Source: Streptomyces sp. NBC_00344
GTDB taxonomy: Bacteria; Actinomycetota; Actinomycetes; Streptomycetales; Streptomycetaceae
Assembly (NCBI RefSeq): GCF_036088315.1
Contig: NZ_CP107996.1
Coordinates: 1,942,501-2,006,500, forward strand
Length of the DNA: 64,000 nucleotides
Direction: 5' to 3'
The position numbers were made by a program, and so were the translations under genes. The notes under the pieces are model-generated. The model did no database searches and had not been told where the DNA came from. It saw only the letters and a program-made list of their open reading frames with translations. Shown one piece after another: positions 1-64,000 of this stretch (position 1 is the stretch's first letter; each line of letters starts with the position of its first letter).

Positions 1-923
1 ATGTCGTACTCACCGCCGAAGCCGACCGTGTCGCCGTTCATCCGGGTCACCTCGTACTTGTCCGAGACCACCATCTTCCCGTTGTAGGTGGTGTGGTCGG
101 GGGCGCCCGCCGTGACCGGCAGCGTGGTCAGCAGCGCCCCGTCGCGCTGCACTGTCATCGTGTGGGTCGCCGCGTCCACCAGGGACACCTGGGAGCGCCC
201 CACCCGGAATCCGATGGTCTTGTGCTGGATTCCGCGGACCCCCGGCGCCACCAGGACATGCCGCAGCCGCATGGCGACGGTGACCGCAGTGCCGGGCCGC
301 CAGTACTCGCGCGGGCGGAAGTCGAGCCGGTCGCTGCCGAACCAGTGGCCGGCGACCGGCACGGGCGGGTCCGCGGTGACGGTGATGGCATGTTCGACGG
401 CCGCGCGGTTCCGGTGGTTCACGACGGGCCGGTTGAAGTGGAAGGACACGATCATGCCGGTGCCGACGACCGATCGGTTCTCCGGCGTGAAGTATCCGAT
501 GAAGCGGCGCTGCGGAACAACGGTGGTGAAGGTGGTGTGGCGGGCCCGGCGATGACCGTTGCCGTCCGTGGTCACCGCGTCCACGGTGTACGTGGCGGCG
601 CCCGTCAGCCGTCCGGCTCCCGAGCTCCAGTTGCGGCCGTCGCCCGAGATGCCGCCCGGCACGGACTGCGCCCGCCCGTCCGCGATCCTGACGACCCTGA
701 CCCGCTCGATCCTGCCTTCGCGCACCGAGACCGCCACCTTCCGGTCCGCCCCGACGTTCTTCGCACCGTCCTCGGGAACGACCTTGATGGCGGATTCGGG
801 GGACCGCGCCTTGGCGCCGTCCCCCAGGGGTACGGCGTCGCATCCGGCCGCGCCCGCCGCCAGTGCCACCCATGCCACAGCGGCCGCAATGCCCGCACCT
901 GTCCTTTTTGCCAGTTGTCTCAC
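1..923 (-). CDS. L,D-transpeptidase-like lipoprotein, 3' end outside window
   Basis: Probable cell-wall L,D-transpeptidase of the Ig-like plus YkuD class, which makes 3-3 cross-links in peptidoglycan. Read from a GTG start the product has an N-terminal hydrophobic signal ending in AAGAAGC, so Cys28 is a likely lipidation site. It continues into Ig-like repeats (AIKVVPEDGAKNVGADRKVAVSV, then RRFIGYFTPENRSVVGTGM) typical of actinobacterial LdtMt2 relatives. About 307 codons are present. The reading frame is still open at base 1 just after TRMNGDTVGFGGEYD, so the catalytic SHGC segment lies outside and cannot be verified. It diverges from glgX. A GTG four bases upstream belongs to another frame that gives Arg/Gly-rich nonsense and was discarded. 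Confidence 0.8.
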   Translation of the reverse strand, partial: MRQLAKRTGAGIAAAVAWVALAAGAAGCDAVPLGDGAKARSPESAIKVVPEDGAKNVGADRKVAVSVREGRIERVRVVRIADGRAQSVPGGISGDGRNWSSGAGRLTGAATYTVDAVTTDGNGHRRARHTTFTTVVPQRRFIGYFTPENRSVVGTGMIVSFHFNRPVVNHRNRAAVEHAITVTADPPVPVAGHWFGSDRLDFRPREYWRPGTAVTVAMRLRHVLVAPGVRGIQHKTIGFRVGRSQVSLVDAATHTMTVQRDGALLTTLPVTAGAPDHTTYNGKMVVSDKYEVTRMNGDTVGFGGEYD

Positions 924-1076
924 GCACCGCTCAACGACCACCCCCCTCCGGGGGAAACGTGAGATCGGCTGCCGTTGCGGGCAGAACAGAGGGGACGGAC
1001 CTTGCGAGGGGAGCCGCGGCCGGGACGCCGTGCGCCCTCGCGGCGCCGGTCCCGATGAGCCGCAGGAGGCCGACAG

Positions 1077-3377
<2,301 letters not shown>

Positions 3378-3425
3378 GGGGCCCGGCCGGAGGACGGCTA
3401 CCGGGGGACGCCGGAGGGACGGGTC

Positions 3426-4067
3426 TCAGCCGAGGATCCCGCGGTCGTACGCCACGGCCACCGCCGCCGCGCGGTCCTTGACGCCCAGCTTCCCGTAGAT
3501 GTGCGTGAGATGGGTCTTCACCGTCGCCTCACTGATGAACAGCTCGCGGGCGATGTCCCGGTTGGACGTGCCCTTGGACACCAGCAGCAGGACCTCGCGC
3601 TCCCGGGCACTCAGCGCATCCCGGCCGGACGGCGCGGGGGCACGCACCCGGGAGACCAGCCGGGAGGCGATCGCGGGCGAGAGCACCGTACGGCCGGCGG
3701 CTGCGGCCCGTACCGCGGCGAAGAGCTCGTCGCGAGGCGCGTCCTTCAGGAGATATCCGGTGGCGCCGGCCTCGATGGCCGGCAGGGTGTCGGAGTCCGT
3801 GTCGTAGGTCGTCAGCACCAGCACCTTGGCACGGGCGCCCCTGCGGGTCAGTTCGGCGATGGCCGCCACCCCGCCGCCGCCGGGCATGCGCAGATCCATC
3901 AGGACCACGTCCGGGTCGAGGCGTTCGGCCAGCTCGACCGCCTGGACGCCGTCGGCGGCCTCGCCGAGCACCCCGAAGCCGGGAGCGTCCAGGAACATGC
4001 CGCGCAGTCCGTCCCGGACGACGGGATGGTCGTCGACGATCAGCAGGGTGATCACGTCAGAGTTCAT
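3426..4067 (-). CDS. NarL/LuxR-family response regulator
   Basis: 213-aa DNA-binding response regulator. The receiver domain begins MNSDVITLLIVDDHPVVRDG, with acidic Asp12/Asp13 and the phosphoacceptor Asp58 (VVLMDLRMPGG). The C-terminal LuxR helix-turn-helix is LSAREREVLLLVSKGTSNRDIARELFISEATVKTHL, broken here only for description. The ATG at 4067 lies inside the last codons of the upstream kinase gene (11-base overlap), indicating translational coupling. The run ATPase-permease-kinase-regulator on one strand suggests control of the adjacent ABC-2 transporter, possibly through the palindrome at 7140-7163. Longer upstream starts in this frame would duplicate kinase sequence and were not used. 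Confidence 0.93.
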   Translation of the reverse strand: MNSDVITLLIVDDHPVVRDGLRGMFLDAPGFGVLGEAADGVQAVELAERLDPDVVLMDLRMPGGGGVAAIAELTRRGARAKVLVLTTYDTDSDTLPAIEAGATGYLLKDAPRDELFAAVRAAAAGRTVLSPAIASRLVSRVRAPAPSGRDALSAREREVLLLVSKGTSNRDIARELFISEATVKTHLTHIYGKLGVKDRAAAVAVAYDRGILG

Positions 4068-5397
4068 GGCGGACCAAAGGTACGCGAGCGGACACCGCGG
4101 TGCCGTAGCCCGGCTCGGACTCGACGGCCACCGTGCCCGCGATCCGTTCGGCACGCGCACACATCCCGCCAAGACCGAAGCCCCCGCTGCTGTTTCTCGG
4201 AGCCACCGCGAGCGGGTCGAAGCCGCGGCCGTCGTCGCGGACATCCAGTGCCATCTCGTCCTCCATGTAGGAGAGGGTCACGCCGACCCGGCCCGCACCG
4301 GCGTGCCGCGCGGTGTTGGCCAGGGCTTCCTGGGCGATGCGCAGCAGGGTGGCCTCGACCTCGTCGTGCAGCGGTTCGACCGTACCCGTGACGGTGAACT
4401 CGGCCCGCACGCCCGCCGAGACCGACCACTGCCCGACGAGCTTCTTGAGCGCCTCGGGCAGCGCGTCATCGGCCAGCGCCACCGGGCTGAGGTTCTGCAC
4501 CGACCGGCGGGCCTCCCCCAGACTGTGCCGGGCGAGCTCCTGGGCCCGGGCGAGGTGCTCCCCCGCGGTGTCCTGTCCCTTGGTCAGTGAGACCACCTGA
4601 AGCTGGGTGATGATGCCCGCCAGACCCTGCGCGATGGTGTCGTGGATCTCGGCGGCGAGCCTGCGGCGTTCGTCGGCGACACCCGCTTCTCTCGCCTGGA
4701 CGAGAAGCTGCGCATGCAGCGCCGCGTTCTCGTCGAGTGCCGCCTGCAGCCGTTCGTTGGTGTGCGCCAGTTCGGCGATGGTGTCGGCCTGGACGTGGGC
4801 CCGCTCGTCCTCCTGGGCGGCCAGGTGGCTGAAGACGATGAGCAGCGTGACGTTGACGGCGAACACCGCCCCGAACACCACCCAGCCGATGGGTCCGTGC
4901 GGCGGAAGCCCGCCGGACTGCGAACCGGCCATCGTGACAGCACTGGCCAGCAGACCGACCCGTACCAGCCGCCTGGGCAGCAGCCGCTCGGCGCCGAAGT
5001 AGCCGGCGGCCGCGTAGAAAGCGAAGAAGGGGTTGAGCCAGGTCAGCGCGAAGGCGAAGGCCCAGCGGAGAAAGTAGTAGAGCGTGCCCGCGACGGAGGG
5101 GCCGGGACGGCTGACGGTCGCCCGGCCCCACCAGAGCTGGAGGGCGGCCGCGCCGAGGACGAGGCCGCCTGCCGCCGCCCGCCCGCCGGTGGTCATACCG
5201 ACCAGACCGGCGGTAGCGACCGAGACCAGGGTGGCGATCGCGAGGAGCGCGTAGGGCCCCCAGCGGAAGAAGACGGCCCACCGCTGTTCGACCCCCAGTG
5301 CCGCGGCCGCCGCACGGCCGGCGGCCGTCACGTCCGCTGGACCGCCGGTCCCGGACGGCTCCGGTGTCATCACCTCAGTCTGCCCTGACCGACTCAT
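4057..5397 (-). CDS. Sensor histidine kinase, HisKA_3 class
   Basis: 446-aa membrane kinase partnered with the overlapping LuxR response regulator. The N-terminal half has several hydrophobic segments (YALLAIATLVSVATAGLVG, GWVVFGAVFAVNVTLLIVF). A short coiled linker follows, then the HisKA_3 box ERRRLAAEIHDTIAQGLAG with phosphoacceptor His252, and a HATPase_c domain (EALANTARHAGAGRVGVTL; VRDDGRGFDP; GGFGLGGMCARAERIAG). The chosen ATG at 5397 has GAGG six bases upstream and begins just after the permease stop codon. An internal ATG at 5370 is possible. Its architecture is that of DesK/LiaS-like kinases that sense envelope or membrane stress, but the signal cannot be read from sequence. Confidence 0.92.
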   Translation of the reverse strand: MSRSGQTEVMTPEPSGTGGPADVTAAGRAAAAALGVEQRWAVFFRWGPYALLAIATLVSVATAGLVGMTTGGRAAAGGLVLGAAALQLWWGRATVSRPGPSVAGTLYYFLRWAFAFALTWLNPFFAFYAAAGYFGAERLLPRRLVRVGLLASAVTMAGSQSGGLPPHGPIGWVVFGAVFAVNVTLLIVFSHLAAQEDERAHVQADTIAELAHTNERLQAALDENAALHAQLLVQAREAGVADERRRLAAEIHDTIAQGLAGIITQLQVVSLTKGQDTAGEHLARAQELARHSLGEARRSVQNLSPVALADDALPEALKKLVGQWSVSAGVRAEFTVTGTVEPLHDEVEATLLRIAQEALANTARHAGAGRVGVTLSYMEDEMALDVRDDGRGFDPLAVAPRNSSGGFGLGGMCARAERIAGTVAVESEPGYGTAVSARVPLVRHEL

Positions 5398-5405
5398 GCA
5401 CGTCC

Positions 5406-6185
5406 TCACTCCCAGCGGAACCAGCGGTTGGCGCCGGCCGACAGCACCACGGCCCACAGCGCGAGCACACCCAACCGGGACCAGGCGGGCCAGTGTCCCA
5501 GAGCAGCCTGATCGAGAGCCTGGGCCGCCGCACCGAACGGGGTGAGTTCCACGATGCGGGCGAGGGAGTCAGGCATGGCCCCGACCGGCAGCCAGACGCC
5601 GGCCGAGAACATCATCGGGAAGAAGACCGCCGAGCCGACCGCATTGGCCACCTTCGGGGTCCGCGACACCGCGGAGACCAGGGATCCGAGCGCCAGCGCG
5701 GCAAGGACGGCCAGGAGCAGCGCCGCCAGATACCCGAGGATCTGCCGCGGCAGCGGCACCGCGAAGACGATCCGTCCGACGGCCAGCGAGAGCAGCGCCG
5801 AGAGCAGCGCGGCCACGCCGTGCAGCCCCATCTGAGCGCCGAGCAGCGCATGCGGACGGACCGGTGTGGTGGACATCCGGCGCAGGATGCCCCGTTCCCG
5901 GTAGCCGGTGATCACCGGAGGCATCGCCTGCAGGCCGGCCATGATCATGGCAAGCAGCACGGCGACCGGGACATAGGCGTTGACCAGCCGTTCGCCACCG
6001 AGATCGGGGTCGGGGTGACGGAAGGACGGGATGGACCCGAGGATCACCAGCAGCAGTGTGGGAAACACCAGGACCCAGAAGAGTGTGGCGGGCTCCCGGC
6101 GGAACAGCCGGATCTCGGTCCTCAGTACGGCGGCGAATGCGCCCGCCGCCGGCTGCGCACTGGTCGGCGCGGTCACTGTGGTCAT
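5406..6185 (-). CDS. ABC-2 type transporter permease
   Basis: 259-aa integral membrane protein of the ABC-2 family, the membrane half of a drug or lipid exporter. After a short polar N-terminus, the region AVLRTEIRLFRREPATLFWVL leads into six predicted hydrophobic segments, with the typical loop GYRERGILRRMSTTPV. The gene starts four bases before the end of the ATPase gene (ATGA overlap at 6182-6185) and is followed after eight bases by the kinase, so the four genes form one operon. Substrate unknown; most such systems linked to LiaS/DesK-like kinases export antimicrobial compounds or membrane-active molecules. Confidence 0.9.
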   Translation of the reverse strand: MTTVTAPTSAQPAAGAFAAVLRTEIRLFRREPATLFWVLVFPTLLLVILGSIPSFRHPDPDLGGERLVNAYVPVAVLLAMIMAGLQAMPPVITGYRERGILRRMSTTPVRPHALLGAQMGLHGVAALLSALLSLAVGRIVFAVPLPRQILGYLAALLLAVLAALALGSLVSAVSRTPKVANAVGSAVFFPMMFSAGVWLPVGAMPDSLARIVELTPFGAAAQALDQAALGHWPAWSRLGVLALWAVVLSAGANRWFRWE

Positions 6186-7084
6186 GATGCGGCTCCCGTC
6201 AGGTCGAGGAACGCGTCGTCCAACGTGGCGTCGGTGACGCGGAGCTGGTGGGCGGTGATGTGGTGCCTCGCCAGCAGGGTGAGCACGGCGTTGACGGTCT
6301 CGTCGGTGCCGTTGATGACGAGCCCGCCGTCCCGCTCCTCCACGGCCGCGGCGCCGGGCAGCTCCTCGAGCCGTCGCACATCCAGCGGCTGGGAGGGGGT
6401 GAAGGAGATCACCGTGGAGCCCGAAGAGCGGCGGATGAGGCCGGACGGGGTGTCGAGAGCGGCGACCCGGCCCTTGTCGATCACGGCGATCCGGTCGCAG
6501 AGGCGCTGCGCCTCCTCCATGAAGTGGGTGACCAGCAGGATGGTCACCCCGCTGTCGCGTACGTCCTCGATCAACTGCCAGGTGTCGCGCCGGGCCCGCG
6601 GGTCGAGACCGGTGGTCAACTCGTCGAGTACGACGACCTCGGGGCTGCCGAGCAGAGCGAGTGCGATGGACAGCCGCTGCTTCTGACCGCCGGAGAGCCT
6701 GGCGAACCGGGAGCCGAGTGTGTCCTCGAGGCCCAGCCGCCGGGCCAGCGGCCGCCAGTCGGCGGGGGCCGGGTAGAAGGAGGAGTACAGCTCGAGCGCC
6801 TCACGAACGGTGATCTTCGGCTGCAGCTCGCTCTCCTGGAGCTGGATGCCGAGAATCTTCGTCACCCGTTCGTGGTCGGCGACCGGATCGAATCCGGCCA
6901 CCCGCACCGTGCCGTCGTCAGGGGTCCGCAGTCCGCCGACGCACTCGACGGTGGTGGTCTTCCCCGCGCCGTTCGGTCCGAGAATCCCGAAGATCTCCCC
7001 CACCTCGACGGCGAAGGACACCCCGTCCACCGCGTGCTTGCCGCCGTAGGCCTTGCGCAGCCCGTTCACTTCGATGATTGCCAT
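6182..7084 (-). CDS. ABC transporter ATP-binding protein (DrrA-like)
   Basis: 300-aa ATPase energising the ABC-2 permease encoded next. It contains Walker A GPNGAGKTTTVE, the signature LSGGQKQRLSIA, Walker B VVVLDELTTGLD and the H-loop residue in LVTHFMEEAQRL. The C-terminal extension (VISFTPSQPLDVRRLEEL onward) matches DrrA-type daunorubicin-resistance ATPases. The ATG at 7084 gives MAIIEVNGLRKAYGG, the usual N-terminus. An in-frame GTG two codons upstream is an alternative. It is the first gene of the ATPase-permease-kinase-regulator operon and diverges from the ABC exporter pair across 171 bases that hold a perfect palindrome. Confidence 0.93.
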   Translation of the reverse strand: MAIIEVNGLRKAYGGKHAVDGVSFAVEVGEIFGILGPNGAGKTTTVECVGGLRTPDDGTVRVAGFDPVADHERVTKILGIQLQESELQPKITVREALELYSSFYPAPADWRPLARRLGLEDTLGSRFARLSGGQKQRLSIALALLGSPEVVVLDELTTGLDPRARRDTWQLIEDVRDSGVTILLVTHFMEEAQRLCDRIAVIDKGRVAALDTPSGLIRRSSGSTVISFTPSQPLDVRRLEELPGAAAVEERDGGLVINGTDETVNAVLTLLARHHITAHQLRVTDATLDDAFLDLTGAAS

Positions 7085-7139
7085 GCTCACAGGATTCGCC
7101 GGACCGGTGTTCAGCGGCATCGGCCATCCCGCTCGACCT

Positions 7140-7163
7140 GCCATCAACCGATCGGTTGATGGC
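7140..7163. promoter_or_regulatory. 24-bp perfect palindrome, putative operator
   Basis: Half-site GCCATCAACCGA followed directly by its exact reverse complement. It lies in the 171-bp divergent region between the DrrA-like ATPase (-) and the heterodimeric ABC exporter (+). The form fits a dimeric TetR-type repressor or a LuxR-type response regulator. No TetR gene is adjacent, so the operon's own response regulator is the nearest candidate. Binding is inferred, not shown. Confidence 0.6.
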
Positions 7164-7241
7164 GGCGTACGACCTCGGGTCGCATAACGTCGCACGGCAG
7201 AACTGCCGCAAAACTCAGTGGGCACTGTCAGTGCCGAACCG

Positions 7242-7247
7242 TAGGCT
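7242..7247 (+). promoter_or_regulatory. TAGGCT -10 box, near-leaderless start
   Basis: TAGGCT matches the Streptomyces vegetative -10 consensus and ends eight bases before the ATG at 7256. Transcription would therefore begin within about two bases of the start codon. No Shine-Dalgarno sequence is placed for this ATG, which supports a leaderless mRNA. No convincing -35 hexamer is visible. Confidence 0.5.
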
Positions 7248-7255
7248 CCCCATCG

Positions 7256-9034
7256 ATGCCCGAAACACATGCACCGACCAAGCACCTGACCGGAACACGT
7301 TCCCTGCTGCGGCTGTGGCCCTACGTGCGCCCGGTACGAAGACGGCTGGCCGGTGCCGCTCTGGTCGCGATCGTCGCCTCCTGTCTCGGCCTGGTCATTC
7401 CGCTGGTACTGAAGTGGATCGTGGACGGTCCTGTCACCGAAAGGGACACCGCGGGTGTCTGGTTCGGGGCCCTGATGCTGTTCGGGCTCGGGGTCGCGGA
7501 AGCCCTGCTCTTCGGACTGCGCCGCTGGCTGGTCGCCCGGCCGCTCGCCGGGGTCGAGGCATCCATGCGGGCCGACCTCTACCGGCACCTGCAACGGCTC
7601 CCAGTGGCCTTCCACGACCGGTGGGCATCCGGGCAGCTGCTCTCGCGCGGCACGACCGATCTGATGCTGCTGCGGATGTTCCTTGCCTTCCCGCTGACGT
7701 TCCTCCTGGTCAACGCGGTGACGATTATCGTCGGGTTCGTCATTCTGCTGGTCCAGCAGTGGACACTCGGGCTGGTACTGCTGGGGCCGGTCGTCCCGCT
7801 GGTGATCCTGTGCAAGATCTTCGAGACGAAGTACTCCCTGATCGCACGGCATTCCCAGGACCAGGTCGGGGATCTGACCACGGTCGTCGAGGAGAGCGTG
7901 CTCGGCATCCGCATCATCAAGGGCTTCGGCCGCCACCGCAGCCAGGCCCTGGCGTTCCGTGAACTGTCGGCGGAACTGCGCTCGACGGAACTGCTCAAGG
8001 CCCGCCTGCTGGCGGGAATCTGGGCCGTGATCACCACGATCCCCGAGCTGGCGATCGGCGCGGCTCTGGTACTGGGCACCGTCCAGGTCGCCGACGGCGA
8101 TCTGTCCGCGGGCACCCTGGTCGCCTTCCTGTCGACGGCACTTGCACTGCGCTGGCCGGTGGAGTCGATCGGCTTCCTGCTGGCCATCAGCCAGGATGCC
8201 GCCACCGCGACCCAGCGCTACTTCGAAGTGCTGGACGTGCCCGAGGAGTCGGACCCGAGGCAGAACGGACCCGATCCGTCCGCCGCCGGCACCGGACTGC
8301 GCTTCGAGGGAGTCGAGTTCCGGTATCCCGATGCCGCACCGCACACCCCGCCGGTCCTCGGCGGTATCGATCTGCACATCCGCTCCGGCGAAACGCTGGC
8401 CGTGGTCGGCTCGACCGGCTCGGGCAAGACCACGCTCACGGCTCTGGTGCCGCGGCTGCACGAGATCACCGGTGGCCGGATCACCCTGGACGGCGAGGAC
8501 ATCACCGCCATGCCGCGCGAACGGCTGCGTGAGCTGGTGTCGGTGGCCTTCGAAGAGCCGACCCTGTTCTCGGCCAGCGTGGGGGAGAACGTACGGATGG
8601 GCCACGCGGCGGCGGACGAGGGTGCGCTGCTGCGCGCCCTGTCCACCTCCCAGGCCGACTTCGTGCACGATCTGCCGCTCGGCACGGCCACGCAGGTCGG
8701 CGAGCAGGGGCTGAGTCTGTCGGGAGGCCAGCGGCAGAGGCTCGCGCTGGCCCGTGCCGTGGTCGGGCAGCCCCGCTTCCTGGTACTCGACGATCCGCTG
8801 TCCGCGCTCGACGTGCACACCGAGGCGCTGGTCGAAGCGGCCCTGCGCCAGGTGCTCGCCGACACGACGGCACTGGTCATCGCGCACCGCCCGTCCACCG
8901 TGATGCTCGCCGACCGGGTCGCGCTTCTTTCCGGGGGACGCATCGCGGCCGTCGGTACCCACCACGAACTGCTGCGCAGCAACGCCGAGTACGCCTGGCT
9001 GATGTCCGGCGCCGAGGGGGACGAGAACCGATGA
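7256..9034 (+). CDS. ABC exporter half-transporter with degenerate ATP site
   Basis: 592-aa type IV ABC exporter: a six-helix membrane domain (about residues 15-320) fused to a nucleotide-binding domain. Walker A is GSTGSGKTT (around residue 385) and the signature is LSGGQRQRLALARA. The Walker B motif is LVLDDPLSALD: the catalytic glutamate is aspartate, and the Q-loop glutamine position reads FEEPTLFS. Those changes are typical of the degenerate-site partner in heterodimeric exporters such as TM287/288. The next gene overlaps by four bases and supplies the canonical Walker B, so the two almost certainly form one transporter. Substrate unknown. Confidence 0.92.
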   Translation: MPETHAPTKHLTGTRSLLRLWPYVRPVRRRLAGAALVAIVASCLGLVIPLVLKWIVDGPVTERDTAGVWFGALMLFGLGVAEALLFGLRRWLVARPLAGVEASMRADLYRHLQRLPVAFHDRWASGQLLSRGTTDLMLLRMFLAFPLTFLLVNAVTIIVGFVILLVQQWTLGLVLLGPVVPLVILCKIFETKYSLIARHSQDQVGDLTTVVEESVLGIRIIKGFGRHRSQALAFRELSAELRSTELLKARLLAGIWAVITTIPELAIGAALVLGTVQVADGDLSAGTLVAFLSTALALRWPVESIGFLLAISQDAATATQRYFEVLDVPEESDPRQNGPDPSAAGTGLRFEGVEFRYPDAAPHTPPVLGGIDLHIRSGETLAVVGSTGSGKTTLTALVPRLHEITGGRITLDGEDITAMPRERLRELVSVAFEEPTLFSASVGENVRMGHAAADEGALLRALSTSQADFVHDLPLGTATQVGEQGLSLSGGQRQRLALARAVVGQPRFLVLDDPLSALDVHTEALVEAALRQVLADTTALVIAHRPSTVMLADRVALLSGGRIAAVGTHHELLRSNAEYAWLMSGAEGDENR

Positions 9035-10950
9035 CCACCACCGTCGACGGCGGGCAGCCGGCCGCCGAGCCCGGGCCGGGCGATGTGACGGCCCCCGGGC
9101 GGCCGCCCGGCGAGGAACCCGCGCAGCCCGGCGCCGAAATCCCGCCCGGAGAATCCGACGCGTTCTTCGACCAGGACCGACTGCCCGCGCCGCCCGGCGC
9201 GACCGGAGCGCTGCTGCGCTCACTGATCGCCCCGCACCGGACCCTGGCGATCGTCGCCGCCGTACTCATGCTGGTCCAGCAGGCCGCGGTACAGGCCGGA
9301 CCGCTGCTCGTCGCCTACGCCATCGACCGGGGCGTCCCCGCCTTCCGGGACCACGACAACGGTCCGCTGATCGCCATCGGCGTCGGTTATCTCGGCTCCG
9401 CGCTGCTCTCCGGAGCGCTGCAGTTCTCCTTCGTCCAGATCTCGGCACGGGTCAACCAGGGCGCGCTGCTCGACCTCCGGGGGCGGATCTTCCGCCATGC
9501 CCAGGCGCTGAGTGTGGACTTCCACGAGCGCTACACCTCGGGCCGCCTCATCGCCCGCTCCACCACCGATGTGGAGTCCCTGCGCGAACTGCTCGCCGAC
9601 GGTCTGCAGGAGCTCATCAACGTGGTGCTCTCGGTCGTCTACATCTGCGCGATGCTGCTCTGGCTCGACCTGGGTCTCGGCGCGGTGGCGGTGCTCTCGT
9701 TCGCGCCGCTGTACGTTCTCATCCGACGCTACCGGCGCCGCGTCACCGTGGTCTTCGCCCAGCGTTCCACCGCGGTGGCCGCGGTGATCGTGAAGTTCGC
9801 GGAGACGATGAACGGCATCAGGCCGGTGCAGGCCTTCCGCCGCGAGCGCGCCAACGACGCGGAGTTCGACCGGCTCAACAAGCGCCACGAGCGGGTGAAC
9901 GGTGACGGGATACTGGAGATGGCCCGCTATGTGACCGGCTCCCGTCTCGTCGCCAACACCTCGGTCGCCGCCATCGTCCTGTGGGGCTCCTACCGGGTGG
10001 CTCAAGGGCATCTCGCCCTCGGGGTGCTGGCCGCATCGGTGCTCTATCTGCGCCGTCTCTACGACCCTATAGACCGACTCGGCATGTTCCTCAACTCGTA
10101 TCAGTCGGCGGCTGCCTCGCTGGACAAGATCGCGGGCCTGCTCGCCCAGAAGCCGACCGTGCCCCCGCCGGGCGCCCCCGTGCCGCTGCCCGCCCTGGCC
10201 TCCGAGCACCCGGGCCGCGAGGTGGTCTTCGAGGGGGTGCGCTTCGCCTACCGCACCGGCGGAGAGGTACTGCCGCGCTTCGATCTCAGGATTCCCGCCG
10301 GACAGACGGTCGCGGTCGTCGGTTCCACGGGCGCCGGCAAGTCGACGCTCGCGAAGCTGCTCGCCCGTTTCTACGATCCGACGGAGGGCCTGGTGCTCCT
10401 CGACGGCGTTCCGCTTCGCCGTCTCGAGGTGTCCGAACTGCGGCGCGGGGTGGTGATGGTGACGCAGGAGGCGTTCCTCTTCTCCGGCACGATCGCCGAG
10501 AACATCGCCATCGGCCGCCCCGAAGCGACCCGCGAGGATATCAAGGAGGCCGCGAAGGCGATCGGCGCGCACGACTTCATCAGCACGCTGCCCGAGGGAT
10601 ACGACACGGACGTACGCAAGCGGGGCGGCCGGATCTCCGCGGGACAGCGTCAGTTGGTGGCCTTCGCCCGCGCGCTGCTCGCCGACCCCGCCGTACTGAT
10701 CCTCGACGAGGCGACCAGCTCGCTCGACATCCCGGGCGAGCGGGCCGTCCAGCGTGCCATGGACACCGTGCTGCGCGGCCGCACCGCGGTTGTCATCGCG
10801 CACCGGCTCTCCACCGTGGAGATCGCGGACCGGGTGCTGGTGATGGAGCACGGCAGGATCGTCGAGGACGGGACGCCCGACACGTTGATCTCCGGGTCCG
10901 GGCACTTCGCCGGTCTGCACCGGGCCTGGCAGGAGAGCGTGGTGAGCTGA
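9031..10950 (+). CDS. ABC exporter half-transporter, consensus Walker B partner
   Basis: 639-aa ABC exporter subunit. An unusually Pro/Gly/Ala-rich N-terminal tail of about 65 residues precedes the membrane domain (LLRSLIAPHRTLAIVAAVLML onward). The nucleotide-binding domain has Walker A GSTGAGKSTL, Q-loop VTQEAFLFSG, Walker B LILDEATSSLD with a normal catalytic Glu, and H-loop IAHRLSTV. Its signature reads ISAGQRQ instead of LSGGQ. In an assembled heterodimer this non-canonical signature would face the partner's degenerate Walker site, leaving one full and one impaired ATP site. It starts in an ATGA overlap with the previous gene. Confidence 0.92.
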   Translation: MTTTVDGGQPAAEPGPGDVTAPGRPPGEEPAQPGAEIPPGESDAFFDQDRLPAPPGATGALLRSLIAPHRTLAIVAAVLMLVQQAAVQAGPLLVAYAIDRGVPAFRDHDNGPLIAIGVGYLGSALLSGALQFSFVQISARVNQGALLDLRGRIFRHAQALSVDFHERYTSGRLIARSTTDVESLRELLADGLQELINVVLSVVYICAMLLWLDLGLGAVAVLSFAPLYVLIRRYRRRVTVVFAQRSTAVAAVIVKFAETMNGIRPVQAFRRERANDAEFDRLNKRHERVNGDGILEMARYVTGSRLVANTSVAAIVLWGSYRVAQGHLALGVLAASVLYLRRLYDPIDRLGMFLNSYQSAAASLDKIAGLLAQKPTVPPPGAPVPLPALASEHPGREVVFEGVRFAYRTGGEVLPRFDLRIPAGQTVAVVGSTGAGKSTLAKLLARFYDPTEGLVLLDGVPLRRLEVSELRRGVVMVTQEAFLFSGTIAENIAIGRPEATREDIKEAAKAIGAHDFISTLPEGYDTDVRKRGGRISAGQRQLVAFARALLADPAVLILDEATSSLDIPGERAVQRAMDTVLRGRTAVVIAHRLSTVEIADRVLVMEHGRIVEDGTPDTLISGSGHFAGLHRAWQESVVS

Positions 10951-10977
10951 CCGGACGGCGCCGGCGGGGCCGCGGGT

Positions 10978-12498
10978 TCAGCCCGTCGTGGTGGATACGG
11001 CGGTGACGGCGCCGGGGTCCGCGGCCGACTGTCCAGCCGTCCGGGCGCCCCGCAGCAGGACCACCGAGAGCACCGCGGCGCCCGTCATCGCAGCAGCCGC
11101 CCCGACAGCGGCGAAGTCCAGGGCGTGGACGAACGCGTCGTGCGCGGCAGTCAGTACGTCGCCGTGCGCGACCGCTGTGGCGCCGCCCAGCGTCCGGCGC
11201 ACCGCGTCCGGGGCTCCGGCCATGTCCGAGCGGTAGACGGCGGCGCCGACGGATCCCAGCACGGCCATGCCCAGCGCCCCGCCCAGTTCCTGCCCCGCCT
11301 CGAGGACGGCGGCGGCCGACCCGGCGCGCTCGGGCGGGGCCGCGCCGATGGCGAGCTCGTTGGCGAGCGTCGTGGCAGCGACCAGTCCGCCCGCGTAGAC
11401 CGCGGCGCCGATCAGGGTGACATGGAGCGGCGAGCCCGGGTGCACCTGGCTGAGCCGGAGAAAACCGCAGGCCGACACGGCGAAGCCACCGGCCATCACA
11501 TACGCGCGGTCGAAGCGCCGGGCGAGCAGTGCGCCGGCCGGGGCGAGCACCGCGACGCCACCGATCGGGACCAGGGACCAGAGCGCCGCTTCGAGCGCGC
11601 TCATGCCCCGTACGGACTGGAGGTACTGGCTGATGAAGACGGCGAAGCCGATCGTCGCGAACATCGCGAGCAGGTTGGCAAGCAGCGAGCCGCCGAAGGC
11701 CCGTTGCCGCAGCAGGGAGAGATCGATCATCGGCTGGTCGAGGGTCTGCTGCCGGCGGACGAAGACAACGCCGATCGCGAGCCCCGCGGTGATGAAGAGG
11801 GCGGGCAGCTGCGCGTAGCCGTTCGCAGCCAGTTCTTTGATGCCGTGGATGACGGGCAGCAGGGTGGCGAGCGAGAGCACCGCGCTCAGCACATCGAACC
11901 GGCCACCGGCGGCCACGGTGAACTCCGGGAGCAGCAGCGGGCCGAGAATCAGCAGCAGGGCCATCGCCGGCAGATTGATCAGGAAGACCGAGCCCCACCA
12001 GAAGTGCTGCAGGAGCAGCCCGCTGACCACCGGGCCCAGCGAGATACCGGCGGTCATCACCGCGGTCCACAGGGCGACCGCCTTCCCGCGCTCCTTCTCG
12101 TCGCGGAAGAGGTTGCGGATGAGAGCCAGTGTCGACGGCATCAGTGCGGCGCCACCCACACCGAGCAGCGCCCGCACCGCGATGAGCTCCTCGGCACTGT
12201 GCGCGTAGGCGGCGGCCACCGATGCGGCGCCGAAGACCACGGCACCGGCGAGAACCAGCCTCCGCCGGCCGATGCGGTCGCCCAGAGCACCCATGGTGAT
12301 CAGCAGTCCGGCCAGCACGAAGCCGTACATGTCGAGGATCCACAACTGCTGCGTGGCGCTGGGCCCGAGGTCGCGGCTGATGTACGGAATCGCGAAGTAG
12401 AGGATGGAGACATCCATCGATACAAGCAGCAGCGGCAGGATCAGAACCGCCAGGGCGATCCATTCGCGGCGGCCCGCTGTGGGTGGTGTTGAGGTCAT
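10978..12498 (-). CDS. MFS drug transporter, DHA2 (14-TM) family
   Basis: 506-aa proton-coupled multidrug efflux protein. The N-terminus REWIALAVLILPLLLVSMDVSILYFAIP contains the D-x-x-I-x-x-x-A-x-P pattern of DHA2 pumps, followed by motif A-like GALGDRIGRRRLVLAG and motif C-like WTAVMTAGISLGPVVSGLLL. Hydrophobic segments continue to the C-terminus, consistent with 14 helices (SmvA/LfrA-like). It is divergent from a GntR/TetR hybrid regulator 125 bases away, the usual layout of a drug-inducible pump and its repressor. The ATG at 12498 is chosen because the frame's upstream extension adds only a short Cys/His-containing tail; the ribosome site is weak either way. Confidence 0.9.
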   Translation of the reverse strand: MTSTPPTAGRREWIALAVLILPLLLVSMDVSILYFAIPYISRDLGPSATQQLWILDMYGFVLAGLLITMGALGDRIGRRRLVLAGAVVFGAASVAAAYAHSAEELIAVRALLGVGGAALMPSTLALIRNLFRDEKERGKAVALWTAVMTAGISLGPVVSGLLLQHFWWGSVFLINLPAMALLLILGPLLLPEFTVAAGGRFDVLSAVLSLATLLPVIHGIKELAANGYAQLPALFITAGLAIGVVFVRRQQTLDQPMIDLSLLRQRAFGGSLLANLLAMFATIGFAVFISQYLQSVRGMSALEAALWSLVPIGGVAVLAPAGALLARRFDRAYVMAGGFAVSACGFLRLSQVHPGSPLHVTLIGAAVYAGGLVAATTLANELAIGAAPPERAGSAAAVLEAGQELGGALGMAVLGSVGAAVYRSDMAGAPDAVRRTLGGATAVAHGDVLTAAHDAFVHALDFAAVGAAAAMTGAAVLSVVLLRGARTAGQSAADPGAVTAVSTTTG

Positions 12499-12604
12499 GC
12501 CGGGAGAGAAGCAGCTCGGGTGCGTACACCACAAACACCCTCCTAGTGCGCTGCTGTGCTGACCGCCAAATCCCCCTGTTCCAAGGGAAGATGTGGGTAT
12601 GAGT

Positions 12605-12619
12605 GCACTAGTACAGTGC
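12605..12619. promoter_or_regulatory. GntR-like operator overlapping regulator promoter
   Basis: GCACTAGTACAGTGC is an imperfect palindrome with the ACTAGTAC core common in GntR-family operators. It ends four bases before the ATG of the GntR/TetR hybrid gene and contains TACAGT, a plausible -10 for a leaderless transcript. Autoregulation, and possibly control of the divergent pump, is the natural reading. Confidence 0.5.
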
Positions 12620-12623
12620 GGCC

Positions 12624-13538
12624 ATGAGCAACCAGCCGCCCTATCTGCGCATCGCCGACGGCATCCGCCGTGCCATCGAGGACGGCACGCTCCTGCCGGG
12701 TGAGCCCGTCCCCTCGACCCGCGCCATCACCCGGGAGTGGGGCGTGGCCATGGCCACTGCGACCAAGGCGCTGGCCGTCCTGCGCCAGGAGGGCCTGGTG
12801 CGCGCGGTTCCCGGCGTCGGCACGGTGGTCGCGGCGCCTCCGACGGCGGTCCGGCCGGGACCGGCCCTGAACCGTGACCGCATCGTCCGCACCGCGGTCA
12901 CCATCGCCGATGCCGAGGGACTGTCCGCGCTGTCCATGCGGCGGGCCGCCACCGAACTCGGGCTCTCCACCATGGCGTTGTACCGCCACGTCCAGGGCAG
13001 GGCTGAGCTCGTACGCCTGATGTCGGACGCGGTCTGCGGCGAGCGTCCGCTGCCCGCCGTGCAGCCCGCGGCGTGGCGCGAGCGCTTCGAGCTGGGCGCC
13101 CGCTGGCTGTGGGACGCATACAACCGCCACCCGTGGATGGCCCACGCCATGGCCTCCATCACCCGGCCCGCGCCGGCGCCGAACGCGATGGCCTACACCG
13201 AGTGGATGCTGCGCGCGGGTGCGGACACCGGTCTCACCAAGGTGCAGGTGATGCACCTTCACCTCGCCTTGTTCGGCTACGTCCAGGGGCTGGCCCTGGC
13301 GGGCGATCTGGAGGCACAGGCGCGACAGGACACCGGGATGTCGGAGGACGAGTGGATGGCCCGGAACGAGACACAGTTCCACGCTCTTGAGGCGACCGGC
13401 GCCTACCCGCACCTGAACTCGCTGGCGGAACAGGAAGGTTTCCGGCTCGATCTCGGCACCGTCTTCGAATTCGGGCTGTCCCGCATTCTGGACGGCACCG
13501 CGGTGCTCACCGGCAAAGATTCCGTATACCGAACATGA
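12624..13538 (+). CDS. Hybrid GntR-TetR transcriptional regulator
   Basis: 304-aa protein with two DNA-binding domains in series. Residues 1-70 form a GntR-type winged helix (LRIADGIRRAIEDGTLLPGEPVPSTRAITREWG, KALAVLRQEGLVRAVPGVGT). Residues about 80-130 form a TetR helix-turn-helix (DRIVRTAVTIADAEGLSALSMRRAATELGLSTMALYRHV). The rest is a TetR_C-like ligand domain. Such hybrids are known in actinobacteria, usually beside efflux pumps. Here the divergent neighbour is a DHA2 pump, so repression of that pump with release by a drug-like ligand is likely. The start is ATG at 12624, with an apparent -10 box just upstream and no clear ribosome site. Confidence 0.88.
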   Translation: MSNQPPYLRIADGIRRAIEDGTLLPGEPVPSTRAITREWGVAMATATKALAVLRQEGLVRAVPGVGTVVAAPPTAVRPGPALNRDRIVRTAVTIADAEGLSALSMRRAATELGLSTMALYRHVQGRAELVRLMSDAVCGERPLPAVQPAAWRERFELGARWLWDAYNRHPWMAHAMASITRPAPAPNAMAYTEWMLRAGADTGLTKVQVMHLHLALFGYVQGLALAGDLEAQARQDTGMSEDEWMARNETQFHALEATGAYPHLNSLAEQEGFRLDLGTVFEFGLSRILDGTAVLTGKDSVYRT

Positions 13539-13692
13539 CCATACGGACAACGGACGATTTCCAGCCAACTTGTTGACGCGGTCCTGACAGTACCGGGTGG
13601 TAGATGTCACGCTCTCCCCGTTCTGCGCACTGCTTGCTCTGCCGGGACGGCTCACCGGGGCCGCCCCGTCCCCCCTTGCAGAAGGAGTCCGC

Positions 13693-15720
13693 GTGAGACC
13701 CACGCATCGTCGTGCCACCGCCACCGGCGCCCTCATCGCCGCAGCGGCCCTGCTCGCCGTAGGCGTCCAGGCCGGCACTGCCTCCGCAACACCCGAGAAC
13801 ACCGGCAGCGCATCCGCGGTGACCGGCAAGGCCGGTACCGGCGCCCTCCCGGCCAAGCTCTCGCCCGCACAACGGGCTGAGTTGATACGCCAGGCCAATG
13901 CCACCAAGGCGGCCACCGCGAAGGACCTCGGCCTCGGGGCCCAGGAGCAGCTCCAGGTCCGTGACGTCGTCAAGGACCGCAACGGCACCACGCACACCCG
14001 GTACGAGCGCACCTACGAAGGACTGCCCGTGCTCGGCGGCGACCTGGTCGTCACCGAGTCGAAGGCGGGGCAGAGCGAGGGCGTCACCAAGGCGTCCCGC
14101 GCAGAGCTCAAGAACATCAGCACCAGTGCGTCGGTGGCACCGGCCGCCGCTGAGAAGACGGCCCTGAAGGCCGCCGCGGTCCAGGGGTCGAAGAAGACCT
14201 CGGCCGACCGCGCCCCCCGCAAGGTGGTGTGGCTGGCGCAGGGCAAGCCGACACTCGCCTACGAGACCGTCATCGGCGGCTTCCAGGACGACGGCACCCC
14301 GAGCGAGCTGCATGTCATCACGGACGCGGCCACCGGCAAGAAGCTCTACGAGCGACAGGCCATCGAGACCGGCGTCGGGAACACCGAGTACAGCGGCCAG
14401 GTCACCCTCGGCACCACCCAGTCCGGGTCGACCTACACCCTGAACGACGCCGCCCGGGGCGGCCACAAGACGTACAACCTGAACCACGGTACGTCCGGCA
14501 CGGGCACGCTCTACTCGGGCAGTGACGACGTGTGGGGCAACGGCCTCGCCTCCAACACCGAGACCGCCGCCGCCGACGCCCACTACGGCGCGGCCGAGAC
14601 CTGGGACTTCTACAAGAACGTCTTCGGCAGGACCGGTATAGCCGGCGACGGTGTCGCCGCGTACTCCCGCGTCCACTACGGCAACAGCTACGTCAACGCC
14701 TTCTGGGACGACAGCTGCTTCTGCATGACCTACGGGGACGGTTCCGGCAACGCGGACCCGCTGACCGCGCTCGACGTGGCGGGCCACGAGATGTCGCACG
14801 GCGTCACCGCCGCGACCGCGGGGCTCAACTACAGCGGTGAGTCGGGCGGTCTCAACGAGGCGACGTCGGACATCTTCGGCACCTCCGTGGAGTTCTACGC
14901 CAACAACGCCACCGACAAGGGCGACTACCTCATCGGTGAGAAGATCAACATCAACGGCGACGGCACTCCGCTGCGCTACATGGACAAGCCCAGCAAGGAC
15001 GGCGGCTCGGCCGACTCCTGGTACTCCGGCGTCGGCAACCTCGACGTCCACTACTCGTCGGGCCCCGCCAACCACTGGTTCTACCTGCTCAGCGAGGGCA
15101 GCGGCGCCAAGGTCATCAACGGCGTCAGCTACAACTCGCCGACCTCCGACGGCCTTCCGGTCACCGGCATCGGCCGCGACAAGGCGCAGCTGATCTGGTA
15201 CAAGGCGCTCACCGAGCAGTTCACGTCGACGACCAACTACGCGTCGGCACGCACCGGCACGCTCGCCGCGGCCAGCGCCCTGTACGGCGCGACCAGCGCC
15301 GAGTACAAGGCCGTCCAGGATGCCTGGGCGGGCATCAACGTCGGCGCTCGGTCCGGCGGCGGCGGCTCCGGCGGCACCGTCTTCCAGTCCACCACGCCCG
15401 TGTCCATCCCGGACGCCGGCGCGGCGGTCACCTCGCCCATCCCGGTCACCGGTGTGACGGGCAACGCTCCCTCCACGCTGAAGGTGGACGTGAACATCAC
15501 GCACACCTGGCGCGGTGACCTGGTCATCGACCTGGTCGCCCCGGACGGCAGCACCTACCGCCTCAAGAACTCCAGTTCCTCGGACTCCGCGGACAACGTG
15601 GTGGCGACGTACACCGTCAACGCCTCGTCCGAGGTGGCCAACGGAACCTGGAAGCTGAAGGTTCAGGACGTGGCGGCTCAGGACACCGGGAAGATCAACA
15701 GCTGGAAGCTGACCTTCTGA
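13693..15720 (+). CDS. Secreted M4 thermolysin-like metalloprotease with P domain
   Basis: 675-aa preproprotease. A secretion signal (RRATATGALIAAAALLAVGVQAGTASA) is followed by an FTP/PepSY-type propeptide (RYERTYEGLPVLGGDLVV) and the M4 catalytic domain. The zinc site is HEMSH (His365, Glu366, His369) with Glu389 in GGLNEATSD, the same 20-residue spacing as thermolysin. After a Gly-rich linker (GGGGSGG) the last 120 residues form a proprotein-convertase P domain (FQSTTPVSIPDAGAAVTSPI, HTWRGDLVIDLVAPDG). The GTG start has AAGGAG six bases upstream. A second M4 gene lies immediately downstream, implying duplication, with a strong terminator between them. Confidence 0.95.
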   Translation: MRPTHRRATATGALIAAAALLAVGVQAGTASATPENTGSASAVTGKAGTGALPAKLSPAQRAELIRQANATKAATAKDLGLGAQEQLQVRDVVKDRNGTTHTRYERTYEGLPVLGGDLVVTESKAGQSEGVTKASRAELKNISTSASVAPAAAEKTALKAAAVQGSKKTSADRAPRKVVWLAQGKPTLAYETVIGGFQDDGTPSELHVITDAATGKKLYERQAIETGVGNTEYSGQVTLGTTQSGSTYTLNDAARGGHKTYNLNHGTSGTGTLYSGSDDVWGNGLASNTETAAADAHYGAAETWDFYKNVFGRTGIAGDGVAAYSRVHYGNSYVNAFWDDSCFCMTYGDGSGNADPLTALDVAGHEMSHGVTAATAGLNYSGESGGLNEATSDIFGTSVEFYANNATDKGDYLIGEKININGDGTPLRYMDKPSKDGGSADSWYSGVGNLDVHYSSGPANHWFYLLSEGSGAKVINGVSYNSPTSDGLPVTGIGRDKAQLIWYKALTEQFTSTTNYASARTGTLAAASALYGATSAEYKAVQDAWAGINVGARSGGGGSGGTVFQSTTPVSIPDAGAAVTSPIPVTGVTGNAPSTLKVDVNITHTWRGDLVIDLVAPDGSTYRLKNSSSSDSADNVVATYTVNASSEVANGTWKLKVQDVAAQDTGKINSWKLTF

Positions 15721-15816
15721 CCCCAGCTGGTCCGATCCGCACCATGTGTCCCACTCGTTTCACGAGTTCGCCACACAACACCTGTTCCATCTGTTCCATT
15801 TCCACCGCAACATGAA

Positions 15817-15857
15817 CGTGCTGCCCGGGGCGACCCCAATCTCCCCCGGGCAGCACG
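15817..15857 (+). terminator. Terminator hairpin between protease genes
   Basis: A perfect 14-bp stem (CGTGCTGCCCGGGG at 15817-15830 with its complement at 15844-15857) around a 13-base loop. It separates the two M4 protease genes, so they are probably independent transcripts. No T-tract follows, as is common in Streptomyces. Confidence 0.75.
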
Positions 15858-15909
15858 ACAGCACGTCACCCGCATATCCCAACCCCCCACCTTTGAAAGG
15901 GAAAAACGA

Positions 15910-17544
15910 GTGACTTCACGTATATCGCGTTCCCAGCGCATCGCCGGTTCCATAGCGGTCGCAGCACTGCTGGCCACCGGTCTCACCACCCTCACCTCCG
16001 GCTCCGCAGGTGCCACCCCCACGAAGGCCACGATCGGAGCCCAGGCCCTCACCCTCTCCTCCGGCCAGCACGCGAGTCTGCTCCGTGCGGCGAGCACCAC
16101 GGTCGCGGCCACCGCGAACACGCTCGGTCTCGGCAGCAAGGAGAAGCTGGTCGTCCGGGACGTCATCAAGGACGCCGACGGCACCACGCACACCCGGTAC
16201 GAGCGCACCTACGAAGGACTGCCCGTCCTCGGCGGTGACCTGGTCGTGCACACCGCCAAGTCCGGCACGGTCAGCGGTGTCACCAAGGCCACCAAGGCCG
16301 CCATCAAGGTGGCGACCACGACCGCGGCCGTGAAGCCGGCCGCCGCGCAGCAGAAGGCGCTCTCCGCGGCCAAGTCGGCCGGCGCGGACAAGGCCTCCGC
16401 CGGCAAGACGCCCCGCAAGGTCGTCTGGGCGGCCGCCGGGAAGCCGACACTCGCCTACGAGACCGTCATCGGCGGTTTCCAGGACGACGGCACCCCGAAC
16501 GAGCTGCATGTCGTCACCGACGCCGCCACCGGCAAGAAGCTCTCGCAGTGGCAGGCCATCAAGACCGGTACCGGCAACAGCGAGTACAGCGGCAAGGTCA
16601 CTCTGACCACGACGAAGTCGGGATCCCAGTTCCAGCTGAGTGACGGGGACCGGGGCGGCCACAAGACGTACAACCTCAACCACGGCACGTCCGGCAAGGG
16701 CACCCTCTACACCGACGCCGACGACACGTGGGGCGACGGCAAGGCGTCCAACGACCAGACCGCGGCCGTGGACGCGCACTACGGCGCGGCCGAGACCTGG
16801 GACTTCTACAAGAACGTCCTCAAGCGGAACGGCATCGCGGGTGACGGCGTCGCCTCCTACAGCCGGGTCCACTACGGCGACAGCTACGTCAACGCCTTCT
16901 GGGACGACAGCTGCTTCTGCATGACGTACGGCGACGGCGCGGGCAACGCCGACCCGCTGACCGCCATCGACGTGGCCGGACACGAGATGTCGCACGGCCT
17001 GACGGCAGCCACCGCCAAGCTCGACTACACCGGCGAGTCAGGCGGTCTCAACGAGGCGACATCGGACATCTTCGGCACCGCAGTCGAGTTCTACGCCGAC
17101 AACGCCACCGACCCCGGCGACTACCTCATCGGCGAGAAGATCGACATCAACGGCGACGGATCGCCGCTGCGCTACATGGACAAGCCCAGCAAGGACGGCG
17201 GCTCGGCCGACTACTGGTCGGCGGGCGTCGGCAACCTCGACGTGCACTACTCGTCGGGCGTCGCCAACCACTTCTTCTACCTGCTGAGCGAGGGCAGCGG
17301 CAAGAAGACCATCAACGGCGTCAACTACGACTCGCCCACATCGGACGGCTCGACGGTCACCGGCATCGGCCGGGACAAGGCCGTCCAGATCTGGTACAAG
17401 GCCCTGACGACGTACATGACGTCCACGACCAACTACGCGGCCGCCCGTACGGCGACCCTGAAGGCGGCCGGTGACCTGTACGGCGCGGACAGCGCCGAGT
17501 ACAAGGCCGTCGGTGCGGCCTGGACCGGTCTCAACGTGAAGTAG
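15910..17544 (+). CDS. Secreted M4 thermolysin-like metalloprotease, no P domain
   Basis: 544-aa paralogue of the preceding protease. It has a signal peptide (RIAGSIAVAALLATGLTTLTSGSAGA), an FTP/PepSY propeptide, and a catalytic domain with HEMSH at residues 358-362 and the third ligand Glu382 in GGLNEATSD. Long stretches are nearly identical to its neighbour (DPLTAIDVAGHEMSHG; LRYMDKPSKDGGSAD), but the protein stops at the end of the catalytic domain (AWTGLNVK) and lacks the linker and P domain. The GTG start follows GAAAGGG. Probably involved in extracellular protein turnover during nutrient limitation. Confidence 0.95.
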   Translation: MTSRISRSQRIAGSIAVAALLATGLTTLTSGSAGATPTKATIGAQALTLSSGQHASLLRAASTTVAATANTLGLGSKEKLVVRDVIKDADGTTHTRYERTYEGLPVLGGDLVVHTAKSGTVSGVTKATKAAIKVATTTAAVKPAAAQQKALSAAKSAGADKASAGKTPRKVVWAAAGKPTLAYETVIGGFQDDGTPNELHVVTDAATGKKLSQWQAIKTGTGNSEYSGKVTLTTTKSGSQFQLSDGDRGGHKTYNLNHGTSGKGTLYTDADDTWGDGKASNDQTAAVDAHYGAAETWDFYKNVLKRNGIAGDGVASYSRVHYGDSYVNAFWDDSCFCMTYGDGAGNADPLTAIDVAGHEMSHGLTAATAKLDYTGESGGLNEATSDIFGTAVEFYADNATDPGDYLIGEKIDINGDGSPLRYMDKPSKDGGSADYWSAGVGNLDVHYSSGVANHFFYLLSEGSGKKTINGVNYDSPTSDGSTVTGIGRDKAVQIWYKALTTYMTSTTNYAAARTATLKAAGDLYGADSAEYKAVGAAWTGLNVK

Positions 17545-17563
17545 CAGCACCAGAGGTCCCGAT

Positions 17564-17604
17564 GGGCCCCGTTCCGCGCCGCACCCCGGCGCGGGACGGG
17601 GCCC
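17564..17604 (+). terminator. Strong terminator after second M4 protease
   Basis: An 18-bp stem (17564-17581 with 17587-17604, one G-U pair) and a five-base loop, starting 20 bases after the protease stop codon. It directly abuts the -10 box of the next gene, so the hairpin occupies the -35 region of that promoter. Confidence 0.8.
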
Positions 17605-17605
17605 T

Positions 17606-17611
17606 TAGGCT
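17606..17611 (+). promoter_or_regulatory. TAGGCT -10 box, leaderless response-regulator mRNA
   Basis: TAGGCT ends six bases before the ATG at 17618, placing the predicted transcription start on the A of the start codon. There is no Shine-Dalgarno sequence between the terminator and the ATG. This is a typical Streptomyces leaderless arrangement. Confidence 0.6.
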
Positions 17612-17617
17612 TGCCGG

Positions 17618-18289
17618 ATGACCGACGCACGGGTACGTGTTCTCCTCGCCGACGACGAAACGATGATCCGCGCCGGGATCCGGGCGATCCTCGGCGCCGA
17701 CCCGTCCTTCGAGGTCGTCGCGGAAGCGGGAGACGGGCGCGAGGCGGTCGAACTGACCCTGAAACACCGCCCGGACGTGGCGCTGCTCGACATCCGTATG
17801 CCGCGCCTCGACGGTCTGCAGGCAGCGGAGGAACTGCGCAGGACGTCACCCGGCACCTCACTGGTCATGCTCACCACCTTCTCGGAGGACGAGTACATCG
17901 TGCGGGCGCTCGGCTCCGGTGCGAGCGGCTTCCTCCTGAAGTCCGGGGACCCCCGCGAACTGGTCGCGGGCATCCAGGCTGTCGCCGGCGGTGCGGCCTT
18001 CCTCTCTCCCCAGGTGGCGCGGCGCGTCATCGCCCATCTCGGTACCGGCCGGCTCTCCCGGGCCGCCGGGGCGCGTACCCGGCTCGAACCGCTGACCGGT
18101 CGGGAACGCGAGGTGGTGGCCCTGCTCGGTGCCGGGCTTTCCAACGCGGAGATCGCGGCCCGGCTCCACGTGGTCGAAGGGACGGTGAAGGCCCATGTCA
18201 GCGCCGTACTCAGCAGGCTGGAGCTCAGGAACCGCGTACAGCTGGCGATTCTGGCCTATGAGGCCGGGCTGGTGGACGGCCCTGTGTGA
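17618..18289 (+). CDS. NarL/LuxR-family response regulator, now orphan
   Basis: 223-aa response regulator with a receiver domain (VRVLLADDETMIRAGIRAIL, phosphoacceptor Asp58 in VALLDIRMPRLDG) and a C-terminal LuxR helix-turn-helix (LTGREREVVALLGAGLSNAEIAARLHV, then TVKAHVSAVLSRL). No intact kinase is adjacent. A C-terminal fragment of a Streptomyces-type histidine kinase lies 1.5 kb downstream on the same strand, beyond a truncated murJ-like gene. That kinase may have been its partner before the rearrangement. Probably leaderless, since a TAGGCT box sits at the start codon. Confidence 0.9.
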   Translation: MTDARVRVLLADDETMIRAGIRAILGADPSFEVVAEAGDGREAVELTLKHRPDVALLDIRMPRLDGLQAAEELRRTSPGTSLVMLTTFSEDEYIVRALGSGASGFLLKSGDPRELVAGIQAVAGGAAFLSPQVARRVIAHLGTGRLSRAAGARTRLEPLTGREREVVALLGAGLSNAEIAARLHVVEGTVKAHVSAVLSRLELRNRVQLAILAYEAGLVDGPV

Positions 18290-18310
18290 GGTTCCGCCGG
18301 AGAGCCGGGT

Positions 18311-19846
18311 TCACATCGGTTCCGGCGGTTTCCGGAACGCACCGACCCTCAGCGCCCGGGCGAACACCACGAAGAACAGCAGCATGGTCGCACCGCCGGC
18401 GGCCACCGCCGGTGCGGCGGCCAGGCCGGGCACTGCGGAAAGGGCCGGGCAGAAGTCCGCCGCCGTCCGGCCCAGGGTTCCGGCCGCGAGCGCGGCTGCG
18501 CCCAGCCTGCCGTAGGTGTGACACAGCCGACTGCCGTCCAGCCGGCCCCCCAGTCGCCGCCGCAGCAGTACGGCGGTGACGCACAGACCCACCGCGTACG
18601 AGGCGGTGTAGGCCGCCGCCATGCCGGTGACCGCCCAGCGGGGCGGAAGCAGCAGATGGCAGAGGGCGGCCAGTCCGGCGTCGGTGCCGCCGATGCACAC
18701 GGCCATCAGGAACGGGGTCCTGGTGTCCTCGATGGCATAGAAGCCGCGCAGCAGCAGGTACTGCGCCGAGAAGGGGATCAGACCGGGGCCCAACACCTGC
18801 AGCATGTGTCCCAAGGGCCGGGTGGACGCGGCGTCTGCCGCGCCGTGGGCGAAGAGCAACCGGGCTGTCTCCGGGCCGAAGAAGACGAAGAAGACGGCAG
18901 CGGGCACGATGAAGGCGCCGCTGACGCGCAGGGCGCGGGAGAGGTCCTCGCGCATGTCGCCGGTGCGGTGTTCGGCGATCGCCCGGCTCATCCGCGGCAG
19001 CAGCGCTGTGACCAGCGAGACCGTGACGACCGACTGCGGCAGCATCCAGATCGTCTGGGCGTAGGTGTAGGAGGAGAAACCCACCCCGTCGTCGGGCAGG
19101 CTCGCGTCGGCCGCCGAGGCATAGCGGGTCACCACTGTGGCGGCCGCCAGGTTGGCCAGGACGAAGAGGAGGGTCCAGCGGGCCGCGCCGGCACTCTTGC
19201 GCAGCCCGGCGCCGCGCCAGTCGAAGCGGGGACGGAAGCGGAATCCGGTGGCCCGGACAGAGGGGATCAGCGCCAGCGCCTGGACGGCGAGTGCCAGTGT
19301 GGTCCCCGTTCCGAGGAGGGCCACCTGCGTACCGGTGATGTCCTGCACCCGGTCAGGAGCGGTCGTGAGAGCGAGACAGCCGCCGAACACCGTGATCAAG
19401 ACAGCGTTGTTGAGCACCGGGGCCCACATCATCGCGCCGAACCTCCCCCGGGCGTTGAGCACTTGACCCAGGATGCCGAACAGCCCGTAGAAGAGGATCT
19501 GCGGCAGCAGGAACCGGGCGAACGCCACTGTCAGCTCGAATGCCGCGTGGTTGCCCGCGGTGTCCCTCTGGTAGAGGCCGATGATCTGCGGCGCGCCCGC
19601 CACGGCCGCGATCGTGCCCGCGGTCAGCAAGCACACCGTGAGGGTGACCAGACGCTGCTCGAAGGCGAGTCCGCCGTCCGGATGCTCCAGCCGTGCGCGG
19701 ACCAGCTGCGGTACCAGTACGGAGTTCAGCGCGCCGCCGATGAGCAGGAAGTACAGCCCGGCGGGCACCACGTTGGCCTGGTTGTAGGTGGTGGCCAGGA
19801 GCCCGGTGCCGAGCGCACCCGCCTGAAGGACCTGCCGGATGAGCAC
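18311..19846 (-). pseudogene. MurJ/MviN-like flippase gene, 5'-truncated
   Basis: About 511 codons of a MurJ-family (MATE/MOP superfamily) multi-helix membrane protein, the lipid II flippase family. The body is intact: NQANVVPAGLYFLLIGGALNSVLVPQLVRARL, FARFLLPQILFYGLFGILGQVLNARGRFG, LLLRGFYAIEDTRTPF, with segments up to the C-terminus. Homology begins abruptly at about VLIRQVLQAGALGTGLLA, so the first 20-40 residues, including helix 1 of the family, are missing. The frame stays open upstream but reads antisense to a histidine-kinase fragment. GTG 19846 could serve as a start but has no obvious ribosome site or promoter. Probably inactive; Streptomyces carry several MurJ paralogues, so loss is tolerable. 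Confidence 0.7.
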
Positions 19847-20677
19847 GCCGTCCACCGGACCGTTCAGGAGTCGCTGACCAACGCGGCGAAGCACGCGCCG
19901 GGGGCACAGGTGATGGTGCGGGTGGTGCGGTCCGGCGCCGCGGTCACCGTCACTGTCACCTGCGGGCCGTGTCCGGCGGGCCCGGCGCCGCACGCGACGG
20001 GCAGCGGTACCGGCCTGGTCGGACTCGACGAACGCATCCGCCTGGCCGGCGGCGTACTCACCCATGGGCCGCTGCCGGACGGCGGTTTCGAGGTGACGGC
20101 ATCCCTGCCGCTGGTACCCGGCCCGGTCCTCGCTGCCCGCGCGCGGGAGACCAGCACCTCCGCACGGGAGCTGGCCCGTGAACGCCGGCAGGTGCGGCGG
20201 CGTCTGAAGCAGGCGATCTGGGTTCCGCTGGCGGTGACCGCGGCCCTCGGGGTACTGATCGGCGCCGCCGCGCTCAACAACCGCTACGGGTCGGTGCTCG
20301 ACCGCTCGCGGTACGACCTCGTCCGGGTGGGCGACAGCAGGGCCGATCTGGGGTCCCGGCTTCCGTCGTACGCCATGGACGGCGCCCCGGACGGTGCGCC
20401 GCCGCAGCCGACGGGCCAGGACTGCGTGTACTACCGGACCGGGCCCTTCGTCTCGCTGCCCGCCTACCGGCTGTGTTTCACCGGTGAGGTCCTGGCATCC
20501 AAGGCGGTGGTGGACGCCGCGGGGCCGGAACGGACGGCGGCCGGTGCGGCGTGCCCGTGGCACGCCGCACCGGCCGCCTCCGAACAGACACGGGTCAGGC
20601 CGGGTTGTCCCCGTGGGTCAGCGTCTCCCAGGCCACGAACAGGTTGTTCGTGCCCGCGGGGCGCTGCTTCTCGGTGA
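19841..20677 (+). pseudogene. C-terminal fragment of a sensor histidine kinase
   Basis: The frame reads HAVHRTVQESLTNAAKHAPG, the HATPase_c N-box of a NarX/DesK-like kinase, then GTGLVGLDERIRLAGG (G-box). It continues into a C-terminal tail with one membrane segment (IWVPLAVTAALGVLIGAAAL) and a domain with RYDLVRVGDSRADL and CVYYRTGPF, a tail seen in Streptomyces kinases. The sensor region and the phosphoacceptor His box are absent: upstream of about 19840 the strand is antisense to the murJ-like gene. No start codon or ribosome site is credible, so this is a remnant. Its 3' end overlaps the last bases of the alginate-lyase-like gene. Confidence 0.7.
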
Positions 20678-21842
20678 GTGCCTGGGTCTGGGTCATCGCG
20701 ATCCCCAGACGGTTGTGCAGCGCGTTGTAGCCCACCTCGGTGACCGGCCCGAGGCTGTCCTTGAGGCTGCCGCCGCACAGGTTGGACGGCACCGCGGCAC
20801 CCATCATGTACTTGGCCTGGAATCCCAGTGCCTGGCGCAGCCGCTCCTGGATCTCCGGATAGAGGTCCTGGCCCTGGATGCGGCTGGTCTCGGCGATATG
20901 GGCGATCGCGGAGATGCCGTAGCCGGTGTGGGTCAGGTCGCGGCAGGTCTCCTGGGTGAGCCCGGTCATGAAGGTGGACTGGCCCTGCCAGTACGAGACG
21001 ATCGCGTCCCTGCCGCTGAGGCCGCTGCCCGGTGCGACCTTGGGCAGGGCGCCGTCCGAGCTGAGGTAGATGTAGGCGGGGACACGGCCCCGGAACGTGG
21101 CGACCGCCTTGTCGTAGGAGGTGTGGTCCTCGAGGAAGACGGAGATCCCGATGGCGGCCTCCGTCATGGACAGCTCCCAGTTGCCATTGCTGTGCGAGCC
21201 GTTGATGACCTCGGGCAGATAGACGGTGCGGAGCATGGTCGCGAAGCGGCCGGAGTTGGGCCAGCTGTCGTAGGTGTACTTGATGATCTCGGCGGCGCGC
21301 GGCCAGACCGAGCCGGCCCAGCCGGTCTGGAGCGGTGCGTTGCTGTTGGTGTGCTCCTTGATCACGGCGGACCAGGCGTCCATCAGCGCGATGGACTTCT
21401 GGGCGTAGCGGTCGTCCCGGGTGATGTACCAGGCGAGGGCGTCCGTGTACGCGGCGATGGCGTCCTCGCGCTCGTCCGTACAACCGTTGTTGGGGTTGGA
21501 GTACGAACCGCACTCGACATTGGCCCGGGGCTTGGGGGTGCGGGACAGCGACGCGTAACTGCTGGCCATCATCTGGGCGTTGGCGCTCGACCAGGGTTCG
21601 GCGTTCGCCTGGACCCTGCCGCGTACGAAGTCGAGCTGCGGGCGGCTGACGAGAACGCCCGGATGGGTGAAGGCGGCGGGGGCTGCGGCCGCTGCCGGTC
21701 CGGAGGGGGCCGTCGGCGTTCTGGCCGCCATGGCCTGGGGTATCAGGGTCAGGCCGAGTACACCGGCCAGCGTGGCAGCGAGGCCGACGGCCCAGGCTCT
21801 GACGTGGCGCTTCGATCGGTGCGAGGTGGTTCCGGTACGCAT
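20595..21842 (-). CDS. Secreted alginate-lyase-family protein
   Basis: 415-aa exported protein with an Arg-rich N-region and hydrophobic core (RSKRHVRAWAVGLAATLAGVLGLTLIPQAMAA). The mature part is an alpha-helical polysaccharide-lyase fold (alginate_lyase/DUF-type): HPGVLVSRPQLDFVRGRVQ, NPNNGCTDEREDAIAAYTDALAWYITRD, NGNWELSMTEAAIGISVFLED, and HTGYGISAIAHIAETSRIQG. The conserved NGNWE and HxxY-type segments fit PL5/PL17-like enzymes that cleave uronate polysaccharides by beta-elimination. The true substrate is uncertain. Start ATG 21842, with GGAAGG about 11 bases upstream. Confidence 0.8.
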   Translation of the reverse strand: MRTGTTSHRSKRHVRAWAVGLAATLAGVLGLTLIPQAMAARTPTAPSGPAAAAAPAAFTHPGVLVSRPQLDFVRGRVQANAEPWSSANAQMMASSYASLSRTPKPRANVECGSYSNPNNGCTDEREDAIAAYTDALAWYITRDDRYAQKSIALMDAWSAVIKEHTNSNAPLQTGWAGSVWPRAAEIIKYTYDSWPNSGRFATMLRTVYLPEVINGSHSNGNWELSMTEAAIGISVFLEDHTSYDKAVATFRGRVPAYIYLSSDGALPKVAPGSGLSGRDAIVSYWQGQSTFMTGLTQETCRDLTHTGYGISAIAHIAETSRIQGQDLYPEIQERLRQALGFQAKYMMGAAVPSNLCGGSLKDSLGPVTEVGYNALHNRLGIAMTQTQALTEKQRPAGTNNLFVAWETLTHGDNPA

Positions 21843-22042
21843 GTGGGGAGTGCCTTCCGGTCGGGGAGAACCATCGGTGAGATCACCTGGGCCCTCATGC
21901 GGTTCACACACATGAACAACTGTTGTGATAGTGAACGCTGTTGTGCGTGTGGAACCTAAAGGGATTCCATGGGCACGTCAAGAGAAACGTTCAGAACACG
22001 AAGACCCGGACCACGACGGCGGGGACGACGACGGGACAGCAG

Positions 22043-22073
22043 GAGGCCCGGCACCGAAGTGGTGCCGGGCCTC
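22043..22073 (-). terminator. Terminator after glgP
   Basis: A perfect 13-bp stem (GAGGCCCGGCACC and its complement) around a five-base GAAGT loop, 18 bases beyond the glgP stop codon. It separates glgP from the same-strand alginate-lyase-like gene. Confidence 0.8.
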
Positions 22074-22090
22074 GTTGACCTGACGGTGCC

Positions 22091-24718
22091 TCAGCGCAGC
22101 AGTACCCCCGCGCCCTCCCCGGTGGCCTCGGTCGGCAGTGCGACCAGACCCAGCTCGGCTCCGGTGGCGAGCAAGCGGTGCGCGGGCAGTACGCGCACCG
22201 TGTAGCCGTAGGGGCCCGTACGGTCGAGGGCGAGGGGGCCTTCGTAGAGCCAGTTCCCCTCCAGGTCGGGACCGCCGGACGGCTTCAGCGGGAATCCGAT
22301 GGACTCCGTGATCCGGTCCTGCGCATCGACCCGCCCGGACACCGCCTGCACCTCCACATCGTCCGGCCGCAGGTCACCCAGGACTACCCGCACCCGCAGG
22401 GAGAGCGTGGAGCCGAGCTCCGCGGTGCCGTTGACCGCGTTCGGTGCGAGGGCCTCCACATGGTCGACATGGACGTAGGGCCAGGCGGCGCGCACGCGGG
22501 CCTTCCAGCCGGCGAGATCCCGTGCGGTGGCGGGGCCCAGTTCCCGGTGCGCGAGAGCCGCGGGTGCATAGAGCCGCTCCACGTATTCGCGCACCATCCG
22601 CCCCGCCAGGACCTTCGGACCCAGGGTGACCAGGGTGCTGCGGACCATCTCGACCCACCGTCCGGGAAGCCCGCCGTCCGTCCGTTCGTAGAAGCGCGGT
22701 GCGACCCGGTCCTCGATCAGTTCGTACAGCGCGGCGGATTCCAGCTCGTCGCGCCGGTCCTCGTCCATTCCCGAGCCGTCGGCCGTCGGGATGGCCCAGC
22801 CGAAGTCCGGCTCGAACCACTCGTCCCACCAGCCGTCGAGAACCGAGAGATTCAGACAGCCGTTGAGCGCGGCCTTCATGCCGGAGGTACCGCAGGCCTC
22901 CAGCGGGCGCAGTGGGTTGTTCAGCCAGACGTCGCAGCCCGGATAGAGCCTTTCGGCCATCGCCATGCCGTAGTCCGGCAGGAAGACGATGCGGTGGCGC
23001 ACCCGGGGATCGTCCGCGAACCGCACGAGTTCCTGGACCAGCCGTTTGCCGCCGTCGTCGGCCGGATGGGCCTTGCCGGCGACGACGATCTGGATCGGCC
23101 TGGTCGGATGGAGCAGCAGCTCCATCAGCCGGTCGCGGTCGCGCAGCATCAGAGTGAGGCGCTTGTACGAGGGGACCCGCCGGGCAAAGCCGATGGTCAG
23201 GACATCGGGATCCAGGACTCCCTCGATCCAGCCGAGTTCGGCTTCGGACGCGCCGCGCCCCCGCCAGGACGCGTGCAGCCGGGTGCGGACCTCGGCGACG
23301 AGCTGTTCCCGGAGGGTCCGCCGGAGCTGCCAGATCTCCGCGTCGGGAATCTCCGCGAGGCCGTCCCAGCGTTCCGAGCCACCGACCGCCAGGGCCTGCT
23401 CGGCGCGTTCGGCCCCGATCTGCCCTGCGCCCAGCCGGAAGACCTCGGGCGCCACCCAGGTAGGGGCGTGCACGCCGTTGGTGATGGAGGTGATGGGCAC
23501 CTCTTCGGGGTCGAATCCCGGCCACAGTCCGGCGAACATCTCCCGGCTCACCGCGCCGTGCAGCGTGGAGACGCCGTTGGCGCGCTGCGCGAGCCGCAGC
23601 CCCATCACCGCCATGTTGAAGAGGTTCGGCTCGCCGCCCTGATAGGACTCCATGCCCAGCTGGAGCACCCGCCCGACATCGACACCCGGCAGCTCTCCGT
23701 CGTCCCCGAAGTGGTGGGCGACCAGCTCGCGGTCGAATCGGTCGATGCCGGCCGGTACGGGGGTGTGGGTCGTGAAGACCGTACCGGCCCGCACCGTTTC
23801 GAGTCCGGAGTCGAAATCCAGTCCCTCTGCCGTGAGTTCACGGATCCGCTCGAGACCGAGGAATCCGGCGTGGCCCTCGTTCGTGTGGAACACCTCGGGG
23901 GCGGGATGCCCGGTGAGGCGGCAGTAGGAGCGCAGGGCCCGTACTCCGCCGATGCCGAGCAGCATCTCCTGGAGGAGCCGGTGTTCGCTGCCGCCGCCGT
24001 AGAGCCGGTCGGTGACATCACGCTCACGCGGTTCGTTCTCCTCGACGTCGGAGTCCAGCATCAGCAGCGGCACCCGGCCCACCCGGGCCCGCCAGATATG
24101 GGCGCGCAGCGAGCGGCCGCCGGGCAGCGCGAGAGAGATCAGGCTCGGCGAGCCGTCCTCCTCGCGCAGCAGGCTCACCGGCAGCTCGTCGGGGTCGAGC
24201 ACCGGATAGTGCTCCTGCTGCCAGCCGTCCCTCGAGAGGGACTGCCGGAAGTAACCGTGCCGGTAGAGCAGACCGACACCGATGAGCGGTACCCCGAGAT
24301 CGCTGGCTGCCTTCAGATGGTCACCGGCGAGGATGCCGAGGCCTCCGGAGTACTGCGGGAGCGCCGCGGTGACACCGAATTCGGGCGAGAAGTATCCGAT
24401 GGCCGCGGGCAGCCCGGCGGACTGCTGCTGATACCACCGCTCGTCATGCAGGTAGGCGTCCAGGTCGGCGGCCGCGGAGCCGAGCCGCCGCAGGAACGCC
24501 CGGTCGGCGGCCAGCGCGGCCAGCCGCTCGGCGCGCACCGCGCCGAGCAGCCGTACGGGGTCGCCGCCTGCGGCCTGCCAGCCTTCGGGGTCGACTGCCT
24601 TGAAGAGATCACGGGTCCCGGCGTGCCAGGACCAGCGGAGGTTGCGGGCGAGCTCGCCCAGTGGGAGCAGCGGCTCGGGGAGGACGGGGCGGACGGTGAA
24701 TCGACGAATGGCCTTCAC
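22091..24718 (-). CDS. glgP: Alpha-glucan (maltodextrin/glycogen) phosphorylase
   Basis: 875-aa GT35 phosphorylase of the actinobacterial type with an N-terminal DUF3417 region (FTVRPVLPEPLLPLGELARNLRWSWH). It releases glucose-1-phosphate from alpha-1,4-glucan. Seen: AIGYFSPEFGVTAALPQYSGGLGILAGDHLK; HTNEGHAGFLGLERIRELT; TSITNGVHAPTW; GFARRVPSYKRLTLML; and the pyridoxal-phosphate region EACGTSGMKAALNGCLNLSVLDGWWDE, with the lysine in SGMKA. The GTG at 24718 (VKAIRRFTV) is chosen over a longer frame because it matches the family start. In relatives this gene is usually divergent from glgE; here 8 kb of accessory genes lie between. Confidence 0.94.
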   Translation of the reverse strand: MKAIRRFTVRPVLPEPLLPLGELARNLRWSWHAGTRDLFKAVDPEGWQAAGGDPVRLLGAVRAERLAALAADRAFLRRLGSAAADLDAYLHDERWYQQQSAGLPAAIGYFSPEFGVTAALPQYSGGLGILAGDHLKAASDLGVPLIGVGLLYRHGYFRQSLSRDGWQQEHYPVLDPDELPVSLLREEDGSPSLISLALPGGRSLRAHIWRARVGRVPLLMLDSDVEENEPRERDVTDRLYGGGSEHRLLQEMLLGIGGVRALRSYCRLTGHPAPEVFHTNEGHAGFLGLERIRELTAEGLDFDSGLETVRAGTVFTTHTPVPAGIDRFDRELVAHHFGDDGELPGVDVGRVLQLGMESYQGGEPNLFNMAVMGLRLAQRANGVSTLHGAVSREMFAGLWPGFDPEEVPITSITNGVHAPTWVAPEVFRLGAGQIGAERAEQALAVGGSERWDGLAEIPDAEIWQLRRTLREQLVAEVRTRLHASWRGRGASEAELGWIEGVLDPDVLTIGFARRVPSYKRLTLMLRDRDRLMELLLHPTRPIQIVVAGKAHPADDGGKRLVQELVRFADDPRVRHRIVFLPDYGMAMAERLYPGCDVWLNNPLRPLEACGTSGMKAALNGCLNLSVLDGWWDEWFEPDFGWAIPTADGSGMDEDRRDELESAALYELIEDRVAPRFYERTDGGLPGRWVEMVRSTLVTLGPKVLAGRMVREYVERLYAPAALAHRELGPATARDLAGWKARVRAAWPYVHVDHVEALAPNAVNGTAELGSTLSLRVRVVLGDLRPDDVEVQAVSGRVDAQDRITESIGFPLKPSGGPDLEGNWLYEGPLALDRTGPYGYTVRVLPAHRLLATGAELGLVALPTEATGEGAGVLLR

Positions 24719-24865
24719 GTGTTCCACCTTCGCAGGGGATATGCACATCCAAGGGGACGCACAACGGTGTGCGCCCGCACTTCACCCCCGACGGTAGCGG
24801 TAGCCGTCCTCCGCAACCACGGCGCAAGCGCGCACCGGCAGGTCCCGCCCGCGCGCCGGTCGCGC

Positions 24866-26158
24866 TCAGATCACAGGCGCACCGAGGGACTCAACTGTGT
24901 AGGGCGAGCCCTGGTTGACCGTACGCGGGTCGAACGCCCCGGCCGCTGCGTACCGCTTCGCGATGGCGTCGAGCTCGGCGGCCGGAATGACGTCCCGGAT
25001 GTCGGTGAACCCGCCCGGTGCCCGCTCATGAGCCAGCTTGATGACGACCTCCGGCCCCAGCTGCCGGTTGGCGCGCTGCAGTTCCGTCATCACCGGCCTG
25101 CGTTCTGCCTCGTAGTCGGCCAGCGCGTCGGCGGGGGAGTGGTGGGCGGCGAGGGCGTGCGCCAGCGCGCGGGCGTCGATGACGGACTGGGTCGCCCCGT
25201 TGGAGCCGATCGGGTACATGGCGTGGGCGGCGTCACCGATCAGGGTGATACGGCCGCGGGTCCAGCGCTCCAGCGGCTCCCGGTCCACCATCGGATACTC
25301 GAATGCCTCATCGGCAGCACGGACGACCTCGGCCACATCGACCCCGTCGAAGGTCCAGCCCTCGTAGTGATGGACGAACCGGCTGACCGGGACCGGCCGG
25401 TTCCAGTCACCCCTGAACCGGCCGGCCGTGGCATCGCCGGGCCGTGCCAGGGCCCAGTTGACCAGGACCCGGCCCTCACCGTCGGGCTCCGACATCGGGT
25501 AGACCACGGCTTTCTGGCGGTCGTCGCCTGCGATCAGCATGAATGCGGCAGCCCGTTCCGCGGGCATCCGGGAGACACCGCGCCAGACCAGCATCCCGTT
25601 CCACGGCGGATCGCCCTCGAACGGGTTGAGCGCGGCCCTGACCACCGAACGGATGCCGTCCGCGCCGACCAGTACACCGGGGGCCAGAGAGGCACGGCCC
25701 CCCGGCCCCTTCGACCGGCACTCCAGTTCGATCCTGGCCCGGCCGTCCGGCAAGTGCTCCACGGCTGTCACCCGGGCGCCGGGAATGAGGGCACGTGCGC
25801 CCAGCCGCTCCCGTACCGCTTCGGCGAGCACCGCCCGGAGGTCACCGCGGGGCATCGAGAGCTGCGGCCAGCGGTAGCCCGCGGTCCGGCCACGCGGCTC
25901 GCGGGAGATCAGGCCGCCGCTGCGGTGGTAGTAGCGCAGCTCACGGGTGCGTACCGCGGTCCCCTCGAGGCGCTCCAGCAGACCGAGCGCGTCCAGCTCC
26001 CGGACCGCGTTGGGCATGATGTTCAGCCCGGCGCCGACCGGCCTGCTCTCCAGGGCCGCCTCCACCACGGTCACCTCGGTGAACCCGGCCGCGTGCAGAC
26101 TCAGGGCCGCGGTGAGCCCGGCTATCCCGCCGCCGGCGATCACGATCTGGGTCATCAT
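24866..26158 (-). CDS. PhzS-like FAD-dependent monooxygenase
   Basis: 430-aa group A flavoprotein monooxygenase. The N-terminal Rossmann motif is IVIAGGGIAGLTAALSLHAAG, the middle motif is GVLVGADGIRSVVR, and the second FAD motif is LIGDAAHAMYPIGSNGATQSVID. The phrase AMYPIGSNG is characteristic of PhzS (5-methylphenazine-1-carboxylate monooxygenase) relatives that hydroxylate aromatic rings. It is the last gene of a minus-strand run with the PrnB-like gene only 15 bases upstream. The start could be either of two adjacent ATGs (MMTQ). Substrate unknown; the neighbours suggest an aromatic or indole-derived metabolite. Confidence 0.88.
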   Translation of the reverse strand: MMTQIVIAGGGIAGLTAALSLHAAGFTEVTVVEAALESRPVGAGLNIMPNAVRELDALGLLERLEGTAVRTRELRYYHRSGGLISREPRGRTAGYRWPQLSMPRGDLRAVLAEAVRERLGARALIPGARVTAVEHLPDGRARIELECRSKGPGGRASLAPGVLVGADGIRSVVRAALNPFEGDPPWNGMLVWRGVSRMPAERAAAFMLIAGDDRQKAVVYPMSEPDGEGRVLVNWALARPGDATAGRFRGDWNRPVPVSRFVHHYEGWTFDGVDVAEVVRAADEAFEYPMVDREPLERWTRGRITLIGDAAHAMYPIGSNGATQSVIDARALAHALAAHHSPADALADYEAERRPVMTELQRANRQLGPEVVIKLAHERAPGGFTDIRDVIPAAELDAIAKRYAAAGAFDPRTVNQGSPYTVESLGAPVI

Positions 26159-26173
26159 CAGTCTCCTCTGGCC

Positions 26174-27286
26174 TCAGGCGGAGGTGCGTGGACGGGTGGA
26201 ACGGCGCACCAGGGTTTCGTTGTCCCTGGTCAGATCGAGCACCGAGCGCAGCAGCTCGACCGGGGCCCCGCCGCTCCCCTTCTCGTAGAGCCGCACCTCG
26301 TCGCTGTACGCCTTACGGGCAATCGTGAAGTGACGGGCCCGGAAGGTCTTGAGGGTCCGCAGCACCCTGGCGAGCGACACCGCCGACGCCGTGAGCTGCG
26401 GGGGCAGCCGCTCCATGCCTTCCCAGCTGACCGCGGCGGACAGCTTGCTGACAGCCGACGGGCTGCCCGCGTGCCTGGCGTGGAAGGCCCGCCAGGACGG
26501 CAGGCTGTAGGGCACCGACTCGTCGATGAAGGAGGCGTACCGCGCTCCCGGCCTGTCCGACTGCCAGAGCGTCATATCGACGAGCCAGAGGGGCACCTGC
26601 GCGGCGGCGGGGCCGAGCAGGCCGCATCCGCCGACGTCGATCTCCTCGAAGTACGGGCGCAGCACCTGCGCGAAGTAGACCGGCGAGACATGGGCGACGG
26701 TGTGGTCGATGGAGTCCACCATGGCCCGGACGTGCTCGTCCGTGCGGTCGAGCGCGTGGGCGAAGGCCGGGTCGTAGGGTTCGAGTCCGGTGAGCTCCTC
26801 GCAGGTGTCCAGAGTGGCCACCAGGTCGGGGAAGACCATCCGGACGGCGTCCTGCAGACAGCCCTCCATGGGGTCGCCGGTGTACATCCGCTGCCGCCGG
26901 CCCGCCGGGTTCCAGGTCGTGTAGTGGTGCACGGTGTCCCGCGGGACCATTGCGGTGCGCCGGCCGAGTTCGCCGAGCACGGGCAGCACGCCGGGTACGG
27001 CCGCGCAGGGCTCGGTGCCGTGCCGCTTCAGGGATCCGAGGAACATACCGAGGTCCCGCATCGCGGCCAGGGATCCGACGGTGTTCAGGGTGGCGATCCG
27101 TTCGGCATCCGGCGTCAGCTCACGCAGCGCCGCGGTGAGGGCCGGTACGTCGGCCGCCCGGTTCATCGCGGGCAGCATCCGGCAGAGCGCGTCGGCTGCG
27201 AGCGGATCGGCCTCACAGATCTCGGCTATCCGGTACAGCGGTTCCCGGCGGCGGGTGACCAGGTCATGAACGGACGAGACGGACAA
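26174..27286 (-). CDS. PrnB-like haem enzyme (DUF1864, IDO/TDO-like fold)
   Basis: 370-aa protein resembling PrnB, which converts 7-chlorotryptophan to the aminophenylpyrrole of pyrrolnitrin. Family landmarks seen: ADPLAADALCRMLPAMNRAADVP, AAMRDLGMFLGSLKRHG, YTTWNPAGRRQRMYTGDP, VSPVYFAQVLRPYFEEIDVGG. The C-terminal KTFRARHFTIARKAY carries His319, which aligns with the PrnB region around its proximal haem ligand. The start is a TTG at 27286 with AAGGA six to seven bases upstream, supported by the absence of a better ATG. No halogenase or other prn genes are present, so the product is not pyrrolnitrin itself; a tryptophan-like substrate is inferred from family only. Confidence 0.8.
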   Translation of the reverse strand: MSVSSVHDLVTRRREPLYRIAEICEADPLAADALCRMLPAMNRAADVPALTAALRELTPDAERIATLNTVGSLAAMRDLGMFLGSLKRHGTEPCAAVPGVLPVLGELGRRTAMVPRDTVHHYTTWNPAGRRQRMYTGDPMEGCLQDAVRMVFPDLVATLDTCEELTGLEPYDPAFAHALDRTDEHVRAMVDSIDHTVAHVSPVYFAQVLRPYFEEIDVGGCGLLGPAAAQVPLWLVDMTLWQSDRPGARYASFIDESVPYSLPSWRAFHARHAGSPSAVSKLSAAVSWEGMERLPPQLTASAVSLARVLRTLKTFRARHFTIARKAYSDEVRLYEKGSGGAPVELLRSVLDLTRDNETLVRRSTRPRTSA

Positions 27287-27345
27287 GGGAGTTCCTTCGG
27301 GGATGAGGCGGGGATGAGAGAGGAGCGGAACGTGCGGTCGACCGG

Positions 27346-28761
27346 TCAGCGCACGCCGCGGCGCTCGGATGCCGTGTCCGGGTCCGGGCGCCGGGCGGGC
27401 TGTGTGCCGACGGGCTCCGGAAGGCGCAGCCGCAGGGTGAGCGGTACGGCAACGGCCGCGAACGCGGCGCCGGTGAGCAGCGCCGCGCGGAAGCCCGCGG
27501 TGGCGTCGGTGTGTGAGGACGCGACGGCGACCAGCACCGCGAGACCGAGCACCGCACCGAACTGCTGGCTGGTGTTGATGAGTCCGGAGGCCAGTCCGGT
27601 CTCCTCGGGCGCCGCCTCCGCGGTGGCCGCCACATTGGTCGTGACCATGACGAGCGGCAGCGCGGCGCCGAGCACCAGGCTGGGTGCCAGCACCGTGCTC
27701 GCGAAGGTCCCGTCGGCGGAGAGTGCCAGGCCGAGCCAGAGCATGCCGGCGAGCAGCAGGGTGAAGCCGGCCGTCATGGTGGTGCGAAGTCCGAACCGCT
27801 GGACGATCCGTCCGGTCTGCGGTGCCACCGCCACGACCACCAGCGACAGTGGCAGCAGCCCCAGACCGCCGGTGAGCGGCGACTCGCCGATCACCGACTG
27901 CAGGAAGAGGCTCACCAGGAAGAACATCGGGAAGAGTGCCATCTGGGCCAGTGCGCTGAGGACGTTGGCGCGGCGGAGCGCGGGACGGCGCAGTACGGCG
28001 GGCGGCAGCAGCGGCCTGGCCGCACGGGGCTCGACCGCCGCGAAGACGGCGAGGAGTCCGGCGCCGGCCACGGCCGCGAGGAGGGTACGCGGTGATGTCC
28101 AGCCGTACGTGCCGACGCCCACCAGCGCGTAGGCGATCAGCCCCAGGCCGCCGGTGGCGCTCAGCGCGCCCGCCAGGTCGATACCTCGGTCGGTGCCGGG
28201 TTTGCCGTCCCCGGCGATGCGCGGTGCGAGCGCGGCGAGCACCAGGGCCGCGACCACATTCAGCCAGAAGGTGGAACGCCAGCCGAAGGCCGATGTGAGC
28301 ACTCCGCCGAGCACCGTACCGAGCACCCCGCCCAGCCCTCCCATGGCGGCGAACGCCCCCAGCGCCCGGTGCCTCGCGGGTCCTTCGGGGAAAAGGACGA
28401 GCAGCAGGGCGAAAGCTGCTGCCGCCGCCAGGGCCGCACCCGCTCCCTGGACGGCCCGTGCGGCGATGAGGAGTTCCGGGCTGCCCGCGAGGCCGCCCGC
28501 CGCCGACGCGGAGGCAAGCAGGCCGAGACCACTGATGAACAGCCGCCGGTGGCCCAGCAGATCGGCGGTGCGCCCGCCGAGCAGCAGCAGTCCGCCGAAG
28601 GTGATCAGATAAGCGTTGGCCACCCAGGACAGACCTGCCGAGCCGGAACCCAGATCGCCGCCGATCGAGGGCAGTGCGACGTTGATGATCGCGGTGTCCA
28701 GGACGAGCAGCAGTTGGGTGGCGGCGAGCAGCGCGAGGGCGGCCCCTGGTCTGCGGGTCAT
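27346..28761 (-). CDS. MFS efflux transporter, DHA2 family
   Basis: 471-aa membrane transporter: RPGAALALLAATQLLLVLDTAIINVALP contains the DHA2 D-x-x-I-x-x-x-A-x-P signature, then GGRTADLLGHRRLFISG (motif A) and further segments up to VPLTLRLRLPEP. The ATG sits in the stop codon of the HpaB-like gene (ATGA overlap), so it is translated with the pathway enzymes. Likely exports the end product or gives self-protection for the small cluster. A longer upstream frame overlaps HpaB coding sequence and was rejected. Confidence 0.9.
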   Translation of the reverse strand: MTRRPGAALALLAATQLLLVLDTAIINVALPSIGGDLGSGSAGLSWVANAYLITFGGLLLLGGRTADLLGHRRLFISGLGLLASASAAGGLAGSPELLIAARAVQGAGAALAAAAAFALLLVLFPEGPARHRALGAFAAMGGLGGVLGTVLGGVLTSAFGWRSTFWLNVVAALVLAALAPRIAGDGKPGTDRGIDLAGALSATGGLGLIAYALVGVGTYGWTSPRTLLAAVAGAGLLAVFAAVEPRAARPLLPPAVLRRPALRRANVLSALAQMALFPMFFLVSLFLQSVIGESPLTGGLGLLPLSLVVVAVAPQTGRIVQRFGLRTTMTAGFTLLLAGMLWLGLALSADGTFASTVLAPSLVLGAALPLVMVTTNVAATAEAAPEETGLASGLINTSQQFGAVLGLAVLVAVASSHTDATAGFRAALLTGAAFAAVAVPLTLRLRLPEPVGTQPARRPDPDTASERRGVR

Positions 28762-30215
28762 GCGCGGGCGGCCCGCCCCAGGCTGTAGCCGTCGAGACAG
28801 TGCCTGGCCAGCCGTACGCAGGCGTCCGTGTCGCCCTCCCATGCCTGCTGGGTCAGATAGACGTGCGGCGCGCCGTGGTAGAAGCGCTCGTACTGCTCAT
28901 GGCGGCCGGCGAACTCCGAACCGAGGGCGTCCCAGGCGAGCTTGAGTAGTTTGATGCGCTCCTCGGCAGAGTGCCCCGGGGAGCGGATGTACTTGGCGAC
29001 CAGCGGTCCGATCTCGGGATGCAGCAGATCCTGCGCCGACGCGGGCAGCTGGATGAGTCCGCCGCCTGCCAGCGTCCTGATCTCCTGGAGTGCCTGCGGG
29101 TACAGCTCGCCCGCCATGATGCGCTGCGCATAGGAGATGTCCTTGCCGGGCATCACACCGCCGCGTCCCCCGTCGACCTCTTCGCAGCAGACCTCGGCGG
29201 CGAGCACGAATGCCTTCGCCTGGGCGACCTTGCCCATCAGACGGCCGATCGCCTGGGTCACGGGCGGCAGGTCGAACGTGTTGTTCGCCCTGGTGATCAG
29301 GATGGCGATGCCGGTGAGGAATTCGAGCTTGGTCCAGAACCTGGTGGCCGCCTGGTGCACGAAGTTGACGTAGGCCGGGGTCTTCCACCACATGCCGAAG
29401 CCGGCGTCCACGTTCCGGTAGGTGAGCACGTTCTCCCAGGGCACGAAGACGTCCTCGCAGATCAGCAGTGCGTCGTTCTCGTCGAAGCGTGAGGAGAGCG
29501 GGTTGTCGAAGACACTGCGCGCACCGGCCTCGTAGGAGGTGCGTGAGATGAACTTCAGGCCAGGGGTGTCGATGGGGAGCGAGAAGGTGAGCGCGTGGTC
29601 GATGTCCTGCGGAGCGAGCGGCTCGATGGTCCCGACGATCACCTCGTTGCCGAACACCGCGGCGGTGCCGATCATCTTGGCACCGCGTACGACGATTCCG
29701 CCGTCCTTCTCCGCCACGACCCGCACCACCAGATCGTCCTCCTCCTGCTCCGAGGCGGATCTGGTGCGGTCGGTCTGCGGATTGGTGATGGTGAACGCCG
29801 GATAGAGATCGCCCTGGGCGAGCCTGCGGTGGTAGGCCAGGACATTGGCTGCGCCGTCGAAGGTGTCCGTGGTGAAGAGCTGCGGTGCCGCGGCGAATCC
29901 GGCGGCGCCACCCGCCATGTAGTCCGGGGTGCGGCCCAGGAATCCGTAACTCGCCTCGGCCCACACCTTGTACGCGGTGCGCCTGGCCACCAGGTCCTGG
30001 TGGCTGCGGGGGATCAGATAGGCCCGGTGGACCCCTTCGTGGGTGAGTTCCGCCGAGTGAGCCGAGTCGTGGGCCAGGTCGTACAGGCCTGCGATGGACG
30101 CGGCGGTGTTACGGAAGGCCGGGTGCGCTGTCACGTCCTTGACGCGCTCCCCGTCGATCCACACCTCCCGCCCGTCCCGCAGTGACTCGATGTACTCCTG
30201 GCCGGACCTGGTCAA
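28758..30215 (-). CDS. HpaB-like FADH2-dependent aromatic monooxygenase
   Basis: 485-aa member of the 4-hydroxyphenylacetate 3-monooxygenase oxygenase-component family. Landmarks: GQEYIESLRDGREVWIDGERV (N-terminal), HEGVHRAYLIPRSHQDLVARR, AFTITNPQTDRT, FGNEVIVGTIEPL, LICEDVFVPWENVL, and a C-terminal acyl-CoA-dehydrogenase-like helical part (GGGLIQLPASAQDL; KLAWDALGSEFAGRHEQYERF). These enzymes ortho-hydroxylate phenols or indoles using FADH2 from a separate reductase; no reductase gene is nearby. The start is TTG 30215 with an excellent GAGGAG six bases upstream. First enzyme gene of the minus-strand run with the MFS, PrnB-like and PhzS-like genes. Confidence 0.88.
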   Translation of the reverse strand: MTRSGQEYIESLRDGREVWIDGERVKDVTAHPAFRNTAASIAGLYDLAHDSAHSAELTHEGVHRAYLIPRSHQDLVARRTAYKVWAEASYGFLGRTPDYMAGGAAGFAAAPQLFTTDTFDGAANVLAYHRRLAQGDLYPAFTITNPQTDRTRSASEQEEDDLVVRVVAEKDGGIVVRGAKMIGTAAVFGNEVIVGTIEPLAPQDIDHALTFSLPIDTPGLKFISRTSYEAGARSVFDNPLSSRFDENDALLICEDVFVPWENVLTYRNVDAGFGMWWKTPAYVNFVHQAATRFWTKLEFLTGIAILITRANNTFDLPPVTQAIGRLMGKVAQAKAFVLAAEVCCEEVDGGRGGVMPGKDISYAQRIMAGELYPQALQEIRTLAGGGLIQLPASAQDLLHPEIGPLVAKYIRSPGHSAEERIKLLKLAWDALGSEFAGRHEQYERFYHGAPHVYLTQQAWEGDTDACVRLARHCLDGYSLGRAARA

Positions 30216-30302
30216 CTTTTCTCCTCAAGAGACGGGCACCCCGCTTCGCCGAGCCTGTCCCCCGGCGGCGACCCGGGGCAATGAACGACCGTCCAGCGGT
30301 CC

Positions 30303-31259
30303 TTAAGAACCGGCCAGCCCCGCAGTGCAGGTGGTGCGGTACTCCCCCGGGGTCTTTCCGAACCATTTACGGAAGGCGAGATGGAAGCCCACCGCACTGC
30401 GGTAGCCGACCCGTTCGGGCACGGACGACTGCGGCAGCGACGTCTCACCCAGCAGCCGTACCGCCTCCTGCATCCGCCGGCCGGTCAGATGCCGGGCGGG
30501 GGCCTCTCCCACCAGGGACCGGAAGGCAGCGGTGAACGCCGAACGTGACATCCCCGCCTCCCGGGCCAGGCTCTCCACCGTCCACGGCTCGGCGAACCGG
30601 GTGGCGATGATCACCATGGCCTTGCTGATCCCCGGGTGGCCCAGCACCGGCAGCGCCGCGGGAGACGACGACAGCTCGCGCAGCAACGGACGCATCGCGA
30701 GCACCAGTGCCATCTCGAAGGCCCGTAGCGTGATGAGCCGGTCGCCCGGCGCGGTGGGGCGGTCGGTAGCGGCGAGCAGTGCGAGGGTGTCGCCGAGGAG
30801 GGGCTCCCTGCTGACCTGGGAGCCGTCGAGAACCAGCACCCAGGGCAGCGCTCTGTAGAGCCCGGTGGCCGCGCTGGCGTCGTAGTGGAGACCGGCGCAG
30901 AGCAGCCGGCTGCGCGCTCCGGTGCCCTCGATCCGGATCTCCCCTGAGGTGCCCGGGGTGCGCCGGGGAAGCACCGCACGCAGCGGCAGCCCCTGCCGGT
31001 CCGGCCGGTCGGACAGCCGGTGCGCGATACCGGTGGGAAAGAACGCGAGGTCGCCCGCGCGCAGTTGAAGCGGCTGATGTCCCTCACCGGTGATCCAGCA
31101 GCCGCCTTCGACGATGTAGTGGAGCACGGCGCAGCTGCTCTCGGCGTCACCCTCGATGGCCCAGGGGGCGTTGACATGCCAGCGGCTGTCGAACACCCCG
31201 GTCAGGCGCAGCGGCCTGAGCAGTTCTCCGATGAGGTCGTCGCCGCCGGGGATTTCCAT
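30303..31259 (-). CDS. AraC-family regulator with cupin sensor domain
   Basis: 318-aa regulator with a cupin_6 N-terminal domain (WHVNAPWAIEGDAESSCAVLHYIVEGGCWITGEGH; LRAGDLAFFPTGIAHRL) and a C-terminal double helix-turn-helix of AraC type (WTVESLAREAGMSRSAFTAAFRSLVGEAPARHL; VGYRSAVGFHLAFRKWFGKTPGEYR). It lies 87 bases upstream of the HpaB-like gene on the same strand and diverges from the NmrA-like gene. That makes it the likely local activator of both arms of accessory block 1. The ligand is unknown. Confidence 0.9.
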   Translation of the reverse strand: MEIPGGDDLIGELLRPLRLTGVFDSRWHVNAPWAIEGDAESSCAVLHYIVEGGCWITGEGHQPLQLRAGDLAFFPTGIAHRLSDRPDRQGLPLRAVLPRRTPGTSGEIRIEGTGARSRLLCAGLHYDASAATGLYRALPWVLVLDGSQVSREPLLGDTLALLAATDRPTAPGDRLITLRAFEMALVLAMRPLLRELSSSPAALPVLGHPGISKAMVIIATRFAEPWTVESLAREAGMSRSAFTAAFRSLVGEAPARHLTGRRMQEAVRLLGETSLPQSSVPERVGYRSAVGFHLAFRKWFGKTPGEYRTTCTAGLAGS

Positions 31260-31375
31260 GGACGATCCCTCAACTCCCGCCCCGGTTTGTTAATTGATCG
31301 GCCGAAGCCGCCGCCGCCAGCCTGGAAGCCGGGACAACAACAGCCTCCCCACCCTATCGAAGGGCTTTCATACAC

Positions 31376-32296
31376 ATGTCCGAGCACATGCTGCAGCGTT
31401 GCGCGGTCGTGGGAGCGACCGGATTCCAGGGCGGCGCGGTGGCCCGTCTGCTGACCTCGCGAGGTCACCGGGTCCGCACTCTGACCCGCAAGGCAGCCTC
31501 GGAGCGCCCCGAGCTCCCCGGTGTCTTCTGCCACCCAGGTGACCTGGACGACCGTGACGAGGTGCTGCGGTTCCTGGAGGGCGCCACCCATGTATCGGTG
31601 GTGATGCCGCTGATGTACGACCCGGACCGGATAGAGACCTGGGCCCGCCATCTCGGGGAAGCCGCCCGTGAGAACGGGGTGCAGCGGATCGTCTACAACG
31701 CCAACACCCGGATTCCCGGGCGGACCACCGGGGTGGCCGCCTTCGAGACCCGGCGGCTCGCCGAGTCGGTGCTCAGGCGGAGCGGTGTGGACGTGGTGGT
31801 GCTGCGGCCGCCGGTCTATCTCGACAATCTCTTCAGCCCGTGGAACGGCCCGTCCCTGGCACGGGACGGGATCCTCGCCTATCCGCTGCCGGCCGGCACC
31901 GAGACGGCTTGGATCTCCCATGCGGACCTGGCCGAAGCGACGGCAGCCGCGATGTTCGCCGACGGCATAGACGGCCGGACCTTCGACATCGGCGGCTCGC
32001 AGTCCCTGACCGGCGACCGTCTCGCGCAGGAGTTCGCCATGGGACTGGGGCGTGGCGTGCGGTACGAGGCGCTGCCCGCCGATGTCTTCGAGAAGGGGCT
32101 GGCTGCACAGATCGGCGCCGTGGCGGCGGCGGGTGTGGCCGGCATCTACCACTACATGGCGGCCGGCGATGACCCCGGGCTGCTGGCGGGTGACGGCGGC
32201 ACATCGGCGCAGGCACTGGGCGTGCACCCCTCCGCCGTCGACCTGTGGGTCACCCACCAGCCGTGGCAGGTGTGGACAGGACCGGATGCGGCGTGA
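31376..32296 (+). CDS. NmrA-like NAD(P)-binding reductase/isomerase
   Basis: 306-aa atypical short-chain dehydrogenase. The N-terminal nucleotide-binding motif is CAVVGATGFQGGAVARLLTSRGH, followed by a Rossmann core (VCFHPGDLDDRDEVLRFLEGA-like region, VVLRPPVYLDNLF). The active-site YxxxK of classical reductases is absent, as in NmrA/HSCARG redox sensors and quinone-reductase-like relatives. It is divergent from the AraC regulator and separated from glgE by 463 bases. It may act on an intermediate made by the flavin and haem enzymes opposite, or sense redox state. The ATG at 31376 follows GAAGGGC at a long spacing; Met5 is an alternative start. Confidence 0.82.
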   Translation: MSEHMLQRCAVVGATGFQGGAVARLLTSRGHRVRTLTRKAASERPELPGVFCHPGDLDDRDEVLRFLEGATHVSVVMPLMYDPDRIETWARHLGEAARENGVQRIVYNANTRIPGRTTGVAAFETRRLAESVLRRSGVDVVVLRPPVYLDNLFSPWNGPSLARDGILAYPLPAGTETAWISHADLAEATAAAMFADGIDGRTFDIGGSQSLTGDRLAQEFAMGLGRGVRYEALPADVFEKGLAAQIGAVAAAGVAGIYHYMAAGDDPGLLAGDGGTSAQALGVHPSAVDLWVTHQPWQVWTGPDAA

Positions 32297-32759
32297 GTCC
32301 GGCGGGGAGACGTCCGGACGGCCCCTCCCCACCCGTCCCAGCACCGATATGGCCGAATTCCATCCCCTCACGCACCCTTGTGATACTTCGCCCGGCGGAC
32401 AAAGCTGCCCAGTGACGCCCACAAGCGACGCACAGCCGAGAGGGGGAAGTCTGGTGCACAACACGGAGGCATCGCCCGTCCCTGCCGTACGGTCCGGTCC
32501 GGCGAGGACGCCGGGCCACCGAAACCGCTGCTCCATGTGGACAGCTGACATCCCGCCAAAGGTGTGAACCCCGTGGCGCAGCCCGGGCCGGACCGGGGGT
32601 CGCACCCGGTGCACGGCGCGGACGGTGCTTGCCTTGCACATTACGCACGAGTACTTAACCCAGGAGCCGGATTGCCCACCCGAGGTGTGAGGGAAGGCTC
32701 CCCCGGTACTTGTCTGAGTGCACCCCCCGCCAATTGAGTGAACGCGGACAGGAGCGGTC
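32297..32759. other. 463-bp non-coding region upstream of glgE
   Basis: No convincing coding frame: the open frames here are short, Pro/Arg-rich or antisense. It contains the glgE promoter candidate at 32629-32657. It may also hold the right-hand edge of accessory block 1 and remnants of the former glgP-glgE intergenic region. No repeat or transposase trace was recognised. Confidence 0.5.
32629..32657 (+). promoter_or_regulatory. Candidate promoter of the glgE operon
   Basis: TTGCCT (32629-32634), 17-bp spacer, TACTTA (32652-32657). This is a reasonable SigA-type promoter about 100 bases before the glgE ATG. The local AT content is higher than the surroundings. No operator palindrome was recognised. 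Confidence 0.35.
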
Positions 32760-34850
32760 ATGCCCGCAGCCCGCCAGTCTTCATCGGACAAGCAGACAAA
32801 AAAACACACCACGTCCCCGAAACCGCCCCAGCGGCCGCGCGCCGACCGGCTGATCGGGCGCATCCCGGTCCTCGATGTGCAGCCGCTCGTCGACGGCGGG
32901 CGCCGGCCCGCCAAAGCGGTGACAGGTGAGACCTTCCAGGTCACCGCCACCGTCTTCCGCGAGGGTCATGACGCGGTCGCGGCCAATGTGGTGCTGCGCA
33001 GTCCGCGCGGCCGCCCCGGCCCCTGGACTCCGATGCGTGAACTCGCGCCCGGCACCGACCGGTGGGGCGCCGATGTCACGCCGGACGGTGAGGGCCGGTG
33101 GACATACACGGTGGAGGCCTGGAGTGATCCCGTCGCCACCTGGCTGCACACCGCCGGCATCAAGATTCCCGCCGGCATCGACACCGAACCAGTGCTCGCC
33201 GAGGGAGCGGATCTCTACGAGCGCGCGGCGGCGGGCGTACCCAGGACCAGGGGACGCGCCGCGGTCCTCGCGGTGGTGGAAGCGCTGCGCGACACCGGTC
33301 TGCCCCCCGGTGCGCGCCTCTCGGCCGCGCGGGGGCCCGAGGTGACAGAGGCCCTGGGCCGCTACCCGCTGCGCGAGCTGGTGAGCGAATCGGAGCGGCT
33401 TCCGCTGCTGGTGGAGCGCGAGCGGGCGCTCTACGGTTCCTGGTACGAGCTGTTCCCGCGCTCCGAAGGAGCGATCGTCGAAGCGGGGAAGCCCCCGGTC
33501 AGCGGGACCTTCCGGACGGCGGCAAAGCGGCTGTCCGCGGTGGCGGCCATGGGCTTCGACGTGGTCTATCTCCCGCCCATCCATCCCATCGGCACCACCC
33601 ATCGCAAGGGGCCCAACAACACGCTCAGCGCCGGCCCCGATGACGTGGGTGTGCCCTGGGCCATCGGATCCCGGCACGGTGGGCACGACGCAGTCCACCC
33701 CGAACTGGGCACCCTGGAGGACTTCGACGACTTCGTCGGCCGGGCCGGAGAGCTGGGCATGGAGATCGCCCTGGACTTCGCACTGCAGTGTTCGCCCGAC
33801 CATCCCTGGGTGGAACAGCACCCCGAGTGGTTCCACCACCGTCCCGACGGTTCCATCGCCTACGCGGAGAACCCGCCCAAGAAATACCAGGACATCTATC
33901 CGATCGCCTTCGACCGGGACATGGACGGCCTGGTCGCAGAGACCGTACGCATCCTGCGCTTCTGGATGGAGCACGGTGTACGTATCTTCCGGGTGGACAA
34001 CCCGCACACGAAGCCGGTGGTCTTCTGGGAGCGGGTCATCGCCGCCGTCAACGGCACCGACCCCGATGTGATCTTCCTGGCCGAGGCGTTCACCAGGCCC
34101 GCGATGATGCGCACCCTCGGCGCCGTCGGTTTCCAGCAGTCCTACACGTACTTCACCTGGCGCAACACCAAGCAGGAACTCACCGAGTACGTCACCGAAC
34201 TCAGCCAGGAATCCGCGCCGTTCATGCGGCCGAACTTCTTCGTGAACACCCCCGACATCCTGCACGGATACCTTCAGCACGGAGGCCGGCCGGCCTTCGA
34301 GGTGCGCGCGGTGCTCGCAGCGACCATGGCGCCGGCCTGGGGGGTGTACGCGGGATACGAGTTGTGCGAAAACACCACAGCACGGACGGGCAGCGAGGAC
34401 TATCTGGACTCCGAAAAGTATCAACTGCGGCCCCGGGACTGGGAGTCCGCCGAACGCGAGGGCCGGACCATCGCCCCCCTGATCACCACACTCAACGAGC
34501 TGCGCCGCCGCCATCCCGCGCTGCGCAGACTCCGTTCGGTCCACTTCCATCACACCGACAACGACGCGGTGCTCGCCTACTCCAAGTCGGCCGAGGACGA
34601 CGCTGGTTCGAACACTGTTCTGGTGGTCGTCAACCTCGACCCGCACCACACCCAGGAGGCAACGGTCTCGTTGGACATGCCGGATCTCGGCCTGCCATGG
34701 CACGAGTCCTTCCCGGTGCGCGACGAGCTCACCGGTGAGACCTACCACTGGGGCAGGGCCAACTATGTGCGTCTGGAGCCGGGCAGTACGCCTGCGCACA
34801 TTCTGGTCCTGCGACCGTCCCCGCCGATCGGAGGGTCACCCACACCATGA
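32760..34850 (+). CDS. glgE: Alpha-1,4-glucan:maltose-1-phosphate maltosyltransferase
   Basis: 696-aa GH13_3 enzyme that extends alpha-1,4-glucan with maltosyl units from maltose-1-phosphate, the defining step of the GlgE pathway. An N-terminal CBM-like domain precedes the barrel: [53 protein letters not shown] with nucleophile Asp413, and [10 protein letters not shown] with acid Glu442. The 29-residue gap between the two equals that in the S. coelicolor enzyme as I recall it (Asp394/Glu423). Start ATG with AGGAG six bases upstream. Its stop codon overlaps the treS ATG. Confidence 0.96.
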
Positions 34851-36556
34851 TCGTCAATGAACCCGTCCACGACAAGTTCGAAGACACCCCAGCGAAGGAC
34901 CGTGACCCCGACTGGTTCAAACGCGCGGTGTTCTACGAGGTCCTGGTCCGCTCATTCCAGGACAGCAATGGAGACGGAGTAGGCGACCTCAAGGGAATCA
35001 CCGCCAAACTGGACTACCTCCAGTGGCTGGGTGTCGACTGTCTCTGGCTGCCGCCCTTCTTCAAATCACCGCTGCGCGACGGTGGTTACGACGTGGCGGA
35101 CTACACGTCCGTGCTGCCGGAATTCGGCGATCTCGCCGACTTCGTGGAATTCGTGGACGCCACCCATCAGCGCGGAATGCGCGTGATCATCGACTTCGTC
35201 ATGAACCACACGAGCGATCAGCACGAGTGGTTCCAGGAGTCGCGCAAGGATCCAGAAGGGCCGTACGGCGACTACTACGTATGGGCCGACGACGACAAGC
35301 AGTTCCCGGACGCGCGGATCATCTTCGTCGACACGGAGACGTCGAACTGGACCTTCGACCCGGTGCGCAAGCAGTACTACTGGCACCGTTTCTTCTCCCA
35401 CCAGCCGGACCTCAACTACGAGAACCCGGCGGTGCAGGAGGAGATCATCTCGGCGCTGCGCTTCTGGCTCGACCTGGGTATCGACGGCTTCCGGCTGGAT
35501 GCCGTCCCGTATCTGTACCAGGTCGAGGGAACCAACTGCGAGAACCTGCCGCAGACCCATGCATTCATGAAGCGGGTACGGGCCGAGATCGACGCAGGCT
35601 ATCCGGACACGGTGCTGCTCGCCGAGGCCAATCAGTGGCCCGAGGATGTCGTCGACTACTTCGGCGACTTCAAGAAGGGGGGCGACGAATGCCACATGGC
35701 GTTCCACTTCCCGGTGATGCCGCGCATCTTCATGGCGGTCAGACGGGAATCCCGCTATCCCGTGTCGGAGATCCTGGCCAAGACCCCGGCCATTCCGAAG
35801 AACGCGCAGTGGGGCATCTTCCTCCGCAACCATGACGAGCTGACCCTCGAGATGGTCACCGACGAAGAGCGCGACTACATGTACGCGGAGTACGCCAAGG
35901 ACCCGCGGATGCGCGCCAATATCGGCATCCGCAGGCGTCTCGCGCCGCTCCTCGACAACGACCGCAACCAGATCGAACTGTTCACCGCGCTGCTGCTGTC
36001 ACTGCCCGGCTCCCCGATCCTCTACTACGGGGACGAGATCGGCATGGGTGACAACATCTGGCTCGGCGACCGGGACGCCGTACGCACGCCGATGCAGTGG
36101 ACACCGGACCGAAACGCCGGATTCTCGTCCTGCGACCCCGGGCGGCTCTACCTCCCGACGATCATGGACCCGGTCTACGGGTACCAGGTGACGAACGTCG
36201 AGGCGTCGATGGCCTCTCCGGCCTCGCTGCTGCACTGGACCCGTCGGATGATCGAGATCCGTAAGCAGAACCAGGCCTTCGGCCTCGGCTCGTACACCGA
36301 GTTGCCTTCGTCCAACCCCGCGGTGCTCGCCTTCCTGCGCGAGTACAAGGACGACCTGGTGCTGTGCGTGCACAACTTCTCCCGGTTCGCACAGCCGACG
36401 GAACTCGAGCTCACCACTTTCAGCGGACGCCATCCGGTGGAACTGATCGGCGGAGTGCGCTTCCCCGCGATCGGTGAGCTGCCCTACCTGCTCACACTCG
36501 CCGGACACGGCTTCTACTGGTTCCGTTTGCGGAAGGACACCGCCGCCGCCGGCTGA
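34847..36556 (+). CDS. treS: Trehalose synthase (maltose alpha-D-glucosyltransferase)
   Basis: 569-aa GH13_16 enzyme interconverting trehalose and maltose, feeding maltose to Pep2. Motifs seen: [49 protein letters not shown] with Asp218 as candidate nucleophile, [18 protein letters not shown], and [10 protein letters not shown]. The pep2 gene is separate, not fused as in some actinobacteria. ATGA overlap with glgE gives coupled translation, and a hairpin follows the stop codon. Confidence 0.96.
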
Positions 36557-36569
36557 CGGCGCATCGGGT

Positions 36570-36593
36570 GTGGGGCGGTTTCCTCCGCCCCAC
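36570..36593 (+). terminator. Hairpin after treS
   Basis: A 9-bp GC-rich stem (GTGGGGCGG at 36570-36578 with its complement at 36585-36593) and a TTTCCT loop, 14 bases after the treS stop codon. It could end or attenuate the glgE-treS transcript before pep2-glgB. Confidence 0.55.
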
Positions 36594-36629
36594 CCTGGGC
36601 ACTCTCCCTTTCATATCAGTGAGATCCAG

Positions 36630-36661
36630 GTCCAAATGGGCCATCGTCCAAATGGACCATC
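36630..36661. repeat. Tandem 16-bp direct repeat, putative operator
   Basis: GTCCAAATGGGCCATC followed immediately by GTCCAAATGGACCATC (one difference). Each contains a GTCCA-AA-TGGNC dyad. It lies between treS and pep2, about 125 bases before the pep2 start, so it could bind a regulator controlling pep2-glgB separately from glgE-treS. Confidence 0.5.
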
Positions 36662-36784
36662 CTCACCCGCACCGTCCCGCACAGCCGGATTCCCGCCCCC
36701 ATTACGTTCAGCATGGGAGCCGACCCCACGCAATCCGGGACACTCTGCGCATCATGTGGTGTGCCCGGGAAAGGACGCGATGCC

Positions 36785-38239
36785 ATGTCCAAGGCTGCAT
36801 CCACCCGGAACACTCCGCGCCCCGCCGCCGGGCCTCTCGGCCCCGCCGGCCTGCTCGACTCCCTCGCCCCGCTGCTGCACGAGTGGCTGCCCCGCCAGCG
36901 CTGGTTCGCCGGCAAAGGGCGTCCGGTCACCGCCTTCACCCTGAGGGCGGCGACCGAACTGCTGCCGCTGGGCGCGGCCCCCGGACTGCTGCATCTGCTC
37001 GTCCAGGCACAACAGGACTCCCCCGCCGCTGCCAGGCCCACCGGTGACTGCTACCAACTGCTGCTCGGCGTAAGGACGGCGCTGCCGCCACGGCTCGCCG
37101 CCGCACGGATCGGCCGGGCGCACGAAGGACCGCTGGCCGGGCTCGACATCTACGACGCGCTGCTCGACCCGCGCCTCGCCGGGGTGCTCTTCGAACGCCT
37201 GCGGACCCCGGGGCAGCTCGGCGCGCTGCGCTTCGACCGCAATCCCGCCACGGTGATCCCCACCGGGCTCCCCGCGCGCCCACTCGGCGCCGAACAGTCC
37301 AACACCTCCCTGGTCTATGGCGATACGTTTATTCTGAAGGTCTTCCGCCGCGTCCACCCGGGATCGAACCCGGACCTGGAGCTGCCACTCGCACTGGCCC
37401 AGGCAGGCTGCGCCCGGGTGCCGGCACCGGTCGCCTGGTACGAGGCCACCGAGCCCGAGCCCGCGACGCTGGGTGTCCTGCAGCCGTTTCTGTACGGCTC
37501 GGAGGACGGCTGGCAGCTGGCCCTGCACGCCCTTGCCGATGGCCACGACTTCACCGCGGGGGCGCGTGCGCTCGGCCGGGCGACCGCCGAGGTGCACGGC
37601 ACACTGGCCTCCGCGCTCCCCACGGCCGTGCTGCGCAAGCAGCAGATACAGCACCTGGCCGCCGGGATGACCGAGCGCCTCGAGGCGACGGCCCAGGCGG
37701 TACCCGCCCTCGCCCCCTACGCGGCGGGCCTGCGCACCGCCTTCGACGCCCTCGCCGAACTCGGGCACGCGGGCCGCACCTGGGCTGCCCAGCGCATCCA
37801 CGGGGATCTCCATCTCGGGCAGAGCCTGCGCGCCAAGGACGGCGAGTGGTCGGTCATCGACTTCGAGGGTGAGCCGGCCCGCCCGCTCGCCGAACGCACC
37901 CGGCCGCAGCCGGTGGTCCGCGATGTGGCGGGCATGCTGCGCTCCTTCGACTACGCCGCCCGCTCGCACCGCCCCTGGGCCCCCCAGTGGGCGACGCACT
38001 GCCGCGACGCGTACTGCGAGGGGTACGCGTCGGTGTCCGGCGCCGATCCGCGCGGCGAACCGGAACTGCTGCGCGCCTACGAGACCGACAAGGCCGTGTA
38101 CGAAGTCCTCTATGAAGCCAGGAACCGCCCGGACTGGCTGCCCGTCCCGATGGCCGCGATCCAGCGGCTCTCGCTGCCCTTCCCCGCCCCCACCTTCACC
38201 ACCCCCGCGCCGAAGCTGCCGAGGAGGCCGCCCCAGTGA
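36785..38239 (+). CDS. pep2: Maltokinase Pep2
   Basis: 484-aa kinase phosphorylating maltose to maltose-1-phosphate, the GlgE donor. The N-terminal cap has the hallmark [14 protein letters not shown]. The bilobal kinase-like core contains [17 protein letters not shown] (nucleotide-binding lysine), [12 protein letters not shown] (catalytic loop) and [18 protein letters not shown] (metal-binding Asp). The ATG at 36785 is chosen, with AAGG about ten bases upstream; an in-frame ATG 72 bases earlier lacks family similarity. GTGA overlap with glgB. Confidence 0.94.
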
Positions 38240-40521
38240 CCGCCCGCCGCCCGTCCCGTACGCCCTCGCCCGCCGATCCCGAGCCGGTGTCCCCCGCCAC
38301 CGTGCTGCCCACCCAGCCGAGCGGGGGTGTGCGGCCCGCCCCCGAGCCGGCCGCCGGGGACCGGGAGCGGCTGCTCAGCGGCGGCCATCACGACCCGCAC
38401 GCACTGCTCGGCGCCCATCCGGTGACCGGCGGTGTCGCCCTCCGGGTGCTCCGTCCGTATGCGCGGGCGGTGACCGTGGTGGCGCAGGGACTGCGGGCCG
38501 AGCTCCATGACGACGGTGACGGACTCTTCTCCGCTCTGCTTCCGCTGCGCACCGTTCCCGAGTACTCCCTGCTGGTCACCTACGACGACAACGAGATGGA
38601 GGTCCAGGACCCGTACCGCTTCCTGCCCGCGCTCGGTGAGCTCGATCTGCATCTCATCGGTGAGGGCCGCCACGAGGAACTGTGGAAGGCGCTCGGCGCC
38701 CAGCCGATGGTCGTCCAGGGCGCGATCGGCACCCGCTTCACCGTATGGGCGCCGAACGCTCGCGGGGTCCGCGTCAGCGGGGACTTCAACTACTGGGACG
38801 GCACCGCCCATCCGATGCGCTCCCTCGGCTCGTCCGGCGTCTGGGAACTGTTCGTGCCCGGCGTCGGGGAGGGCGCGCTCTACAAGTTCGACCTGATGCG
38901 CCCGGACGGCAGCCACACCCTCCGCGCCGACCCGATGGCCCGCCGTACCGAAGTACCACCGGCCACCGCGTCGATCGTCACCGAGGCACACCATCACTGG
39001 CAGGACGACGAGTGGATGGCGCACCGCGCCGACCGGCCCGTCCATCAGGCCCCCTTCTCGGTGTACGAGGTTCATCTCCCCTCCTGGCGCCCAGGTCTGA
39101 CCTATCGTCAGCTTGCCACCCAGCTGCCGGCCTACGTCCAGGACCTCGGCTTCACCCATGTGGAACTGATGCCGGTGGCCGAACACCCCTTCGGCGGTTC
39201 CTGGGGCTACCAGGTCACCGGTTTCTACGCCCCGACGGCCAGAATGGGCACACCCGACGACTTCCGCTTCCTGGTGGACGCGCTGCACCGTGCGGGCATC
39301 GGTGTCCTGATGGACTGGGTCCCCGCGCACTTCCCCAAGGACGACTGGGCGCTGGCCCGGTTCGACGGCTGCCCGCAGTACGAGCACGCGGACCCCCAGC
39401 GCGCCGAACACCCGGACTGGGGCACCCTGGAATTCGACTACGGACGCACCGAGGTCCGGAACTTCTTGGTCGCCAACGCCACGTACTGGTGCGAGGAGTT
39501 CCACATCGACGGGTTGCGGGTCGACGCCGTCGCCTCGATGCTCTACCTCGACTACTCCCGCAACGAAGGGGAATGGTCGCCGAACGAGTACGGCGGCCGG
39601 GAGAACCTGGACGCAGTCCGCTTCCTCCAGGAGATGAACGCCACGGTCTACCGGCGCAGCCCGGGCGTGGTCACCATCGCCGAGGAGTCGACCGCCTGGG
39701 AGGGCGTCACCCGGGCCACCGACCAGGTCGGCGCCGGCGGCTTCGGAGGGCTCGGCTTCGGTCTCAAGTGGAACATGGGGTGGATGCACGACTCGCTGGA
39801 ATACGTCACCAAGGAGCCGGTGCACCGCAAGTACCACCACAACGAGATGACGTTCTCGATGGTGTACGCGTACAGCGAGAACTACGTCCTGCCCATCTCC
39901 CACGACGAGGTGGTGCACGGCAAGCGCGCGCTGGTGTCGAAGATCCCCGGCGACTGGTGGCAGCAGCGCGCCACGCACCGCGCCTATCTGGCCTTCATGT
40001 GGGCCCATCCCGGAAAGAAACTCCTCTTCATGGGGCAGGAGTTCGCCCAGGGTGCGGAGTGGTCGGAGGCGCACGGCCCCGACTGGTGGCTGCTCGACCC
40101 CACCTATGAGGCGGCGCACGACCACCGGGGGGTGCGGGACCTGGTCCGTGATCTCAACACCGTATACAGCGCCGCTCCGGCGCTGTGGCAGCGCGACACC
40201 GCCCCGGAGGGGTTCGCCTGGGTGGAGGGCGGCGCGGCCGAGGACAACGTCTTCGCCTTCCTGCGCTACGACGGCGACGGCACCCCCCTGCTCGCGGTGT
40301 CCAACTTCTCCCCCGTGGTACGGCACGAGTACCGTCTCGGGGTCCCTGGGACGGTTCCCGCCTGGCACGAGGTACTCAACACCGACACCGGTCTCTACGG
40401 CGGCGGGGACGTGCGGAACACGGACCCGCTGAAGCCGGAGTCGGTGCAGGCCCACGGACGGCCTTCGAGCGTGCAGCTGACACTGCCGCCGCTGGCGACG
40501 GTGTGGTTCAGGCCGGCCTGA
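38236..40521 (+). CDS. glgB: 1,4-alpha-glucan branching enzyme GlgB
   Basis: 761-aa GH13_9 branching enzyme. It has a Pro-rich tail, two N-terminal CBM48-like domains ([49 protein letters not shown]) and a catalytic barrel: [36 protein letters not shown] with Asp430 as nucleophile, [13 protein letters not shown] with Glu483, and [12 protein letters not shown]. It introduces alpha-1,6 branches into the glucan made by GlgE. Starts at a GTG overlapping the pep2 stop. The stop codon sits inside a 32-bp perfect palindrome. Confidence 0.96.
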
Positions 40522-40530
40522 ACCACACCG
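40499..40530. terminator. 32-bp perfect palindrome spanning glgB stop codon
   Basis: CGGTGTGGTTCAGGCC is followed directly by its exact reverse complement. The glgB TGA (40519-40521) lies in the right arm, so the last codons of glgB form half of the hairpin. Probably a bidirectional terminator for the convergent glgB and HelD genes; a DNA-binding site is the alternative. Confidence 0.65.
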
Positions 40531-40538
40531 CGACGTCC

Positions 40539-40573
40539 GGGCCGTCCCGCGCCCCGCAGGCCCGGGACGGCCC
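40539..40573. terminator. Second hairpin between glgB and helD
   Basis: An 11-bp perfect stem (GGGCCGTCCCG, 40539-40549, with 40563-40573) and a 13-base loop, directly after the palindrome at the glgB stop codon. It makes a double terminator between convergent genes. Confidence 0.7.
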
Positions 40574-40583
40574 CGCCGTCGTC

Positions 40584-42821
40584 CTATCGCCGCAATCCTG
40601 CGGGCAGGTCCCCCGTGTGCACCATCCCCAGCGTCTGGGTGGCCCGGGTCAGCGCCACATAGAGATCGCTGGTGCCGCGCGCCGAACCCGAGACGATCAG
40701 CTGGGGCTCCGCCACGATCACCGAGTCGAACTCGAGCCCCTTCGCCTGACGCGGCGTGATCAGGACGACCGGCCTCGCCAGGTCGGGGGTGCGGCCGTGC
40801 GCGGCGTCCGGAAGAAGCGGCAGCAGGGCTGCGTGGAGTTCCTGCGGAGCGATGACCGCGAGCCGTCCCTGCTCGCGCTGTCCGGCCTCGACGGCTGACG
40901 CGACCGCGCCGGGCAGATCGTCGGTGCGGAGCGTCCAGGGTTCCACTCCGGTGGACCTGATCGAGCGGGGAGGCTCGAAGGAAGGGGAACCGGCTTTCAC
41001 GAACGCCGCGGCCCTGTCCATGATCTCCACCGGCGTCCGGTAGTTGATGCCGAGCCGCACATGTTCGTAGCGGTCTTCGACATACGGTGCCAGGATCGCG
41101 TCCCACGTCCCGCATCCGCCCGGTTCGGCGGTCTGGGCCGGGTCGCCGACCAGGGTCATCGAGCGGGTCGGGGAGCGGCGCATCAACAGCCGCCATGCCA
41201 TCGGGGACAGCTCCTGCGCCTCGTCCACGATGATGTGCCCGAAGGCCCAGGTGCGGTCCGCCGCGGCACGCTCGGCGGCGCTGCGGCGGTCGGTCTCCTC
41301 ATGGCGTTCGGCCATCCGCTCGGCATCGATGATGTCGTGCGCGGCCAGCAGCTCGGACTCCTCGTCCTCGAATTCGTACGACTCGGAGCCCTGCGAGAGG
41401 TCGAGTACCCCCTGAGCGAAGGCGACTTGCTCCTGCCGGGCGGCCTCCGCCGCCGCGCGCGCGGCGGAGTCGTCGTCACCGAGCAGTTCTGCCGCCTCGT
41501 CGAGCAGGGGCACATCCGCGGGCGTCCAGGCGCCGCCCTCGCGGCGGATCGCGTCCGCTTCGGCATCCGGCAACCGGACCGGATCGCGGAGATAGTCGGC
41601 CAGCAGCTGCTGCGGGGTGAGCTGTGGCCACAGCTCCTCGATGGCGGAGTGGACTTCCGGGCTGGCGGCGATCGCCTTGCCGAGCTGGGCGATGTCGTCA
41701 GGACCCAGGAAGTTGGGGCCGCCGTAGGGGTCGGCGCCGAGCCGGTCGGCCAGCTGCGCCGTGAGATCGTCGATGATCCGGAACGCGAAGTGCGGACGGG
41801 CGAGATTGTGCGGGAGCCCGGTGGCGCGGGCCGCCGCGCGCGCCGCGTCCGCGATGGTCCAGTCGAGCAGCAGGTCTCCGTCGTCGTGAGGTATCACCAG
41901 CGCGGCACCTGGTTCCGGCGTCAGCTGGAGGTCGCGTACGAAACCGGCCAGCACGCCGGCCATGTCGGGGCTTCCCTTGACCTCTGCGGCCTCGGCCGTG
42001 TCCGTACCGGTGGCGGTGACACCGGGGAACAGCTCACCGGGGGTCGCGAGCAGTACGCCGGTCTCCCCGAGCGAGGGCAGTACCTCACCGATGTAGCCGA
42101 GGAAGGCCGGGTTGGGTCCGACGACGAGCACGGCACGGCGGGCCAGCTGCTCCCGGTGCGCGTAGAGGAGATACGCGGCGCGGTGCAGCGCCACCGCGGT
42201 CTTCCCGGTGCCGGGCCCGCCCTCGACGACCAGGACACCGTGGTACGGCGCGCGGATGATCTCGTCCTGTTCGGCCTGGATGGTCTGCACGATGTCGTGC
42301 ATCCGGCCGGTGCGCGCGGAGTCCAGCGCGGCGAGCAGTACGGCGTCGGCATCGGCCCCCTCGTGCCCGGTGCGCTCGGTGTCGGAGAGGTCGAGGATCT
42401 CGTCGTGCAGCGCCGTGACGGTCCGGCCGTGGGTGGTGAGGTGTCTGCGCCGGCGCAGTCCCATCGGGGAATGGCCGGTGGCCAGATAGAACGGGCGCGC
42501 CACATCGGCCCGCCAGTCGATCACCAGTGGGGTGCGTTCCTCGTCGTCCGCGCGGATTCCGATGCGGCCGATGTGGTGCCGGGTCCCGTCGGTGAAATCG
42601 ATACGCCCGAAGCAGAGCCCTGACTCCACGGAATTCAGCGCTTCCAGCAGCCCGGTCCGCTCGGCCACGAGGACATCGCGCTCCAGTCTCGCCTGGAGTC
42701 CCTTGCCCACCTGGGCGAATGAGCCCTGGACGGCGGCCTCGGCACGCTCACGGAGCGCGTCCAGACGCTCGTAGAGCCGTGAGACGAATTGCTGTTCGTT
42801 CTGCAATTCCTCGGTTGACAA
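40584..42821 (-). CDS. HelD-type RNA-polymerase-associated UvrD-like ATPase
   Basis: 745-aa superfamily 1 ATPase of the HelD/HelR group, which pulls stalled RNA polymerase off DNA; some members confer rifampicin tolerance. Walker A is VEGGPGTGKTAVALHRAAYLLY, with ELQNEQQFVSRLYERLDALRERAE as the N-terminal coiled coil typical of HelD. Helicase motifs follow: HIIVDEAQELSPMAWRLLMRR (motif II), VGDPAQTAEPGG (III) and LITPRQAKGLEFDSVIVAEP (V), with YVALTRATQTLGMVH (VI). The start is TTG 42821, with AGGAG five bases upstream; no ATG is better placed. No rifamycin-associated promoter element was recognised upstream. Confidence 0.88.
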   Translation of the reverse strand: MSTEELQNEQQFVSRLYERLDALRERAEAAVQGSFAQVGKGLQARLERDVLVAERTGLLEALNSVESGLCFGRIDFTDGTRHHIGRIGIRADDEERTPLVIDWRADVARPFYLATGHSPMGLRRRRHLTTHGRTVTALHDEILDLSDTERTGHEGADADAVLLAALDSARTGRMHDIVQTIQAEQDEIIRAPYHGVLVVEGGPGTGKTAVALHRAAYLLYAHREQLARRAVLVVGPNPAFLGYIGEVLPSLGETGVLLATPGELFPGVTATGTDTAEAAEVKGSPDMAGVLAGFVRDLQLTPEPGAALVIPHDDGDLLLDWTIADAARAAARATGLPHNLARPHFAFRIIDDLTAQLADRLGADPYGGPNFLGPDDIAQLGKAIAASPEVHSAIEELWPQLTPQQLLADYLRDPVRLPDAEADAIRREGGAWTPADVPLLDEAAELLGDDDSAARAAAEAARQEQVAFAQGVLDLSQGSESYEFEDEESELLAAHDIIDAERMAERHEETDRRSAAERAAADRTWAFGHIIVDEAQELSPMAWRLLMRRSPTRSMTLVGDPAQTAEPGGCGTWDAILAPYVEDRYEHVRLGINYRTPVEIMDRAAAFVKAGSPSFEPPRSIRSTGVEPWTLRTDDLPGAVASAVEAGQREQGRLAVIAPQELHAALLPLLPDAAHGRTPDLARPVVLITPRQAKGLEFDSVIVAEPQLIVSGSARGTSDLYVALTRATQTLGMVHTGDLPAGLRR

Positions 42822-42907
42822 TTCAGCTCCTGACGGGATACGGTGTGTCCATAAGGCTTCTTCGTGTCTTTGTTGTGCCCGAAGACATGAAGTGTTCAAT
42901 ATACGCG

Positions 42908-42947
42908 AAGAAATACCCCGGACGCCAATGCGTCCGGGGTATTTCTT
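42908..42947 (-). terminator. Terminator, left boundary of accessory block 2
   Basis: A perfect 17-bp stem (42908-42924 with 42931-42947), CCAATG loop and a T-rich flank. It ends the minus-strand run strR-mocR-gatC-gatA-95-aa gene. Its 15-base arm GAAATACCCCGGACG is identical to that of the terminator at 61432-61465, the other edge of the block. Confidence 0.85.
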
Positions 42948-42968
42948 TTGCCGAGCGCCCGATGGGCT

Positions 42969-43256
42969 TTACCAGCGTGCCGGTGAGCCGCAGTTCAACT
43001 CGACTCCGACCCGGCAGGGCACCGGGGAGGCCGTGCTGAGGGACGGCCCCTGGCGGCCGCCCGTTGCGCCGAACAGCGAGGCGGCGTGCTCCGGATCGAG
43101 GGCGAACTCTATGCGGTCGCACTCTTCAGGCCGGTCGGCAGGACCCATGACGAGATGAAACGTCAGGCTCCCGTCGGGGCTGCGGTTGGTGGTCACCACA
43201 GCGTCGACGACGCCGGAGATCTCCTGCGTGAACAGATCCTCGAACTGAACGCTCAT
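42969..43256 (-). CDS. Hypothetical 95-aa protein
   Basis: Not recognised. The product begins MSVQFEDLFTQEISGVVDAV, has a middle with DRPEECDRIEFALDPEHAASLFG, and ends CGSPARW with two late cysteines. No signal or membrane segment is apparent. The ATG has GGAGGA eight bases upstream, a strong ribosome site, which with the operon position 65 bases after gatA argues that it is real. It is the last gene before the shared-type terminator and so belongs to the strR-mocR-gatCA run. Confidence 0.6.
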   Translation of the reverse strand: MSVQFEDLFTQEISGVVDAVVTTNRSPDGSLTFHLVMGPADRPEECDRIEFALDPEHAASLFGATGGRQGPSLSTASPVPCRVGVELNCGSPARW

Positions 43257-43321
43257 GACGGGGTTCCTCCCTGTGCCTGCTGAATCATCCGGGCCTGCCG
43301 TGTGTCCTCGCGTGCACCTGC

Positions 43322-44827
43322 TCAGAGCGCGGGCGCCTCCTCCAGCAGCCCATGCCCCCACTTCCGCGTGAGCGCCGCCTCCACGGCGGCTCCGACCTTG
43401 TACAGCCGGTCGTCCTTCATGGCGGGGGCGATGATCTGCAGCCCGACCGGGAGTCCGTCCTCGGGGGCCAGACCGCACGGCAACGACATGGCGGCGTTGC
43501 CGGCCAGGTTGGTCGGGATGGTGCACAGGTCCGCGAGATACATCGCCATCGGGTCGTCGACCCGCTCACCGATCGGGAAGGCCGTGGTGGGCATGGTCGG
43601 CGAGATCAGCACGTCCACGTCCGCGAACGCCCGCTCGAAGTCCCTGATGATGAGCGTGCGGACCTTCTGGGCGCTGCCGTAGTACGCGTCGTAGTACCCG
43701 GAGCTGAGCGCGTAGGTACCCAGGATGATGCGGCGCTTGACCTCGTCACCGAAGCCCGCCTCACGGGACAGCGCGGTGACGTCCTCGGCCGACTTCGTCC
43801 CGTCGTCACCCACCCGCAGCCCGTACCGCATGGCATCGAAACGGGCCAGGTTCGAACTGCACTCCGACGGAGCGATCAGGTAATAGGCCGAAAGCGCCAG
43901 ATCGAACGACGGGCAGGAGACCTCGACGATCTCGGCGCCCAGTTCCCGGAGCAGTTCCACGGACTCACGGAACCGGAGCATCACGCCCGACTGGTACCCC
44001 TCGCCGGCGAACTCCCGCACCACACCGATGCGCATCCCCACGACCGAGGCATTGCGTGCGGCCTCGACGACCGGCGGGACCGGTGCGTCGATGGACGTCG
44101 AGTCGAGCGGGTCATGGCCGGCGATGACCTCGTGCAGCAGAGCTGTGTCCAGCACCGTACGCGCGCACGGCCCGCCCTGGTCCAGGGAGGAGGAGTAGGC
44201 GATGAGGCCGTAGCGGGAGACGGCGCCGTAGGTCGGCTTGACGCCGACGGTGCCGGTGAGCGCACCCGGCTGGCGGATCGAGCCGCCGGTGTCCGTACCG
44301 ATCGCCAGCGGCGCCTCGTACGAAGCGAGCGCGGCGGCCGAACCACCGCCCGAACCGCCGGGCACACGGGACATGTCCCAGGGGTTGCGGGTCGGGCCGT
44401 AGGCGCTGTTCTCGGTGGACGAGCCCATCGCGAACTCGTCCATGTTGGTCTTGCCGAGGATCACCACATCAGCGGCCTTCAACCGCTGCGTCAGCGTCGC
44501 GTCGTACGGCGGAAGCCACCCCTCGAGGATCTTCGAACCGACCGTGGTCGGCACACCCTTCGTCGTGAAGGCGTCCTTGAGAGCGAGCGGAACCCCGGCC
44601 AGCGGACCGAGCTTCTCACCCCGCTCCCGCTTCGCATCCACCGCACGCGCCTGCGCCAGCGCACCCTCACGGTCCACATGCAAAAACGCGTGAACCTTCT
44701 CGTCCACCGCCTCGATCCGCGCCAGATGAGCCTCGGCCACCTCGACCGCCGACAACTCACCCGAGGCAATCCTCGCAGCCGTCCCAGCCGCAGTGAGCCT
44801 GATAATGCTGTCTGTACTGTCCTTCAT
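43322..44827 (-). CDS. gatA: Glutamyl-tRNA(Gln) amidotransferase subunit A, likely second copy
   Basis: 501-aa amidase-signature enzyme, full GatA length. GatA releases ammonia from glutamine for transamidation of Glu-tRNA(Gln). Catalytic elements are intact: [15 protein letters not shown] (Lys), [15 protein letters not shown] (bridging Ser) and [14 protein letters not shown] (nucleophile Ser), with the C-terminal [20 protein letters not shown]. It follows gatC by six bases, but gatB, needed for a working GatCAB, is not in the window. Its position inside an accessory block beside biosynthetic regulators suggests a paralogue. Self-resistance or a tailoring role is possible; a relocated housekeeping copy cannot be excluded. 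Confidence 0.9.
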
Positions 44828-44833
44828 GACGGC

Positions 44834-45130
44834 TTAGTCCTCCCCCAGAATCTGCGGCACCTTGAAACGCCGCTGCTCCTGAGCCGGAGCACCGGAGAGC
44901 GCCTGCTCCGGGGTGAGCGAAGGGCGAACCTCGTCCGCCCGCATGACATTCGTCAACGGCAGCGGATGAGACGTCGGCGGAACATCTTGGTCGGCAACCT
45001 CGGAAACGCGGGCTACCGCGCCGAGAATGTCATCGAGCTGTCCGGCGAAGTGATCAAGCTCTTCGTCCTTCAGCTCCAGACGTGCCAGCCGTGCGAGGTG
45101 AGCAACCTCCTCGCGCGTAATGCCGGGCAT
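44834..45130 (-). CDS. gatC: Glutamyl-tRNA(Gln) amidotransferase subunit C
   Basis: 98-aa GatC, the small stabilising subunit that wraps GatA and GatB. Sequence [20 protein letters not shown], then [20 protein letters not shown] and [18 protein letters not shown], is canonical. The ATG at 45130 is preceded by AAAGG at a good spacing; the longer frame adds unrelated residues. Located 60 bases after the MocR regulator gene and six before gatA, all on one strand. Confidence 0.9.
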
Positions 45131-45190
45131 CGGACACCTTTCATTTCGCGGTCCATCAGGGCCTTCACACCCGGGTTTCCGCACCGGTCC

Positions 45191-46636
45191 TCACAGGACG
45201 GCAGGAGCGGCGTGATGCGCCACCGTGTCCGAGCGGCCCGTCTTCCGGGCCGCACCGATACGTCGTACCGCCTCCGTGATGACCTCGGGAGGCTGGGTGA
45301 AGGGAAGCCGTACGAATTCTTCCAGGAAACCGTCGGTGCCGTGACACGGGCCGGCGGCCAGCCGCACACCCATGCGCGCCGCCGCGGCGGCGAGGACGGA
45401 CGCGGACTCACCTCCGGTACGCACCCACAGCGCGAGTCCGCCGCCCGGAACCCGGAAGGTCCAGTCGGGGAGTTCCCGGCGCAAGGCCGCGACAAGAGCC
45501 TCACGCCGACTGCGCACCCGGTCCCGTTGATGCGACAGCACCTGAGTCAACACAGCTTCACCGGAAAGCAGTTGGGCGACGGCAAGCTGCTCGACCACCG
45601 GCGAACCGATGTCCAGGCCCGCCCGGCGGGCCGCCAGCCGACGGACGAGTTCCGGTGTGGCCCTGATCCAGCCGATCCGCAGCCCGCCCCAGAACGTCTT
45701 GCCCGCAGAGCCGACCGTGATCACTGTGCCGCCCATGCCGGATGCGCCGTGGGCGGCGAGCGGCAGCGGCATCGCCGTCCCTGGATCGAGTGAAAGCTCC
45801 GCCATGGTCTCGTCGACGAGCAGCGTCACTCCGGTCGACCGGGACAGCGAGACGAGTTCGCGGCGCTGCTCCCCGGACATCAGCAGCCCGGTCGGGCTGT
45901 GGAAGTCGGGCGAAACAAAGGCGAGCCGGGGGGCTGCCGTCCGGAAGACACCCGCCCAGTCCCCGGTGTCCCAGCCATCGTCCGGCATCCGCACCGGCAC
46001 CGGGCCGGCGCCTGTGAGGCTCAGCGCGCGGAGGAGGTTGGGATGCCCCGGCGACTCCACGGCCACCCGGTCCGCCGGGACGGTGAGCTCCCGCAGAAGC
46101 AGGGTGAACGCGCCGGTCGCGCCGCTGGTGACGATGATCTGTTCCGCGGTGGTCGGCAGGCCGCGCTGTTCGTACCGGGCGGCGATCGCCGCCCGGAGCA
46201 CCTGGAGTCCCGCCGGGAAGTCACCGTGCGTGCGGGCATAGCGGGGGAGCTCCGCCACAGCCGCGTCCATCGCCCGGGACAACCAGGGTTCGGGAGCCGA
46301 CATCGCGGCGGCGGTCAGATCGATCACCCTGCCCCCGCCCGGCTCCAGGCCGCCCTTCGGCCGGACGACGAAGCTGCCCGCACCACGACGGCTCGTCAGG
46401 AACCCCTGCGTACGCAGCAGTTCATAGGAGGCCGCGACCGTTGTCCGGCTCACCGTCAGTGCGGTGGCCAGTTCGCGTTCGGCGGGCAGCCGGCTCTCCG
46501 CCGCGACCCGGCCGTCCAGCACCAGAGCCCGCACGGACATGGCGAGCATGCGGTACGCGCTACCACCGCCCTGCCGCCAATTGCCGAGCAACTCGCGCAG
46601 CCCGTGCGCGCCGATCGCCTTCTCCACGGCGGCCAT
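45191..46636 (-). CDS. MocR-type GntR/aminotransferase regulator
   Basis: 481-aa MocR protein: an N-terminal GntR winged helix (YRMLAMSVRALVLDGRVAAESRLPAERELATALTVSRTTVAASYELLRTQGF region) fused to a fold-type I aminotransferase domain. The pyridoxal-phosphate lysine is Lys313 in TVGSAGKTFWGGLRIGW. Such proteins sense PLP or amino compounds and rarely act as enzymes. It lies 36 bases downstream of the StrR-like gene and 60 upstream of gatC, probably in the same transcript. Target unknown; control of local amino-group metabolism or of the cluster is an inference from position. Confidence 0.9.
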   Translation of the reverse strand: MAAVEKAIGAHGLRELLGNWRQGGGSAYRMLAMSVRALVLDGRVAAESRLPAERELATALTVSRTTVAASYELLRTQGFLTSRRGAGSFVVRPKGGLEPGGGRVIDLTAAAMSAPEPWLSRAMDAAVAELPRYARTHGDFPAGLQVLRAAIAARYEQRGLPTTAEQIIVTSGATGAFTLLLRELTVPADRVAVESPGHPNLLRALSLTGAGPVPVRMPDDGWDTGDWAGVFRTAAPRLAFVSPDFHSPTGLLMSGEQRRELVSLSRSTGVTLLVDETMAELSLDPGTAMPLPLAAHGASGMGGTVITVGSAGKTFWGGLRIGWIRATPELVRRLAARRAGLDIGSPVVEQLAVAQLLSGEAVLTQVLSHQRDRVRSRREALVAALRRELPDWTFRVPGGGLALWVRTGGESASVLAAAAARMGVRLAAGPCHGTDGFLEEFVRLPFTQPPEVITEAVRRIGAARKTGRSDTVAHHAAPAVL

Positions 46637-46672
46637 GTCCTTCCCCTTCGCTACCCCGGTGCCCCCTGTGGC

Positions 46673-47719
46673 TCACGCCCCCAGGGAAGCGACCTCTCCG
46701 CCCTCTGCCGCAAAGGGCGACTGGGCCCCCGCCTGTTCCAGCTCACCGGCGAGCAGATCCCAGATGTCCGAATAGCCGTGGGCGAGCTGGGCCATGGTCT
46801 CCTTGCAGTGCGGCGGGACGCTGGCCGCGATCTTGTGCCGGTCCCGGGCGATGAGCACGCAGGCGTCCAGCATACGCAGCACGCCCCGCCCCGCCTCGCT
46901 GAACCGCAGCGACGGGTCCCGCCTCAACGAGTCGAATATTTTGAGGAGTTCGGCGGGATTGACGGCCGGCGCGGGTTTCCGCGGAGCACCCCGTCGTGCG
47001 GGCAGCTGGATCGGCGCTTCGGCGGGCTCCGGCTCTCTGGCCGCCCTGGACGGTACGGGACTCTCGCCACGGCGGATGCGCTCGCGGACGTCGGCCACGG
47101 TCGCCGGGGCGAGTCCGGCCTGTGCGGCGATCTGCCGCAGCGAGGCGCCCGGGTTGTTCCTGATGAGTTCGCCGGCCAGTTCTCGGCCGTGGGACGAGTC
47201 GACGGGGCGGGCCCGGCCGTCGCGGCCGATCCTGCGGCCGCTCTGTGCCGCTTCCGTCCCCTTGCGCAGTTGGGAAACCGTCTTCGCGGAGAGCCCCGCT
47301 ACGGCGGCAACCGCACGGTCGGACCACTGCGGACGAGAGTCGAAGATACGTTTCGCCGCAGCCGTCCGGTCGGCAGTGGACAGCGGCCGCCCATGGGCGA
47401 CGTTGGTTGCCACCGCAAGGATCAGCGCGTCGGCACGGTCCCCTTCGAAGAACCGCACCGCGATGCGGTCGTCTCCCCGGAGAGCGGCCGCACGCAGCCG
47501 GTGGACTCCGTCCACAACAGTCATGGTGTCGCGGTGTACGAGAATGGGCGGCAGATCCGCTTCCGTTTCGGCCAGCGTCCGCGTGTAGTTCTCGTCCTCG
47601 CCGTCGATACGCGGCGAGAAGTCAATGACGATCTGTTCGAGCGGAATCATCTCGACAGGTTGATTCAGGTATCCCCTGTCGCGCAAACTTATCAGATAGT
47701 CCGCATTACCTCGGTCCAC
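46673..47719 (-). CDS. StrR-family pathway-specific activator (ParB-like plus HTH)
   Basis: 348-aa regulator of the StrR/NovG/Bbr family, seen mostly inside antibiotic gene clusters. The N-terminal ParB-like domain reads LEQIVIDFSPRIDGEDENYTRTLAETEADLPPILVHRDTMTVVDGVHRLRAA across residues 27-80, with FFEGDRADALILAVATNVAHGRPLS following. The helix-turn-helix region is WSDRAVAAVAGLSAKTVSQLR, then GASLRQIAAQAGLAPATVADVRERI. The GTG start has GGGGAG five to six bases upstream. Family members bind GTTCRACTG-N11-CRGTYGAAC; one perfect and one degenerate site lie at 51828 and 56864 in this window, so the peptide pathway is its probable target. Confidence 0.92.
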   Translation of the reverse strand: MDRGNADYLISLRDRGYLNQPVEMIPLEQIVIDFSPRIDGEDENYTRTLAETEADLPPILVHRDTMTVVDGVHRLRAAALRGDDRIAVRFFEGDRADALILAVATNVAHGRPLSTADRTAAAKRIFDSRPQWSDRAVAAVAGLSAKTVSQLRKGTEAAQSGRRIGRDGRARPVDSSHGRELAGELIRNNPGASLRQIAAQAGLAPATVADVRERIRRGESPVPSRAAREPEPAEAPIQLPARRGAPRKPAPAVNPAELLKIFDSLRRDPSLRFSEAGRGVLRMLDACVLIARDRHKIAASVPPHCKETMAQLAHGYSDIWDLLAGELEQAGAQSPFAAEGGEVASLGA

Positions 47720-47765
47720 AACGTCTCCCCCTTTAAGCAGACGGGTCGGGGCACAGGCGGAATCC

Positions 47766-47951
47766 TTACTGCCAGCCGAGATCGTCCGCCCTGGTCACGT
47801 GGCTCGACAGAGTGGCGGCGACGGCCACTCGGGAGGAATTCCGCGTCTGTGTCGCAGCATGCGCGGAAGTCGCACCAAGTACGCCCGAGATCGTGAGAAC
47901 CCCCACCGCGACGGCTCCCTGAATGAATCTACGCGAAGTCTTGTGAGACAT
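47766..47951 (-). CDS. Small secreted peptide, 61 aa
   Basis: Short gene encoding an exported peptide: MSHKTSRRFIQGAVAVGV is the charged N-region plus start of the core, and a signal-peptidase-like AHA-A site precedes a mature part of about 29 residues ending SSHVTRADDLGWQ. It sits 46 bases upstream of the StrR-like gene on the same strand and near a TrmB/LuxR regulator. Small secreted peptides beside regulators can act as signals, but nothing proves that here. A longer frame upstream has no support. No cysteines occur, so lanthipeptide or disulfide structure is excluded. Confidence 0.65.
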   Translation of the reverse strand: MSHKTSRRFIQGAVAVGVLTISGVLGATSAHAATQTRNSSRVAVAATLSSHVTRADDLGWQ

Positions 47952-48137
47952 TTTCAGCCCCTCGATTCTGCCGGGTTTCGCTGACAGACATGAGTCTTGC
48001 GGCAGCCCTGGGGCAGGGAAAGAGGCGTCGGCCTGGTCAAAGCGGCCTTGGCATACACAGTCCAGGTTCTCCGGCGGAATACCACCATCCGAGCAAAGGA
48101 AGGGCAAAGTCGCTGGACGTGAAGCGCCTCTCGTGGT

Positions 48138-48434
48138 TTACAGATTGGCGTCCGGCAGCAGGGGAACCTCGGCCCGGACGACCTCCCAGGCGGTCAGCGC
48201 CTGGTGGCACGACCAGACCCGCCTGCACAGCGCCTCGGCGCCCGCTTCCGCCGCTTCCAGCGTAGGTGCCCGCAGATAGATCCCGAGGACGGGCTGCGGG
48301 AACGCTTCCGCGTGCACGCTGACATGCTCGAAGCCTTCCAGGCCGGCCGCGCAGTCGGCGATGGCCGTCGCTGTCCACTCCGGTAGAAGATCACCGCTCG
48401 AGCGGGAGCGCAGATGAACATGGACGAGATACAT
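48138..48434 (-). CDS. Conserved-looking hypothetical 98-aa protein
   Basis: Product begins MYLVHVHLRSRSSGDLLPEW, contains FEHVSVHAEAFPQPVLGIYL, and ends AWEVVRAEVPLLPDANL. The alternating hydrophobic pattern suggests a small ferredoxin-like alpha/beta fold. I recall similar short proteins in Streptomyces next to small secreted peptides, function unknown. No catalytic motif visible. It is divergent from the LuxR regulator at 48642 across 207 bases that should hold both promoters. Confidence 0.6.
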   Translation of the reverse strand: MYLVHVHLRSRSSGDLLPEWTATAIADCAAGLEGFEHVSVHAEAFPQPVLGIYLRAPTLEAAEAGAEALCRRVWSCHQALTAWEVVRAEVPLLPDANL

Positions 48435-48641
48435 GATGTGCCCTCAGGTTCGCACAGCACTGTCATGACGGTCGTTCCTTACCGGCACATGCCGCATCAG
48501 GTCTGAACCGGCATATTCCAGCCTGCTCTCTTGCCTAGCAAATTCCTGTCCCGTACCGTCAACTCACCCTCGCGGCGCTTGATCTCGCCGACTGTTTTGG
48601 CTGTCTTGGATTCTGGACACTGGACCGGAGCTACGTGACGG

Positions 48642-49634
48642 ATGCTTGATCTCCTCGGACTTGACGCTGTCGCAGAATCCGTCTATCGGGGGATGCTCGG
48701 GCGCCCCCAGGGGGTGGCCGAACTCTGTTCGCTGCTGGACCTCTCCGAGCGTGACGTACGGGATGCGCTGGACCGGCTGAGCGCGATGGCCCTGGTACGC
48801 GCCTCCGTCAACGACCCCGATGAGCTTCATGCGGTCAGCCCGCACGTGGGGATGGAACTCCTTCTCTCCGAGCAGCAGGCGCAGGTCGCCGCCCAGCAGC
48901 AGCGGCTCGAGGCGAGCCGTGCGGCCGCGGCGAGACTGATCCTCGAGTACGACGGCCAGCAGCAGCCGGGCGGCTCGGGGGTGCGCTATCTCGAGAGCCT
49001 GGAGTCCATCCGCGACCATCTGGCGTCCCTGCACAACCATGTCGCCCAGGAGCTCCTGACGTTCGCACCGGGAGGACCGCAGACCGTCGCCAACATGGAA
49101 GCCTCCAAACCGCTCAACCAGCAGTTGCTGGAGCGCGGAGTGGAAATGCGGACCGTCTACCTCGAAAGCATCCGCAGCGACCCGGACACTCTTGAGCACG
49201 CACACTGGCTCACCCAGCGCGGCTGCCAGGTGCGCACGGTGCCGTCGCTGCCGAACCGGATGATCATTTACGACCGGAAGTCAGTGATCATCGCGTCCGA
49301 CACGGACAACACCGCGGCCGGCGCCGTGGAGCTGACCTCCCAGGGCATGATCGCCCCACTGCACGCACTGTTCGAGAGCGTGTGGCAGTCCGCAGACCCT
49401 CTGGAAGTTCGGGTGCAGCCGGATCCCGGCTCCCTCACTCGTCAGCAGGCCGAAGCTCTGCGGTTGCTGGCCCAGGGGTGCACGGACGAGGCTATCGCGA
49501 AGCGGCTCGGCGTCTCCACTCGTACATCACGTCGGATCGCGGCCGGGCTGATGACCTATCTCGGTGCACGCAGCCGATTTCAGGCCGGTGTCTACGCGGT
49601 GCAGAAGGGCTATCTGCCGTCCTGCCCCGACTAG
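48642..49634 (+). CDS. TrmB-like/LuxR-type transcriptional regulator
   Basis: 330-aa regulator. Residues 1-70 form a TrmB-like winged helix (LDAVAESVYRGMLGRPQGVAELCSLLDLSERDVRDALDRL), followed by a Gln-rich coiled coil (LLLSEQQAQVAAQQQRLEASRAAAARLIL). The central phospholipase-D-like sensor (ERGVEMRTVYLESIRSD; VPSLPNRMIIYDRKSVIIASDT) leads to a C-terminal LuxR helix-turn-helix (LTRQQAEALRLLAQGCTDEAIAKRLGVSTRTSRRI). This architecture is common for orphan regulators inside actinobacterial biosynthetic clusters. It faces the small-protein/secreted-peptide genes, suggesting a shared regulatory unit. The ATG is chosen with GGAG about 12 bases upstream. Confidence 0.88.
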   Translation: MLDLLGLDAVAESVYRGMLGRPQGVAELCSLLDLSERDVRDALDRLSAMALVRASVNDPDELHAVSPHVGMELLLSEQQAQVAAQQQRLEASRAAAARLILEYDGQQQPGGSGVRYLESLESIRDHLASLHNHVAQELLTFAPGGPQTVANMEASKPLNQQLLERGVEMRTVYLESIRSDPDTLEHAHWLTQRGCQVRTVPSLPNRMIIYDRKSVIIASDTDNTAAGAVELTSQGMIAPLHALFESVWQSADPLEVRVQPDPGSLTRQQAEALRLLAQGCTDEAIAKRLGVSTRTSRRIAAGLMTYLGARSRFQAGVYAVQKGYLPSCPD

Positions 49635-49652
49635 AAGGACTCCGGCGCGCAC

Positions 49653-49670
49653 CCCCGGAACGCCGGGGGC
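49653..49670. terminator. Short hairpin between luxR-type and LOG genes
   Basis: CCCCCGG (49653-49659) pairs with CCGGGGG (49664-49670) around a four-base loop between convergent genes. Short but very GC-rich; probable bidirectional terminator. Confidence 0.45.
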
Positions 49671-49691
49671 AGCTGCCGGACACCCGCTGCG

Positions 49692-50270
49692 TCACGCCGT
49701 TCCGGCGAGAGCCGGCTCGGTGAGGCCCAGCCGCTGCAGAGCCTCTTCACAGGTGTCGGCGACCTGGAGCAGCAACCGTTCCTTCAGAGAGAGGAATCCC
49801 TCGGAGACCAGGTGGTCCAGCATGGCCAGCATGGGGTCGAAGAACCCGCGGTGGTTGACGACCACGACGGGTTTCTCGATCAGACCGAGCTGGTTCCAGG
49901 TCGCCACCTCCATCAGCTCGTCGAGCGTGCCGATGCCACCGGGCAGCACGGCGAACCCGGAGGCCAGCCGGTACATCAGGGCCTTGCGCTCATGCATGGA
50001 ACGGACGACGAAGGTCGCGCCGGGAGCCTCGACGGCGCGCTCCCGATCACGGAGGTGCAGCGGGATCACTCCGGTGACTCCCCCGCCGGCGGCCACCGCG
50101 CCGGCCGCGACGGCGCCCATGACGCCTGCCCCGCCCGCGCCGTAGACCAGACCGAGTCCGTGCCGGGCGAGCGCCGTACCGAAGTCCCGCGCGAACAGCA
50201 GGTCCTCGTCACGGACACCTGGCCGGGCACCGCAGAACACCGCGATACTCCTGCCTTCTCGTTCAGACAT
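49692..50270 (-). CDS. LOG-family phosphoribohydrolase (TIGR00730)
   Basis: 192-aa Rossmann-fold protein of the LOG/YvdD family, which cleaves nucleoside 5'-monophosphates to base and ribose phosphate (cytokinin-activating in plants and some actinobacteria). Motifs: IAVFCGARPGV, LVYGAGGAGVMGAVA and the active-site signature VLPGGIGTLDELMEVATW. The ATG at 50270 follows GGAGGAG. It is 64 bases downstream of the M20 hydrolase on the same strand. A role in the peptide pathway is not obvious; it may be carried along or act on a nucleotide cofactor. Confidence 0.88.
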   Translation of the reverse strand: MSEREGRSIAVFCGARPGVRDEDLLFARDFGTALARHGLGLVYGAGGAGVMGAVAAGAVAAGGGVTGVIPLHLRDRERAVEAPGATFVVRSMHERKALMYRLASGFAVLPGGIGTLDELMEVATWNQLGLIEKPVVVVNHRGFFDPMLAMLDHLVSEGFLSLKERLLLQVADTCEEALQRLGLTEPALAGTA

Positions 50271-50334
50271 CTTCTTGACTCCTCCGTGCCTCGTGGACGT
50301 GGTTCGTGGGGTGGCTGGTCGGCGGACCTGCGGA

Positions 50335-51618
50335 TCACTCGGCATGGTCGACCGTCCGGAGCACGGTGCGCAGCAGCACGCGGGCGCCGTCGACGAGATC
50401 CACGGCCGCGGTGTCCTCTTCCGGAACATGGCTGATCCCGCCGATACTGGGGACGAAGATCATGCCGATGGGGGCGATGTCGGCCACCATCTGGGCGTCG
50501 TGTCCCGCTCCGCTCGAGAGCACCTCGCTCGGCAGCCCGAGCTCGTCGGCGCTGTTCTCGATGGCCCTCTGCAGTGTGCGGCTCGTGGACACCGGGTCGG
50601 AGCGCGTTTCGGCCACCACCTCGATACGGGTGCCGGTCGATTCGGCGATCACCCGCAGTGCGTACCGCAGAGCCTCCTCGGCGGCCGCCGCCCGCCAGAC
50701 ATCCGTGTCCCGCAGGTCCACCGTCATCCGGACCGCGCCCGCGATGGTGTTGGGTGTGTTCGGGTGGGCTTCGAGCCGGCCCACCGTGGCGACCCTGCAC
50801 AGGCCGCGGTCCCGGGAGAGGTTCTCCGTGGCCAGCACCACCCGGGCCGCCGCGGTGAGCGCGTCCCGGCGCCCCTCCATGGGGGTGGTCCCGGAGTGCC
50901 CGGCGGAGCCGGTGACCTCCAGGGTGAGAACGATCCGCCCGGTGATGGCATCCACCACGCCGATCCGGTTGCCGCTGCGCTCCAGCACCGGGCCCTGCTC
51001 CACATGGAGTTCGAGGTACGCGGCCACCGAGCCGCGGGGCCAGCCGGCGCTGCCGAGCGCGTCCAGGTCTCCGCCGGCCAGCCGCAGCGCTTCGCGCAGC
51101 GGCCGCCCGTGGTGGTCCGCGGGTTCACGGGGCAGCCCGGCCAGACGCCCGGCAATCGCCATGGAGCCCCAGAACGGCTGGGGGAACAGCGCGCCCTCCT
51201 CGTTGGCGAAGGCCACGGCGACCGGCTCGTACCGCGGCTCGATGCCGGACTCCTCGAAGGTCTGCAGTACCTCCAGCGCGGCCAGCACGCCGTAGGCACC
51301 GTCCAGCCGACCGCCGTTGACCACGGTGTCGAGATGCGATCCCATCATCAGAGCCTGTCGCTCCTCGCCGTGCGCGACGGGTCGCGGGCGGATGACGACG
51401 TTCCCCGCGGCATCCACGGCGGGGACCAGACCGGCCGCTCTCGCCTCGTTCATGAGGTAGGTCCTGGCCTCCCGGTCGGCCGGGGAGAAGCCCTCCCGGC
51501 TGATTCCCCCGGTGGCGGGGTCCCTGCCGATCCTGCCCAGTTCCTCGATCCGCCGCAGCAGCCGGGCCGCGTCGATGTCCAGCGACAACAGGGCCTGCTG
51601 GACAAGTGTGTTGGCCAT
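50335..51618 (-). CDS. M20-family N-carbamoyl-amino-acid hydrolase/allantoate amidohydrolase-like
   Basis: 427-aa zinc or manganese amidohydrolase of the hydantoinase/carbamoylase group. Metal-site segments: MMGSHLDTVVNGGRLDGAYGVLAALEVLQ, VAFANEEGALFPQPFWGS, LELHVEQGPVLERSGNRIGV, and near the end SSGAGHDAQMVADIAPIGMIFVPS. Members remove N-carbamoyl groups from amino acids. Next to a carbamoyltransferase this invites a role in de-carbamoylation, precursor recycling or self-protection, an inference only. The ATG at 51618 (MANTLVQQALLSLDI) is used; the longer frame upstream is low-complexity. Diverges from the S9 protease across the StrR operator. Confidence 0.87.
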   Translation of the reverse strand: MANTLVQQALLSLDIDAARLLRRIEELGRIGRDPATGGISREGFSPADREARTYLMNEARAAGLVPAVDAAGNVVIRPRPVAHGEERQALMMGSHLDTVVNGGRLDGAYGVLAALEVLQTFEESGIEPRYEPVAVAFANEEGALFPQPFWGSMAIAGRLAGLPREPADHHGRPLREALRLAGGDLDALGSAGWPRGSVAAYLELHVEQGPVLERSGNRIGVVDAITGRIVLTLEVTGSAGHSGTTPMEGRRDALTAAARVVLATENLSRDRGLCRVATVGRLEAHPNTPNTIAGAVRMTVDLRDTDVWRAAAAEEALRYALRVIAESTGTRIEVVAETRSDPVSTSRTLQRAIENSADELGLPSEVLSSGAGHDAQMVADIAPIGMIFVPSIGGISHVPEEDTAAVDLVDGARVLLRTVLRTVDHAE

Positions 51619-51827
51619 ACCCGTTCCCCATCCCGTCCACGGTCCGAAATCCGCGAGGATCAGCTCCGGACCGAAGCGGACCCGTGTGGCCCGCCGGGGA
51701 CCAGCGGTATCCCGGGGATTACCCCCGTGCCTCTTCTGATTGCCGCCCCGGTTTTCCGGAGGGTCGTTAGAGACTTCATGCGCACCGAGATTTATGTCAA
51801 GGCAACACATCCGCACCCCTGATCGTT

Positions 51828-51856
51828 GTTCAACTGCTCATTTTCCGCAGTTGAAC
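51828..51856. promoter_or_regulatory. Perfect StrR/NovG-type operator
   Basis: GTTCAACTG (51828-51836), exactly 11 bases, CAGTTGAAC (51848-51856). This fits the StrR-family consensus GTTCRACTG-N11-CRGTYGAAC at every position. It lies between the divergent M20 hydrolase and S9 protease genes, 80 bases before the protease -35 box. The StrR-like gene 4 kb away encodes the probable ligand. Confidence 0.85.
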
Positions 51857-51932
51857 AGGCAGTTCGAGCAGGTACGTGCGGCACGCCGCAAAAGCTCGTA
51901 CGAGATCAACGGAATTGAATTGTCCAACCCCT

Positions 51933-51966
51933 TTGATTGACGCCCCGAATGGGCCGCCAATAACTT
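51933..51966 (+). promoter_or_regulatory. Leaderless promoter of the S9 protease
   Basis: TTGACG (51937-51942), 18-bp spacer, TAACTT (51961-51966), with the ATG seven bases further on, so transcription should start at or next to the start codon. No ribosome site precedes the ATG. The nine bases TTGATTGAC around the -35 box recur at the peptide-gene promoter (56984-56992). Confidence 0.55.
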
Positions 51967-51972
51967 CGGTGC

Positions 51973-53913
51973 ATGCTACCTACGGATATCAGCCTGCTTC
52001 CCGTGCTGGGCCGGCCGACGCTCTCGGCCGACGGACGGTACGCGGTCGTCGGCGTCACCCGCCCCGACCTGAACCTCGACGAGAACGTCAACGAACTCTG
52101 GCTGGCGGAGACCGACGGGACCGCCCCGGCCCGCCGGCTCACCCGGGGTCCGTACGACGGTGCACCCGCCTTCTCCCCCGACGGGCGCTGGCTCGCGTTC
52201 CAGCGGCCGGGGCCGGACGGCTCGGGCCAGGTGCATCTGATGCCGATGGGCGGCGGCGACGCCTTCCCGGTCACCTCGCTGCCGATGGGCGCCGGCCAGC
52301 CGGTCTGGAGCCCGGACTCCCGCCGTATCGCCTACACCTCGCGCGTCCCCCAGCCGGGCCGCTACCAGAAGGGCGTGCCGGCGGCCAACGAGGCACCGCG
52401 GAGGATCACCACCCTGCGCTTCATGGCGGACGGATTCGGCTACACCTTCGACCGGCCGCGTCAGGTCTTCGTCACTGACCCGTTCAGCGAAGAACTGACC
52501 ACCACTCAGGTCACCAGCGGCGAGTACGACCACTCGGACGTGGCCTGGAGCCCGGACGGGGAACTGCTGACGTTCGTCGCCGGCCGGCACGAGACGCACG
52601 CCGACGACCTCAGGAACGACATCTGGCTGAGCGCTCCCGACGGCACCGGCCTGCGCGCCCTGACCAGTGGCGGACTGGTCCTCGGCTGCCCACGGTTCAC
52701 CCCCGACGGCCGGAACGTCGTCTTCGCGGCCGAGCCGCTCAACGCGGAGAACCGCGCGTTCGCGACCAGCAGCTTCGGGCTCTGGACCGTACTCGTCGAC
52801 GGATCCGCCCCGCCGCTACGGCTCACCGACCCCGAGCCGTACCACCTGAGCTTCGCCAGCCAGATGATCGTTCCCGGCAACGAGGGCGTCTACTTCGCCA
52901 ACGACCACCAGGGCGAGGTCAACCTGGTGCTGGTGCCCTACGACGGCGCCGAGCCCAAGCCCGTACTCACCGGGCACCGGCAGGTGAACGGGTACGCCGT
53001 CGCCGAAGGGCCGAACGGTGTGACGGTGGCGGCCGTGGTCTCCAGCGCCGGAAGCGCGGGCGACCTCGTACTGGTACGCAACGGGGTCGAGCGCGAAGTG
53101 ACCTCGTTCGGCAGCGAGCTCCGCTCCCGGGCCTCGCTCCTGCCGGTGGAGGAGTTCACCGCGACCGGGGACGACGGCTACGAACTGCACGGCTGGGTGG
53201 TGCGTCCGGCAGGCGAGGGCCCGCACCCCGTCATCCTGCAGCTCAAGGGCGGACCCTTCACCCAGTGGGGATACACCCTCAACGGGCCGGCCTCCTTCGA
53301 GGAGGCGCAGGTCTACGCGAGCGCCGGTTACGCGGTCGTCCTGGGCAACCCGCGCGGTACGTCCGGCTACGGCCAGGCGCACGGCATGTACGCACTCGCC
53401 GACCTCCCCCGCAGGACAGCGAAGGATCTCCTGACGCTGCTGGACGCGGCGCTGGAGGCCCCGGACCTGGACAGCGACCGCGTCGGCACCCAGGGCGGTT
53501 CGTTCGGCGGCTACATGTCCGCGTGGATGGCGGCCCATCACGGCGACAGGTTCCGGGCCACGATCGGTGAACGCGGCTGCTACGCGATCGACAGCCACTT
53601 CGCATCGGCGGACGACGGCGTCAACAACTCGATCGCGCTCTACGGTCCCGACACCGAGCGCTGGGCGGACGCGAGCCCGCTCACCTATGTCGACCAGATC
53701 AGTACGCCCATGCTGCTGATCCAGTCGGAGGAGGACCGGCACACCCCGATGGAACAGTCCCAGCGCATGTTCGTGGCGCTCAAGATGCGGGGCGTGCCCG
53801 TCGAGCTGCTGCTGTTTCCCGGCGAGGGCCACGACATGTCACGCACCGGACTTCCCAGTCACCGGCTCGCGCGCTACGAGGCAATTCTGGAGTGGTGGGC
53901 GCGCCACCTGTGA
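51973..53913 (+). CDS. S9 prolyl-oligopeptidase-family serine protease
   Basis: 646-aa cytoplasmic-type S9 peptidase: an N-terminal WD40-like beta-propeller (LPVLGRPTLSADGRYAVVGVTRPDLNLDENVNELWLAE region, repeated SPDGRW/SPDGEL motifs) and a C-terminal alpha/beta hydrolase. The triad is Ser510 (GGSFGGYMSAW), Asp588 (QSEEDRHTP) and His620 (GEGHDMS). The family cuts short peptides; dedicated prolyl-oligopeptidases remove leaders in several RiPP pathways (for example the omphalotin-type and PCY1 systems). Positioned behind a perfect StrR operator and upstream of the peptide genes, it is the best candidate leader peptidase. No signal peptide, so it acts inside the cell. Confidence 0.9.
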   Translation: MLPTDISLLPVLGRPTLSADGRYAVVGVTRPDLNLDENVNELWLAETDGTAPARRLTRGPYDGAPAFSPDGRWLAFQRPGPDGSGQVHLMPMGGGDAFPVTSLPMGAGQPVWSPDSRRIAYTSRVPQPGRYQKGVPAANEAPRRITTLRFMADGFGYTFDRPRQVFVTDPFSEELTTTQVTSGEYDHSDVAWSPDGELLTFVAGRHETHADDLRNDIWLSAPDGTGLRALTSGGLVLGCPRFTPDGRNVVFAAEPLNAENRAFATSSFGLWTVLVDGSAPPLRLTDPEPYHLSFASQMIVPGNEGVYFANDHQGEVNLVLVPYDGAEPKPVLTGHRQVNGYAVAEGPNGVTVAAVVSSAGSAGDLVLVRNGVEREVTSFGSELRSRASLLPVEEFTATGDDGYELHGWVVRPAGEGPHPVILQLKGGPFTQWGYTLNGPASFEEAQVYASAGYAVVLGNPRGTSGYGQAHGMYALADLPRRTAKDLLTLLDAALEAPDLDSDRVGTQGGSFGGYMSAWMAAHHGDRFRATIGERGCYAIDSHFASADDGVNNSIALYGPDTERWADASPLTYVDQISTPMLLIQSEEDRHTPMEQSQRMFVALKMRGVPVELLLFPGEGHDMSRTGLPSHRLARYEAILEWWARHL

Positions 53914-53921
53914 CGGCAGAG

Positions 53922-53961
53922 CGGTCTGCCGGAGCCGGGGCGAACCGCCTCCGGCAGACCG
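53922..53961 (+). terminator. Terminator after S9 protease
   Basis: A perfect 13-bp stem (CGGTCTGCCGGAG, 53922-53934, with 53949-53961) and a 14-base loop, just after the protease stop codon. The carbamoyltransferase is therefore probably transcribed separately or by read-through. Confidence 0.8.
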
Positions 53962-54078
53962 TGGAGATCACGCCGACGCAGCACGACTGGCATGCCATCA
54001 ATTCCTGATGTCGTGATCCCGGCCATGACGAGCCATGAACCCAGAACGTCGAGTCGATCAGAAATGAGGCAAGCCACC

Positions 54079-56040
54079 GTGAATTCCCGCGTCGAGGACT
54101 ATTTTCTCTCCGCTTACATGACTCCGCCCGGCGAACGCTCGGTGGTGTCCCCGCGTCATGATCACAACGTGTCCCTGTGGCGGCGGACGGCGAATGCCGT
54201 TCAGCTGGTCCGGCACTGGGAGTTCGAGCGCATCAGCGGACGCAAGCACCACTCCGCTCCGCTGTACACACCGGCCCGTGCCGAAGCGTTCCTGAACGGA
54301 CTCCTCGAGACCGAGGGACTGACCCTCGCCGACATCCGCACCACCTGGGGCACCCCGGGGCTCCCCGCCCACAGCCCGCTCCCGATTCCGGCCGGCGCCG
54401 AGGACTTCGCCCTGCACACCCTGGCGCACCTGTTCAGCGGACTACTGCTGGACACCAGGATCTTCAAGGAGCAGAACATCATCGCCATGGCGGTGGACGC
54501 GGCGCCGGACCTGGTCCTCGAGGACCAGCGTCCCGCGCACGACTACGCGGGCTGCATCTCCGTCGGAGGCCGCCTGACCTTCGCGCCGGTGGACTCCCCC
54601 GCGCCGCTGTACCACGCGGCGGACCGGCTGTTCGGCAAGGAACCGGGCACCCTGATGGCACTCGCGTCCGCGTCCCGTGCCGAGATCACCTTCGACGCGG
54701 CCGCCGCGATCGCCGACCTGAAGCTCACCGGCGGCCGGGTTCCGCCCTGGCCGGCGGCGTTCGGTCTGCTCAACGCGGTCATCGCCGAGGCGGAGCGGCA
54801 GTTGGAAGGGCAGTCCCCCGACAACCGCTTCACGGCGGATGAGAACCTGCAGAGCGCGGTCATGAAGGTGGTGCAGAGCTGCTGCGACCTCATCATCGCC
54901 CGCAACATCGAGCAGCTGAGCCATCTGGGCGGCGTGCGCACCGAGGACTGCCATCTCTCGATGAGCGGCGGGTTCGCGCTGAACTGCCCCACCAACACGC
55001 TGTCGCTGAACCGCTTCGGCTTCCGCGGTCTGCTGGCCCCGCCGTGCGCCAACGACTCGGGGGAGGCCCTCGGTCTCGGCCTGCTGGGGCTCTACGGAAC
55101 CGGGGCCTTCGACGACGCGGACCTGGTCATCGAGACGGCCTACTACGGCAGTGAACTGCGGGACACCGACGCCGCGCTGGCCGAGTTCGCGCCCTGGATC
55201 GCCGAGGTGGACGACTTCTCACCCGAGCAGTTCGTCGAGGACCTGACCGACGACGTGGTGGCGTGGGTGGACGGCGCCGCCGAGATGGGGCCGCGCGCAC
55301 TCGGCCACCGCAGCCTGCTGGGCGACCCCCGCTCGGAGAAGGTGAAGGATCTCCTCAACGAGTACAAGCACCGTCAGTGGTGGCGGCCGGTCGCCCCCAT
55401 CGTGCTGCTCGAACATGTCGGTGAGTGGTTCGACCAGAGCCGGCCCTCGCCCTTCATGCTGGAGGCCGTGCAGGTCCGCGAGGAGGTCCAGGACAAGGTC
55501 CCGGCCATTCTGCATCTGGACGGGTCGGCCCGCCATCAGACCCTCACCGCGCAGGCGAACCCCTTGCTGTACCGGGCCATTGACGAGTTCCGCACCGCCA
55601 CCGGCGTGCCGATCGTGTGCAACACGTCCCTGAACGACCGGGGCGAGCCGATCGTCGACACCGCCGCCGAGGCTCTCACCTTCTGTGTCCGCAAGGGCAT
55701 CAGGATCGCGTACCTGGGGGGCCGGCGGGTGGTCCTGCGTACGGACGAGTCCGTGCCGCCCGCCGAGGTTCCGGCCGGCCCACGGCCGCGCCAGGATCAC
55801 TGGTTCACGGGCCAGGAGGAGGAGCACACGGCGATCTGGGCCTCCTGGCTGGAGCGCGGCTACACGGAGGAGAGCCTGATGCTCCTCACAGGTACCCCCC
55901 AACTGCTCAGCGATCCCGCGACGTACACCCCGAACCGGGTCAATCTGCTCGCGGAGCGGATAGCCGCCGCCGACCCGGGGTTCAAGAAGAACCTCGACGA
56001 GTTCCGCCGGGACAACGGCCCGAAGCCGTCCGGCGGCTGA
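54079..56040 (+). CDS. NodU/CmcH-family O-carbamoyltransferase
   Basis: 653-aa carbamoyltransferase of the TobZ/GdmN/CmcH type, transferring carbamoyl from carbamoyl phosphate via carbamoyl-AMP to a hydroxyl group. The N-terminal YgjD-like domain includes HWEFERISGRKHHSAPLY and MSGGFALNCPTNTLSLNRFG. The C-terminal domain has EMGPRALGHRSLLGDPRSEKVKDLLNEYKHRQWWRPVAPI (split by function: RALGHRSLL and KHRQWWRPVAP), PAILHLDGSARHQTLTA and GVPIVCNTSLNDRGEPIVDTAAEA. GTG 54079 has GAGG nine bases upstream; ATG 54064 is an alternative adding five residues. In this cluster its acceptor could be a hydroxylated peptide side chain or tyrosine phenol. Confidence 0.9.
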   Translation: MNSRVEDYFLSAYMTPPGERSVVSPRHDHNVSLWRRTANAVQLVRHWEFERISGRKHHSAPLYTPARAEAFLNGLLETEGLTLADIRTTWGTPGLPAHSPLPIPAGAEDFALHTLAHLFSGLLLDTRIFKEQNIIAMAVDAAPDLVLEDQRPAHDYAGCISVGGRLTFAPVDSPAPLYHAADRLFGKEPGTLMALASASRAEITFDAAAAIADLKLTGGRVPPWPAAFGLLNAVIAEAERQLEGQSPDNRFTADENLQSAVMKVVQSCCDLIIARNIEQLSHLGGVRTEDCHLSMSGGFALNCPTNTLSLNRFGFRGLLAPPCANDSGEALGLGLLGLYGTGAFDDADLVIETAYYGSELRDTDAALAEFAPWIAEVDDFSPEQFVEDLTDDVVAWVDGAAEMGPRALGHRSLLGDPRSEKVKDLLNEYKHRQWWRPVAPIVLLEHVGEWFDQSRPSPFMLEAVQVREEVQDKVPAILHLDGSARHQTLTAQANPLLYRAIDEFRTATGVPIVCNTSLNDRGEPIVDTAAEALTFCVRKGIRIAYLGGRRVVLRTDESVPPAEVPAGPRPRQDHWFTGQEEEHTAIWASWLERGYTEESLMLLTGTPQLLSDPATYTPNRVNLLAERIAAADPGFKKNLDEFRRDNGPKPSGG

Positions 56041-56075
56041 GCTCCCCGTCCCGATCCGCGGATCCGCGGGATTCG

Positions 56076-56116
56076 CGGACGCCCGTGCCCGCTTCCGACG
56101 CCGGCACGGGCGTCCG
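56076..56116 (+). terminator. Terminator after carbamoyltransferase
   Basis: A perfect 14-bp stem (56076-56089 with 56103-56116) around a 13-base loop, 35 bases past the stop codon. It isolates the carbamoyltransferase from the DinB-fold gene. Confidence 0.8.
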
Positions 56117-56257
56117 GCCGCGCGGGGGCACCATCGGGCATCGCCATCAGCCCGCTTTCTTCCTGCTCCGGGCCCCGCGGGGACCGGTGGCCCCGTATAC
56201 GTAGACGCATCACGTCGGACGTTCAACGCCGGCCTCGCCGGCCGAAAGGAACAAGCA

Positions 56258-56764
56258 GTGACAACCGAACGCATCCCGCCGCCCGCGGTCGCGGGTGAGC
56301 GGGAGATGATCCGCGCTTTCCTCGACTACCACCGCTCGACGCTGGCCATGAAGTGCGACGGCCTCTCCGACGAGCAGCTGCGCCGGCAGTCGATGCCACC
56401 CTCGACACTCTCCCTGCTCGGTCTGGTACGGCACATGGCCGAGGTGGAACGGGCGTGGTTCCGCCGGATCTTCGACGGGGAGGACATCCCTCTCGTCTGG
56501 TCGGACAGCAGGGACTTCCAGGTGGCCTACGACGCGAGCACGTCCACCAGGGCCGAGGCGTTCAGCGCCTGGGAGACGGAGGTGGAGCACGCCCGCCGTA
56601 TCGAGGAGAAGGCCGAGTCCCTCGATGTGACCGTCTATGAGCCGAAGGGCGGGGAGGACGTGTCCCTGCGCCTGGTGATGTTCCATCTGATTCACGAGTA
56701 CGCCCGGCACAACGGTCACGCCGACCTCATCCGCGAAGGGATCGACGGCACCGTAGGCGCCTGA
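56258..56764 (+). CDS. DinB-fold protein, DUF664 type
   Basis: 168-aa four-helix-bundle protein of the DinB/YfiT superfamily. The family metal-binding histidines are visible: LGLVRHMAEVERAWFRRIF and MFHLIHEYARHNGHADLIREGI. Relatives include thiol-dependent S-transferases and isomerases, and many of unknown function. GTG start with AAGGA upstream. It is a single-gene unit flanked by terminators at both ends, placed between the carbamoyltransferase and the peptide genes. A part in the pathway, for instance a mycothiol-dependent step, is possible but unsupported. Confidence 0.85.
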   Translation: MTTERIPPPAVAGEREMIRAFLDYHRSTLAMKCDGLSDEQLRRQSMPPSTLSLLGLVRHMAEVERAWFRRIFDGEDIPLVWSDSRDFQVAYDASTSTRAEAFSAWETEVEHARRIEEKAESLDVTVYEPKGGEDVSLRLVMFHLIHEYARHNGHADLIREGIDGTVGA

Positions 56765-56787
56765 GCCGCACCACCGCATCGTCATCC

Positions 56788-56833
56788 GATCCGCCGTCCG
56801 GGCGGGGCAACCAGCACGCCCGGGCGGCGGATC
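56788..56833 (+). terminator. Terminator before the peptide operon
   Basis: A 17-bp stem (56788-56804 with 56817-56833, one G-U pair) and a 12-base loop. It ends the DinB-fold transcript 30 bases ahead of the StrR-like operator, insulating the peptide promoter. Confidence 0.8.
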
Positions 56834-56863
56834 AGTCATGCCCGGGTACGTGGCGGATGAATT

Positions 56864-56892
56864 GTCCAAGTGCCGATTTTCCTCAGTTGAAC
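56864..56892. promoter_or_regulatory. Degenerate StrR-type operator before peptide genes
   Basis: GTCCAAGTG, 11 bases, CAGTTGAAC. The right arm is identical to the perfect operator at 51848-51856 and the spacer has the same length; the left arm differs at two of nine positions. It lies 95 bases upstream of the peptide -35 box. Probably a weaker StrR site. Confidence 0.65.
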
Positions 56893-56983
56893 GCCGGGTT
56901 TGCCGCGTAATTCCCGCCCCTGCACGCCCGCCGGCAGTTCGGAGCCGGTGAATGAACGGCCCCGAAGCCGCTCCGTAATCGCA

Positions 56984-57016
56984 TTGATTGACACCCGGTC
57001 ACGGGCACCCCAATAT
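56984..57016 (+). promoter_or_regulatory. Promoter of the precursor-peptide operon
   Basis: TTGACA (56988-56993), 17-bp spacer, CAATAT (57011-57016). The -35 is perfect; the -10 is weak, as expected for an activator-dependent promoter. The surrounding TTGATTGAC (56984-56992) repeats that at the S9 protease promoter. Confidence 0.5.
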
Positions 57017-57072
57017 GAATATCGAACCGAGCACAACAGCTCGGGGGAATGCAGAAGACAAAGGAGAACATC

Positions 57073-57144
57073 ATGAGCGACATCGAGTTCATCGAGACCG
57101 CCGCTGAGACCCTCGCCGCGTCGTACTACGTCAACATTCAGTAA
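57073..57144 (+). CDS. Precursor peptide, copy 1 (23 aa)
   Basis: Twenty-three-residue peptide beginning MSDIEFIETAAETLAAS and ending in the hexapeptide YYVNIQ. It has an optimal AAGGAG site six bases before the ATG. The acidic, helical first part looks like a RiPP leader, and the polar aromatic end like a core. It has no Cys, and no Ser or Thr after residue 17, so lanthionine or azole chemistry on the end is excluded. Hydroxylation or carbamoylation at Tyr, Val, Asn or Ile is feasible. Assignment as a precursor rests on the tandem copies, the ribosome sites and the enzymes downstream; I recognise no described family. Confidence 0.8.
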   Translation: MSDIEFIETAAETLAASYYVNIQ

Positions 57145-57248
57145 TTGCTACCGCAGTGCGGGGCACCCAACGGGCAGCCGGCCACTGCGGGCAGCGAACT
57201 GCATGACGTGTCATTCCACGAACTAACCAAACCTGAATGGAGAACATC

Positions 57249-57320
57249 ATGAGCGACATCGAGTTCATCGAGACCGCCGCCGAGACCCTCGCCGCGTCGT
57301 ACTACGTCAACATTCAGTAA
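57249..57320 (+). CDS. Precursor peptide, copy 2 (23 aa)
   Basis: Encodes exactly the same 23 residues as copy 1, with one synonymous change (Ala11 GCC instead of GCT). The ribosome site is weaker (TGGAG rather than AAGGAG) because the repeat unit begins at the GGAG. It lies 104 bases after copy 1 with an 8-bp inverted repeat between them, which may stabilise or trim the transcript. Confidence 0.8.
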   Translation: MSDIEFIETAAETLAASYYVNIQ

Positions 57321-57424
57321 TTGCTACCGCAGTGCGGGCCACCCAACGGGCAGCCGGCCACTGCGGGCAGCGAACTGCATGACGTGTCATTCCACGAACT
57401 AACCAAACCTGAATGGAGAACATC

Positions 57425-57496
57425 ATGAGCGACATCGAGTTCATCGAGACCGCCGCCGAGACCCTCGCCGCGTCGTACTACGTCAACATTCAGTAA
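57425..57496 (+). CDS. Precursor peptide, copy 3 (23 aa)
   Basis: Identical at the nucleotide level to copy 2. Its downstream sequence departs from the repeat after TAATTGC and runs into a strong 18-bp hairpin instead of another spacer. Three identical copies multiply peptide dose relative to the modifying enzymes, a usual RiPP strategy. Confidence 0.8.
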   Translation: MSDIEFIETAAETLAASYYVNIQ

Positions 57497-57502
57497 TTGC
57501 CG

Positions 57503-57544
57503 CCGCGGTGGAGGGGGGCCGACCTTGGCCCCCCTCTACCGCGG
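57503..57544 (+). terminator. 18-bp hairpin between peptides and JmjC genes (attenuator)
   Basis: Stem 57503-57520 with 57527-57544 (one G-U pair) and loop GACCTT, seven bases after the last peptide stop codon. It has no T-tract. Partial termination here would give abundant short peptide mRNA and less read-through to the oxygenase and transporter genes, for which I see no separate strong promoter. Confidence 0.75.
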
Positions 57545-57627
57545 GCACTGCCCGGCCACGACCGGGCCCACATCGACAAAAATCGTTGGTGATCTGCAAA
57601 AAGCTGACGGACCAGAATGGAGTGACC

Positions 57628-58836
57628 ATGGAGAGTTATACGTTCGGCGACCTCGTCGGGGACGAGAAGCTCTTTTTCTCCGAATACTTCAACAAGAAGC
57701 CGCTGCTGCGCAAGGGCGCACTGAAGGGCAACCCGAGCGACATTCTCTCCATCGGCAGGCTTGACGAGCTGGTCAACTCGGAGATCATCCGGCCGCCCTA
57801 CCTCAGGATCAACCTGAAGGGCACCGGCGTTCCCGAGAAGGGCTACACCAGGACCGTCACCGTCCAGGGAACCGACATCACGGATTCCATCGTGCCCGAG
57901 CGCGTGTACGAGCTGTACCGCGCGGGCGCGACTCTGGTCTGGAGTTCGCTCAACCACATCGAGCCGTCGCTCCGTTCCTTCTGCCGGGTCATCAGCGACA
58001 AGTTCGGGGCCCGCACCGACTGTGTCGCCTTCCTGACGCCGGCCGGTAAGCAGGGGTTCTCGGCCCACCACGACCCGGTCGACCTCTTCATCGTGCAGAC
58101 CGAGGGAACCAAGCGGTGGAGGATCTGGAACTCCCCGTCGGAGCGCCTTGCCGAGACCGCCTCGTACACCCAGGAGGAGCTCGGTGAGCCGTCGATCGAG
58201 GTGCTGATGGAGCCGGGTGACGTTCTCTACCTCCCCTACGACACCCCGCACGCGGCCGCTGCCGAGGAGAAGGTCTCGGTCCACCTGTCCATCATGGTCA
58301 GGCCGCGGATGTGGAAAGAGCTGTTGCAGCAGACGGTCGAAACGCTGATGCAGGAGCCGGAGTTCAACACCTTCCCCTACATCGGGGAATCCCGTGACGC
58401 CGATGTCGAGTCCGAGTTCGCCAGGAAGATCGCCTCTCTTGCGGAGAGGATGCAGACCGTCGATTCCGAATCGGAGCTCGACCGGCTGCTGGACACCGGA
58501 CGCTACACCGACCCCGGGCGGCCTGCGCGCATTCCGGTGGGAGACACGTTCAAAGCGTCGGCGGAGCTCGACGTCGTGAATCCGGATGCGCAGCTGCGGC
58601 GCACCAAGGTGCCCGTCGAATTCGGCGCGAACGACAACGGGCGCACCCAGATGTCGTTCAAGGGACACAAGATCGCGGTGCCTTCGCCGGTCGCCGAGGT
58701 TCTTGCCGGTCTGGTCGAAGGCGGTCTGGTGAGGGCGGCGGATGTCTTCCCCGACATGCCGGCGGAACGCTCCGCGAAGACCGCACAGGGGCTCGCCAGG
58801 CTGGGAGTCCTCGAAGTGGTCGCGGCTCACGCCTGA
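57628..58836 (+). CDS. JmjC/cupin-4 Fe(II)/2-oxoglutarate oxygenase 1
   Basis: 402-aa oxygenase of the ROX (RoxA/MINA/NO66) type that hydroxylates protein or peptide residues. The N-terminal LFFSEYFNKKPLLRKGALKG matches the family wxxKPLL start. The iron ligands are His147 and Asp149 (SAHHDPVDLFIVQTEGTKRW) and His208 (GDVLYLPYDTPHAAAA). A helical C-terminal segment (LAGLVEGGLVRAADVF) resembles the winged-helix tail of these enzymes. ATG 57628 is preceded by GGAG; it agrees with its paralogue's N-terminus, so earlier in-frame starts are rejected. Likely modifies the adjacent peptide at a beta-carbon, for example Asn, Val or Ile. Confidence 0.9.
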   Translation: MESYTFGDLVGDEKLFFSEYFNKKPLLRKGALKGNPSDILSIGRLDELVNSEIIRPPYLRINLKGTGVPEKGYTRTVTVQGTDITDSIVPERVYELYRAGATLVWSSLNHIEPSLRSFCRVISDKFGARTDCVAFLTPAGKQGFSAHHDPVDLFIVQTEGTKRWRIWNSPSERLAETASYTQEELGEPSIEVLMEPGDVLYLPYDTPHAAAAEEKVSVHLSIMVRPRMWKELLQQTVETLMQEPEFNTFPYIGESRDADVESEFARKIASLAERMQTVDSESELDRLLDTGRYTDPGRPARIPVGDTFKASAELDVVNPDAQLRRTKVPVEFGANDNGRTQMSFKGHKIAVPSPVAEVLAGLVEGGLVRAADVFPDMPAERSAKTAQGLARLGVLEVVAAHA

Positions 58837-58898
58837 GTGAGCCGGATGGACGGCCGGGATCAACCGGAACCGTTACGGTCCCTAGGAGGCGACACACG

Positions 58899-60083
58899 AT
58901 GGGTATCCACACTTTCGAGGATGTGGTCGGTGATGTACCGGCCTTCTTCTCGGAGTACTTCAACAAAAAGCCGCTCCTGCGGCAGGGCGCTCTTGTGGGC
59001 CGTCTCCAGGACATCCTGTCCGTCCGCCAGCTGGACGACATCGTCACCATGGAGACCGTTCTCCCCTCGTACCTTCGGATAGCGAAGGACGGCAAAGGGG
59101 TATCGCCCAAGGCGTATACGCGCACCGTGACCCCGCAGGGCGCCGCCCTGGCAGAGACCGTGATACCCGAGAAGGTGTACGAGCTCTTCCGCTCCGGCGG
59201 CACCATCACCTGGAATTCACTGCAGCATTTTCTGCCTTCGGTCCGGGGACTGCTCGATGTCCTCACCGACACCTTTTCGGCACGCAGTGAGGCGGTCGCG
59301 TTCCTGACTCCCGCTCTGAAGAACGGGTACGCACCGCACCACGACCCGGTGGATGTGTTCATCTTCCAGGTCGAGGGCACGAAGAGCTGGAAGCTCTGGG
59401 ACGCTCCGGCGGTCCGCCGGGGCGATGAAGCGACGTACAGCATGGAAGAGCTCGGCGACCCGAGTATCGAGATCACGCTTCATCCCGGCGATGTGCTCTA
59501 CATCCCGCACAACACACCGCACGCCGCTGCCGCCCAGGAGGAGATCTCCCTCCACCTCTCCGTCATCGTCGAGCCGCGCAGATGGCGTGACCTGGTGCGC
59601 GAGACGGTGGTGGAGGCCCTGGCCGACGACGACTTCCACGACTTCCCGTACCTGGGCGACGAGTCCGCGGTGGCTCTCGATCTGGCAGCCAAACTGCGCA
59701 CGCTGCAGGACAGGCTGCACCACATCGATCCCGTGTCCGAGATCAAGCGTCTGACGGTGAGTGGCCGCGGCAGCACCAGCAGGCCGCGGGAGTTCGAACG
59801 GCTTTCCGCGGTGGACGTGTTCGGCACCGGAACCCGTATCCGCCGCAGCACGGTGCCGCTGGACATCGGGGAGAGCGACGGAGGCAGGACGGTGCTCAGG
59901 ACCGGCGGCCACCGGCTGGCAGTGCCCGACGCCGTGGCAGCCGTGCTGCGGGATCTGGAGGCCGGCGGCTCGGTGACCGCGGCCGGGTTCTTCCCAGGTG
60001 TTCCCGAAGACCGCTCCCTGCGCGCCGCACAGGGACTTGCCCGGCTCGGCGTGCTCGAGGCCGCCGAAGAGACGAGGAGCTGA
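58899..60083 (+). CDS. JmjC/cupin-4 Fe(II)/2-oxoglutarate oxygenase 2
   Basis: 394-aa paralogue of the preceding oxygenase, with the same layout: FFSEYFNKKPLLRQGALVG, iron ligands His147 and Asp149 (APHHDPVDVFIFQVEGTKSW) and His208 (GDVLYIPHNTPHAAAA). The three ligand positions fall at identical residue numbers in both proteins, so the pair arose by duplication and both sites are kept. Sequence differs enough elsewhere to suggest two target residues or sequential oxidations. It lies 62 bases after the first oxygenase, with GGAGG upstream of the ATG, and six bases before the transporter. Confidence 0.9.
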   Translation: MGIHTFEDVVGDVPAFFSEYFNKKPLLRQGALVGRLQDILSVRQLDDIVTMETVLPSYLRIAKDGKGVSPKAYTRTVTPQGAALAETVIPEKVYELFRSGGTITWNSLQHFLPSVRGLLDVLTDTFSARSEAVAFLTPALKNGYAPHHDPVDVFIFQVEGTKSWKLWDAPAVRRGDEATYSMEELGDPSIEITLHPGDVLYIPHNTPHAAAAQEEISLHLSVIVEPRRWRDLVRETVVEALADDDFHDFPYLGDESAVALDLAAKLRTLQDRLHHIDPVSEIKRLTVSGRGSTSRPREFERLSAVDVFGTGTRIRRSTVPLDIGESDGGRTVLRTGGHRLAVPDAVAAVLRDLEAGGSVTAAGFFPGVPEDRSLRAAQGLARLGVLEAAEETRS

Positions 60084-60089
60084 ACCCCC

Positions 60090-61376
60090 ATGGCTGACAG
60101 TGCAACCCGGCCGACGGAGCACCACCCCGGCCCCTCACAGGTCCCGGCGTGGCGCGACGTGTACATTCTCGCGAGCATCCGCGGGCTGTCGGTCGCGGGC
60201 GACATCATGGCAGCGACGGCACTCACCCTGATGCTGCAGAAGAACGGGGCGGGCGCCTACGCGGTCATGGCCCTGCTGCTGGCCGCGACGGTTCCGCCGG
60301 TGCTGCTGTCGCCCCTCACGGGCCGCTTCGCCGACCGGTTCGACAGCCGCCGTCTGATCGTGACGGTGGGCACTCTGCAGGCCCTGGTCTGTGCGGCGAT
60401 GACCATGTTGTCCTCGCCTGCCCTGCTCATCGCTCTGTCGGTGCTGCTGTCCACCGGACTGGCCTTCACCCACCCGGTGTTCGGCGGACTGCCCGGGGCC
60501 ATGGTCGGCAAGGAGAACGTACCGAGGGCCTCCTCGATCTCACAGACCACCGCCATGGGCGGCATGGTGGCCGCCCCGGCCGTCGCCGGCTTCATGACCG
60601 GGCATTTCGGGGTGACCATCCCGCTGGCCCTGGACTCCGTGAGCTTCCTGGTCGTGGCACTCGGCGGCCTGCTCATCACCACCCGGCTGCACCCCAACCG
60701 CGGTGGCGCTGCGCAGCCCGGCGACGGCACACAGCCGGCGGAGGCCGTCTACCGGATCTCCTCCGACCGCTTCCTGCGGGCCGTGCTGGTACTGAGCGGC
60801 GCCGTGATGGCATGCGCGTGCATCATCAACGTCCTGATCGTCTTCTACGTCCGCGACACCTTCGGCGCGTCCGACCAGGTCTACGGGCTGATCATGTCCT
60901 CCTGGATGGTGGGGCTCGTACCGGGAGCACTGCTGGTCCGACGGATCAAGAGGCTGAGCCACGAGTTCATCCTCATCGGCTCCTTCCTCTGCATCGGCGT
61001 GGGGATTCTGGGTGCGGGGCTGGCCCCCAGCGTCTGGTGGATCGCCCCGTTCTACATGCTCGGCGGATTCGGCAACGGGGCCCAGGCCACGGTGACGCAC
61101 ATCCTGCTCAACCTGCGGGTTCCGCAGGCCTACCGGGGCAGGGCGTTCGCCGCACTGGGTGCCGTCTCCAACACCGGCCCGGTCACCGGATACCTCCTGG
61201 GCGGAGTCGTGCTGAGCTTCACACAACCGAGGTACGCCTTCTTCGCCGCCGGTGTGTTCGTCCTGCTCGCTCTGCTCGGGTTCGCCAAGAACGTCCTCAA
61301 GTCGGCGTCCGAGCCGGCCGTGGAGGCACCGCTGAGCACGACGCCGGCGGATGCGGCCGCGGCCGCGGCTTCCTAG
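60090..61376 (+). CDS. MFS transporter, likely product exporter
   Basis: 428-aa 12-helix major facilitator of the MFS_3/enterobactin-exporter-like group. WRDVYILASIRGLSVAGDIMAATALTLML is helix 1; LLSPLTGRFADRFDSRRLIVTVG is motif A-like; GGLPGAMVGKENVPRASSISQTTAMGG follows, then six more helices to LALLGFAKNVLKS. The start lies six bases after the second oxygenase stop codon, so it is the last gene of the peptide operon and is followed by a terminator. Export of the finished peptide or self-protection is the natural role. Confidence 0.88.
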   Translation: MADSATRPTEHHPGPSQVPAWRDVYILASIRGLSVAGDIMAATALTLMLQKNGAGAYAVMALLLAATVPPVLLSPLTGRFADRFDSRRLIVTVGTLQALVCAAMTMLSSPALLIALSVLLSTGLAFTHPVFGGLPGAMVGKENVPRASSISQTTAMGGMVAAPAVAGFMTGHFGVTIPLALDSVSFLVVALGGLLITTRLHPNRGGAAQPGDGTQPAEAVYRISSDRFLRAVLVLSGAVMACACIINVLIVFYVRDTFGASDQVYGLIMSSWMVGLVPGALLVRRIKRLSHEFILIGSFLCIGVGILGAGLAPSVWWIAPFYMLGGFGNGAQATVTHILLNLRVPQAYRGRAFAALGAVSNTGPVTGYLLGGVVLSFTQPRYAFFAAGVFVLLALLGFAKNVLKSASEPAVEAPLSTTPADAAAAAAS

Positions 61377-61431
61377 TCGCGGCCGGCACCGCCGAGGAGC
61401 CCGGCCGCCCGGCCGGCCGGATCCCCACCGG

Positions 61432-61465
61432 AAATACCCCGGACGTCTCCACGTCCGGGGTATTT
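61432..61465. terminator. Bidirectional terminator, right boundary of block 2
   Basis: A perfect 15-bp stem (AAATACCCCGGACGT with its complement) and CTCC loop between the convergent MFS and thioredoxin genes. The arm core GAAATACCCCGGACG and the right arm CGTCCGGGGTATTT are identical to the terminator at 42908-42947, 18.5 kb away. Confidence 0.9.
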
Positions 61466-61541
61466 GCGCGCTCCGACTGCGGTGCCTCCACGGGGAGGCG
61501 GTGTTCTCCGCCCCGCAGCCGGCTTCCCGCGGGACCCGCGC

Positions 61542-61874
61542 TCAGATCACGTCCTCGAGCTCTTCGAGCAGGCGTCGCTTCGGCCTCGCGCCGACCATCG
61601 ACTTCACCGGTTCCCCGTCACGGAACACCATCAGTGTCGGCATCGACAGCACGCCGTACCGGATCATCACCTCGGGGTTGCTGTCCACATCGAGCTGAAC
61701 GACCTTGAGGCGATCGGCCGTTTCGGCGGCGACCGCGCTCAGCACCGGGGCGAGCTGACGGCAGGGCCCGCACCAGTCGGCGGTGAACTCGACCAGGACC
61801 GGCCGGTCCGCCTCCAGCACCTCGACTGCGAAGTCGGCATCCGTCACGGCGTCTATGCCATCTGCGTGGATCAT
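61542..61874 (-). CDS. Thioredoxin
   Basis: 110-aa thioredoxin with the active site WCGPC (Cys35, Cys38), the cis-proline segment VLSMPTLMVFRDGEPV and the buried-Asp region VLVEFTADWC. It reduces protein disulfides in the cytoplasm with electrons from thioredoxin reductase. Its ATG overlaps the stop codon of the MerR gene by four bases, so the two are co-translated and the regulator probably senses redox or metal stress. It is outside accessory block 2, and a link to the peptide is not implied. Confidence 0.95.
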   Translation of the reverse strand: MIHADGIDAVTDADFAVEVLEADRPVLVEFTADWCGPCRQLAPVLSAVAAETADRLKVVQLDVDSNPEVMIRYGVLSMPTLMVFRDGEPVKSMVGARPKRRLLEELEDVI

Positions 61875-62281
61875 CTCTGCTCGTCCTCCCGGTGGACCAG
61901 TTCACAGCGCGGTTGTGGACCCTGAGGCAACTCCGACTCGGCGCGGGCCAGTTGCGCCCCGACCTGGTCACGGACCCCCTGCAGCTGTCCGATCAGCGAA
62001 TCGAGCTCGGAGAGTTTGCGCCGGTAGACGGCCAGCGAGGCAGGACACAGATCGCCCGCCGGGTGCCCGGCACGCAGGCACTCCACGAAGGGCCGGGTGT
62101 CCTCCAGCTCGAACCCGAAGTCCTGGAGGGTTCTGATCTGCTGGAGCAGCCGCAGATCGTCCTCGTCGTAGGTGCGGTAGCCGTTCACCGCCCGCCGGGC
62201 GGGCAGCAGCTCGCGGGACTCGTAGTAGCGCAGGGTGCGGGTGGTCGTCCCCGCTCGCTCCGCCAGCTCGCCGATTCGCAT
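61871..62281 (-). CDS. MerR-family regulator of the thioredoxin operon
   Basis: 136-aa MerR regulator: MRIGELAERAGTTTRTLRYYESRELLPA is the winged helix, followed by the long dimerisation helix (LYRRKLSELDSLIGQLQGVRDQVGAQLARAE-like region). Three cysteines (Cys68, Cys79 in GDLCPAS, and Cys126) could form a metal or redox sensor, but the spacing matches neither SoxR nor MerR exactly. The ATG at 62281 gives the standard family N-terminus; the longer frame is rejected. Overlap with the thioredoxin gene suggests it regulates its own operon. Confidence 0.9.
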   Translation of the reverse strand: MRIGELAERAGTTTRTLRYYESRELLPARRAVNGYRTYDEDDLRLLQQIRTLQDFGFELEDTRPFVECLRAGHPAGDLCPASLAVYRRKLSELDSLIGQLQGVRDQVGAQLARAESELPQGPQPRCELVHREDEQR

Positions 62282-62336
62282 GCCCCGAAGGTAATCCTTG
62301 ACGCCGACGTCAAGGCAAGCACCGGGGGCCGGCACA

Positions 62337-63929
62337 TCAGACCGGAGCCGTGATCCGCTCGTCGGACGTCCGCGCTCCGGACTCCTCTCGCCGCCCGCGG
62401 CCCGGTACGAGTACCCCCACGATCACGGTGCCCACCCCGAGGACCACCGCGCCGACCAGGCTGGTGTGCGCGACCGCGTCGGCGAAGGCGCTGTGCACCG
62501 CGTTCACCAGTGCCTGTGCCTGCTGCGGCCCTGCCTGGGCGCCGGCCTTCCGCGCCACTGCGAGCCCGGCCCCCACCGAGTCCTGCGCGGCACTCAGCGC
62601 GCCCGCGGGAAGCCTGCCGCCGGCCGCGTGGGCGAGGTGCGATGAGTAGGCACCGGACAGCACCGAGCCGAGAATCGCGATGCCCAGGGAACCGCCGAGC
62701 TCGATCGAGGTGTCGTTGACCGCTCCTCCGACTCCGAGTTCCGACTCGGGGAACGCGCCCATGATCGCCTCCGTGCAGGGTGACAGGGCCAGACCGATGG
62801 CCAGGCCGAGCAGGACGAGCGGCGCGACGAAGTCCCCGTACCCCGAGCCCGCATCGATACGGGTGAGCAGGGCGAGCGCCGCGGTACCGCCGGCCATCCC
62901 CGCGGTGACCGTCACCTTCATCCCGAGGCGGGGCGTGAGCAGTCCGGTCAGGGCCGAGCCGACGAAGACCGCTCCGGCCAGCGGGAGCATCCGTACACCG
63001 GTCTCGAAGGCGTCGTAGCCGAGGACGAACTGGAGGTGCTGGGTCAGGTAGTAGAAGGCGCCGAAGACAGCCAGGAAGAAGAGTGCGACGGCGATGTTGG
63101 ACCCGGCGAAACCGCGGTCGAGATAGCGCCGCACGTCCAGCACCGGGCGCGGATGACGCAGCTCCCACACCACGAAGAGGATCAGGCCGGCGCCCGCGAT
63201 CACGGCGGCGGTCACGGCCTTGACACCCCACCCGAAGTGCGGGCCTTCGATGATCATGTAGACGAGTGAGCCGACGGAGACGACCGACAGAGCGCCGCCC
63301 ACGACATCGATCCTGCCGTGCTGCCCGGCCCTGGACGGCGGCACCAGAACCAGGGCTCCGACGATGGCCAGCGCCGTGATCGGGACATTGATCAGGAACG
63401 TCGCGGACCAGCCGTGGTCCCGCAGCAGCGCCCCCGCCACCAGCGGCCCGGCGGCGATGGCGAGCCCGGCGGTGGCCGTCCACAGGACGATCGCCCTGGC
63501 CCGTTCGGCGCGCGGGAAGGTCGCGGCGAGCAGCGAGAGGGTGGCAGGCATGATCATCGCCGCACCGACGCCCATGACGGCCCGGGCCGCGATGACTCCG
63601 GCCCCGCTGCCCGCCATGGATCCGGCGACGGCCCCGCCGCCGAAGACCGTCAGCCCGATGACGAGTGCCCCGCGCCTGCTGTACTTGTCGCCGATGGCGC
63701 CGAGCAGCAGCATCAGCGCGGCGTACGGGACGGTGTAGCCGTCGATGACCCACTGCAGGTCCGCGTCGCCGAGTCCCAGGTCCTGGGTCATGTCCGGTGC
63801 GGCGACCGTCAGCGCGGTGTTCGCCATCACGATGATCAGCAGACTCAGGCACAGAACCAGCAGCGCCCACCAGCGGCGCCGGTAGGGCCCGTCCATTTCG
63901 GCGACCGGCTGTTTCACGATCGGACTCAT
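62337..63929 (-). CDS. MFS drug transporter, DHA2 (14-TM) family
   Basis: 530-aa multidrug efflux pump: RRRWWALLVLCLSLLIIVMANTALTVAAP (helix 1), LLLGAIGDKYSRRGALVIGL (motif A), LWTATAGLAIAAGPLVAGALL (motif C) and further segments to VVLGVGTVIVGVLVPG, about 14 helices as in the EmrB/QacA group. ATG 63929 follows GGTGGAG. The promoter region contains two adjacent palindromes of the same sequence type, 22 and 40 bases upstream, which should bind a repressor encoded divergently just beyond the window. Confidence 0.9.
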   Translation of the reverse strand: MSPIVKQPVAEMDGPYRRRWWALLVLCLSLLIIVMANTALTVAAPDMTQDLGLGDADLQWVIDGYTVPYAALMLLLGAIGDKYSRRGALVIGLTVFGGGAVAGSMAGSGAGVIAARAVMGVGAAMIMPATLSLLAATFPRAERARAIVLWTATAGLAIAAGPLVAGALLRDHGWSATFLINVPITALAIVGALVLVPPSRAGQHGRIDVVGGALSVVSVGSLVYMIIEGPHFGWGVKAVTAAVIAGAGLILFVVWELRHPRPVLDVRRYLDRGFAGSNIAVALFFLAVFGAFYYLTQHLQFVLGYDAFETGVRMLPLAGAVFVGSALTGLLTPRLGMKVTVTAGMAGGTAALALLTRIDAGSGYGDFVAPLVLLGLAIGLALSPCTEAIMGAFPESELGVGGAVNDTSIELGGSLGIAILGSVLSGAYSSHLAHAAGGRLPAGALSAAQDSVGAGLAVARKAGAQAGPQQAQALVNAVHSAFADAVAHTSLVGAVVLGVGTVIVGVLVPGRGRREESGARTSDERITAPV

Positions 63930-63950
63930 GCTGCTCCACCTCTCCCCGAC

Positions 63951-63986
63951 TTGCACATCGCTGTGCAATTACACACTGCTGTGCAA
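63951..63986. promoter_or_regulatory. Two abutting TetR-type operators
   Basis: Site 1 (63951-63968) is TTGCACA-N4-TGTGCAA, perfect. Site 2 (63969-63986) is TTACACA-N4-TGTGCAA, one mismatch, placed immediately next to it. Eighteen-base sites side by side suit cooperative binding of a TetR-family dimer pair. Such a repressor gene would be expected just right of the window. Confidence 0.75.
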
Positions 63987-64000
63987 TTTAGCTCGCTTCC

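Follow-up and report, generated by a model that had tools for sequence, protein, structure and literature searches.

A putative RiPP gene cluster of Streptomyces with paired JmjC oxygenases and a small peptide gene

Described systems nearest to the locus

ROX enzymes hydroxylate Cβ, and enzymes of the ROX/JmjC kind are familiar chiefly from work on ribosomes and histones. JmjC hydroxylation of a RiPP precursor has also been described: the JmjC/cupin enzymes BipG and PbsQ hydroxylate the ornithine of a biphenomycin-type precursor, which the available portions of the two accounts present as late tailoring, after the MNIO, arginase and B12-radical-SAM enzymes (PMC12707348, PMC12257519). Crocagin derives from a 21 aa precursor, CgnA, with the C-terminal core Ile-Tyr-Trp, and its pathway includes the M29-like CgnB and CgnE, peptide-binding proteins that match no Pfam family (PMC10070186, in the part covered). 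In the std pathway, StdF, an S8/S53 peptidase fused to a NodU-like carbamoyltransferase, carbamoylates Lys (PMC13174530, likewise in part). The products of the 2OG-dioxygenase macrocyclases (Xia et al. 2025) carry a Cys-Tyr crosslink, as cited in the part of PMC12636437 covered. In a survey of RREs, fusions of an RRE-like fold with PF08007 are described from fish and algae, and the nearest JmjC homologues in bacteria (~30% identity) are said to lie in RiPP-like contexts; the portion of it covered here holds no description of the JmjC pair, peptide or cluster discussed below (PMC12710340).

The window analysed here, a stretch of 64,000 nucleotides from Streptomyces sp. NBC_00344, probably contains a RiPP biosynthetic cluster of undescribed type, in which paired JmjC oxygenases would modify a small precursor. 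The type appears to be new within the literature searched, JmjC hydroxylation of a RiPP as such being already known from biphenomycin; motif strings such as YYVNIQ gave no match in the open-access literature, with subscription journals mostly outside this scope. Set against the ROX enzymes NO66, MINA53 and YcfD, the locus is distinguished by two tandem copies inside a peptide gene cluster.

The first point of comparison is the biphenomycin type, which, in the portions covered, likewise has a JmjC/cupin enzyme beside a RiPP precursor. Membership was rejected because the window's scanned cluster proteins gave no match to MNIO, arginase or B12-radical-SAM enzymes and the core lacks Phe-Arg-Phe. 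Crocagin, as far as the account was covered, resembles the locus in its tiny precursor, whose core is C-terminal, and in having a carbamoyltransferase and a protease beside a 2OG dioxygenase (PMC10070186). In contrast, Trp is missing from the core here, and the putative peptide-binding domain is part of the oxygenase; the C-terminal Tyr-Trp core is absent, Y-[YH]-x-N-I-Q being found in 13/13 clusters, so this type was rejected as well. A NodU-type carbamoyltransferase within a RiPP cluster recalls the covered part of the std account (PMC13174530), whereas the six carbamoyltransferase clusters described here encode a precursor without Lys, and neither YcaO nor MNIO was found among the scanned proteins. 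The Cys-Tyr macrocyclase RiPPs also have a 2OG oxygenase as a main enzyme but, going by the citing paper's description, are set apart by Cys, which is absent from all 13 precursors. This absence also speaks against a lanthipeptide, as does the lack of LanB/LanC, LanM or a similar synthetase among the scanned cluster proteins; a YcaO thioamide/azole RiPP was rejected because no YcaO was found among those of the window.

Gene content and the JmjC pair

The cluster spans ~48.6 to 61.4 kb of the window. A sequence-only reading of this DNA had confined it to 57063..61376; the true cluster is about three times longer, and the genes upstream of the peptide ORFs had been missed. Counts out of 13 below refer to the clusters that carry the JmjC pair. 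On the plus strand lies a LuxR-type (GerE) transcription regulator (48642..49634; PF00196, 5.2e-7), with a homologue in 12/13 loci. Two genes on the minus strand follow: a LOG/TIGR00730 family protein (49692..50429; PF03641, 7.6e-38; TIGR00730 above cut-off; PGGIGTLDE motif; 13/13 loci), whose start is uncertain, homology spanning 49725-50261, and an M20 amidase of the hydantoinase/carbamoylase family (50335..51618; PF01546, 1.7e-22; TIGR01879, 3.7e-110, above cut-off; 12/13 loci). The remaining genes are all on the plus strand. An S9 prolyl-oligopeptidase-like peptidase (51973..53913; PF00326, 1.4e-38; GGSFGG; 13/13 loci) is the candidate leader protease. The NodU-type carbamoyltransferase (53992..56040; PF16861, 4.1e-56; HTLAH motif) and a DinB/mycothiol-S-transferase family protein (56258..56764; PF04978, 3.5e-45) are each present in 6/13 loci, and an identical set of six carries both. 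An M13 peptidase is found in 12/13 clusters, the window's genome being the exception; there, one search at E <= 0.001 gave no match, an empty answer that is weakly informative.

Enzyme motifs were checked by pattern search. The patterns were found for S9 (GGSFGG, 4/4), M13 (HExxH, 4/4), LOG (3/3) and the carbamoyltransferase (HxxxH, 4/4); three of the four M20 patterns gave no match or one stray match.

Downstream of the peptide ORFs lie two ROX-like Fe(II)/2OG oxygenases, JmjC1 (57628..58836; PF08007, 2.2e-26) and JmjC2 (58899..60083; PF08007, 1.6e-23), and an MFS transporter (60090..61376; PF07690, 1.1e-37), the candidate exporter. The MFS gene is of like kind in 8/13 loci, with a divergent MFS-like gene in the remaining 5. 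The sequence-only reading had described two JmjC oxygenases with intact His-Asp-His ligands and an MFS protein, and these are borne out. Both oxygenases have His147, Asp149 and His208, which are invariant in 8/8 aligned JmjC1 and 8/8 aligned JmjC2 proteins, and the iron ligands HxD...H are intact in 26/26 paired JmjC proteins. For both, the closest solved structures are NO66 (2e-26 for JmjC1, 5.9e-27 for JmjC2) and MINA53, which are peptide/protein hydroxylases.

Each protein is also predicted to end in an RRE-like winged helix, so that both features of the ROX type, a JmjC domain with HxD...H and, by prediction, a C-terminal winged helix, are found here. The structural models are confident only in this domain, the catalytic domains being modelled poorly (mean pLDDT 48.5 and 47.5). 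The predicted domain resembles PqqD, TbiB1 with bound leader, TigE, TbtB, McbB and PbtF. However, such a fold is no proof of leader binding, because ROX enzymes acting on ribosomal proteins share the domain and the non-RRE carbamoyltransferases GdmN and NovN match it at equal Z (about 6). The earlier claim that no known RiPP enzyme or RRE lies nearby thus holds in part: a Pfam scan found no LanB/C, YcaO, P450, radical SAM or ATP-grasp family in the ten other cluster proteins, but the predicted domain of both JmjC proteins is RRE-like. On the best reading, no recognised modifying enzyme other than the JmjC pair is shared by all the clusters.

A tree of the JmjC proteins, with 5 outgroup rows carrying HYD...H, G135 and ten members of distant pairs, resolves JmjC1 and JmjC2 as separate clades (98/97 and 100/99) and places G135 beside the JmjC1 clade (96/86).

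The small peptide and its distribution

Three small ORFs 5' of the JmjC1, JmjC2 and MFS genes, putative precursor copies 1 to 3 (57073..57144, 57249..57320 and 57425..57496, plus strand, 23 aa each), all encode the product MSDIEFIETAAETLAASYYVNIQ. As the sequence-only reading had it, the three proteins are identical and each ORF has a ribosome site, GGAG, 6 bases 5' of its ATG; copies 2 and 3 differ from copy 1 by one synonymous base. Ribosome site, precursor and spacer form a direct repeat with a 176-bp unit (57060..57587, plus strand; copies at 57060, 57236 and 57412), of which the first two copies are 98% alike and the third is 68% alike across the whole unit. A strong RNA hairpin (57499..57556, plus strand; -49.3 kcal/mol, z -5.99; 0/200 shuffles as good) lies 3' of the last precursor. 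A terminator scan matched no T-run at it, and it is possibly a partial terminator or an RNA-stabilising element. The proposal that the precursors, JmjC1, JmjC2 and the MFS gene form one operon agrees with their common strand; their joint transcription is presumptive, with the strong hairpin lying between precursor 3 and JmjC1. No sigma-70-type promoter was found in a scan of 56700-57700.

The JmjC pair is carried by 13 genomes, one Kitasatospora and, we infer, twelve Streptomyces; 8 clusters come from a genus set of 392 genomes and five are added loci. A small ORF ending Tyr-(Tyr/His)-x-Asn-Ile-Gln-stop is present in 13/13. Read as DNA, the pattern Y-[YH]-x-N-I-Q-stop occurs in 8/392 genus genomes, exactly the 8 with the pair, and the reversed pattern, used as a control, gave one match. 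A contig profile search with alignment A1 returned 8 loci, 3 already in the set (G248, G100 and G417) and 5 new; none of the 41 pattern matches from a contig search with a single protein as query was a relative. In a class-wide sample the pair was found in 1/394 genomes at E <= 1e-60, namely the window's own; we judge this sample thin, because the Kitasatospora locus L073 carries the pair despite that count.

Across the clusters the precursor has 23-29 residues and one to three copies. Positions D-21 to T-15, A-9, Y-6, N-3, I-2 and Q-1 are invariant (13/13), the conserved leader part being D-I-E-F-I-E-T; the six carbamoyltransferase clusters have Val at -4. Neither copy in G100 has an ATG at the usual place. 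The coding changes show the precursor to be under selection as protein, with dN < dS in 74/78 pairs of distinct precursor DNAs and dN > dS in 4/78. Twelve further genomes carry the ORF, with changes that are for the most part synonymous, and on this ground chance reading frames and a plain repeat artefact were rejected. A short ORF with an apparent conserved leader and C-terminal core is accompanied by co-occurring, adjoining modifying enzymes. The sequence-only reading had held that a RiPP would be argued against if homologous pairs never accompanied such ORFs; since the ORF goes with the pair in 13/13 genomes, that objection fails, and a RiPP is by far the best reading.

Relatives outside the pair clusters were also found. 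JmjC1 has matches at E <= 1e-60 in 10 genus genomes, 8 of them the pair clusters and 2 with single JmjC genes, one in a YcaO-TfuA cluster (G329) and one in a LanB-LanC cluster. Small ORFs adjoin these close single relatives. The JmjC protein of the LanB-LanC cluster stops at residue 313, without the C-terminal winged-helix domain, so the RRE-like domain is not needed by every RiPP-linked JmjC. A scan for ORFs with a leader-like pattern covered L057, L058 and 28 distant JmjC loci, each of the 28 with about 1.5 kb of flanking DNA; the G329 ORF was the sole match of note, three others being noise-like. Among five chosen distant tandem-pair loci, a candidate small ORF was seen in 4/5, and L084 held none resembling those of the other four; one member of the L086 pair lacks HxD.

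Alternative readings and a proposed pathway

The core barely varies, among its last seven residues at -4, -5 and -7 only, and this would also suit a consumed scaffold, as in PQQ, mycofactocin and the pearlins. The JmjC pair would then modify the peptide, and the S9, M13 and M20 enzymes would excise a modified amino acid or a di- or tripeptide as the product. The near universality of two peptidases and an amidase (S9 13/13, M13 12/13, M20 12/13) is consistent with this, as is the M20 protein's placement in the hydantoinase/carbamoylase family, which makes it no plain peptidase. However, cleavage within the core is a presumed step, M13 was not found in the window's genome in the one weakly informative search, and the exporter and scattered distribution (8/392) fit either view equally. 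We consider this reading unlikely.

Less probable still is a signal or pheromone peptide secreted unmodified, with the JmjC proteins acting elsewhere. In its favour, the peptide is short, repeated and strongly conserved, and its gene adjoins those for a LuxR-type regulator and an MFS protein. Against it, no genome among the 392 has the motif but lacks the JmjC pair, and the close single JmjC relatives are found within RiPP clusters of accepted types, next to small ORFs; MFS proteins are, moreover, unusual exporters for free signal peptides. Least credible is a regulatory leader (attenuator or uORF) beside ribosomal oxygenases serving, for example, self-resistance: the nearest solved relatives are ribosomal-protein hydroxylases and there is a strong hairpin 3' of the last ORF, but the ORF lies after JmjC1, between the mycothiol-transferase-like gene and JmjC2, in G417, G156, G211, L069 and L070, its copies number one to three, and its amino acids are under selection, so that leader-peptide attenuation is thought unlikely.

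In the favoured RiPP pathway, whose order of steps is presumptive, the leader of the precursor would be bound by the RRE-like winged helix of each JmjC protein. JmjC1 and JmjC2 would each oxidise at least one side chain in the C-terminal hexapeptide, most likely by Cβ hydroxylation, as with ROX enzymes. Candidate targets are the invariant Tyr-6, Asn-3, Ile-2 and Gln-1, plus the Tyr/His at -5; the earlier choice of Asn is a guess, as the invariance of Asn-3 is matched by that of the other three (each 13/13). The S9 peptidase, together with M13 in 12/13 clusters, would cut off the leader and perhaps trim the core. In the window's subtype the NodU-type carbamoyltransferase would then cap either a new hydroxyl or the N-terminus left by cleavage, and the MFS protein would export the product.

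A wider proposal stands evenly balanced: that paired JmjC enzymes, here with built-in RRE-like domains, define a RiPP group of which the YYxNIQ family is one member. Other members would be tandem pairs with peptides ending CG-x-C-x-x-DVI, or INEA beside YcaO-TfuA. In the carbamoyltransferase subtype, the hydroxyl set by JmjC would be O-carbamoylated, and the carbamate may be a leaving group for mycothiol, by which sulphur would be installed.

If these readings are true, this would be a RiPP pathway built on ROX/JmjC oxygenases alone. With so small a precursor and so few components, reconstitution in E. coli would be direct. We know of no clear purpose for the ROX winged helix; leader binding would give this module a testable role, tying ROX enzymes to RREs. 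Tandem PF08007 genes with a small ORF would, in addition, offer a mining handle that would escape a search built around LanB/C/M, YcaO or radical SAM enzymes.

Precursor genes and their conservation

Three open reading frames of 23 codons, each encoding MSDIEFIETAAETLAASYYVNIQ, start at 57073, 57249 and 57425 of the window, which is segment 1942501-2006500 of a 7.06-Mb genome (G000:C1). They are contained in a 176-bp direct repeat and differ by a single synonymous base, and each has GGAG six bases 5' of its ATG, as expected from the sequence-only reading of three identical 23-residue peptide genes with ribosome sites. The gene content likewise agrees with its placing of two JmjC oxygenases and an MFS gene after the precursors, the order in the 3' direction being JmjC1 (57628-58836), JmjC2 (58899-60083) and the MFS gene. 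Folding gives a strong 58-base hairpin at 57499-57556, between the third precursor and JmjC1 (-49.3 kcal/mol, z -5.99). It may reduce read-through or shield the precursor mRNA; the stems after copies 1 and 2 are weaker (z -0.8 and -2.0).

Across 13 clusters, from the window and 12 other genomes, there are one to three precursor copies per cluster, 21 in total, with 13 distinct DNAs. Counting back from the C-terminus, D-I-E-F-I-E-T (-21 to -15), A-9, Y-6 and the terminal N-I-Q are invariant in all 13 clusters. Ten clusters have Y at position -5 and three have H, and position -4 is V in seven, K in five and T in one. Of the 78 pairs of distinct precursor DNAs, 74 show a dN lower than dS, and the remaining four involve close pairs. 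Both copies in Streptomyces sp. NRRL WC-3605 (L075, stop ends 8970 and 9873) have no ATG at the usual place although the reading frame is conserved, so this cluster may be silent or translated from a different start.

Association with the JmjC pair and extent of the cluster

A DNA pattern for Y-[YH]-x-N-I-Q-stop, searched in 392 genus genomes, matched 14 places in eight genomes, every one inside a JmjC cluster, while the reversed pattern matched once. JmjC1 matches at E <= 1e-60 occur in 10 of the 392 genomes: the eight that hold the motif, all of which have pairs, and two more, G329 and G135, that have a single gene. By our own arithmetic, exact overlap of two sets of eight in 392 has odds of ∼1 in 10^16, related genomes being non-independent trials. 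The search for small ORFs beside paired JmjC genes, proposed from the sequence alone, found a precursor-type ORF in all 13 pair clusters. JmjC-like matches at E <= 0.001 are common (46 of 100 relatives), and the cluster marker is therefore the JmjC1/JmjC2 subfamily, not JmjC genes generally.

The gene set first proposed for 57063-61376 is present, with precursors, JmjC pair and MFS gene, but that interval is too short, the cluster extending further left. There lie genes for a mycothiol-transferase-like protein, a NodU-type carbamoyltransferase and an S9 peptidase, then an M20 amidase (hydantoinase/carbamoylase family), a LOG protein and a LuxR-type regulator, all counted as members because they recur with the cluster in other loci. 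A 98-aa protein without a Pfam match (48138-48434, minus strand) recurs in eight of the 13 loci. JmjC1, JmjC2, S9 and LOG are each found in all 13; the M20 amidase (absent from 21 kb of L071), the LuxR-type regulator (absent in the Kitasatospora locus, L073) and M13 (absent in the window) in 12. The carbamoyltransferase and mycothiol-transferase-like protein occur in six loci, always together, and a TPR_5 protein in five, L074 ending too early upstream to be counted for it. Every locus has an MFS gene, eight window-like (>= 68% identity) and five divergent, the latter tied to the window kind through protein clustering alone. Gene order and strand vary among the loci. The recurring LOG and carbamoylase-type M20 genes (window 49692-51618) have no obvious peptide-maturation role. 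After the cluster, on the opposite strand (61542-63968), are a thioredoxin, a MerR regulator and a large ORF that looks MFS-like, which as far as examined are not conserved with the cluster.

JmjC genes in other RiPP-like settings

The single JmjC of G329 (L057:7443-15280; 42% to JmjC1) lies with MFS, YcaO, TfuA and methyltransferase genes. A 29-residue small ORF, MNLDTDLDMDMDIELIESETDDLITQYVP, separated from it by transposase genes, shares the DIE(F/L)IE leader motif with the precursors, and its DIELIESETDDL resembles DIEFIETSAELL. In G135 (L058:5170-12851), a class I lanthipeptide-like cluster holds the JmjC, LanB, LanC, an ABC transporter and a nearby Cys-rich small ORF; this JmjC ends at 313 residues, without the winged helix. 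With the eight pair clusters included, every close JmjC1 homologue of the genus sample (10 of 10) thus has a RiPP-like setting.

Five distant tandem JmjC loci (L082 to L086) were picked by hand for comparison. Two have YcaO and TfuA (L085:2109-6763, L086:986-6740), small ORFs ending INEA and a 617-669-aa protein beside the tandem genes; HxD was not seen in one of the two JmjC proteins of L086. In L082:6074-8182 and L083:6632-8722, tandem JmjC genes (289-300 aa) adjoin 63-aa peptides that contain a signal-like stretch and share the end KVEA-x-CG-x-C-x-x-DVI, which looks like another paired-JmjC peptide family. No small ORF with a CG-x-C-x-x-DVI or INEA type end was found in L084.

Proposed pathway and relation to known systems

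Beyond an intact oxygenase beside a conserved peptide, the most likely pathway is one that we infer throughout. The winged helix of each oxygenase would hold part of the precursor leader, and the two JmjC active sites would oxidise residues of the YYxNIQ tail. The leader would then be removed by S9, together with M13 where present. In six clusters the carbamoyltransferase would cap a hydroxyl or the new N-terminus; it is strictly paired with the mycothiol-transferase-like protein, and a bolder idea is that carbamate could serve as a leaving group for a thiol. Lysine carbamoylation is described for the std pathway (PMC13174530). Such a reaction is ruled out for these six clusters, because their precursors contain no Lys and have Val at -4.

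RRE-like folds fused to PF08007, with bacterial homologues in RiPP-like contexts, have been noted (PMC12710340). Few 2OG enzymes of RiPP pathways are described as characterised; most of these are hydroxylases, and one, reported recently, is a Cys-Tyr crosslinker (PMC12636437). In biphenomycin-type RiPPs, ornithine is hydroxylated by JmjC or cupin enzymes, a single reaction in a pathway that also has MNIO, arginase and B12-radical-SAM steps (PMC12707348, PMC12257519). A literature search, with most subscription journals outside its coverage, found no earlier description of the 23-residue peptide or the JmjC pair. We call this a RiPP type with the JmjC pair as its shared recognised modifying enzymes.
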